Source: an uncultured Bacteroidales bacterium (lineage in GTDB: Bacteria; Bacteroidota; Bacteroidia; Bacteroidales; UBA4417). Taken from it: DNA of 37,743 nt. Location: contig CAIRHD010000044.1 of the NCBI GenBank assembly GCA_903878265.1, positions 1 to 37,743 of the forward strand, given 5' to 3'. The position numbers and the translations under genes are program-made. The notes beneath the pieces are model-generated. The model was not told the origin of the DNA, made no database searches, and saw nothing but the letters and a program-made list of their open reading frames with translations. Below, in pieces: positions 1-37,743 of this stretch (position 1 is its first letter; each line of letters begins with the position of its first letter).

Positions 1-3000
1 ACTCCTGAATATTTCGAGAAATTCAAACTCCCTGCCGATGTGGGCAGTTGCGAAATACTTATTACCAATACAGTGTATGAACCGGTAAGCAACGACGAAT
101 TAACTAAACTCAGCTTTCCTTTACTGCCAAATGAAACACTTTCACCAGTTGTGGAAACCGCTACCGAAAGGGGGATACAAATGGCCACGCTTTCGCTTGT
201 TCCTGTTATTTTAAATCCTGATGGCGGAATAATGCGATTAAAATCATTCCAAATTGATGTAGTTTATACGCATTCCACAGTCAAAAATACAGCGGTTGAA
301 AAGTCAACTTTCGCTCCTCATTCGGTGCTTGCACAAGGCAATTGGTACAAGATTCAACTTAATAAAACCGGAATATATAAAGTAACCTATTCCGAAATAC
401 AGGCTATGGGCGTAAATATGTCCATGGTTAACCCAAATACTATCAGGCTGTTTGGCAATGGAGGCGGCATGTTGCCCGAGGCGAATAGTGTTTTCCGATA
501 CGACGATCTTACCGAAAACCCGATCAAAGTTGTGAGTGCCAATCCCAATGTGTTTTCCCAAGGCGATTATATTTTGTTTTATGGCACAGCACCTGATAAA
601 ATTGTTTATAACAAAACGGCAAAGAAATTTGAACACCTTTTGAATATCTATTCCGAAAACACTTTTTACTACCTGAATTTTGAAGGGACAACAGGTTTGA
701 GGATTGAGGATATACAACAATCGGCACTTGCGCCAAATTACACGTGTACCAGCTTTTTTGATGGTGCGTTTTATGAAAAGGACAAAATAAATTTTATCAA
801 TTCGGGGAAAGATTGGTTTGGCGAACGTATGGATGCCACTGCTAAAACATTTGAACTGCCTGAGTTTAATTTTCCAAACCTAAAAACTGGCAAACAAGCC
901 TGGATTCGCTATCATGTTGCAGCAAGGGCAACCAACAACACTACTTTTACGGTTTCGGTTAATGGTGCTGTGGTTGCAAACCCTTCATGTTCTGCTTTTG
1001 CCAACTATAATTATGCTTCCGACCGCAACGAAATAAAGAGTTTTATTCCCGCCACCGAGACAATAAACGTTTCTTTTCAATACAATGGCGAAGGCACATC
1101 TATAGGTTGGCTCGATTGGGTTGAGCTGAACGTTGTTCGCGACTTAAAGTTCACCAGCGGACAAATGGCTTTTGCCGACCCGATTTCGGTAGGCAAGGAC
1201 AGGGTTACAGAGTTTCAAATGCTGTCGTCGTCGCCTGATGTTGTTGTTTGGGAAGTTACCGATCCAATAAAAGTTAAGCGGGTGCTGACTTCTTTCCAGA
1301 CCGATGTCAGCAAGTTTATATTAAATACCGATTCCCTTCGTCAATTTGTCGCTTGGGACTACACAGCTTTTCTTACAGCTAACTTTACCGAGAAAGTAAT
1401 AAACCAGGATTTACATGGCATTGAGTCAACTGATTTACTGATTGTTACACATAAGGATTACTTGGATCAAGCCAAGCGCCTGGCCGACCATCACCGTATT
1501 GCTGACGGCATGAAAGTTGCCGTAGTAACCAACGAGCAGGTTTACAACGAATTTTCGTCCGGTTCGCCTGATATTTTGGCCATACGCGATATTTGCCGGA
1601 TGTTGTATAACCGACCCGCCGCTGGAAATAAGCTCCAATATTTATTGCTTTTTGGCGATGGTTCTTTCGATTTTAAAGACCGCGTTCCTGAAAACACAAA
1701 CCGTGTGCTTACTTTTCAAACCAAAGAATCGCTCAACACGGTTTATTCTTATGCCAGCGATGATTTTTTTGGCTTGCTGGATGCCAACGAAGGAAATGAT
1801 GGCATTGGCCTGATAGATATTGGGATTGGCCGTTTTCCGGTAAGCACTGCTGCACATGCCAAAATTGCTGTTGATAAATGCCTCTTTTATTCCAATAATG
1901 GAACTGCATCTTTGGGCGACTGGCGCAATAAACTTTGTTTTGTGGCCGATGATGGAAACGGGAACACACATTTTTCGCAGGTCGAGAAACAGATTTGTCC
2001 GGTGATTGAAGAGATTGCACCTATTTACAACGTAAATAAAGTTTATCTTGACGCATTTGTACAGGTATCAACACCAACCGGGCAAAGGTGCCCCGATGCA
2101 AATACTGCTATAAAAACCAATGTCGAAAACGGAGTTTTGGTCATGAACTACACCGGGCATGGAGGTGAAACAGGTTGGGCCGACGAAGGGATACTTTCCG
2201 TTAGCGAAATCGACTCCTGGACAAATTATGCCAATATGCCTGTTTTTATGACAGCCACATGCGAATTTAGCCGATACGATGATCCTGCGAGGATGTCGGC
2301 TGGTGAACATGTTTTCCTGAATCCGGTAGGTGGAGGTGTGGCTCTTTTTACAACCACACGCTTGGCAAATGCCGGTACAAACATAGGTCTAACTCTTTAT
2401 TTTTACGATACCATTTTTGCAAAATACAATGGCGAATATCCCCGATTTGGCGATGTTATCGCGTATGCAAAAAATAAAATTGGTGGAAACGATGCTGCAT
2501 TGATACGCAATTTCGTGTTGCTTGGCGATCCAGCTTTACGCCTGGCCTATCCTAAACATAGTGTGATTACTACCGAAATAAATGGACATGAAATAGGTTC
2601 CGGCATGGATACCATTTCGGCGATGGAACCTGTAGAAATAAAAGGGATAATTGCTGATTCCGATGGCATTAAACTTACTGGGTTTAATGGTACGATGGAT
2701 GTAAAAGTTTTTGATAAAGAACGCACTTTAATGACTCTGGGTTCCGAACCTGGCGACTGGCCCGATAAGTACACTCTTCAGGATAACTATATTTATCAAG
2801 GCAAGGCAACGGTTACAAATGGTGATTTTAAAATCAATTTTATTGTCCCACGTGATATTGATTACAGTTATGGGCTGGGAAAGATTTCATATTACGCCCA
2901 CGATAGCCTTACCGATGCCAATGGCTTTTGTGAACAATTGGTGATAGGTGGTTCGGGTACCGAAAGCACTGATACGGAAGGCCCACAGATAGCTATATTT

Positions 3001-3633
3001 TTAGATGGCCTTAATTTTAAAGATGGCGATATTACCGGAGATTCACCACTGTTGATAGCACAATTGAGCGACAAAAGCGGAATAAATACGGTCAGCAACG
3101 GAATTGGACACGATATTGTCGCCACTTTGGACGGAAACAATTCTTCGTCGGTGGTACTTAATAGTTTTTACAATGCCGAACTCGATAGTTACAGCACTGG
3201 AGTGGTTCTGTATAACCTGGCACAGATTACCGAAGGCGAGCATTCGCTTACACTTAAAGCCTGGGATGTGTTCAACAATTCGTCCACTGCAACAATAAAT
3301 TTCAAGGTATCTAAAAACATGCAGATCACCATTACCAGCGTTACCGCAAGCCCAAACCCTTTCAACGAAAGTGTAAAAGTTGCTTTTGAGGTCAACCTAT
3401 CCAATTCGCCCATCGAAGCGCACCTTGAAATTTTCAACATCAACGGTTCACTTGTAAGCACGACCGAAACCGAGTTGTTGTTGGCTCAAGGCTACAAAGC
3501 CGGTGAATTGACATGGGACGGGCGAGGCAATTCGGGAGCAACAATTCCACCTGGGATTTATATTGTGAGCGTTAGGGCTAGCAATGGCAATTCCGAAACG
3601 GTAAAAGCCGTGAAAGTGGTGAAATTCAAGTAA
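1..3633 (+). CDS. porU: PorU-like T9SS sortase, C25 peptidase (copy 1, 5' end outside window)
   Basis: A gingipain-like (peptidase C25) protein of the PorU type, the T9SS surface sortase that cuts the C-terminal signal from cargo. The frame is open from base 1. The first visible residues (TPEYFEKFKLP) align with residues 65 onward of the next gene, so about 64 N-terminal residues including the signal peptide lie outside; the GTG at 40 is not the start. The catalytic pair is visible: His in MNYTGHGGETGW (codon 2158-2160) and Cys in MTATCEFSR (codon 2260-2262), 34 residues apart, close to the gingipain spacing. A beta-rich region follows, then a C-terminal sorting-domain-like module (ASPNPFNESVKV ... 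GIYIVSVRASNG). The neighbours are a second copy and porV, the usual context of porU. Which of the two copies is the main sortase cannot be told from the sequence. Confidence 0.9.
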   Translation, partial: TPEYFEKFKLPADVGSCEILITNTVYEPVSNDELTKLSFPLLPNETLSPVVETATERGIQMATLSLVPVILNPDGGIMRLKSFQIDVVYTHSTVKNTAVEKSTFAPHSVLAQGNWYKIQLNKTGIYKVTYSEIQAMGVNMSMVNPNTIRLFGNGGGMLPEANSVFRYDDLTENPIKVVSANPNVFSQGDYILFYGTAPDKIVYNKTAKKFEHLLNIYSENTFYYLNFEGTTGLRIEDIQQSALAPNYTCTSFFDGAFYEKDKINFINSGKDWFGERMDATAKTFELPEFNFPNLKTGKQAWIRYHVAARATNNTTFTVSVNGAVVANPSCSAFANYNYASDRNEIKSFIPATETINVSFQYNGEGTSIGWLDWVELNVVRDLKFTSGQMAFADPISVGKDRVTEFQMLSSSPDVVVWEVTDPIKVKRVLTSFQTDVSKFILNTDSLRQFVAWDYTAFLTANFTEKVINQDLHGIESTDLLIVTHKDYLDQAKRLADHHRIADGMKVAVVTNEQVYNEFSSGSPDILAIRDICRMLYNRPAAGNKLQYLLLFGDGSFDFKDRVPENTNRVLTFQTKESLNTVYSYASDDFFGLLDANEGNDGIGLIDIGIGRFPVSTAAHAKIAVDKCLFYSNNGTASLGDWRNKLCFVADDGNGNTHFSQVEKQICPVIEEIAPIYNVNKVYLDAFVQVSTPTGQRCPDANTAIKTNVENGVLVMNYTGHGGETGWADEGILSVSEIDSWTNYANMPVFMTATCEFSRYDDPARMSAGEHVFLNPVGGGVALFTTTRLANAGTNIGLTLYFYDTIFAKYNGEYPRFGDVIAYAKNKIGGNDAALIRNFVLLGDPALRLAYPKHSVITTEINGHEIGSGMDTISAMEPVEIKGIIADSDGIKLTGFNGTMDVKVFDKERTLMTLGSEPGDWPDKYTLQDNYIYQGKATVTNGDFKINFIVPRDIDYSYGLGKISYYAHDSLTDANGFCEQLVIGGSGTESTDTEGPQIAIFLDGLNFKDGDITGDSPLLIAQLSDKSGINTVSNGIGHDIVATLDGNNSSSVVLNSFYNAELDSYSTGVVLYNLAQITEGEHSLTLKAWDVFNNSSTATINFKVSKNMQITITSVTASPNPFNESVKVAFEVNLSNSPIEAHLEIFNINGSLVSTTETELLLAQGYKAGELTWDGRGNSGATIPPGIYIVSVRASNGNSETVKAVKVVKFK
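2840..3633 (+). repeat. Long direct repeat, copy A (3' end of porU copy 1)
   Basis: The last ~790 bp of the first porU gene are almost identical, base for base, to 6862-7655, at a constant offset of 4022 bp. Upstream of about 2840 the two genes diverge clearly. The repeat covers the C-terminal beta domains and the sorting-domain-like end. Confidence 0.85.
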
Positions 3634-3635
3634 CT

Positions 3636-3657
3636 AACCTTTATGATTTTAAAGGTT
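3636..3657 (+). terminator. Weak hairpin after porU copy 1
   Basis: Arms AACCTTT and AAAGGTT are separated by 8 nt and start 3 nt after the stop codon. No clean T-tract follows, so this is a weak or partial terminator at best. The 197-bp gap to the next gene holds nothing else recognised. Confidence 0.3.
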
Positions 3658-3830
3658 TAGGCATCCTGAAATAGGTTTTAATGTTCCTGGTTTTTGCGTC
3701 ATAAGTTAACCTTTGTTTCGAACTATGTTTTTTTTCTTGGTTTCTGATTTGACCTTTCTGTCTCACAGATATAAAATAAATGCCTTAATTCTGGGTATTG
3801 CTGTTGTATGATTAACAATTTGATATAAAT

Positions 3831-6800
3831 ATGAAGACAAAATTAAGGCTGTTTTTAACGCTCGTCAATATCATGGCGATACAATTCCTATCTTCGGCTC
3901 AAGTAACACAGGAAAAAGTCGTTATTGACTGGCAGGGCATCAAAACCATTAGCGGCTTAGACAATGAACCCATAAATGTCCTTTTTGCTCCGGGCTTGCA
4001 GAACGTGGCCTCAAAAAACTACACCCCTGAATACTTCAAAAAAACCAAACTCCCTGCTGGTGTTGCCCTTGAAGATGTTCTGATAACCCATGCCGTTTGG
4101 GAAACCCTAAGCCCGGAACAGCAAAAATCGCTCACATTTAAGCTATTGCCTTGCGATACGCTTTTCCCAAAAGTTGAAACCGGGATCGAACGCGGCATTA
4201 CCATGCTTATGATTACATTAAATCCATTGGTTTCAAATGCTGATGGTGGAATAATGCGGTTAAAATCCTTTCAGATTGATATTGTTTATCGCCCTGATAC
4301 GTTAATAAACTCAACAAAAAAGGCTGCAGCTTATGCTTCACATTCTGTCCTTGCCCAAGGCGATTGGTACAAAATACAGTTGAACAAAACGGGTATTTAT
4401 AAGATTACCTATTCAGATATTCAGGCAATGGGCGTAAATATGGCTGAAGTGAAACCTGAAAATATCAGATTGTTTGGCAATGGTGGCGGTTTGTTGCCTG
4501 AAGCAAACATCACCTTCCGCCACGACGACCTTGCCGAAAACGCCATAAAAGTTGTTTCGGCCAATGCCAATGTTTTCGCGCCGGGCGATTATTTGCTTTT
4601 TTACGGAACTTCGCCCAACAAGATCGAATACAATAAAACGACAAAGAAATTTGAACACATACAGAATATTTATTCGGATTATACTTATTACTATCTGAAT
4701 TTTGATGGCGGCACAGGCTTGCGTATCGAAGATCAATATCAGTCTATTTTGCTCCCAACGTATGTTTCTACAAGTTTTGTCGAAGGCGTTTTCTATGAAA
4801 AAGACCTTACGAACCTGATAATTTCGGGCAAAAATTGGGTTGGCGAGCGTTTCGATGCAAATGACAATGTGCTTGAACTTCCAAGGTTTGAATTCCAGAA
4901 TATAAATCCCGGCAAACAGGCATGGATTCGTTACCGCTTATTGGCTAGGGCTAACACATCCACAACCTTTGATGTAAAAGTAAATGGGAAGTTGGTTTCA
5001 TCGCCCTCCATAAGTGCAATTGCAGATTACAATTTTGCCAGCGAGCGTACTGACACTAAAAGCTTTATCCCGGAAACCGGGAATATTGATGTGTCTTTTG
5101 AATATAAAGGCTCAGGTGTTACCATTGGCTGGCTCGATTGGCTTGAGTTGAACATTACCCACGAACTCAAATTTGCCGGTGGTCAAATGGCTTTTGCTGA
5201 TCCTATTTCGGTTGCAAAAAACAGGGTCACAGAGTTCCAGTTACAGGCTTCTTCCACCAATGTTTCTATCTGGGAAGTAACAAATCCTGTTAAGGTTAAA
5301 AATGTAGTGGCTGAATTACAAGTCGATGTAAGCAAATTTGAGTTGCCAACCGATTCGATAAGGCAGTTCGTAGCCTGGGACAATACTGCTTTTTTAACAG
5401 CAACTTTTGCCGGGAAAATAGCAAACCAGGATTTACATGGCATTACGGCAGCAGATTTTTTAATCGTAACCAACAAGGATTTTTTGGAACAAGCAAACCG
5501 ACTGGCCGACCATCACAGGACTTTCGATGGAATGCGAGTAATAGTTGTTACTAACGAACAGGTTTATAATGAATTCTCTTCCGGTTCGCCCGATGTGGTG
5601 GCCATCCGCGATTTTGCAAGGATGCTGTACCATAAGCCTGATGCAAAAGATAAACTCCGCTATCTTCTGCTTTTTGGGGATGGGTCCTATGATTATAAAG
5701 ATAAAATTGCCAATAACACGAATAAGGTGTTGGCTTTTGAGACCAAAGAGTCGGAACATACAGTTTTTTCATGTGCCTGCGATGATTTTTATGGGCAGTT
5801 GGATATCAACGAAGGCTACGATGCTTCAGGTTTGATAGATATTGGAATTGGAAGATTCCCTGTAAATACCATTGAACAGGCAAAAGCTGTAGTTAATAAA
5901 AGCATTTTTTATGCTGTAAACAGTGCAAGCTCTTTTGGCGATTGGCGCAACAAAATATGTCTTACCGCTGATGATGGCGATGGGAATTATCATTTTGGAC
6001 AAGCCGAACACGATTTGGCTCCCTTATTGGAAAAAATTGGGCCGGTTTATAATGTGGATAAAATTTATGTTGATTCATTTAAGCAAACAGCCACTGCCAC
6101 AGGCGAACGCTGCCCTGATGCCAATACAGCAATAAATAACAATGTGGAAAACGGCGTGTTGATAATGAACTATACCGGTCATGGAGGCGAAACAGGCTGG
6201 GCTAGCGAAGGCATCCTTTCGGTAAAGGAAATTGAAGCATGGAGCAACTTTAACAACATGCCCTTGTTCATGACTGCAACCTGCGAATTTAGCCGCTTCG
6301 ACGACCCAAACCGGATTTCGGCCGGCGAACATGTGCTTTTGAATCCGTTTGGAGGAGGGATTGCACTTTTTACCACCACACGTTTAGCGAGTTCGGGCCC
6401 AAATATAAGGTTGAACATCTATTTTTACGATTCCATTTTAAGCCATGTGGAAGGGCAATACCCGCGTTTTGGTGATGTGAACGCATATGCTAAAAACCAG
6501 ATTTCGGGCAACGAGACCCAATATATACGAAACTTTGTATTGCTTGGCGACCCCGCTTTGCAACTTGCTTACCCTAAAAACCAAGTTATCACCACACAAA
6601 TCAACGGGAAGAATTTAAACGAAGGCACCGATACCATTTCGGCAATGATCCCTGTGGAAATAAAAGGCATAGTAGCAGATATGTCAGGGAATAAGATTAA
6701 TGGTTTTACGGGCATTTTAGAAGTAAAAATATTCGATAAGATCCGGAAACTCACCACGCTTGGGTCAACTCCCGGCGATTGGCCGGAGGAATATATGATA

Positions 6801-7655
6801 CAGGACAACTTGATCTATCAAGGCAAAGCTTCTGTTACAAATGGAGATTTTACCGTCAATTTTATTGTCCCACGCGATATTGATTACAGTTATGGCTTTG
6901 GAAAAATTTCATTTTATGCCCACGATAGCCTTACCGATGCCCATGGCTTTTGTGAACAATTGGTGATAGGCGGTTCGGGCTCCGAAAGCACTGATACGGA
7001 AGGCCCAAAGATTGCTTTATTTCTGGATGATCTTAATTTTAAAGATGGCGATATTACAGGAGATTCACCACTGTTGATAGCACAATTGAGCGACGAAAGC
7101 GGTATAAATACAATTAGCAACGGAATTGGACACGATATTGTCGCCACTTTGGACGACAACAATTCTTCGTCGGTGGTACTTAATAGTTTTTACAATGCCG
7201 AACTCGATAGTTACAGTACGGGAGTGGTTCTATATAACCTGGCACAGATTACCGAAGGCGAGCATTCGCTTACACTCAAAGCCTGGGATGTTTTCAACAA
7301 TTCGTCCACTGCAACAATAAATTTCAAGGTATCCAGGAACATGCAAATCACAATTACCAGTATGACCGCTACCCCAAACCCTTTCAACGAAAGTGTGAAA
7401 ATTGCTTTTGAAGTCAACCTATCCAATTCGCCCATCGAAGCGCACCTTGAAATTTTCAACATCAACGGTTCACTTGTAAGCACGACCGAAACCGAGTTGT
7501 TGTTGGCTCAAGGCTACAAAGCCGGTGAGTTGACATGGGATGGGCGAGGCAATTCGGGCGCAACAATTCAACCTGGGATTTATATTGTGAGCGTTAGGGC
7601 TAGCAATGGGAATTCTGAAACGGTAAAAGCCGTGAAAGTTATTAAAACAAAATAG
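3831..7655 (+). CDS. porU: PorU-like T9SS sortase, C25 peptidase (copy 2, complete)
   Basis: A complete 1274-residue PorU-like cysteine peptidase, in the usual size range for the family (about 1,100-1,300). The N-terminus MKTKLRLFLTLVNIMAIQFLSSAQ is a signal peptide ending at SSA-Q, which supports the ATG at 3831. The central part is the C25 domain with His784 (in NYTGHGGETGW) and Cys818 (in TATCEFSRFDDP). The C-terminus (ATPNPFNESVKI ... GIYIVSVRASNG) resembles a type A sorting domain; PorU of Porphyromonas gingivalis also keeps such a domain, uncleaved. By eye it is about 70% identical to copy 1 through the catalytic region but nearly identical over the last ~260 residues. porV lies 230 bp downstream. 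It is expected at the outer membrane, facing outward. Both copies keep the catalytic residues, so neither looks dead. Confidence 0.93.
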   Translation: MKTKLRLFLTLVNIMAIQFLSSAQVTQEKVVIDWQGIKTISGLDNEPINVLFAPGLQNVASKNYTPEYFKKTKLPAGVALEDVLITHAVWETLSPEQQKSLTFKLLPCDTLFPKVETGIERGITMLMITLNPLVSNADGGIMRLKSFQIDIVYRPDTLINSTKKAAAYASHSVLAQGDWYKIQLNKTGIYKITYSDIQAMGVNMAEVKPENIRLFGNGGGLLPEANITFRHDDLAENAIKVVSANANVFAPGDYLLFYGTSPNKIEYNKTTKKFEHIQNIYSDYTYYYLNFDGGTGLRIEDQYQSILLPTYVSTSFVEGVFYEKDLTNLIISGKNWVGERFDANDNVLELPRFEFQNINPGKQAWIRYRLLARANTSTTFDVKVNGKLVSSPSISAIADYNFASERTDTKSFIPETGNIDVSFEYKGSGVTIGWLDWLELNITHELKFAGGQMAFADPISVAKNRVTEFQLQASSTNVSIWEVTNPVKVKNVVAELQVDVSKFELPTDSIRQFVAWDNTAFLTATFAGKIANQDLHGITAADFLIVTNKDFLEQANRLADHHRTFDGMRVIVVTNEQVYNEFSSGSPDVVAIRDFARMLYHKPDAKDKLRYLLLFGDGSYDYKDKIANNTNKVLAFETKESEHTVFSCACDDFYGQLDINEGYDASGLIDIGIGRFPVNTIEQAKAVVNKSIFYAVNSASSFGDWRNKICLTADDGDGNYHFGQAEHDLAPLLEKIGPVYNVDKIYVDSFKQTATATGERCPDANTAINNNVENGVLIMNYTGHGGETGWASEGILSVKEIEAWSNFNNMPLFMTATCEFSRFDDPNRISAGEHVLLNPFGGGIALFTTTRLASSGPNIRLNIYFYDSILSHVEGQYPRFGDVNAYAKNQISGNETQYIRNFVLLGDPALQLAYPKNQVITTQINGKNLNEGTDTISAMIPVEIKGIVADMSGNKINGFTGILEVKIFDKIRKLTTLGSTPGDWPEEYMIQDNLIYQGKASVTNGDFTVNFIVPRDIDYSYGFGKISFYAHDSLTDAHGFCEQLVIGGSGSESTDTEGPKIALFLDDLNFKDGDITGDSPLLIAQLSDESGINTISNGIGHDIVATLDDNNSSSVVLNSFYNAELDSYSTGVVLYNLAQITEGEHSLTLKAWDVFNNSSTATINFKVSRNMQITITSMTATPNPFNESVKIAFEVNLSNSPIEAHLEIFNINGSLVSTTETELLLAQGYKAGELTWDGRGNSGATIQPGIYIVSVRASNGNSETVKAVKVIKTK
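6862..7655 (+). repeat. Long direct repeat, copy B (3' end of porU copy 2)
   Basis: Partner of 2840-3633, in the same orientation. Few differences are seen, for example CCA versus CAA near 3549/7571 and the last codons (KVVKFK versus KVIKTK). The sharp contrast with the diverged 5' parts suggests gene conversion rather than a recent whole-gene duplication. Confidence 0.85.
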
Positions 7656-7856
7656 CAATCACGTTGTTGCTTCAATGGATGACATTTGAGTACTAAAAAA
7701 CAACGAAAATTTTACACTTTACCGTCCAAAGTTTAGCGGTTATAAAATGAATCTATTAAACCAAATTTACATGAATTGCAGGCAAATAGAAAAAACAAAA
7801 CCTAATGCAATAACATTTCTTTATGGTCGTTAATACAACCAACGGTTAATGATAAA

Positions 7857-7864
7857 TAATTTCG
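7857..7864 (+). promoter_or_regulatory. Possible -7 box of porV
   Basis: TAATTTCG matches the Bacteroidota -7 consensus TAnnTTTG at all but one position and lies 21 nt before the porV ATG, the same distance as the boxes before the ABC-F gene and gldA in this window. No good -33 element was found. The rest of the 230-bp gap is AT-rich and shows no other feature. Confidence 0.3.
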
Positions 7865-7885
7865 CGACTTTATTTTAAAGCACTT

Positions 7886-9076
7886 ATGACACATAGTAAA
7901 CAAGCAATCTTTACCCTTTTATTGCTGACTGCGTTCAGCATTGCAACAAAAGCCCAGCTTAAATCCGTAGCAGCCGATCCAAAATCAAATTATATTGGTC
8001 AGTTTAACCCGATTACTACGGCTGTACCATTTTTAATGATTTCGCCTGATGCCCGTGGCGGTTCAATGGGAGATGCTGGGGTTTCTTCGGAACCTGATGC
8101 TTTTTCGATGCACTACAATCCCGCAAAATTCGCTTTCATCAAAAAAGATATGGGCGTCGGCATATCTTACAGCCCTTGGCTCAAGGGGCTTACCAACGAT
8201 ATTAACCTGGCTTACCTGAGTGGTTTCAAGAGGATTACCAAGGATCAGGTAATTGCCATGTCGTTGCGATATTTTAACCTTGGCAATATCAACTTTACCG
8301 ACATCAACGGCGGTCCGATTGGCGATTACAAGCCTAACGAATTTGCACTTGATGGCACATACTCTCGCATGCTGACTTCAAATATGTCGATGGCCGTAGC
8401 TGCAAGATTCATACACTCGAACCTTACACAAGGGCAGGATGTAGGTGGCCAAGCTACAAAACCAGGAAACTCCGTTGCAGCCGATGTTGCTTTGTTTCAG
8501 CGTTTTCCAGTCGAATTTGATAAAATTGATGGTAATTTTTCCTGGGGTTTGAATATTTCCAATATTGGGATAAAGATGTCATATAGCGATGATAACACTA
8601 ATAAAGATTTTATTCCTACCAACTTCAAATTAGGCCCTTCACTCACGCTCAACCTCGATGATTTTAACCAGATGTCGTTTATGGTTGACTTCAACAAATT
8701 GCTTGTTCCAACCCAAAGTATTGATAGCAATGGGATTATTATAGCTGGAATGGATCCAAATGTATCTGTCCCCGTTGGCATGATACATTCATTTTATGAT
8801 GCACCGGGCGGTTTAAGCGAAGAAATGGCCGAAATCAGCATTTCAACTGGCATCGAATATTGGTACGCCCAACAATTTGCACTTCGTGGAGGTTTCTTCT
8901 ATGAGGATAAAAATAAAGGGAACCGGAAGTTTTTCACTTTAGGTGCAGGTTTCAGGTACAACATCTTAGGTATCGATTTCTCGTATCTTATCCCACTCGA
9001 AACACAAAACCCACTTGAGCATACTTTGCGTTTCTCGCTACTCATCAATTTTGATGCACCTTCGGCAGCGAAATAG
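7886..9076 (+). CDS. porV: T9SS outer-membrane protein PorV
   Basis: PorV (also called LptO) is an outer-membrane beta-barrel that receives cargo from the T9SS translocon and delivers it to PorU. The protein has 396 residues, the normal PorV size. It starts with a signal peptide (MTHSKQAIFTLLLLTAFSIATKAQ). The family's N-terminal region follows: PFLMISPDARGGSMGDAGV, then the asparagine/proline motif SMHYNPAKFAF and ISYSPWLKGL. The C-terminus ends in alternating barrel strands (LRFSLLINFD). It follows the two porU genes on the same strand, as porU-porV pairs do in other Bacteroidota. A second, more distant member of the same superfamily is encoded at 30572-31624; this one is the better match to true PorV because of the porU context and the motifs above. 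Confidence 0.95.
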   Translation: MTHSKQAIFTLLLLTAFSIATKAQLKSVAADPKSNYIGQFNPITTAVPFLMISPDARGGSMGDAGVSSEPDAFSMHYNPAKFAFIKKDMGVGISYSPWLKGLTNDINLAYLSGFKRITKDQVIAMSLRYFNLGNINFTDINGGPIGDYKPNEFALDGTYSRMLTSNMSMAVAARFIHSNLTQGQDVGGQATKPGNSVAADVALFQRFPVEFDKIDGNFSWGLNISNIGIKMSYSDDNTNKDFIPTNFKLGPSLTLNLDDFNQMSFMVDFNKLLVPTQSIDSNGIIIAGMDPNVSVPVGMIHSFYDAPGGLSEEMAEISISTGIEYWYAQQFALRGGFFYEDKNKGNRKFFTLGAGFRYNILGIDFSYLIPLETQNPLEHTLRFSLLINFDAPSAAK

Positions 9077-9098
9077 ATTTTGGTTTCAAGGATTTTAT

Positions 9099-9137
9099 AA
9101 TAAACGAGGCTGTCCTTATCGGGCAGCCTCGTTTATT
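9099..9137 (+). terminator. Strong bidirectional terminator between porV and ispF
   Basis: A 16-17-bp stem, AATAAACGAGGCTGTCC paired with GGGCAGCCTCGTTTATT (one G-T pair), with a 5-nt loop TTATC. It has A residues on one side and T residues on the other, so it can end transcription from both convergent genes. Confidence 0.9.
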
Positions 9138-9187
9138 TATGGAAGTTCCGTATTATTAAAAAGGGAGAATTTCTAATTCACGTTCAA

Positions 9188-9658
9188 CTACTTATCGAGA
9201 AGAACCACAGCATACGCCGAAACCCCTTCTTCGCGCCCTTCGAATCCAAGCTTTTCGGTTGTTGTGGCCTTGATTGAAATTTGCCCCAATTCTATCCCTA
9301 AAAGTTCGCTTAATGTTGTGCGCATGATTTCAATGTATGGGGCAATCTTTGGCACCTGAAGTGCAATTGTGCTGTCAATATTTTGAATCTTAAATCCTGC
9401 TGAAGTAATCAGTTCAGCAGTCCTTGTTAGTAATATTTTGCTATAAATACCTTCAAATTCAGGATCGGTATCCGGAAAATGCTTTCCAATATCGCCTAAT
9501 GCAGCCGCACCCAAAAGTGCATCACAAATGGCATGTATAAGCACATCGGCATCCGAATGACCAAGCAATCCTTGTGTATGTGGGATTTTTACACCGCCAA
9601 GCCATAAGTCGCGGCCTTCGGCAAATCGGTGAACATCGTATCCAAAACCTATTCTCAT
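9188..9658 (-). CDS. ispF: 2-C-methyl-D-erythritol 2,4-cyclodiphosphate synthase
   Basis: IspF converts 4-diphosphocytidyl-methylerythritol 2-phosphate into methylerythritol 2,4-cyclodiphosphate and releases CMP, a cytosolic step of the non-mevalonate isoprenoid pathway. The protein has 156 residues, the usual length. The metal ligands are Asp8 and His10 (in GYDVHRF) and His42 (in [13 protein letters not shown]). The signature [20 protein letters not shown] and the C-terminal [16 protein letters not shown] are both intact. The start is the ATG reading [11 protein letters not shown], the standard N-terminus. It sits 111 bp downstream, in transcription direction, of the acyl-CoA synthetase start-to-stop block's neighbour region on the same strand order, so it is transcribed away from that gene's 3' end only if a separate promoter exists; on the minus strand the synthetase is upstream and could share a transcript. 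No other pathway gene is in the window. Confidence 0.97.
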
Positions 9659-9682
9659 TTTAGTAAAGGGGTTGGGGTTTAG

Positions 9683-9769
9683 GTTGTTGAGTTGTTTATT
9701 CGTTGAGTTGTTGAGTTGTTGGAGGTTGAGCTGTGAAGCACCAATAACTATTAACCATTAACTATTAAA
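9683..9769. repeat. Low-complexity spacer with GTTGAGTTGTT and ACTATTAA repeats
   Basis: Between the acyl-CoA synthetase and ispF, GTTGAGTTGTT-like words repeat over about 50 bp (9683-9735), followed by two copies of AACTATTAA around a related AACCATTAA. The words are not in a strict period. Nothing else is seen in this 111-bp gap. Confidence 0.55.
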
Positions 9770-11554
9770 CTAATACATTCCTTCAATCTCATTTTTAAAT
9801 TGCTCGGTAATTACCCTTCGCATAATTTTCAAGGATGGGGTCAATTCGCCGGTTTGTATCGTGAACTCATTGGGTAGCAATACAATTTTTTTAACCTGTT
9901 CGTAAGGCGAGAGGTCTTTCTGTAAAGTGTCGATACGTTGCTGATAAAAAGCAATGACTTCCTTTTGTTTTACTTGTTCATCCCTTGGCTTGTTTTCGAG
10001 TCTCATTTCCTTCATCAGTCCAGCGAACGCAATAGCTGCCGGTACTACAAGCGCCGTAATATATTTGCGTTCATTTCCAATAATGGTTATTTGCTCTATA
10101 AATTTATCTCCCGAAAGCAGCGATTCTATTTTCTGTGGCGCAATGTATTTCCCTGACGAAGTTTTTATTATGTCTTTTATCCTGTCGGTAAGGAATAGGT
10201 AACCATTTTCATCCAAACGTCCGGCATCTCCGGTGCAAAAATATCCATCCTTCATCACTTCGGCTGTTAGCTCAGGTTTTTTGTAATAGCCCATAAACAC
10301 AGTGCCACCCTTTACCATTACCTCATCGTTTTCGCCTATTTTTACATCAAGCAAAGGCATTATTTTTCCCACCGATTTCGTGTTGATATCATCGTCGAGC
10401 AAGCATGTAACTGAGGCAACAGTTTCGGTTAGGCCATAACCTACCTTAATATGAATGCCCACTTGCTCGAAAAAGTGGATTATTTCGACCGAAAGGGCTG
10501 CACCACCGCAAACCATGAACCGGAAATTGCCACCAAGTGCTGCACGTCCTTTTGCAAGAACAAGCTTATCGGCAATGCTATATGCGATTTTAAGCATAGC
10601 TGGCACTGGCTTTTTGTTCCAGATATAATCCAGCCTTCTGCCGCCAACATTTATGGCCCATTTAAAAATGGATTGCTTTATAGCCGATCCTTTTGCTATT
10701 TCGGCATTTACGCCTTCGTGCGTTTTCTCAAAAAACCTTGGAACCGAACACATTATTGTCGGTTTTACAACTTTAACTGACGCAACAACTTCTTTGGGGT
10801 TGCGCAGATAATACGAAATCATGCCCTTGCTCAACACGTTGAATGTCCATGCCCTTTCGAAAATATGGCTGAGAGGCAGAAAACAAAATGATACGTCCTT
10901 ATCGTCAACGTCTAATCGAAGGTCGTGAATTTTGATGCAATACAGAAAATTGGCCACCGAAAGCATTACGCCTTTGGGTACTCCCGACGTGCCTGATGTG
11001 TAGATTATGGTACACAAATCCTGATCCTGTGCTTCCTGAGATAAAACTTGTAGTTGTTTGTCGTAAATGTTTGCTCGGCCTTCGTTCAGGAAATCAGCAA
11101 AATGTACCGCATCCACAGCTTTATCTATTTGAACCGATGGGTCGAAAGCAATAATTTTGCTCAGAGTAGGGACTTTTTGCAACAAAGCCTTTGCCACATC
11201 GTATTGTTCCTGTTCGCCGACAAAAAATAGCGTGGTTTCGGTTTCGTTCAGCATGTACTCAGCTTGCGCAACACTGGTTGACGAAAAAAGTGGAACGGAT
11301 ACCGCCCGGACCAATTGCAACGCGTAATCCGAAATTGTCCATTCGGGCATGTTGCGCGACATAATACCAACTTTATCACCCGGTTTCACACCATTGGCGA
11401 GCAATGCTTTAGCGGTGTCTTCAATGGATTGCCACAATTCTGTCCAACTGATTGGAGTCCAGCTTTTATCACTTTTTTGATAAAAAACCGCATCGCGGGA
11501 ACCGTATTTTTTACAGTTGTTGCGAAGTATTGAGGTAAGTTGTTGATTGTTCAT
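9770..11554 (-). CDS. Long-chain acyl-CoA synthetase (AMP-forming)
   Basis: A member of the ANL adenylate-forming enzymes; it probably activates long-chain fatty acids with ATP and CoA for lipid synthesis or breakdown. The protein has 594 residues, normal for the FadD/FAA-like bacterial group. The ATP-binding loop is TSGTSGVPKG (residues 186-195). Further on are the VGYGLTET motif, GYFCTGDAGRLDENGY with the conserved adenylate-binding Asp, and the hinge region LTDRIKDIIKTSSGKYIAP. The chain length preferred cannot be told from sequence. The start at ATG 11552-11554 gives MNNQQLTSILRNNCKKYG, a plausible soluble N-terminus. The gene is divergent from the ABC-F gene; the 262-bp gap holds an inverted repeat (11595-11614) that could be an operator. 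FadD-like in role, but the symbol is withheld because several paralogous types exist. Confidence 0.93.
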   Translation of the reverse strand: MNNQQLTSILRNNCKKYGSRDAVFYQKSDKSWTPISWTELWQSIEDTAKALLANGVKPGDKVGIMSRNMPEWTISDYALQLVRAVSVPLFSSTSVAQAEYMLNETETTLFFVGEQEQYDVAKALLQKVPTLSKIIAFDPSVQIDKAVDAVHFADFLNEGRANIYDKQLQVLSQEAQDQDLCTIIYTSGTSGVPKGVMLSVANFLYCIKIHDLRLDVDDKDVSFCFLPLSHIFERAWTFNVLSKGMISYYLRNPKEVVASVKVVKPTIMCSVPRFFEKTHEGVNAEIAKGSAIKQSIFKWAINVGGRRLDYIWNKKPVPAMLKIAYSIADKLVLAKGRAALGGNFRFMVCGGAALSVEIIHFFEQVGIHIKVGYGLTETVASVTCLLDDDINTKSVGKIMPLLDVKIGENDEVMVKGGTVFMGYYKKPELTAEVMKDGYFCTGDAGRLDENGYLFLTDRIKDIIKTSSGKYIAPQKIESLLSGDKFIEQITIIGNERKYITALVVPAAIAFAGLMKEMRLENKPRDEQVKQKEVIAFYQQRIDTLQKDLSPYEQVKKIVLLPNEFTIQTGELTPSLKIMRRVITEQFKNEIEGMY

Positions 11555-11594
11555 AGTACAAGGGTTATTCGGGCCGATTTTATCCAGAAAACAA

Positions 11595-11614
11595 ATTGGT
11601 ATTTTGATGCCAAT
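11595..11614. promoter_or_regulatory. Inverted repeat upstream of acyl-CoA synthetase
   Basis: ATTGGTAT and ATGCCAAT form 8-bp arms (one G-T mismatch) around a 4-nt spacer, 41 nt upstream of the synthetase start on the minus strand. The size suits a dimeric repressor site. No regulator gene is adjacent. Confidence 0.35.
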
Positions 11615-11788
11615 CTCTTTTTAAAGCCCTACAAAGTTCGAAGTGTTGTATTGGTTAAAATTTCAGGTAAAGATATAATTTTTTCATAAAAACACAACAC
11701 ATATTCAAATTTGTATATAAATATTTCGATATTCACCCAGAATCGCTCCCGTCGTGGACGCTTGTCTAAATACTCGCCTAAAAGTCGG

Positions 11789-11796
11789 TATCTTTG
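11789..11796 (+). promoter_or_regulatory. Bacteroidota-type -7 box before ABC-F gene
   Basis: TATCTTTG is an exact match to TAnnTTTG, 20 nt before the ATG. A TTG at 11762-11764 lies 24 nt upstream, slightly far for the -33 element. Confidence 0.45.
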
Positions 11797-11816
11797 CGCC
11801 TCACTAATAAGCAGAG

Positions 11817-13460
11817 ATGATTTCAGTAGATGGACTTACGGTTGAGTTTGGGGGAACCTCCCTTTTTAAAGATGTTTCTTTTGCAATAAACGAAAAGGAC
11901 AGGATAGCCTTGATGGGAAAAAATGGTGCTGGCAAATCGACTTTGCTAAAGATTATTGCTGGCACAAAAACGGCTTCACGGGGCAAAGTTTCGGCTCCAA
12001 AAGATGCCATAATTGCCTATTTGCCTCAGCATTTGTTGGCAAACGACAGCCGAACCGTATTTGAGGAAGCTGCTCAGGCATTTGCTCAAGTTTTCGAAAT
12101 GCAGCACCAAATCGAAGATTTGAACAACCAACTTTCATCACGCTCCGATTATGAATCGGCTGAATACTACGAACTTATTGAGCAGCTTTCGACTATAAGC
12201 GAGAAATACTATTCGATAGAAGAAGTGAACTACGATGCCGAAGTTGAGAAGATATTGCTTGGCTTAGGTTTTGAAAGGGAGGATTTTACCCGGCCAACCG
12301 GCGAATTTAGCGGTGGATGGCGGATGCGGATCGAACTGGCTAAAATTCTTTTGCAAAAGCCCGACCTGCTCCTGCTTGATGAGCCTACAAACCACATGGA
12401 TATTGAGTCAATACAATGGTTTGAGGATTTTCTGATAAACAGTGCCAAGGCGGTAATCGTGATTTCGCACGACCGCGCTTTTGTTGACAACATCACCACA
12501 CGCACCATAGAAGTTACCATGGGCCGTATTTACGACTACAAGGTAAATTATTCTTCGTACCTGCAGCTTAGGAAGGAACGCCGCGAACAGCAGCAAAAGC
12601 ACTACGACGAGCAGCAAAGGTTTATTGCCGACAATCAGGATTTTATCGACAGGTTCAGAGGGACTTTTTCTAAAACCAATCAGGTTCAGTCGCGGGTGAA
12701 GATGCTTGAAAAACTGCCTGTAATAGAAGTTGACGAAGAGGATAACTCTGCCTTGCGGCTTAAATTCCCACCATCGCCACGCTCGGGCAGCTACCCTGTG
12801 ATACTCGAAGGCATGACCAAAAAGTATGGCGACCACACGGTTTTTGCCGATGCCGCTTTCAGCATTGTGCGGGGCGAAAGGGTAGCATTTGTCGGCAAAA
12901 ACGGCGAAGGCAAATCCACCATGGTCAAAAGCATAATGGGCGAAATTGAGTACGAAGGCAAACTTACCTTGGGCCACAACATTATGATAGGATATTTTGC
13001 CCAAAACGAAGCCTCTTTGCTCGACGAAGAAAACACGGTATTCCAAACAATTGACGATGTTGCCAAAGGCGATATCCGCACAAAAATCAAGGATATATTA
13101 GGTGCATTTATGTTTGGCGGCGATAGCTGGAACAAAAAGGTGAAAGTGCTTTCGGGTGGCGAACGTACGCGCCTTGCCATGATAAAGCTGCTGCTGGAAC
13201 CGGTGAACCTTTTGATTTTGGATGAGCCTACCAACCACCTGGACATGAAGACAAAAGATATACTCAAAAGTGCTTTGCAGGATTATGACGGCACGCTTAT
13301 TTTGGTTTCCCACGATAGGGATTTCTTGGATGGCTTGGCCGACAAAGTGTTTGAATTTGGCAACAAACGGGTAAAAGAACACATCGGTGATATAAACAGT
13401 TTCCTTGCCAAGAAAAAGCTTGAAAACCTCCGGGAATTGGAGAGGACAGGGAGGAAATAG
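11817..13460 (+). CDS. ABC-F family ATPase
   Basis: A soluble protein with two ABC ATPase domains and no membrane part, 547 residues, typical of ABC-F proteins, which act on ribosomes. Domain 1: Walker A GKNGAGKST (residues 34-42), signature FSGGWRMRIELA, Walker B LLLLDEPTNHMD. A charged linker rich in Lys, Arg, Glu and Gln joins the domains (around LRKERREQQQKHYDEQQRF). Domain 2: GKNGEGKST, LSGGERTRLAMIKLLLEP, LLILDEPTNHLD. The C-terminus is short and basic (KKKLENLRELERTGRK). It resembles the housekeeping YbiT/Uup/EttA-like group more than an antibiotic-resistance ABC-F, but the subgroup was not determined. It stands alone: divergent from the synthetase, convergent with the START protein. 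Confidence 0.93.
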   Translation: MISVDGLTVEFGGTSLFKDVSFAINEKDRIALMGKNGAGKSTLLKIIAGTKTASRGKVSAPKDAIIAYLPQHLLANDSRTVFEEAAQAFAQVFEMQHQIEDLNNQLSSRSDYESAEYYELIEQLSTISEKYYSIEEVNYDAEVEKILLGLGFEREDFTRPTGEFSGGWRMRIELAKILLQKPDLLLLDEPTNHMDIESIQWFEDFLINSAKAVIVISHDRAFVDNITTRTIEVTMGRIYDYKVNYSSYLQLRKERREQQQKHYDEQQRFIADNQDFIDRFRGTFSKTNQVQSRVKMLEKLPVIEVDEEDNSALRLKFPPSPRSGSYPVILEGMTKKYGDHTVFADAAFSIVRGERVAFVGKNGEGKSTMVKSIMGEIEYEGKLTLGHNIMIGYFAQNEASLLDEENTVFQTIDDVAKGDIRTKIKDILGAFMFGGDSWNKKVKVLSGGERTRLAMIKLLLEPVNLLILDEPTNHLDMKTKDILKSALQDYDGTLILVSHDRDFLDGLADKVFEFGNKRVKEHIGDINSFLAKKKLENLRELERTGRK

Positions 13461-13518
13461 GGGAAATGGCCATCAACATCATGTAAAATCCACGAAACCT
13501 TGCTTTTGGTTTAATCGG

Positions 13519-14151
13519 TCACTTATTGGCGGGTTTAGGTGAATACACCCGATTCCTCAACGAACGTATTGTTTTCAAAGGCATCTCGGTTGTGAGTATA
13601 TTACAGAACCAGTCGGGGATATTTCCTCCCGGATCAATAACTCCTTCGAGAGTAACTTTTACATTGCCTTTATCCAATTGCAGAATGGTCCATATCTGCC
13701 AGTTTTTTTTAATCCTGACAAGATCGGGCTTTTCAGGGACCACCATTAATAATGGCTTCGACACAACAATATATTCTCCCGTTGCCGAATCTGTTTTTAT
13801 AGTTACTTCCACAGCAAGATCCCGATCCGTGAACGGCCATGGCATATCGTAAATATAATAATACCGCACATATTTTTTCTCTTCGTAGCTGAGCACTTTT
13901 ATGTTTTTGAAATCCTCGCCCCACCAATCAAAATTTTTGGCATTGCCTATCATGGCACATACTTTCTCCATTGGAGCATGAAAAATGGCAACCCCTTTAT
14001 ATGATTTTAGGGAACTGTTCGATTCGCGGCGCGTATATATTTTAATTCCATCCTCTTCCTTTTCAAGGTTCCAAGGTTGTGCAATTGTCGAAAAAACACC
14101 GAAAAAGTTAAACACCAAAAAAATTGCTAAAATTCCAATAGGTTGCTTCAT
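13519..14151 (-). CDS. Exported START/SRPBCC-domain protein
   Basis: A 210-residue protein with a signal peptide (MKQPIGILAIFLVFNFFGVFSTIA-Q) followed by a lipid-binding-type START/SRPBCC fold: WNLEKEEDGIKIYTRR near the mature N-terminus, FHAPMEKVCAMIGNAKNFDWW in the middle, then WPFTDRDLAVEV and a basic C-terminus. START domains bind lipids in a deep pocket; the ligand here is unknown. The frame stays open upstream to 14247, but the Met at 14149-14151 puts the signal peptide at the N-terminus and is preferred. It is probably periplasmic, or a lipid-exposed envelope protein. It converges with the ABC-F gene over a 58-bp gap that shows only a weak AAACC/GGTTT hairpin. No operon partner is clear; the giant cargo gene upstream ends 552 bp away. 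Confidence 0.85.
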   Translation of the reverse strand: MKQPIGILAIFLVFNFFGVFSTIAQPWNLEKEEDGIKIYTRRESNSSLKSYKGVAIFHAPMEKVCAMIGNAKNFDWWGEDFKNIKVLSYEEKKYVRYYYIYDMPWPFTDRDLAVEVTIKTDSATGEYIVVSKPLLMVVPEKPDLVRIKKNWQIWTILQLDKGNVKVTLEGVIDPGGNIPDWFCNILTTEMPLKTIRSLRNRVYSPKPANK

Positions 14152-14703
14152 AGCGATAGGTTGTTGAAACAAAAATTCATTTACCGGATCCTGAATATCT
14201 TTGTCAAAAATAGTAAGAAAAAGTTGTGGATTTACATTTATTAGCATAAAATTTCAACGCTGTTCTCTGATGGGCGGTTTTTCCAGAAAGCATGTATTCT
14301 TTTCAGGAAAGTACCAGTAAATTTTTCCACAGTTTTTTCAGAATCTGATGTTCAGAATCAAATCAGTTCATAATCGTACACATCAAAATTGTGATTTCCG
14401 TGGTACACTCTACAATAGATGTGCGCTGATAAAGTTGGTGGCGAACTTGCACCTTTGATGCAAGTGTGCCAGCGGTTACCGGCGAACTTGCACCTTTGAT
14501 GCAAGTGTGCCAACAGTTACCGGCGAACTTGCACCTTTGATGCAAGTGTGCCAGCGGTTACCGGCGAACTTGCACCTTTGATGCAAGTGTGCCAGCGGTT
14601 ACCGGCGAACTTGCACCTTTGATGCAAGTGTGCCAGCGGTTACCGGGGAACTTGCACCTTTAATGCAAGTGTGCCAGCGGTTAAGGAGGAACTTCAGCGA
14701 GAT
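14152..14703. other. Intergenic region between cargo gene 3' end and START gene
   Basis: A 552-bp stretch without a credible gene. Its right half (14440-14685) is the 41-bp repeat array listed separately. The left part (14152-14439) is AT-rich and must hold the START gene promoter, but no convincing -33/-7 pair was seen. A 60-codon minus-strand open frame at 14363-14545 crosses the repeats and is not believed. Confidence 0.7.
14440..14685. repeat. Six tandem 41-bp hairpin repeats
   Basis: Units begin at 14440, 14481, 14522, 14563, 14604 and 14645, with an exact 41-bp period and only a few substitutions (unit 2 has CAACAG for CAGCGG; unit 6 has GGGG and TTTAAT). Each unit contains arms ACTTGCA and TGCAAGT around a 7-nt loop, then a linker with GTGTGCCAGCGGTTACC. 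Because 41 is not a multiple of 3 the array cannot be a coding repeat. It begins 18 bp past the stop codon of the giant minus-strand cargo gene, so it would lie in that gene's 3' untranslated RNA. Units abut with no unique spacers, so this is not a CRISPR array. Confidence 0.95.
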
Positions 14704-16266
14704 TTAATACACAAGCACTTTCTGGCTATAAATGCGGTTGGCTGTATATAAACCCACAATGTAAACACCTGGTTTTACATTCAGGCTGAAAGTAGTAGCA
14801 TTTCCTGATGTATATTTGCTTACAGCAAGCGTGCGGCCAACCATATCCGTTACCCTGATATCGCCGTTAACACCGATCAAGTCCGTTTCAGCATTCACCA
14901 TGCCATTTATAAAGCTGACTGTAATGCCTTTATCAGTGGTTGGTTCGGGTATGGAAGTGGCATTTTTGAAATGCAGCACAAACCTATCCGCAACATCATT
15001 GGCAGTGGCAAAGAAAGTATATGCTGGATTGTCGTTCAGTTTCTGGAAAGTGGCGGTCGTTTTGTCTTCGAGGGTTATGCTTGTATTGGCGAAGGTGCTT
15101 AGTTTATCGGCGGTGATCGTAAAGTTGCCTGTTGCCCCGGTTTTAAAACTTACCGGCACCGTGCCACCTTCCATCACCGTTTCGGGCAATGTGTTGATGG
15201 CAAGCGAAGTGTTGTCGGCAGCAACCGAATAGAGTTCGGCAGCGGATGCACTGTAGCTGAACAGTTTGTAAGCATCGTATTCCCCATCAAAGTTATTGGT
15301 AGCCTGGGTATAGAAACACACACGGGCGTAATCCGTTTTGTTGTTGCCTTCTACTTTTAGTTCAAGGATGTTGGTAACAAGTTCTGCACTTTTGTAAAAT
15401 ACATCCTGGCCTAGATGGGTGCGGGCTGAGTTTGGAATGGTAACGCTGCCACTTGCTGCCGAAGCATGAACCATAAATCCCTGCATGGGTGCGATATACT
15501 GAGAAGCCCCAGCCAAACCACCACTAAAATATGCATAATACTTATAACTAGCGGTTGCATTGTCGAAGTAGTAAAGTGCAGCATCCATACCAGTTTTTAT
15601 TATGTTTGAACTTGCCCAGTCTATCGATGATGGATAAGGGTTTCCTATCAGATTCCATCCGTTGCCGGTAGTGGCCGTTTTGGTGCATACAAAACCTGGC
15701 TCCCCTGTGGGATTGGTATTAGGCACACCGATAAAGTTTTTGGTAACAAGTTCTGGATATGCCACCATATAGCCTTTGCCGGGAACAAAATTATAACCAT
15801 CGCCAAAAGTGGGATTTTGTGAATTATAAGTTGCACCCCGATAGTTTAACCATAAATTAGATGGTTCATCCCACTTATAAAAGTCGGTGATTAGTCCGCT
15901 GCTTAAATCAATAAAATCCGGAGCAATGGCCATAGTTGAGCTTACCGGCGACGATATAAAGTGAAATTTAAGGTCGGCAACAATATCATAAGGTGTAAGG
16001 TAACGCTCAACTCTTGCAGTTCCGCTTCCACCTATACCATTATCAATAAACGAAGCAGTTCCTGTAGCATCCGATTTTAAAACCAGACATTGAGCTGAAC
16101 CAAGCGTAGTTGTTCCTGATGCCGTTAGGTATTTTCCTGCATTAACAGAAAGTACACCTGTGGCAATATTAAGTGCAGCAGTAGTTGTATTATATAAGAA
16201 GGTTAATTCCGCTTGTGTTCGAGATAGTAAGGTTATAAAAAGCGGATGGAGAGGTTGTTCCCCCAA
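14704..16266 (-). CDS. C-terminal part of frameshifted T9SS cargo protein
   Basis: This open frame carries the C-terminal ~500 residues of the giant secreted protein whose N-terminal part is at 16190-21196. True homology begins around 16205 (LYNTTTAALNIATG...); the ~20 residues before that are out-of-frame reading of the upstream part. It contains a beta-rich region (GTARVERYLTPYD, FHFISSPVSS, GKGYMVAYPE, GNGWNLIGNPYPSSIDW), a stretch typical of surface proteins of this phylum, and a type A T9SS sorting domain at the end (DIRVTDMVGRTLAVSKY ... LNVKPGVYIVGLYTANRIYSQ). The stop codon is at 14704-14706. Without rejoining, this piece has no signal peptide and would not be exported, while the N-terminal part would lack its sorting signal. 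It could be a true mutation, a sequencing error, or, less likely, programmed frameshifting. Confidence 0.85.
   Translation of the reverse strand: MGEQPLHPLFITLLSRTQAELTFLYNTTTAALNIATGVLSVNAGKYLTASGTTTLGSAQCLVLKSDATGTASFIDNGIGGSGTARVERYLTPYDIVADLKFHFISSPVSSTMAIAPDFIDLSSGLITDFYKWDEPSNLWLNYRGATYNSQNPTFGDGYNFVPGKGYMVAYPELVTKNFIGVPNTNPTGEPGFVCTKTATTGNGWNLIGNPYPSSIDWASSNIIKTGMDAALYYFDNATASYKYYAYFSGGLAGASQYIAPMQGFMVHASAASGSVTIPNSARTHLGQDVFYKSAELVTNILELKVEGNNKTDYARVCFYTQATNNFDGEYDAYKLFSYSASAAELYSVAADNTSLAINTLPETVMEGGTVPVSFKTGATGNFTITADKLSTFANTSITLEDKTTATFQKLNDNPAYTFFATANDVADRFVLHFKNATSIPEPTTDKGITVSFINGMVNAETDLIGVNGDIRVTDMVGRTLAVSKYTSGNATTFSLNVKPGVYIVGLYTANRIYSQKVLVY
16190..16210 (-). other. Frameshift site in the giant cargo gene
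   Basis: Read on the minus strand, the upstream frame runs ...SGINLLI-stop (TAA at 16190-16192), while the downstream frame continues as ...LLYNTTTAALNIATG. Removing one base between about 16193 and 16205 joins the two into a continuous beta-solenoid sequence. The local bases CTTCTTATATAAT are low in complexity. Confidence 0.8.
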
Positions 16267-19200
16267 CGTTCTGCGATGTAGTGCCGTTTAAGGTTACCGT
16301 GCTGCCTGTGCTTGTAAAAGTACCATTGTTGATAAAATGGCCTTTGCAGGCGAGGGCAGCATTTGTACCGTTAAATGTGTTGTCATTTGTGAAAGTTCCG
16401 TTGCATGTAACAGTACTGCTTGTACCTACGAATGTCCCTTGGTTTGTAAGTTGCCCACCGAAAATGAGTGTGTTTCCAATTCCGCTAAAATTACTGTTGG
16501 GATAATTGATAAAATTTCCTGTGCAGTTGAGCGTACTTCCTGATGCACCAGTATAACTGTTGGTATTATTAAAATTCCCGGTGCAAGTAAGAGTACCGCC
16601 AAAAGGATTGGTTATTGAGCCATCGCAGAAAATATCCCCTGTAATTGCATGGCTAAAAGCCCCAGCATTAAACGAAGTTCCCAGCTCTACCAAAAGGTTT
16701 CCACCAATGGTTAAAGCTGCAAGTGCCGTTGCTGTTGCCGTACCTGCCAACGTAAGGCTTCCGTGAAGGCTAAGGGCGGTGCCCGGCATCGTTTTGGTTC
16801 CGCTGCCACTGAGTGTGAGGTTATGATATTGAGGTGTACCATCAGGAACTATGACTGCTTGGTTGCTTCCATTGTATTCAACGGTTGCCCCATAAACATC
16901 TGCATACCATTTTCCAGTTCCGGTTTTGGTAATGGTATTAGCAATTTTCATGGTGCTGTTGGAAGCGTTTGTAATATCTGCGCCAGTACCAATCTCCACA
17001 TTATAAAAACGTGCATTTCCAGAGACGGTAGTTCCAGGCATTGAAAATAATACCGTACTTGTTCCGGGGTCATTGCCTAATGGATTTTGGTCTTCCCAGC
17101 CACCGCTTAAACTGTTTTTTATGGTAAGTGTATTGCCACCCATAACCAATACACCGCCATATTCAATTGAAATTGCATTAATGGTTACTCCAGCAGGCAA
17201 TATCGGATCGTTGGTTGTCGTGGCTGCATCAGGTATAATCACATGGCTAACATCAGACGGGTTTCCTGATGGGGTCCAGTTGGCAGAAGTTCCCCAATCA
17301 GAGCTTGATGAACCATCCCACGTATAATAACCAGTAATGAAATCGCGCAATTGAAAGAGGGTTCTCCATGTGTGGGTTCCATTGATAGCAATAAAATAAT
17401 CAATAGGAATATTGCTCAATCCTAAGTAATTATTGATGAAATCGTAAGCCGATCGCCCATGCTCATCTGGTGTCCCAGAGCCGCCTCCAATATCATAATC
17501 CATAGTTACCATAGTTGATTCGCTATTGGTATGATATGGGCTGATACTACTTGTAAGTTCACTATCTAAGTAATGGAAATTTGCTGTAACGTGCGAAGTA
17601 GATGTATAACCACTTGGAACCGTGGGGATTATTTCGTAGGTTCTTTTTACAGCATCTGGATTGCCAAATGGAGTAGTGCCTATCGTTATTGTAACCGAAA
17701 GTGAAGTGGGCATGTTTCCTGTTGAAAGGGCAACCGTTGTATATTGATGCCCAAAAGTATAAGATGTATTAGCATCAAATGCCATTGTCCTTTTCACGGT
17801 TCCGGTTACATCGCCAATACCTGTTGTAGTTGCAGAGGCTCCCATATTCAGCAAATAGGAGTCTAAATAATCAGTATTTGTAGTTCCGGGGTAATTCCCA
17901 TAAGTATGAGTCATCTCAAGCAACCCTTTCGTATCAGTTGGGTTTACAGCAGCCAGATTTAGCACACCATTTACTGTAATATCGCTTCCTGCCGTTAGGC
18001 CGCCTGTTCCACTGATTGTTAAATTAGTGATAGCTGTCGAAAAAACAGAAGCTGGCAATGCAATGCCAATCGAATTTGCAAAATCCAAGGTTGCAGCGGC
18101 ATTGCTTGCATCAATGCTTCCACTTGTTCTGGTAAGCGTACTTCCTGAAATAGTTAATGTATTTGCGCCTATTGCCAAAGTCTCGCTGGTTAAAGCCAGT
18201 GATTGAGATACGGCGAAGTCCCCATTTAACGTAACACCGCCCGGGTTATTTATTATAAGTGCAGCAACCGAATTGCTGGCGAAAGCTGAGGATTGAATAG
18301 TTTGGGCTGTGGATCCAGCAAATTCAACAACAGATGAAGGTACAGATGTTGTTATTTTCCCGCTGCTCGTAAAATTTAAGCTTTTGTTTATTGTAAGTGT
18401 TTTGCCGTTCACTACCAAGTTCTTGGAGCTGCCATTAGATATATTCCCTACCGTTCTGTTCCCATCCAATACACAATCATTTGCAGGGCTACTGGCAAAA
18501 ATAATATCACTTCCTGAGGCTGGTACCAATCCAGTTGTCCAGTTAGCCGCAGTAGCAAAATCGGTACTGATTCCACCCTGCCATACATTCGCGTTTTGTT
18601 CAATGGCTCCCATTTTTGGGGAACCTCTCGTGACGCCGTAATAATCTGTTGTAATTCCTGTTCCTGAAACACCGGGCAATGAAGCCGATGCATAATAATT
18701 TATTGCATTGGTGCCACCTGCAGTGGTAAATACAGGATTTATAGCCAAACTATTTGCATCCTGGCTGGTGCCGGTTTTCCATGCGTTTAGGTCAGCTTTT
18801 TCGAGTGTCCCTATCTTGCCAAGCATAGTACCTGAATAAAAGTAGTCGTTGCCATTTATGGTCAAACCCGAAACACCTGCCAAAACTATTGCATAATGTT
18901 TTCCTGTGCTGCCTCCCGTTCGGACATTATCCAATATATTGTTACGGTAATCCCTTGTGGAAGTATTGTTTGCATTCCATAAAGCGGCAGTGGCCGAAGT
19001 TGCACCGGAAGAAACGCTACCACCTATATATACTGTATTAAAATAAAAGTTCACAATGTTGCCTACTGTTGTACCATCCCATATTCCATTTATCGAGTAG
19101 CCCAAGGAGTTGTTGCCCAGGTTTATTATATTGTTTGCACAGCTTACAGCTCCGCTGTTGATAACAATTCCGTTGACAAAAGCGTTCACATTGGTTGACG

Positions 19201-21196
19201 AAACGGATAAGCTATGTACGAAGTTTCCTGAAACGGCATTTGTGCCTGAGGGCGGACCAGCAAAATAGATTCCGTAGTTTTCCACTTTGGCTGCTGAGCT
19301 ACTCAAATTGGTCAGGCCATAAACCGTATTGCCATTTACTATTTGGGTGGTTCCGGCAGTAGCACTGGTTTGTGATATACCTATAGCCGAAGCTGAAGTG
19401 CCAGCAGATGTCTGATTGCTGTAGGAAATTAAATCCCTCACTGTATTGTTAATAACCGTATTTGCCCCGGCTATGGTTTGTATGCCCCTGGTGCGCGATT
19501 GCGAATTCGTACCTATGTACGCATTGGTAAGGTGGGCAATGGTGTTGCCCGATATGATGGTTGTACCTGTACCCGCACTGTAAAGGCCATATACATCCTG
19601 CTTTATTAGTGAGTTTGCTGCAGTGGAGCTTACATTAATACTGTTTGCCGTTTCTAAGCTTCCTATAAGGTTGTTGGTAAGGGAGGTGATGCCCGAAACT
19701 CCCCTTACATATATGGATTCGAACCCGTGAGAATAATAATCGGACCCCACCGTGGTAATGGAACCTATGTTGTTACCAGTTATATTCACCGTTCCGGTGC
19801 TGTTCTGGATCATGCCATGCGATGTGGAATAGTTGTTCGATTGCCCATCGAAAATTACTGAAGGCGCTGATGTGTAGCCACTGCCTACAGAATTAACAGT
19901 TATACTGGTAACAACCCCATTTCCGTTTATGATAGCTGTTGCAGTTGGAGCGGTGCCTCCGGTAGGTGGGTTGGTAAATGTAAGAGTTGGTGCTGTTGCA
20001 TAGCCACTGCCGCCATGCAGTACAGTTATAGTGGTTGATATACCACCAGGGTTTGCCGCCAGTGTGGTTGTTGCAACCGCAACGGGGGTTGTGATCGTAT
20101 TAGAGCCAGTGCCGGTGGTTGCCCCAATGGTATTTCCGGTTACCTCGAAATTGCCAGTATATAGGAATATCCCGTCCCAAGGATTATCCTCTGTACTGGT
20201 AAAATTCATGTTTGCAATAATGTTATTTGCTATAGTTGTAGCTGTGCCGATTCCTGCATAAACATAAATACCGCAGTAATACACAGCGTAATGCGATGTA
20301 AACAACCACGTTCCTGCACATTGAGGCCCACTGCCCCCGATATGATTGTCGCTTATTACATGGTCATTTGTAGTGCTTACGCGGATGGCATTGTACGACA
20401 ACGCATTGCCGACAGCTATAAAATCGGTGGTTTCGTAAATACTGTTGCCCGAAATGATAAAGCCGATGGAAGCACTGTTGATATTGATACCGTTGGAGCT
20501 TAATGTGGTTGAAAAAGTATTGTAAATATGGTTGTTCCGGATAATATTCCCACTGTTGTCGCGGCCTCCTGTCCCAGAAGAAAGTATGGCATTATAAGGC
20601 CTGTTGGTTCCAGAACATGTTAGGTTGCAATATTCGATAATATTGTTATCGTTTCCGTTACCGACGTTGCTGGAAGCAAACGAAATAATTCCCATCGCTG
20701 AGTTGGCTGATGAACCTGTGAGGGTACAATATTTTACGGTATTGTTTTCCGCCGAATTCAAAAAGCGGATTACTGCAGCACCATTTCCGGTGCTTGTTCC
20801 GATAATAGTTAAACTGTTGGGAGTATCCGTCCCGTTAATCCTTCCGTCAATGGTAACATTATCAGCTCCATTCAGGTCAATTAGGGCAAAGTTGCCGAAA
20901 GTTGGTGTTAGCGTAGTAGCGGTTACACTGTATGTACCTGTTGGATAAATACGCACCGAAGTATAGTTTGATGCCACTGTTCCACTGGCATTCAGAACGG
21001 GCGATGACGTTTCTGTTATGCTTCCGGTAATCTGCAGAATTATCTGCCCTTTGATGGTTCCGCTGTTGATGGCGGCAAAGGCGAGTTGCAATGTTGCATA
21101 ATCGGCTCCTAAGCCACCAACGGTTTTGGTTGTTTGTCCAAAGGTATTGCCAGCCATCAAGGTCAAGGTAAGTGCAAATGAAAAAAAGTGTTTCAT
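16190..21196 (-). CDS. Giant beta-helix T9SS cargo protein, N-terminal part (frameshifted)
   Basis: About 1,668 residues of a secreted repeat protein. The ATG at 21194-21196 starts a signal peptide (MKHFFSFALTLTLMAGNTFG-Q), so the open frame's first 17 residues (from 21247) are dropped. Order: an N-terminal ADYATLQLAFAAINSG module, a long right-handed parallel beta-helix with many Asn-turn rungs (ENNTVKYCTLTGSS, NNIIEYCNLTCSG), two GSGY-AP-L/VTF repeats, two WxGxxSxDWxxxxNW modules (around QGGISTDFATAANW and WDGSSSSDWGTSANW), beta-sandwich regions, and finally five ~20-residue CTGNFxNxxxF-type repeats near the 3' end. It should be followed by the sorting domain at 14704. Such proteins are surface or extracellular in Bacteroidota; the binding partner is unknown. 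It is oriented opposite to its neighbours and preceded by a palindrome (21229-21249). Confidence 0.88.
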   Translation of the reverse strand: MKHFFSFALTLTLMAGNTFGQTTKTVGGLGADYATLQLAFAAINSGTIKGQIILQITGSITETSSPVLNASGTVASNYTSVRIYPTGTYSVTATTLTPTFGNFALIDLNGADNVTIDGRINGTDTPNSLTIIGTSTGNGAAVIRFLNSAENNTVKYCTLTGSSANSAMGIISFASSNVGNGNDNNIIEYCNLTCSGTNRPYNAILSSGTGGRDNSGNIIRNNHIYNTFSTTLSSNGININSASIGFIISGNSIYETTDFIAVGNALSYNAIRVSTTNDHVISDNHIGGSGPQCAGTWLFTSHYAVYYCGIYVYAGIGTATTIANNIIANMNFTSTEDNPWDGIFLYTGNFEVTGNTIGATTGTGSNTITTPVAVATTTLAANPGGISTTITVLHGGSGYATAPTLTFTNPPTGGTAPTATAIINGNGVVTSITVNSVGSGYTSAPSVIFDGQSNNYSTSHGMIQNSTGTVNITGNNIGSITTVGSDYYSHGFESIYVRGVSGITSLTNNLIGSLETANSINVSSTAANSLIKQDVYGLYSAGTGTTIISGNTIAHLTNAYIGTNSQSRTRGIQTIAGANTVINNTVRDLISYSNQTSAGTSASAIGISQTSATAGTTQIVNGNTVYGLTNLSSSAAKVENYGIYFAGPPSGTNAVSGNFVHSLSVSSTNVNAFVNGIVINSGAVSCANNIINLGNNSLGYSINGIWDGTTVGNIVNFYFNTVYIGGSVSSGATSATAALWNANNTSTRDYRNNILDNVRTGGSTGKHYAIVLAGVSGLTINGNDYFYSGTMLGKIGTLEKADLNAWKTGTSQDANSLAINPVFTTAGGTNAINYYASASLPGVSGTGITTDYYGVTRGSPKMGAIEQNANVWQGGISTDFATAANWTTGLVPASGSDIIFASSPANDCVLDGNRTVGNISNGSSKNLVVNGKTLTINKSLNFTSSGKITTSVPSSVVEFAGSTAQTIQSSAFASNSVAALIINNPGGVTLNGDFAVSQSLALTSETLAIGANTLTISGSTLTRTSGSIDASNAAATLDFANSIGIALPASVFSTAITNLTISGTGGLTAGSDITVNGVLNLAAVNPTDTKGLLEMTHTYGNYPGTTNTDYLDSYLLNMGASATTTGIGDVTGTVKRTMAFDANTSYTFGHQYTTVALSTGNMPTSLSVTITIGTTPFGNPDAVKRTYEIIPTVPSGYTSTSHVTANFHYLDSELTSSISPYHTNSESTMVTMDYDIGGGSGTPDEHGRSAYDFINNYLGLSNIPIDYFIAINGTHTWRTLFQLRDFITGYYTWDGSSSSDWGTSANWTPSGNPSDVSHVIIPDAATTTNDPILPAGVTINAISIEYGGVLVMGGNTLTIKNSLSGGWEDQNPLGNDPGTSTVLFSMPGTTVSGNARFYNVEIGTGADITNASNSTMKIANTITKTGTGKWYADVYGATVEYNGSNQAVIVPDGTPQYHNLTLSGSGTKTMPGTALSLHGSLTLAGTATATALAALTIGGNLLVELGTSFNAGAFSHAITGDIFCDGSITNPFGGTLTCTGNFNNTNSYTGASGSTLNCTGNFINYPNSNFSGIGNTLIFGGQLTNQGTFVGTSSTVTCNGTFTNDNTFNGTNAALACKGHFINNGTFTSTGSTVTLNGTTSQNVGGTTSPSAFYNLTISNTSGINLLI
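16265..16600 (-). repeat. Coding tandem repeat of ~20 residues in the cargo protein
   Basis: Five successive units align in the protein: TCTGNFNNTNSYTGASGSTL, NCTGNFINYPNSNFSGIGNT, LIFGGQLTNQGTFVGTSSTV, TCNGTFTNDNTFNGTNAAL and ACKGHFINNGTFTSTGSTV. The shared pattern is Thr/Cys-x-Gly-x-Phe-x-Asn, then Phe-x-Gly, then a Ser/Thr-rich strand. This suits one beta-solenoid coil per unit. Confidence 0.8.
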
Positions 21197-21228
21197 GGTA
21201 TATATGGTTAACAATAAGTTGTTTAGCG

Positions 21229-21249
21229 AATTGTATGTCCTATACAATT
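21229..21249. promoter_or_regulatory. Palindrome upstream of giant cargo gene
   Basis: Perfect 8-bp arms AATTGTAT and ATACAATT around a 5-nt spacer, centred about 43 nt upstream of the cargo gene's ATG on the minus strand. The position and AT-rich symmetry suit an operator or a promoter-overlapping site. A related TGTATATGTAGG lies just beyond (21255-21266). Confidence 0.45.
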
Positions 21250-21511
21250 AATAATGTATATGTAGGAAAAAGCAAGCCAAATGAGTTCATCAAATTGTGA
21301 AGCTTATGGCATGGATGGAAATGAGAAGGGGGGAGAAATATAAGAGTTGAACAAAGGTAATACTATTTATGCCTTTAGGAAAGGTTGGTTCTAAAATATA
21401 TGTTTTCTATACCATTTCAATCCCAATTTACGCAAACAATGCGTTTTAGTCCGTGTGCAAATTAAAGTCGCGCCCCCGTTCAAACTAATTGATACTTGCA
21501 TTTTGTTGATA

Positions 21512-21658
21512 TTCGATGTAAATGTGTTGTTTGTCGCTGTCATTGTCCTTTTGTTCGATGTAAATGTCCTATAGTTCAATGTCAACTACCTGTTTGTTGC
21601 TGTCAATATGTTATTGTTCAGTCTAAATGTGTTGCTTTTCGATGAAAATGAAAAGAAA
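21512..21658. repeat. Seven degenerate 21-bp tandem repeats
   Basis: Words related to TTCGATGTAAATGTG or GTCGCTGTCATTGTC recur at 21512, 21533, 21554, 21575, 21596, 21617 and 21638, a strict 21-bp period despite many substitutions. Two sub-types partly alternate (TTCGATGTAAATG; GTYGCTGTCAATG). On the minus strand one frame reads heptapeptides such as TFTSNKR, TMTATNN and TFTSNIN, but a TAG interrupts it. Confidence 0.75.
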
Positions 21659-21699
21659 CCGTTTCGAGGGTTGGTAAAAACCGCTCGAAGGGTTCATCC

Positions 21700-21812
21700 T
21701 CCCATTATCGCATTTTCTAATTCTCACATTCTCATATCCCCAAATCTTCACATCCCCAAATCCCGACATTATCAAATTTTCCTATTATCCCATCAATTTA
21801 TCCATCAAATAA
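21700..21812. repeat. Pyrimidine-rich low-complexity stretch
   Basis: Loose repeats of CATTCTCATATCCCCAAATC-like words on the plus strand, with almost no G over more than 100 bp. The period is irregular. It lies just before the small membrane protein gene. Confidence 0.55.
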
Positions 21813-21850
21813 ATGTACTTTTACAAGCGATTTTACAAAACACATTTCCA

Positions 21851-22327
21851 ATGGGCGATTACATCTATATTTTAATAGGTATAGTTTGGGTGGCATATAC
21901 CTTATACTCTGCCAGGCAAAAAGCATTGCAAAAACAGCAAGATACCGGATTGCCACCATCAGGGCCATCGCAATCGTCGCCACTTCCTATACCAGGCAAC
22001 CAAGGTGGAGGAAAATCATTGTTAGAAGATATTTTTCGCGAATTAACAGGCGAAACCAAACCCGTTCCGCGACCAAGCCAGCCTTTCCCAACCACTCCCA
22101 CGGTTCAGCCTGCGCAGGTGCGGCAAACGGCCCAAGCTGCTAAAAGTTCGACACGGTATGCCGACATATCGGGTTTTGCGGCAGCTTTTCCACAAAATGA
22201 ACAAAAAGGCGAGAGGATTTCTGGTGCAAACGATGGGCAAACGATGAAAAATGATAGTATCGCTAAAAGATTTGACCTTCGCGAGGCTGTCATTTTCAGT
22301 GAATTACTTAACAGAAAGTACTTTTAA
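21851..22327 (+). CDS. Small membrane-anchored protein of unknown function
   Basis: A 158-residue protein not assigned to a named family. The ATG at 21851 is chosen because it puts a hydrophobic segment (YIYILIGIVWVAYTLYS, residues ~4-20) right at the N-terminus; the open frame upstream to 21608 is repeat-derived. The membrane segment is followed by a short basic/Gln stretch (ARQKALQKQQ), a long Pro/Ser/Thr/Gln-rich low-complexity linker (with LLEDIFRELTGE inside), and a compact C-terminal end, FDLREAVIFSELLNRKYF. That last motif looks like the conserved part and could be a docking peptide; I recall similar ends in Bacteroidota hypotheticals but could not verify this. It probably sits in the inner membrane with the tail in the cytoplasm or periplasm. 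A perfect hairpin follows the stop, and the TonB receptor starts 118 bp on. Confidence 0.7.
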   Translation: MGDYIYILIGIVWVAYTLYSARQKALQKQQDTGLPPSGPSQSSPLPIPGNQGGGKSLLEDIFRELTGETKPVPRPSQPFPTTPTVQPAQVRQTAQAAKSSTRYADISGFAAAFPQNEQKGERISGANDGQTMKNDSIAKRFDLREAVIFSELLNRKYF

Positions 22328-22349
22328 ACCAAAATATTTCTATTTTGGT
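22328..22349 (+). terminator. Perfect hairpin after small membrane protein gene
   Basis: ACCAAAATA and TATTTTGGT are perfect 9-bp arms with a 4-nt loop, starting at the first base after the TAA. There is no T-tract, so it may be a weak terminator, an RNA-stability hairpin, or a protein-binding palindrome for the receptor operon. Confidence 0.5.
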
Positions 22350-22381
22350 AACGATTTGTTAACGTAAGTTAAAAATCTTTT

Positions 22382-22389
22382 TACCTTTA
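22382..22389 (+). promoter_or_regulatory. Possible -7 box of receptor operon
   Basis: TACCTTTA differs from TAnnTTTG at the last base. A TTTG at 22355-22358 stands 23 nt upstream, near the -33 spacing. This gives a leader of roughly 50 nt before the ATG at 22446. Confidence 0.35.
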
Positions 22390-22445
22390 CATGCTTTTTT
22401 CAAGGTAGGCTATTCCTATTTACAGCAACATAAAAACTAATCTTT

Positions 22446-25400
22446 ATGGTAAGAAAATTACTCTTTCTCCTTGTTTTGCTTCTCACAGCAAACGCAGCTT
22501 TGTTAGCGCAATCGGGAGCGTTACAGGGCAAAGTCATTGATAAGGTGACCAAGGAGCCAATCCCATTCACCAATATCATTGTTGAGTTCAAGGGGACGCA
22601 AGCCGGTGGAACAGCCTCCGACTTCGATGGCAAGTACTCTATTAAGCCGATTACACCGGGCACCTACGATGTTAAGGCATCGTTTTTAGGTTACAAACCG
22701 GTTCAAATCACAGGTATTCCTATCCGTTCGGGTATTATCGAATACCTGAACATCGAACTCGAATCTACTGCCGTTCAGGTGGAAGGGGTAACAATTACCA
22801 AGTACAAAGTACCGCTTATTGATAAAGACAAGACAGTTTCGGGTGCAACAGTTACTTCTGAGGAAATCAGCAAGATGCCGAGCCGTAATGCTCAATCCAT
22901 TGCTACCAGTGTTGGAGGTGTTTTTTCCCGCGATGGCGAGGTTGGCAACGTTCGCGGACAGCGTTCGGATGGCAATGTTACATATATTGACGGGATTAAA
23001 GTACGCGGTACTGGCGGTTTGCCCGAATCGGCAATCGAACAGGTTTCTGTAATTCTGGGAGGTGTGCCAGCTCAATATGGTGATGCCACGGGTGGCATTA
23101 TCAATATCACAACCAAAGGCCCTTCGCGGCAGTTTGGTGGTGGCATTGAGTTACAAACCTCACAATTCCTCGATCCTTATGGTAGCCACCGTGTTGGATT
23201 AAACCTCACTGGTCCACTGTTCTGGAACAAGGCGAAGACCGAAGCTTTGCTTGGTTACTTTATAGCTGGCGATTTCAATTACCATAAAGACGGTGCTACC
23301 TTGCCTTTAGGACTGTATAAAGTAAACGATGCCAAATTGGCCGAACTCGAAGCAAACCCTTTGCGGCCATCCGGTACAGGGCAAGGAAACTATCAGAATG
23401 TTGAGTTTATCAGGCAATCCGATTTGGTAGCTTTGAAATCCTCGCTCAATAGCAATGGGTACGATATAAACACCTCTGGAAAGTTGGATGTAAAAACGGG
23501 AAAGAACACCAACCTTACTTTTGGAGGGTCGTACAGTGCTTCTGCAGGAAATAATTACAACCTTTACCATTCCATTTTCAATTACAACCGGAATTCTTAT
23601 TCCAGTGGCAACGAATGGCGTGTTTTTGGCAGGTTTACACAGCGTTTCCCTGCTTCAAAGGATGCCAATACCTTGGTGAAAAATATTTATTACTCCATCC
23701 AGGCCGACTATACCAGTATTAAAAATAAAACAGAAGACCCTGAACTAAAGGACAACCTTTTCGCTTATGGCTATGTTGGGAAGTTTGATACCTATAAAGA
23801 AAAAGGTTATGATTATTTCCCTGAAGTTGATTCGAACGGACGCTTATTGTCTGCGACTCTAACCATGAATGGTTTTTCTGATACACTTGTTACTTTTTCG
23901 CGTGCCGAGTTTAACCCTGTGTTGGCAAACTACACTGATAATTTTTATAAATACTATGCCGAGAACAATTTCTTACTGCCTTTCGACCCCAATCACACCC
24001 AACCCTTTAATAAAGAGGAAATTTATTCTGGTGGTGGAATGTTAAATGGATATACCCCAAACGGTGTTTTTAACGGTGTTTACGGCTTATGGTCGGCACC
24101 TGGCAACCAACAGACTGGATATGGCAAAAGCTCTACTACCCAGGTAACAGCCAACATGAACCTTTCGGCCGATGTAGGCAACCACGAAATCAAGCTTGGG
24201 TTTACTTTCGAGCGTTACAGCCAAAGCAATTTTTCGTATGCGCCTACAACCTTCTGGCAACAGATGTCGCAGTTGACCAACTTCCATATTAAAGAACTCA
24301 ACCTGAACGATTCGATGGTGACAAACTATCAAGTAGTTAATCCTAATAATGATACTGTTGATTTTACAAAAATAGATTTTAACAGGCTTTATGATGGTAG
24401 CTCCCAAAGTGTTTTTGATATGAACCTTCGTTCAGCAATGGGTTTGTCCAAAACAGGTACCGAATGGATAGATATAAATTCTTATGACCTTAACTCAAAC
24501 ACGATATCCTATTTCGACGATAATAACCAAAGGCGTACCGTGAATCTGAATAAACCAGTATCGGTAGATTTCTTCAGTCCAGATGAATTCCTTAATATTA
24601 GTGGAAATGCATTTGCTGTAGCAAGGGGATATGATTATTATGGCAATAAGTTGACTTCGAGTCCAAGTATATTGGATTATTACAATAATACCGACGCCAA
24701 TGGGAATTTTACCCGTCAGATAAAACCAAATGAGCCTATTTATATGGCAGGTTATATTTCGGATAAATTTTCTTTCGACGATCTGGTATTCAATGTTGGG
24801 CTTCGTGTGGATCGTTTTGATGCAAACCAAAGCACCTTGAAAGATGCTTATTCGCTTTATCCTATTAGGACTGTTTCTCAAGTTACCAACCTTGGCGAAC
24901 ACCCTTCAAGTATGGGTGATAACTATGCAGTATATGTGGATAACCTTACTGAACCAACACGCATAATGGGCTATCGCGATGGCAGCAACTGGTACGATGC
25001 CAATGGGGCGGTATTGCTTGACCCTACATTTCCTTTAGATGCGGGAAACGGTATTACACCTTACCTTGAGGGTGGTAAAGTAATTGATGAGAAATCGTTT
25101 GCCGATTATGTTCCACAAATTTCGGTAATGCCACGTATCTCGTTCTCGTTCCCCATTTCTGACGAGGCATTGTTCTATGCCCATTATGATGTAATTACCC
25201 AAAGGCCAAAATCTTATGCGGTTATGGATCCTTTCAATTACCTGAAATGGCAATATAAGAGCAATTTAACAATGAGCAACCCGAACCTGAAACCGGAGAA
25301 AAATGTGAACTATGAATTGGGTTTCCAACAAAAGATTTCCAATTCATCTTCCATCAATATCTCGGCATTTTATATCGAATCGCGCGATCAAATTCAAATG

Positions 25401-26177
25401 TTCCGCTACACAGGGGCATATCCTTCCATGTATTACTCATACAATAACATCGACTTCGGTACGGTTAAAGGTCTTACAATTGCTTACGATCTCCGCCGTA
25501 CTGGCAATGTTCGTATCAGGGCTAACTATACGCTTCAGTTTGCAAACGCAACAGGTTCAAATCCCGAAACTTCAAAAGCACTTATTCAATCTGGCCAGCC
25601 CAACCTTCGTAACCTAATCCCAACCGATGCTGACCAACGTCATGCCATACAGGTTAACGTCGATTTCCGTTATGCCGAAGGAACAGATTATAATGGCCCG
25701 GTTATTAATGAGATTCAGGTATTGAAAAATGCAGGTTTCAATATTACCATGAACGGCGGTTCGGGAACACCTTATACCCGTTCGAGTACTATCTCCAGTT
25801 TGCTGGTATCTAATTCGATGGTACAAGGTTCACTTTCCGGTTCGCGCTTGCCATGGTCGTTCAGGATGGATGGCCGTTTGGACAAGGATTTCACTGTGGC
25901 CGTTGGCAAGGATTCAAAAGGAGGCAAAAAGGAATACTTCCTCAACGCTTATCTTCAAGTGCTGAATATACTAAATACCCAAAATATAATGGGCGTTTAT
26001 GCCGCTACCGGAAACCCTAATGATGATGGATATTTGGCTGCTGCTGAATACCAGTCACAGATCAATTCGCAGCTCGATTCTCAGTCGTTCAGGGATATGT
26101 ACAGTATCAGTGTCAACAATCCTTACAATTACAGTTCGCCCCGTATGATCCGTATTGGAGTAGGGATAAGCTTCTAA
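22446..26177 (+). CDS. TonB-dependent receptor with carboxypeptidase-regulatory-like N-domain
   Basis: A 1,243-residue outer-membrane gated channel that would take up a ligand using TonB energy. Order: signal peptide (MVRKLLFLLVLLLTANAALLA-Q), a beta-sandwich carboxypeptidase-regulatory-like domain (GALQGKVIDKVTKEPIPFTN ... YDVKASFLGYKPVQ, residues ~24-105), the plug domain (EEISKMPSRNAQSIATSVGG ... VRGQRSDGNVTYIDG ... GGVPAQYGDATGGIINITTK, ~135-222) and a long barrel ending RIGVGISF with the terminal Phe typical of outer-membrane barrels. The barrel contains big loop insertions. No SusD partner follows; instead a very large secreted protein and a PorV-like protein do, with short gaps. This argues against a classical glycan-uptake pair. 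The substrate is unknown. Confidence 0.92.
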   Translation: MVRKLLFLLVLLLTANAALLAQSGALQGKVIDKVTKEPIPFTNIIVEFKGTQAGGTASDFDGKYSIKPITPGTYDVKASFLGYKPVQITGIPIRSGIIEYLNIELESTAVQVEGVTITKYKVPLIDKDKTVSGATVTSEEISKMPSRNAQSIATSVGGVFSRDGEVGNVRGQRSDGNVTYIDGIKVRGTGGLPESAIEQVSVILGGVPAQYGDATGGIINITTKGPSRQFGGGIELQTSQFLDPYGSHRVGLNLTGPLFWNKAKTEALLGYFIAGDFNYHKDGATLPLGLYKVNDAKLAELEANPLRPSGTGQGNYQNVEFIRQSDLVALKSSLNSNGYDINTSGKLDVKTGKNTNLTFGGSYSASAGNNYNLYHSIFNYNRNSYSSGNEWRVFGRFTQRFPASKDANTLVKNIYYSIQADYTSIKNKTEDPELKDNLFAYGYVGKFDTYKEKGYDYFPEVDSNGRLLSATLTMNGFSDTLVTFSRAEFNPVLANYTDNFYKYYAENNFLLPFDPNHTQPFNKEEIYSGGGMLNGYTPNGVFNGVYGLWSAPGNQQTGYGKSSTTQVTANMNLSADVGNHEIKLGFTFERYSQSNFSYAPTTFWQQMSQLTNFHIKELNLNDSMVTNYQVVNPNNDTVDFTKIDFNRLYDGSSQSVFDMNLRSAMGLSKTGTEWIDINSYDLNSNTISYFDDNNQRRTVNLNKPVSVDFFSPDEFLNISGNAFAVARGYDYYGNKLTSSPSILDYYNNTDANGNFTRQIKPNEPIYMAGYISDKFSFDDLVFNVGLRVDRFDANQSTLKDAYSLYPIRTVSQVTNLGEHPSSMGDNYAVYVDNLTEPTRIMGYRDGSNWYDANGAVLLDPTFPLDAGNGITPYLEGGKVIDEKSFADYVPQISVMPRISFSFPISDEALFYAHYDVITQRPKSYAVMDPFNYLKWQYKSNLTMSNPNLKPEKNVNYELGFQQKISNSSSINISAFYIESRDQIQMFRYTGAYPSMYYSYNNIDFGTVKGLTIAYDLRRTGNVRIRANYTLQFANATGSNPETSKALIQSGQPNLRNLIPTDADQRHAIQVNVDFRYAEGTDYNGPVINEIQVLKNAGFNITMNGGSGTPYTRSSTISSLLVSNSMVQGSLSGSRLPWSFRMDGRLDKDFTVAVGKDSKGGKKEYFLNAYLQVLNILNTQNIMGVYAATGNPNDDGYLAAAEYQSQINSQLDSQSFRDMYSISVNNPYNYSSPRMIRIGVGISF

Positions 26178-26220
26178 TTGATATATAATGCATCGTAGAA
26201 ACGAAAAACAAACAAAATTT

Positions 26221-29200
26221 ATGAAAAATATATTCCGAATCCTACCGGCGATTTTATTGGGCTTCCTTCTGATGGCAAATGCTAGCAGGGCAGAGCAGTA
26301 TCATTACAAATCGGGAACCCCGGTAGTTAAACAAACAGCAGCAGGATGTACTCCGGGTGCTAATTTCAAATGGCTCGAAATCAACAACGTACGTACCCGT
26401 ATCAACACTGGTGGCGATATGTGGTGGGACTTTGAAGTTGCCCAATACGAAATCCCGAAAGGTTCGAAAAAGATGTCGATGTTTTCGGCCGCTTTATGGA
26501 TTGGTGGACTCGATGCCAACGGACAGTTGAAAATGGCCGCACTCCGCTACCGTCAGGTCGGTAACGATTATTGGCCTGGTCCGCTTACCATTGATGGAAC
26601 AGCCGCAATCAGCTCCGATGTGTGTGCCAAATGGGATAAACTTCACTACATCACCAGAGCGGAGGTCGATGATTTCCTTGCCGCTTACAACGACCCAGCG
26701 GGACATCCTGATTATCAGACTCCATCATCTATTGAAAATTATCCTGCGCATGGCGATCCGGGACAAAGTTACTATTTGGCACCTTTTTATGATAACGACC
26801 CAGATGGCGCAGGACCACAGGAACCTGATGGGGATTACAACACAAAGCAAGGCGATTATCCTTACTACGACTTGTCCAATGCGCTTTGTCATACAAACAC
26901 CCCAACTGCCGAAGGTGCTGGCAACCTTGTGGATCAGGTTTTAAAAGGGGATGCTACATTATGGTGGGTTTTCAACGATAAAGGCGCTATCCACAGCGAA
27001 TCAAAAGGGGAACCTATCGGACTGGAAATCAGGGCACAAGCCTTTGGGTTTTCAACCAACGACGAAATCAACAACATGACTTTCTATAGCTATGAAATCA
27101 TCAACAGATCTACTTACCGCCTTACCCAAACCTATTTCAGCCAATGGGTTGATACCGACCTTGGATATGCAAAGGACGATTATGTAGGTTGCGATGTAAT
27201 GCGTGGTTTGGGTTACTGCTACAACGGTACTGCTGTTGATGGTAGTGGACAGGCATTTGCTTATGGCGATAAACCCCCTGCCATTGGAGTTGACTTTTTT
27301 CAAGGCCCTTATATTGACAAAGATAAGAAAGGGAAAATTAATGGCGATAACCCTGCAACGACTGGCGATCCTACCTTCCACCTTAAAGGTTCACCAGATT
27401 TAAACTTTACAGGTGGGGCGCAAATGGTTCTTTGGGATGGGCAAACGCTGGAAAAAATTGTAAATGGGGATACCATTTTCAAAGTCATAAATTCAGCTGC
27501 CATCAATGGCATAAACTTTGGAAACGGCATTGAGGATGACGAACGTTTTGGGATGCGCAGGTTTGTGTATCATAACAACGGTGGATCAGCATACATGCAG
27601 GATCCTTCGGTGGCTATCGAATATTATAACTACCTGAAAGGGATATGGAAAGATGGCACCAAGATGCTTTACGGTGGCAATGGCCACGAAGGCGCAGGTG
27701 CACTTGTTCCTCCAATTGAAGCTGACTTTATGTTCCCTGGCATGACCGATATTTACGATTGGGGAACACGGGGCATTACTCCAAGTCCTAAAAACTGGAC
27801 TGAAGTAACCGCCAACAACCCTCCGGATGACCGCCGTTTTATGGAATCGGCCGGACCTTTTATATTGGAGCCAGGTGCTGTAAATTATATAACCGTAGGT
27901 ATTCCATGGGCTCAGGCACAAAGCGGTGGCCCGTTAGCCTCTGTAAGGATGTTACAACAGGTTGATGATAAATGCCAAATGTTGTTTGATAACTGTTTTA
28001 AAGTTATTTCCGGTCCTAACGCCCCCGATTTAACCATTAAAGAATTAGACAAAGGCTTGATCCTTTATATAACCAACCGTAAAACCAACGATGCTGGCAA
28101 TAACTATCAGGAAAAATATTCGGAATTTGACCCACGTATCCAAGGTTCGGAAACTGACCACTGGGATTCGTTGTATCATTTCGAGGGATACCAAATATAC
28201 CAATTGAAAGATGCAACAGTTTCGGTTGCCGATCTTAAAAATCCTGACATGGCCCGCTTGGTATTTCAATGTGATGTAAAAAACAATGTTTCTCAATTGG
28301 TTAATTTTTACTACAACCAAAACCTTAGTGGCAGTGCTCCTGTCGAAGAAGTGGTAGGTGTTAATAAAGGTATAACCCATTCGGTACAACTTACCAAGGA
28401 TGCTTTTGAAGGGAATGATTTGGTAAACCATAAGCAGTATTATTACCTTGCTGTTGCTTATGCCCAAAATAACTACAAGAAATATAACCAAACTGACCCA
28501 AGTGCATTGGATGGCCAAAAATTGCCCTATTTGGCAGGCCGGAAAAACATCAAGACATATACGGGAATCCCCCATGCCTCAGTCGGTATGATTTCGGCGA
28601 ACAGCACTTTCGGCGAAGAACTTGTTGTTACCCGCTTGGCCGGACAAGGCAATGGCGGTAAATTCCTTGATCTTTCGGATGAAACCATCGCTGAAATCAT
28701 GTCGAAAAGAATGGCCGATTCACTTAACGTTCCGGGTGGCCCAGATTACCCGATATCTTACAATCCTACTTATACAAAAGGCAATGGCCCGATTACGGTA
28801 AAAGTTATTGACCCTCTAAACGTAAAGGACGGTGAATATACTGTGAAATTTGATTCTATGTATAAAGTTGAAGTCCCTGTTGGCGAACTCGATACAGCAA
28901 TGTTGGTAGCAAGTTGGTCGTTAGTTGACAATATTACGGGTAAAGTTTATATTTCGGATACCACAATAAACACCCTGAATGAGCAATTATTCCTTGATTT
29001 GGGGTTATCTGTCAGCATTAACCAGACACTGTATCCAGGCCCTTATGTTGTTGGAACAAAGATAAAACAAGTAGCTGGTTCGCCTGATTTAATACTGCCT
29101 GATTACCAGCCTGTTCTTCCAAATAACGGATTTCTTGAAGGTACGATGGCCTTTCAGGATTCAACAAAACCTTGGTTGGATTTCCTTCCTGATATTGATG

Positions 29201-30531
29201 GATTCCCTATGTACGATTGGATAAAAGCCGGTTTGAAAACAGAAATACCAGCAGACTGGAACAACACAAAGGATAAATGTTTCGACCCTGAGTCGGTTTA
29301 TGAAACTGTATTAGGAGGAACCTGGACACCATATATGTTTGCTGAAACAGGCAGAACGGATACAGTAGTTGGGGTTGCGCATGGTGAATATCAGGTGGAA
29401 TCGCAATCGCGCGAATATTGTTCGTTTACTAATATATCGGGTGTTGATGTTGTTTTCACAGCCGATAAATCGAAATGGACACGTTGTGCGGTAGTCGAAT
29501 TATGTCCAGTTGACAAATCGAGTGCTGCCGAAGGCGGTGCAAAGCAATTTGAATTGCGTAAAGGCCGTTCCGTCAATCAGGATGGGGATACTGCAGTGCA
29601 GAGTAGCGATCCGGCTAAAAATTCTGATTTTATTTCCAAATACAGCATGGGATGGTTTCCTGGTTATGCAATCAATGTTGAAACTGGCGAACGTCTCAAC
29701 ATGTTGTTTGGCGAAGATTCCCGCCTTGTTGATGATAATGGACGGGATATGATATTCAATCCGTCCCCAAGAATCCGTACAGATAGAGGCCGACCCGTGA
29801 TGGGAGGAAAACACTTTATTTATGTAATGGCACATGTTGTCGGCAAGAAAAAAATTGTCGCCCCAAGCGCAACCCTCCCAGCAGAAGCTTATGATAACCC
29901 TGCTTATGATGGTTGTGCAAACTTTGTAAAACAAGTGAACACTCCTCGCAACCCTGTATTTATGAGGCAGGTACGCGGTTTGCAATTCTCAAATTGCATG
30001 TGGGTAAGTATTCCTATTGCCAACCCCGTAAATGGATGGTTGAGCAGCGACTTAAAAGTAAAACTGAGGATAACAAAACCTTATACAAGATATTTCTCTA
30101 CTGCAATTACTAATGGTTTACAAAATGCCAATAATTACTGGCCTATGTATAAATTCGATACAAAAGCAGTCACTACAAATTATGCAAATACAGAAAAAGC
30201 AAAAACGGATTTGGATTTGATAAATGTTGTTCCTAATCCATATAACGCTTATTCGAAGTATGAGGTTGACCAGTTTGATAACCGGATAAAAATAACCAAC
30301 CTTCCACAGAAATGTACAGTAGTTATTTATTCCGCAAATGGTAGCCTTATTAGACAGTTTAATAAGGATGAGGCAAAAACATCTATTGATTGGGATCTGA
30401 AAAACTTTGCCGGAATATCTATTGCAGGGGGTGTTTATATCATTCATGTAAAGACTGACCAAGGCGAGAAGGTTATCAAATGGTTTGGTTCATTGCGGCC
30501 TGTTGACTTTAACGGTATCCCACTCAATTAG
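26221..30531 (+). CDS. Very large secreted protein with atypical C-terminal sorting-like domain
   Basis: A 1,436-residue exported protein of unknown function. The ATG at 26221 gives a signal peptide (MKNIFRILPAILLGFLLMANASRA), so the open frame's first 11 residues (from 26188) are dropped. The N-terminal third has a striking motif run: INTGGDMWWDFEVAQYEIPK, AALWIGGLDANGQLKMAALR and YRQVGNDYWPGPLT, rich in Trp and Gly as in beta-sandwich or sugar-binding surfaces. The middle contains several Asp/Asn-rich loops (DNDPDGAGPQEPDGDYN) that could bind calcium. The C-terminus (INVVPNPYNAYSKYE ... GGVYIIHVKTDQGEKVIKW) resembles a T9SS type A or FlgD-like domain but extends a further ~15 residues (FGSLRPVDFNGIPLN). 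It lies 43 nt after the receptor and 40 nt before the PorV-like gene, so the three are very likely one transcript. Confidence 0.85.
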   Translation: MKNIFRILPAILLGFLLMANASRAEQYHYKSGTPVVKQTAAGCTPGANFKWLEINNVRTRINTGGDMWWDFEVAQYEIPKGSKKMSMFSAALWIGGLDANGQLKMAALRYRQVGNDYWPGPLTIDGTAAISSDVCAKWDKLHYITRAEVDDFLAAYNDPAGHPDYQTPSSIENYPAHGDPGQSYYLAPFYDNDPDGAGPQEPDGDYNTKQGDYPYYDLSNALCHTNTPTAEGAGNLVDQVLKGDATLWWVFNDKGAIHSESKGEPIGLEIRAQAFGFSTNDEINNMTFYSYEIINRSTYRLTQTYFSQWVDTDLGYAKDDYVGCDVMRGLGYCYNGTAVDGSGQAFAYGDKPPAIGVDFFQGPYIDKDKKGKINGDNPATTGDPTFHLKGSPDLNFTGGAQMVLWDGQTLEKIVNGDTIFKVINSAAINGINFGNGIEDDERFGMRRFVYHNNGGSAYMQDPSVAIEYYNYLKGIWKDGTKMLYGGNGHEGAGALVPPIEADFMFPGMTDIYDWGTRGITPSPKNWTEVTANNPPDDRRFMESAGPFILEPGAVNYITVGIPWAQAQSGGPLASVRMLQQVDDKCQMLFDNCFKVISGPNAPDLTIKELDKGLILYITNRKTNDAGNNYQEKYSEFDPRIQGSETDHWDSLYHFEGYQIYQLKDATVSVADLKNPDMARLVFQCDVKNNVSQLVNFYYNQNLSGSAPVEEVVGVNKGITHSVQLTKDAFEGNDLVNHKQYYYLAVAYAQNNYKKYNQTDPSALDGQKLPYLAGRKNIKTYTGIPHASVGMISANSTFGEELVVTRLAGQGNGGKFLDLSDETIAEIMSKRMADSLNVPGGPDYPISYNPTYTKGNGPITVKVIDPLNVKDGEYTVKFDSMYKVEVPVGELDTAMLVASWSLVDNITGKVYISDTTINTLNEQLFLDLGLSVSINQTLYPGPYVVGTKIKQVAGSPDLILPDYQPVLPNNGFLEGTMAFQDSTKPWLDFLPDIDGFPMYDWIKAGLKTEIPADWNNTKDKCFDPESVYETVLGGTWTPYMFAETGRTDTVVGVAHGEYQVESQSREYCSFTNISGVDVVFTADKSKWTRCAVVELCPVDKSSAAEGGAKQFELRKGRSVNQDGDTAVQSSDPAKNSDFISKYSMGWFPGYAINVETGERLNMLFGEDSRLVDDNGRDMIFNPSPRIRTDRGRPVMGGKHFIYVMAHVVGKKKIVAPSATLPAEAYDNPAYDGCANFVKQVNTPRNPVFMRQVRGLQFSNCMWVSIPIANPVNGWLSSDLKVKLRITKPYTRYFSTAITNGLQNANNYWPMYKFDTKAVTTNYANTEKAKTDLDLINVVPNPYNAYSKYEVDQFDNRIKITNLPQKCTVVIYSANGSLIRQFNKDEAKTSIDWDLKNFAGISIAGGVYIIHVKTDQGEKVIKWFGSLRPVDFNGIPLN

Positions 30532-30571
30532 GAGAAAGTAGAATATTAACCTCTAAAAACGGACTTTACAC

Positions 30572-31624
30572 ATGAAAAATATCTATAAGTCGATCATAAC
30601 AATATTTCTGTCAGCGGTATTGGTTCTTCCAGTAATAACGTTTGCAGGAAACAAGGACAGGTCGGGACAGGCCGGTGCATCGGAACTTTTAATCAACCCT
30701 TGGGCACGCAGTTCAGGTTGGGGCGGTGTGAACATAGCAAATAGTTTTGGCCTTGAGAGCATCTATACAAATGTTGCCGGATTAGCTTTCACTAAAAAGA
30801 CAGAGCTTATATTCAGCCATACTCAATGGTTAAAAGGATCGGAAATTGGGATAAACAACTTCGGGTTTGCTCAAAAAGTTGGCGAATCAAGTGTTCTTGG
30901 TTTAACAGTGAATACAATGACTTTCGGCGATCTGCCTATAACCACCACCGAATTGCCCGAGGGTGGAGTTGGAACATTTTCACCATCCTATATGAATATC
31001 AATGTAGCGTATGCCAAAGCTTTTTCAAATTCGATTTATGGCGGTTTCAATTTCAAGATTATTTCTGAATCCATCAGCGATGTTGGGGCACAAGGGGTTG
31101 CAATTGATGCAGGTATCCAATATGTAACCGGCGAAAAGGAAAATATCCATTTTGGAATCTCTTTGAAGAATGTTGGCCCAACCATGAAATTCAGTGGCGA
31201 TGGTTTATCTATCCGGAGTTTTTTGCCAGGTCAATCAAGCCAGTTTACGGTCGAACACCGTTCGGCAGAATTTGAATTACCATCGCAATTGAACATTGGT
31301 GGTTCTTATGCGTTTTTATTCAACGAAATTCATACATTAACCGTGGCGGCAGCGTTTATATCTAATGCTTTCAATAAGGACCAGTATGTATTAGGAGCAG
31401 AATATCAGCTGAAGAACTACCTGATGTTACGCGGTGCTTATACCTACGAAGAAGGAATAAATACTAACCTGAGCACAACAGCAATGACTGGGCCAAGTGC
31501 TGGGTTAACTGTACAGGTTCCTATAAACGTGGAAAAAAACTCGGTATTCTCGGTTGATTATTCCTATCGCGCAACCAACCCTTTTAAAGGGTGTCATACT
31601 ATGGCCGTAAGGCTTAGTTTCTAA
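30572..31624 (+). CDS. PorV/PorQ-family outer-membrane protein
   Basis: A 350-residue beta-barrel protein of the PorV/PorQ (UPF0164-like) superfamily. It has a signal peptide (MKNIYKSIITIFLSAVLVLPVITFA-G), the family's N-terminal pattern GASELLINPWARSSGWGGVN followed by ESIYTNVAGLAFTKKTEL (equivalent to the YNPA region of PorV), then alternating strands to a C-terminal Phe (MAVRLSF). It is shorter than and clearly different from the PorV at 7886-9076. PorV delivers T9SS cargo to the sortase and PorQ is a related T9SS protein; a paralogue next to one huge secreted protein suggests a dedicated carrier for that protein, which is inference. It is the last gene of the receptor operon, followed by a terminator. 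Confidence 0.88.
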   Translation: MKNIYKSIITIFLSAVLVLPVITFAGNKDRSGQAGASELLINPWARSSGWGGVNIANSFGLESIYTNVAGLAFTKKTELIFSHTQWLKGSEIGINNFGFAQKVGESSVLGLTVNTMTFGDLPITTTELPEGGVGTFSPSYMNINVAYAKAFSNSIYGGFNFKIISESISDVGAQGVAIDAGIQYVTGEKENIHFGISLKNVGPTMKFSGDGLSIRSFLPGQSSQFTVEHRSAEFELPSQLNIGGSYAFLFNEIHTLTVAAAFISNAFNKDQYVLGAEYQLKNYLMLRGAYTYEEGINTNLSTTAMTGPSAGLTVQVPINVEKNSVFSVDYSYRATNPFKGCHTMAVRLSF

Positions 31625-31671
31625 AAGAATAAAGTGGCTCTGGCCGCATAAACAGGCAAACAATTTTTAAA

Positions 31672-31712
31672 GAAAGGACTCTTTTGTTTTAAGGGTCTTT
31701 TCTTCTTATTTA
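31672..31712 (+). terminator. Terminator of the receptor operon
   Basis: GAAAGGACTC pairs with GGGTCTTTTC (10 bp with two G-T pairs) around an 11-nt AT-rich loop, followed by TTCTTATTT. It lies 47 nt after the PorV-like stop and directly before greA. Confidence 0.7.
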
Positions 31713-31722
31713 ACAATCACAA

Positions 31723-32211
31723 ATGGCTAACGCTATGAATCAGGTAACTTATTACACGAAAGATGGGTTCGAAAAAATAAAAACAGAACTGGAGCATTTA
31801 ATCCATATTGAGCGGCCTCTAATTTCGCAGCAAATTGCTGAAGCACGCGACAAAGGCGACCTTTCGGAAAATGCCGAATACGATGCAGCCAAAAACGCTC
31901 AAGGCATGCTCGAGATGCGAATTTCGAAAATGCAGGATATGATCCGTAATGCACGGTTGATCGATGAATCGAAAATGGATTCATCGAAAATCCAGATTTT
32001 ATCGACGGTGAAAATAAGGAATTTGAAGAATAATGCTGAAATGACTTATACGCTCGTTCCCGAAAATGAAGCTGACCTCAAAGCTGGAAAAATCTCGGTT
32101 TCGTCGCCCATAGCGAAGGGTTTGTTAGGAAAAGCAAAAGGCAGTAAAGTGGAAATTGCCATTCCGGCTGGTTCAATCACCATTGAAGTTGTTGAAATAT
32201 CGGTTAAATAA
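31723..32211 (+). CDS. greA: Transcription elongation factor GreA
   Basis: GreA rescues backtracked RNA polymerase by stimulating transcript cleavage. The protein has 162 residues, near the usual 158. The N-terminal coiled-coil hairpin carries the tip acidic pair Asp46 and Glu49 in ARDKGDLSENAEYDAAK, matching Asp41 and Glu44 of E. coli GreA. The C-terminal FKBP-like domain has ISVSSPIAKGLLGKAKG and ends IEVVEISVK. A second Met at residue 5 (MNQVTYYTKDGFEK) is a possible alternative start. The HIT gene follows after 6 nt, so the two are cotranscribed; this greA-HIT pairing is common in Bacteroidota as far as I recall. Confidence 0.97.
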   Translation: MANAMNQVTYYTKDGFEKIKTELEHLIHIERPLISQQIAEARDKGDLSENAEYDAAKNAQGMLEMRISKMQDMIRNARLIDESKMDSSKIQILSTVKIRNLKNNAEMTYTLVPENEADLKAGKISVSSPIAKGLLGKAKGSKVEIAIPAGSITIEVVEISVK

Positions 32212-32217
32212 ATAGCG

Positions 32218-32610
32218 ATGACAGGAATATTTTCACGAATTGCATCGGGCGAAATCCCTTCGTACAAAATAGCTGAGAACGATAGGTTTTTTGCTTTTTT
32301 GGATATTAATCCATTGGCAAAAGGTCATGTGCTGGTTATCCCGAAACAGGAAATCGATTACCTGTTCGACATGGAAGAAGAAATGTACAAGGATCTTTGG
32401 CAATTTGCCATGAAAGTGGCCAAAGCGGTAAAGCAGGTTGTACCCTGTATGAAAGTTGGTGTTGCTGTAATTGGGCTTGAAGTTCCCCATGCACATATCC
32501 ACCTTGTCCCTCTTAATACCATGGACGATATTAATTTCAGCAGGCCAAAACTAACTTTTCCAGCCGATGAAATGAAAAAACTTGCTGCTGAGATTGCCGA
32601 TGTTTTGTAG
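32218..32610 (+). CDS. HIT family (histidine triad) protein
   Basis: A 130-residue member of the HIT superfamily of nucleotide hydrolases and transferases, probably Hint-like, acting on purine nucleoside phosphoramidates or adenylated compounds in the cytosol. The triad motif is PHAHIHLVPL with His91, His93 and His95; the N-terminus IFSRIASGEIPSYKIAEND is the classic Hint opening, followed by AFLDINPLAKGHVLVIPK. Its natural substrate is not known. It follows greA by 6 nt and is closed by a terminator. Confidence 0.95.
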   Translation: MTGIFSRIASGEIPSYKIAENDRFFAFLDINPLAKGHVLVIPKQEIDYLFDMEEEMYKDLWQFAMKVAKAVKQVVPCMKVGVAVIGLEVPHAHIHLVPLNTMDDINFSRPKLTFPADEMKKLAAEIADVL

Positions 32611-32638
32611 AATAACTAACCAAGAAACCAAATATTTG

Positions 32639-32663
32639 ACCGCTTTTGCAAGGCGGTTTTTTT
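32639..32663 (+). terminator. Rho-independent terminator after HIT gene
   Basis: ACCGCTT pairs with AGGCGGT (one G-T pair) around the loop TTGCA, followed by TTTTTTT. It lies 28 nt after the HIT stop codon and shields the convergent gldA. Confidence 0.85.
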
Positions 32664-32797
32664 ATGCACAAAAATATATCGGGGTTTATGACAATGGACA
32701 AACCAATTGTTGAAAGATATTACCTATAACACCAAACTGCTTGATTGCTATATTTGATTTTTTACAAGCTTAGTTGATTTTGGCAAGAGTTGGTCAC

Positions 32798-33718
32798 TTA
32801 CACTTTCGTTTTTTTGCCTGTTAATGCCTGAAACACCTTTTCCAGATTATGTTCTTCCATATAGAGCGAAAGCAGGGTAAGATTATAATTAAGTGCGAAT
32901 TTGTTAATTTGTGGCCTGATATCCACGCCCGGTTTGGCTTGCAATTTCCATGAATTGCCAATGGTTTTCACAACCTTTGCAACTCCGGGAATTGTTAAAA
33001 GCAAATTTTCGGTAGTTGCTGTAGCAAATTCAACAGTAACAATATCGTGCGCATGTATTTCCGATAATTCGGCTGTTGGACCATCGGCTACGATTTTGCC
33101 CATGTTTATAATAATTGCACGGCTACATACGGCCTCCACTTCCTGCATGATATGGGTGGAAAGTACCACTGTTTTTTGTTTTCCAATCCCTTTTATCAGT
33201 TCACGGATTTCGAGCAATTGGTTTGGATCAAGTCCAGAAGTTGGTTCGTCAAGTATCAGAACATCAGGATTATGTATCAAAGCCTGTGCAAGTCCCACCC
33301 GTTGTCTGTAGCCTTTCGAAAGCGTACCGATTTTTTTGTTCTGCTCAGGGCCTAATCCTGTTTGCTCAATAATTTCAAGGATCCGCTTATGTGTCGCTTT
33401 GCCCAATTTATGGATTCCTGCAACAAACTCAAGGTATTCCTTTATGTACATATCCAAATACAATGGGTTATGCTCAGGCAAATAACCTACAATTTTTTTA
33501 ACCTCATCAGTTGCAAAAAGCACATCGTGGCCATTCACTGAAGCGTTTCCCGATGAAGGCGGAATGTAGCCAGTTAGTATTTTCATCAAGGTTGATTTGC
33601 CAGCACCATTTGGTCCTAACAACCCTACAATTTCTCCTTTGCCAATATTGATGTTCACTTTATCCAGCACAACCTGAGCGCCATAAACTTTAACAATATC
33701 ATGGGTTATAATCGACAT
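32798..33718 (-). CDS. gldA: GldA-like ABC transporter ATP-binding protein
   Basis: A 306-residue ATPase subunit of the GldA type, which works with the membrane proteins GldF and GldG in gliding Bacteroidota and also occurs in non-gliding members. Walker A is GPNGAGKST (residues 35-43), the signature LSKGYRQRVGLAQAL, Walker B VLILDEPTSGLDP, with the switch His in LSTHIMQEVEAVC. The segment GYLPEHNPLYLDMYIKEYLEF is characteristic of GldA. A ~90-residue C-terminal extension follows the ATPase core. The Met at 33716-33718 is chosen because the family starts just before the first beta strand (MSIITHDIVKVYG) and a -7 box lies 20 nt upstream; the open frame to 33865 is not used. No gldF or gldG is in the window, so a general ABC-2 exporter role remains possible. 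Confidence 0.85.
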   Translation of the reverse strand: MSIITHDIVKVYGAQVVLDKVNINIGKGEIVGLLGPNGAGKSTLMKILTGYIPPSSGNASVNGHDVLFATDEVKKIVGYLPEHNPLYLDMYIKEYLEFVAGIHKLGKATHKRILEIIEQTGLGPEQNKKIGTLSKGYRQRVGLAQALIHNPDVLILDEPTSGLDPNQLLEIRELIKGIGKQKTVVLSTHIMQEVEAVCSRAIIINMGKIVADGPTAELSEIHAHDIVTVEFATATTENLLLTIPGVAKVVKTIGNSWKLQAKPGVDIRPQINKFALNYNLTLLSLYMEEHNLEKVFQALTGKKTKV

Positions 33719-33738
33719 TTTCTTGTTTTTTGGTAGTG

Positions 33739-33746
33739 CAAACCTA
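33739..33746 (-). promoter_or_regulatory. Bacteroidota-type -7 box of gldA
   Basis: TAGGTTTG on the minus strand matches TAnnTTTG exactly, 20 nt before the chosen gldA start. No TTTG lies at the ideal 19-21-nt distance. Confidence 0.45.
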
Positions 33747-33849
33747 CAAAATTTACCTGTACTAAGGAGCTGTTTACAAATTTGTGGAGCATTAGAACTT
33801 GTGCCTTTTGAAATAAAATATTTATTAAAAACTTGAATCGCGTTGATCC

Positions 33850-33867
33850 ATGTGCTTTGAAGCACAT
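33850..33867. promoter_or_regulatory. 18-bp palindrome between gldA and aroC
   Basis: Arms ATGTGCTT and AAGCACAT are a perfect 8-bp inverted repeat with a 2-nt spacer (TG). It lies about 130 nt from the gldA start and 245 nt from aroC, as expected for a dimeric regulator site or an RNA hairpin in a longer leader. Confidence 0.4.
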
Positions 33868-34099
33868 CATATATTACTTTAAATCAACATTATGTATATA
33901 ATGCCAAATAGAATTATTGAAAATCTAGTATCTATAAACCGGGTATTTGTTTGCTCAAATAATCGAATGTGACATAAAAGATACTTTATTTCATAACGAT
34001 TCGTAAGCTTAGTTTCCCGTTTGTACAACATTGGAACCGAAAACATAACATTTACGGTTTCATTACGTTAATAATCCATTCCAACTTCTATATTGTGTT

Positions 34100-34107
34100 T
34101 ACCTTTG
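34100..34107 (+). promoter_or_regulatory. -7-like box abutting the aroC start
   Basis: TACCTTTG matches TAnnTTTG exactly but ends only 4 nt before the ATG. If used, the aroC transcript would be leaderless or nearly so. No -33 element is clear. Confidence 0.35.
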
Positions 34108-34111
34108 TACC

Positions 34112-35194
34112 ATGTCAGCTAATACTTTTGGAACTTTATTTCGGCTAACCACGTTTGGCGAGTCGCATGGTGCAGCCTTGGGTGGCATAATCGATGGCTG
34201 CCCGGCGGGATTGGCCATTAATATTGATTTTATGCAGCATGAACTCAACCGCCGTCGCCCTGGACAATCGGAAATGACTACCCCGCGAGATGAAAGTGAT
34301 TCCATTGAACTACTTTCCGGAATTTTTGAAGGAAAATCCACCGGTTCGCCAATTGCGTTTTTAGTCCGGAACAAAGACCAACACAGCACCGATTACGATC
34401 ATTTGCGTGATGCTTATCGCCCTTCCCACGCCGATTTTACTTACGATTCCAAATACGGATTTCGCGATTACCGTGGTGGCGGCCGTTCATCAGCTCGCGA
34501 AACACTTTCGCGTGTTGCAGGTGGTGCAGTTGCTAAATTATTGTTGTATCAATATGGGATCAAGGTAAAAGCGTATGTTAGCTCTATTGGAGATGTTCAT
34601 GTTGAGAGAGAGTTTAATATCGACCAACTGGATGAAACAGAAAACAGTCCGGTTCGTTGTCCGGATAAGGAAGCTTCTGCAAAAATGATTCAGCTTATAA
34701 CAGCGTTAAAAACCGATGGAGATACTACAGGCGGAATAATAACCTGTATAATCAATGGTGTTCCTCCAGGATTGGGCGAACCGGTTTTTGATAAACTTCA
34801 AGCCGATTTGGCAAAAGCGGCCATGAGCATCAATACCGCCAAAGGTTTTGAGTATGGCGAAGGGTTTAATGCACCTTCCATGCGCGGTTCCATCCATAAC
34901 GATATTTTTACGGCCAACCAACAAGGTGTTATCGGCACCAAAACAAACCATTCAGGCGGGATTCAGGGTGGCATAAGCAATGGCAACGATATAGTTTTCA
35001 GGGTTGCTTTTAAGCCAATTGCTACCATTCAGCAATCGCAAGCTTCGGTTAACAGCAAAGGCGAAAATATAATATTGGCGGCTAAAGGGAGGCACGATGT
35101 GTGCGTTGTTCCCCGTGCCGTCCCAATTGTTGAAGCTATGTCAGCAATGGTTATTGCCGATCATTTGCTCCGTAATCGGTCGGCCCGGTTGTAG
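34112..35194 (+). CDS. aroC: Chorismate synthase
   Basis: AroC makes chorismate from 5-enolpyruvylshikimate 3-phosphate, the last shikimate step, using reduced FMN. The protein has 360 residues, the normal size. All three signatures are present: [18 protein letters not shown] (from residue 16), [20 protein letters not shown], and the C-terminal [17 protein letters not shown]. The FMN and substrate residues within these look intact. The start [20 protein letters not shown] is the standard N-terminus. It is divergent from gldA; an AsmA-family gene begins 53 nt downstream on the same strand and may be cotranscribed, though their functions are unrelated. Confidence 0.97.
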
Positions 35195-35247
35195 CAATGT
35201 TTTTTCAATTCTATAAATTTAAACAAATACTAATTCATCCCTACAAT

Positions 35248-37743
35248 ATGAAAAAGGCATTGAAAATTTCAGCCATAGTAATTGGCATATTTTTACTGAT
35301 TATCATCCTATTACCCTTTGTTTTCAAAGGCAAGATTCAGAAAGCTGTCCAGCTGGAGATAAACAAAAACCTAAACGCAGTTGTGTCTTTTGATAAAGTT
35401 GGGGCAAATTTGTTCAGCCATTTCCCTGATCTTACCATCAATGTGGAAAACCTTTGCGTGATAGGCTCAGGCGATTTCGAAAAAGACACGCTTGCTTCAA
35501 TATCAACTTTTTCTATTTCCCTTGATTTGGCAAGTGTCTTTGGCAGTAACGGTTACGAAGTAAAACAAATAATCGTTTCTTCACCTCACTTACTGTTTAA
35601 AGTGCTGGCAAATGGTAAAGCAAACTGGGATATTGCAAAAAGTACAGGGACAACCGATTCAACATCAGCACCGTCTGAATTTAAAATTTATCTTGATAAA
35701 GTCAGCATCAACGATGCAAATATTGTTTATGACGATTCCGAAACGCCCACATTTGTTTCACTTCTGGGCCTAAATGTCCAACTAAGTGGCGATATGACCG
35801 CTGATATTACAGCTCTAAACTTCAAAACCACTGTTGATAAATTGACTGCCGATTATGATGGAATCCGTTATATCAGCAATTCAACAGCAGAAATTTCGTC
35901 GATTCTTAATGCCGACCTAAAAAACATGGCTTTCACGTTTAAGGATGGAAACCTTCTGCTCAACGATTTGAAAATTACTGCTGATGGTTCGTTTGCCATG
36001 CCAAATGAAGGCTACCAGATGGACATCAAATTTGCCGCCAAGGAAAGCTCTTTCAAATCCTTCCTTTCGCTTATCCCGGCTATTTATTCAAAAGATTTTG
36101 AAGGATTAAAAACTTCTGGGACAATGGCTTTGGATGGTTTTGTAAAAGGTTTGTACAGTGATATTTCGATGCCGGCTTTCGCAGTCAATCTGAAAATTGC
36201 CGATGGGATGTTCAGTTATCCTGGTTTGCCCGGAAATGTTTCGGACGTAAATTTGCTGGCAGCCGTTGCTAATCCTGACGGAATCCTGGATCATACAACC
36301 ATTGATGTTCCTCGTTTCCACTTAAGTATGGTGCAAAATCCTGTCGATATAACCTTAGCGGTGAAAACCCCAATTTCGGATCCGGACATAAAAGCAACTA
36401 TGAAAGGCACCTTAAACCTCGAAAATGTTGCTAAAATCTATCCTTTGGGCGAAAATACAAAGTTATCGGGTATAGTCAATGCTGATATGGCATTTAGCGG
36501 CAAATTATCAGCTATCGTAAAAGGCGCTTACGATCAGTTTAAAGCAAACGGTTATGCAACTGTGGATCAACTCGTTTACTCTGGACCAGAAACGCCGTTG
36601 CCTCTCACTCTTGCTAAATCCAGGCTGGAATTCACGCCGGAATATGCTCAGCTTTCCGGTTTTTCGATGTCGATAGGCAAAAATGATTTGGCCGCAGATG
36701 GTAAAATCGAAAATTATATCCCGTACATAATGAAGAAAGATGCTTTGCTGAAAGGTGCGCTTACTTTAACTTCCAATTATATGGATATCAATAGTTTGAT
36801 GGAAATTTCTTCGTCTAATCCAAAGCAAGTGGACACAACAGCGCTCACCATTGTCGAGATTCCTGGCAATGTTGATCTTACGTTAAGCACTTCGTTCAAA
36901 AAACTGCTGTACGATACCTACGATATGAGCAATGTGGACGGCTTAGTGAAAGTGAAAGATCATAAGTTGTTCTTCGATGGTTTGCAAATGCAAATGTTAG
37001 GCGGATCCATGGCAATGAAAGGTTCGTATAGTACGCTTATTGCAAGTAAACCATTGGTTGATATGGATTTGCAGGTTAAAAACATTGATGTGAAACAGTC
37101 GTTCAACACATTTAACTCTATTCAGAAAATGGCTCCGATTGCCGAAAAACTAAAAGGGAATATCAGCACAAACCTAAAATTTAAGGGAACGCTCAAAAAA
37201 GATATGATGCCCGACCTGATTTCTGTTTCGGCAAATGGGCTTCTGTTTTCGGAAATTTTGCAGTTGACAAACCTGAATACGTTCAACAAGATTGCCGATT
37301 TGTTGAAACTGGAAAAACTCAGGAATCCTTCCATCGAAAAGCTTAACCTTTCATTCGATATTTTGGTTGGGAAAGCTACGGTGAAGCCAATGGACTTTAA
37401 ATTGGGTTCGTACAAAGCCAACTTTTCAGGGACAACGGGGCTTGATCAGGTGCTGAATTTTATACTTACGCTCGATATTCCACGCGCCGAGTTTGGCACA
37501 AAAGCCAATAATGTGTTTGATGGGTTGATAAAGGATGCTTCTAAAAAAGGGGTAAATGTAAATGTTGGCGAAATTGTTCCGGTTATGGTCCTAATTGGCG
37601 GTACGGCATCGGATCCAAAAATTACAACTGGCATAAAATCCGCAATGGCCGATTTGGCGGCTGATATGAAAAAGCAAGCACTTGCCGAGGCTGAAAAGAA
37701 AAAAGAGGAGATGCTTTCCAAAGCGAAAGACGAAGCCAATAAC
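35248..37743 (+). CDS. AsmA-family envelope protein (3' end outside window)
   Basis: An open frame of 832 codons with no stop before the window ends. The ATG at 35248 begins a short basic stretch and one membrane segment (ISAIVIGIFLLIIILLPFVF, residues ~8-27), then an AsmA-like opening (KIQKAVQLEINKNLNAVVSF, HFPDLTINVENLCVIG). The rest is a long series of beta strands, as expected for the lipid-carrying groove of AsmA/TamB-like bridge proteins, inner-membrane anchored and reaching into the periplasm. The visible end is a charged helix (ADMKKQALAEAEKKKEEML), which often closes Bacteroidota AsmA proteins, so little is probably missing. Proposed role: phospholipid transfer or outer-membrane biogenesis, by family only. 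Confidence 0.85.
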   Translation, partial: MKKALKISAIVIGIFLLIIILLPFVFKGKIQKAVQLEINKNLNAVVSFDKVGANLFSHFPDLTINVENLCVIGSGDFEKDTLASISTFSISLDLASVFGSNGYEVKQIIVSSPHLLFKVLANGKANWDIAKSTGTTDSTSAPSEFKIYLDKVSINDANIVYDDSETPTFVSLLGLNVQLSGDMTADITALNFKTTVDKLTADYDGIRYISNSTAEISSILNADLKNMAFTFKDGNLLLNDLKITADGSFAMPNEGYQMDIKFAAKESSFKSFLSLIPAIYSKDFEGLKTSGTMALDGFVKGLYSDISMPAFAVNLKIADGMFSYPGLPGNVSDVNLLAAVANPDGILDHTTIDVPRFHLSMVQNPVDITLAVKTPISDPDIKATMKGTLNLENVAKIYPLGENTKLSGIVNADMAFSGKLSAIVKGAYDQFKANGYATVDQLVYSGPETPLPLTLAKSRLEFTPEYAQLSGFSMSIGKNDLAADGKIENYIPYIMKKDALLKGALTLTSNYMDINSLMEISSSNPKQVDTTALTIVEIPGNVDLTLSTSFKKLLYDTYDMSNVDGLVKVKDHKLFFDGLQMQMLGGSMAMKGSYSTLIASKPLVDMDLQVKNIDVKQSFNTFNSIQKMAPIAEKLKGNISTNLKFKGTLKKDMMPDLISVSANGLLFSEILQLTNLNTFNKIADLLKLEKLRNPSIEKLNLSFDILVGKATVKPMDFKLGSYKANFSGTTGLDQVLNFILTLDIPRAEFGTKANNVFDGLIKDASKKGVNVNVGEIVPVMVLIGGTASDPKITTGIKSAMADLAADMKKQALAEAEKKKEEMLSKAKDEANN

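Follow-up and report, generated by a model that had tools for sequence, protein, structure and literature searches.

Introduction

According to a 2025 paper, all type A C-terminal domains (CTDs) of T9SS cargo are recognised by one carrier, PorV, and a dedicated pairing has been demonstrated between cargo with a type B CTD and PorP/SprF (PMC12618676). PorQ, a member of the PorV family, is reported to hold one cargo, PorZ, whose CTD stays uncleaved (PMC5562754, PMC10202324); PorU too is reported to retain its CTD. The PorQ-PorZ precedent was overlooked in the preliminary description of the locus analysed here, which named PorP/SprF-type proteins beside type B cargo as the known dedicated partners.

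The locus encodes a TonB-dependent receptor (TBDR), a large secreted T9SS protein (the cargo) and a PorV/PorQ-family outer-membrane barrel (PVL). As in PorQ-PorZ, the barrel is of the PorV family and the cargo CTD is nearest to PorZ by sequence and structure. Unlike PorQ-PorZ, PVL is far under the PorQ cut-off, the genome encodes PorQ and PorZ separately, a supersandwich is predicted for the cargo front where PorZ has beta-propellers, and the unit includes a TBDR. The putative carrier gene lies directly downstream of the cargo gene, as in the type B pairing, whereas PVL scores 21.9 bits against the PorP/SprF carrier model (TIGR03519, cut-off 90.55) and an NCBIfam scan of the cargo gave no match to the type B CTD model (TIGR04131) at E <= 0.01. 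PVL and PorV belong to one family and the cargo CTD passes the type A model (TIGR04183, 26.4 bits, cut-off 23), but in place of one general carrier there is a candidate private carrier gene and a distinct CTD subclass. With SusCD the locus shares a TonB-dependent outer-membrane channel and a large surface protein; it differs in having neither a SusC/RagA model nor a SusD in the scanned ORFs, and its surface partner would be a T9SS protein rather than a lipoprotein. BamG-BamH is similar in that a FadL-like barrel holds a large surface protein, but BamH is a lipoprotein and no TBDR or T9SS cargo was found among the subunits reported in the available text (PMC12578637, PMC12611786). A BAM complex was provisionally set aside as the identity of the locus on this composition of the published complexes and on PVL, which has no FadL or Toluene_X Pfam match at E <= 0.01.

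Organisation of the Locus

The window is the whole stretch of DNA analysed, 37,743 nucleotides of contig CAIRHD010000044.1 from an uncultured Bacteroidales bacterium. The TBDR, cargo and PVL genes lie in it head to tail, all on the plus strand, with the following features:

22446-26177, plus strand, TBDR, ORF of 1243 aa
26221-30531, plus strand, cargo (large secreted T9SS protein), ORF of 1436 aa
26347-28005, plus strand, cargo front, residues 43-595, predicted beta-supersandwich module (AF2, Foldseek, VIA)
30190-30495, plus strand, cargo CTD, residues 1324-1425, T9SS CTD of a PorZ/PorU-like subclass
30496-30528, plus strand, cargo C-terminal extension, residues 1426-1436, beyond the usual type A CTD end
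30572-31624, plus strand, PVL (PorV/PorQ-family outer-membrane barrel), ORF of 350 aa
31670-31704, plus strand, terminator-like stem-loop with a T tail, from a consensus scan only

The preliminary description had proposed that a TonB channel without SusD, a large secreted protein and a PorV/PorQ-family barrel are adjacent, with gaps of about 40 nt and a shared terminator. The adjacency is confirmed from the ORFs and family models, and the measured gaps are 43 nt between the TBDR and cargo genes (10 nt if an upstream in-frame ATG at 26188, an alternative start giving a cargo of 1447 aa, is used) and 40 nt between the cargo and PVL genes. The terminator stands in part: a stem of 14 pairs, GC-poor and followed by a T tail, is found 45 nt past the PVL stop and ahead of greA, with the most pairs of any site in the scan, but the 13 sites observed are no more than expected by chance (11.8 ± 3.1 in shuffles), so the stem is weak evidence on its own. 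The secreted protein is as proposed, with 1436 aa, a T9SS CTD and a signal-like N-terminal stretch in which inspection by eye found no lipobox cysteine and no cysteine after the stretch.

The TBDR has an N-terminal CarboxypepD_reg domain, a Plug and a TonB barrel above the Pfam cut-offs; in nine homologues CarboxypepD_reg is present in all and the plug is above cut-off in six (the TBDR alignment has 17 rows). Its NCBIfam matches include no SusC/RagA model, and no SusD model was matched among the ORFs scanned, namely the cargo, PVL and two ORFs on each outer side, outside 35197-37743, in line with a channel that has no SusD.

PVL scores 151.8 bits against the PorV/PorQ family model (NF033709, cut-off 90), and all ten PVLs scored from other, diverse loci reach 100-238 bits. 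It is below the cut-offs for canonical PorV (NF033710, 70.5 bits, cut-off 250) and PorQ (NF033711, 72.3 bits, cut-off 220), which agrees with the barrel family first assigned to it. The true PorV is encoded at 7886-9076 (483 bits with NF033710), and the genome also has a separate PorQ elsewhere (312 bits), PorZ (437 bits), PorU and SprA (2540 bits); PVL is thus an extra family member. The SprA translocon and the attachment proteins of a T9SS are therefore encoded in this genome, which contains 150 scored type A CTD matches.

Recurrence across Bacteroidota

The three families co-occur, as the preliminary description had supposed, and their same-strand order, TBDR-cargo-PVL, is conserved far beyond the species. 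PVL is next to the cargo in all 17 relative loci with a near full-length cargo, and a TBDR precedes it in 16 of the 16 with room for one. Among the named loci, a TBDR is upstream of the cargo in 75 of 79, PVL is downstream in 74 of 79 by the gap rule (75 of 79 with L124), and both are present in 73 of 78 (74 of 78 with L124); the rule uses stop-to-stop frames and misses overlapping neighbours, as at L124, L201 and L203. Forty further regions, hand-picked inside and outside Bacteroidia from the strongest matches listed, have by the same rule a TBDR in 32/38, PVL in 31/37 and both in 29/35, besides a TBDR at L203 and a PVL at L201. Non-canonical PorV-family genes were sampled as every third of the best 58 listed below the canonical PorV group (n = 20), this group (best 60 listed, at least 273 bits) having been excluded beforehand by score alone. 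The sample gave 16 exact triplets, three TBDR-PVL pairs in which the cargo lies three genes before the TBDR, and one gene with neither; L271 and L280 were counted as triplets from this sampling. Chance assembly was rejected as a source of the gene order, which recurs in independent genomes.

The distribution is patchy. A cargo without adjacent PVL or TBDR is found at four named loci (L133, L149, L153, L163), with PVL elsewhere in two of these genomes and no strong PVL found in the other two. Five of 15 congeners have no cargo, two of them being 97-99% complete, and among 18 other same-class genomes the front module is absent from 14, of which 13 are SprA-positive. In Bacteroidia the triplet is mostly a single copy beside greA, syntenic with greA and HIT; outside Bacteroidia, 36 of 44 SprA-positive genomes have 9-24 PorV-family genes among the matches listed.

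Distance-tree correlations are 0.96 for 114 triplets and 0.89-0.91 for the 43 distant triplets, with 0 of 499 permutations as high in each case, an agreement that may be mostly vertical descent. Of 12 triplets in multi-copy genomes, nine agree in the nearest foreign neighbour of TBDR and cargo, and six in that of all three genes.

An unlikely explanation of the receptor is that it is a PorF-like T9SS helper, serving with PVL in the export or placement of the cargo and taking no part in nutrient uptake. PorF (PG0534), also a TBDR, is reported to be required for normal gingipain secretion, and the type is linked to PorV and SprA by a Cytophaga hutchinsonii TBDR, 32.8% identical to PorF, that co-purified with both (PMC8564354); the pairs with a distant cargo in three of the 20 sampled places would also suit a helper. 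However, PorF is listed as a general secretion component of about 92 kDa (PMC5445135) and, compared by description, is smaller than the present TBDR, whose history is moreover common with that of one cargo, as the tree agreement suggests.

The C-Terminal Domain Subclass

The cargo CTD scores 33.3 bits against the PorZ model, its closest structures are PorZ (5m11, Z 9.5) and PorU (6za2, Z 7.5), and a PDB sequence search with the cargo returned the PorZ CTD as its sole match. With a subclass profile built from the named triplets, each of the 43 more distant triplet cargos scores 46-180 bits (45.7-125 bits for the 37 outside Bacteroidia, 134-180 bits for the six within), compared with at most 29.5 bits for 30 ordinary cargos of the same genome and at most 5.1 bits for four orphan paralogues with the same front. 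As judged by these profile scores, a distinct CTD subclass accompanies PVL, not the front domain. The best NCBIfam match of ten subclass CTDs is PorZ (eight) or PorU (two), some of these matches being weak, with FlgD-type models scoring almost as high, and TIGR04183 is above cut-off in one of the ten. One ordinary cargo (C26, L260) scores 29.5 bits with the subclass profile and 33.7 bits with the PorZ model. The subclass is also present in 12 of 48 non-triplet CTD proteins in distant loci; four of these (L183, L192, L195, L196) have no PVL in the DNA examined, and both at L204 have a TBDR and PVL nearby on the opposite strand.

In the C-terminal extension, R1426 and D1429 are invariant over 18 aligned sequences, and the segment has low pLDDT when modelled alone. 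It is kept in Bacteroidia triplets and absent from the 30 best-scoring type A cargos of the same genome. The extension was rejected as a mark of the module because many triplet cargos outside Bacteroidia do not have it; the shared mark is therefore the CTD core, not the tail.

It has also been considered, as a distinctly improbable case, that the general PorV carries the cargo and that PVL, a FadL-like channel or scaffold in its own right, has only the operon in common with it. Type A substrates depend on PorV according to two 2025 papers (PMC12618676, PMC12635249), and the cargo CTD scores above the type A cut-off. Against this are the association of the CTD subclass with PVL, the place of PorZ and PorU as the closest relatives of the CTD, and a PDB sequence search in which PorV was the only match to PVL below E 0.05. 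By analogy with PorQ, PVL is best read as a dedicated carrier and anchor of the cargo, and the CTD subclass that goes with it gives indirect support to the original proposal that PVL carries or holds the large protein.

The Cargo Front

The AF2 model of the cargo front (pLDDT 85.7) gave a best Foldseek E of 5.5e-5 and VIA Z values of 14.7-18.9 over 229-274 residues among the 50 entries listed. The predicted fold resembles the N-terminal domains of GH94, GH65, GH116 and similar glycan enzymes. A fold in common with glycan enzymes is no proof of the function of the cargo front. The cargo middle (about 735-1320), barely covered by the fold searches, gave no clear match in them. In the sampled genomes the front module was seen in 36 of 62 with SprA and in none of 18 without it, the latter being nearly one family (17 of 18). 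The ligand idea cannot be extended to all triplets, since in some of those outside Bacteroidia (e.g., G078, L205) no front module is detectable.

The Bacteroidia cargo could instead handle a surface glycan of the cell itself, as PorZ does with A-LPS, with no role in nutrition. Syntenic inheritance next to greA and HIT, a CTD nearest to PorZ and the predicted supersandwich fold are in keeping with such housekeeping, but the missing cargo in a third of the congeners, the TBDR in the unit and the many PorV-family genes listed outside Bacteroidia, which look like ligand diversity, make it highly unlikely.

Proposed Mechanism

On the whole we lean towards a conserved outer-membrane surface module of three genes, in which PVL would carry and hold the cargo. 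The cargo would be exported CTD first through SprA and received from the channel by PVL, not by the general carrier PorV. PVL would then keep it at the surface via an uncleaved CTD, as PorQ keeps PorZ. With less confidence, the exposed cargo front may bind a ligand over the neighbouring TBDR, a glycan or glycoconjugate being the simplest candidate, and the cargo and PVL together might take the role filled in SusCD by the surface lipoprotein SusD. A possible transfer of ligand to the receptor is suggested only by the supersandwich predicted for the front and by the TBDR gene next to the cargo gene.

A broader and more tentative reading, which we hold to be possible though somewhat doubtful, is a third T9SS route in which PorZ-type CTDs are sorted by private PorV-family carriers, which remain bound as anchors, and the anchored cargo is the external binding half of a TonB importer. 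The Bacteroidia form would have a supersandwich glycan-binding front, and the whole might be a T9SS counterpart of SusCD, kept mostly as a single syntenic copy in Bacteroidia and as many paralogues in the other classes of the phylum.

Implications

No description of a TBDR-cargo-PVL unit was found in the available text of the literature on PorV paralogues and PorV-TonB units. Type-A-like cargos with private PorV-family genes throughout the phylum would break the rule that PorV is the one carrier, and private carriers would offer a reason for the expansion of PorV-family genes listed in most SprA-positive genomes outside Bacteroidia. Natural domain swaps, in which the same front is joined to different CTDs with or without PVL, would provide a test of how the CTD determines the choice of carrier. 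If the part assigned to the TBDR is true, building importers is a further function of the T9SS, one not found reported in the literature covered, and the recurring unit would be an undescribed way to build a surface machine for uptake or sensing.

Organization of the locus

The three genes lie on one strand between 22446 and 31624, as delimited by open reading frame and family scans:

22446-26177, + strand, TonB-dependent receptor (TBDR)
26221-30531, + strand, 1436-residue T9SS cargo protein
30572-31624, + strand, PorV/PorQ-family barrel (PVL)

The spacing of about 40 nt in the preliminary description is borne out by gaps of 43 nt between TBDR and cargo (10 nt with an alternative cargo start) and 40 nt between cargo and PVL. 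As to the shared terminator noted there, a terminator-like hairpin lies 3' of PVL, but the hairpin total in the scan is not above that of shuffled sequence. Beyond PVL and the hairpin follow greA and a HIT-family gene, and the contig begins with porU, porU and porV, in that order. The genome's named relatives are uncultured Bacteroidales. The small protein upstream of the TBDR (21608-22327) has no family match in Pfam and NCBIfam scans; several congeners have a homologue of ~158 residues ahead of the TBDR, and in more distant relatives only a short stretch is conserved.

Conservation and shared history

The TBDR-cargo-PVL triplet is a recurring unit, conserved where present. The cargo occurs in 19 of 41 relatives, the genome carrying the window included. 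At the 17 close-relative loci with near full-length cargo (L027-L043), PVL adjoins the cargo in 17/17 and the TBDR lies upstream in all 16 with room for it, with greA downstream in 16/17 and the HIT gene in 15/17. At least 575 relatives were confirmed on contigs of named genomes; among the best 80 of those, the TBDR is directly upstream of the cargo in 75/79, PVL downstream in 74/79 by a fixed gap rule (75 with locus L124) and both neighbours are present in 73/78 by the rule. Forty regions hand-picked among the top-scoring rows when 296 genomes of the phylum were searched, most outside the class Bacteroidia and some within it, gave the TBDR in 32/38, PVL in 31/37 and both in 29/35 by the gap rule, with one further TBDR (L203) and one further PVL (L201) beyond it. 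Because a start from the cargo was to be avoided, every third of the first 58 listed rows below the canonical PorV group was also taken from an 80-genome PorV-family search, a sample that favours high scores and genomes outside the class with many copies. Of the 20 non-canonical places so sampled among the matches listed, 16 are exact triplets; in three, TBDR and PVL form a pair and a cargo stands three genes upstream; one, the only same-class place sampled, has neither arrangement. The expectation that the three families adjoin across Bacteroidota is upheld by this 16/20 and by both neighbours at 74/78 named loci once L124 is counted.

Several loci depart from the simple order. A like cargo lies directly 3' of PVL in L158 (second cargo 13512-17624) and L165, giving TBDR-cargo-PVL-cargo. 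A larger cluster recurs in L267, L272 and L279, in the order subclass cargo, ordinary ~700-residue protein with a T9SS C-terminal domain (CTD), 500-560-residue protein, TBDR, PVL and 360-380-residue protein, the 500-560- and 360-380-residue proteins being lipoprotein-like by eye only. The PVL-less cargos at L149 and L163 are followed by small proteins (12012-12788 and 5550-6014, respectively) with N-termini alike by eye, perhaps another barrel and another partner.

Pairwise tree distances of the three genes show correlations of 0.96 across 114 triplets and of 0.89-0.91 among the 43 distant ones, and none of 499 permutations reached the observed correlations. Within Bacteroidia, vertical descent alone could explain much of this. 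Twelve triplets come from genomes that contributed at least two to the sample; in nine of them TBDR and cargo share their nearest foreign neighbour, and in six all three genes do. The paralogous triplets argue for co-inheritance of the three genes as a unit.

Distribution and T9SS context

The cargo is absent from 5/15 congeners, two of which have genomes 97-99% complete. In the 80-genome sample, 14 of 18 other same-class genomes lack the front module (cargo residues ~43-595), 13 of the 14 having SprA. Some triplet-bearing genomes, such as G078, have no detectable front module; the front is thus the variable part, CTD and PVL the constant ones. The module was found in 36/62 sampled genomes with SprA and in 0/18 without it, which shows its T9SS context; 17 of the 18 belong to one family, making this a weak independent test of T9SS dependence.

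PVL is an extra PorV-family member, beside a separate PorV and PorQ. It scores 151.8 bits against the PorV/PorQ family model (cut-off 90), and falls below the cut-offs of the canonical PorV model (70.5 bits; cut-off 250) and the PorQ model (72.3 bits; cut-off 220). Among solved structures, PorV is the sole match to its profile below E 0.05. Other components of the genome are:

7886-9076 of the window, canonical PorV, 483 bits
contig C257, PorQ, 312 bits
contig C193, PorZ, 437 bits
contig C142, SprA, 2540 bits

The genome has six PorV-family places, four above cut-off, one being a partial second PorV, and at least 150 type A CTD matches (150 scored among 280 candidates). Two tandem PorU sortase genes (1-7655; 72% identity over 1193 residues) precede porV. 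Since two to three full-length copies stand side by side in 11/15 congeners and this genome has a partial further copy on contig C628, the tandem looks like a genus trait, not an assembly error.

A CTD subclass accompanying PVL

A profile was built from the C-terminal 125 residues of 71 cargos in named triplets, together with the matching part of the window cargo; it includes the stretch just upstream of the CTD and was tested on sequences outside the build set. By its scores, a distinct CTD subclass accompanies PVL. Scores of the 43 distant triplet cargos run from 45.7 to 180 bits (45.7-125 for the 37 outside the class, 134-180 for the six within it), against at most 29.5 bits for the genome's 30 best TIGR04183 rows, taken as ordinary type A cargos, 29 of which reach 14.7 bits or less or have no score. 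For the two PorU CTDs the profile gives 33.6 and 33.7 bits. Four orphan paralogues with the front module and no triplet in the DNA examined score 5.1 bits or less. At L047, L048, L049 and L051, shorter paralogues (644-688 residues) with the same front module and ordinary-looking CTD ends are flanked by neither a TBDR nor a PVL within the DNA examined; they are natural domain swaps.

At distant loci, with equal lengths tested, 48 more CTD proteins divide into 36 ordinary (26.7 bits or less) and 12 subclass members (at least 50 bits). Three of the 12 (L169, L172, L176) adjoin a PVL and lie where the contig ends or where the TBDR is incomplete or uncalled, three belong to TBDR-PVL clusters, two (both L204) have TBDR and PVL nearby on the opposite strand, and four (L183, L192, L195, L196) have no PVL within the DNA examined.

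PorV is treated as the general carrier of type A cargo and PorP/SprF as dedicated type B carriers (PMC12618676, PMC12635249), and one main alternative is that the cargo is carried simply by PorV. Of 10 triplet-type CTDs (nine from triplets, one from a TBDR-PVL cluster), a single one scores above the type A cut-off; their best NCBIfam match, weak in some, is PorZ in eight and PorU in two. The window CTD is modelled as an Ig-like sandwich, its C-terminal tail poorly defined when modelled alone, closest to PorZ (Z 9.5, 88 residues, 26 percent identity), with PorU second (Z 7.5) and tied with an unrelated chain. Bacteroidia cargos extend ~10-12 residues beyond the usual CTD end, with an Arg and an Asp invariant in 18 sequences, a tail not universal outside the class; the 30 ordinary cargos of this genome all end 0-1 residues past the usual CTD end.

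The front module of the cargo

Residues 26-735, modelled from 81 sequences, reached a pLDDT of 85.7. Structural comparison shows the predicted front to be a supersandwich: residues ~43-595 resemble the N-terminal beta-supersandwich domains of GH94, GH65, GH15, GH116 and GH149 enzymes (Z 14.7-18.9, 229-274 residues, among the 50 entries listed). Foldseek gave a best E of 5.5e-5 with low TM-scores. The catalytic domain of such enzymes is an (alpha/alpha)6 barrel. Both halves of the cargo are predicted to contain few helices, so this barrel seems to be missing; the front therefore fits binding better than catalysis, though fold alone proves no function. A second main alternative is that the cargo handles the cell's own surface glycan.

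Proposed function

The T9SS proteins PorZ and PorU reportedly retain their CTDs, on PorQ and PorV respectively (PMC10202324, PMC5562754), and PorV loops take type A CTDs from SprA (PMC10994853). By analogy, PVL would receive the cargo from SprA as those loops do, and would then retain it as PorQ retains PorZ; further along this line, the cargo might offer a ligand to the TBDR. The remaining main alternative gives the TBDR a PorF-like role in secretion (PMC8564354). A 2023 review suggests that cognate PorV-like barrels may shield CTDs, naming PorZ/PorQ (PMC10202324). Searches of open-licence papers found no description of a TBDR-cargo-PVL unit, and PorQ-PorZ is its nearest known relative.
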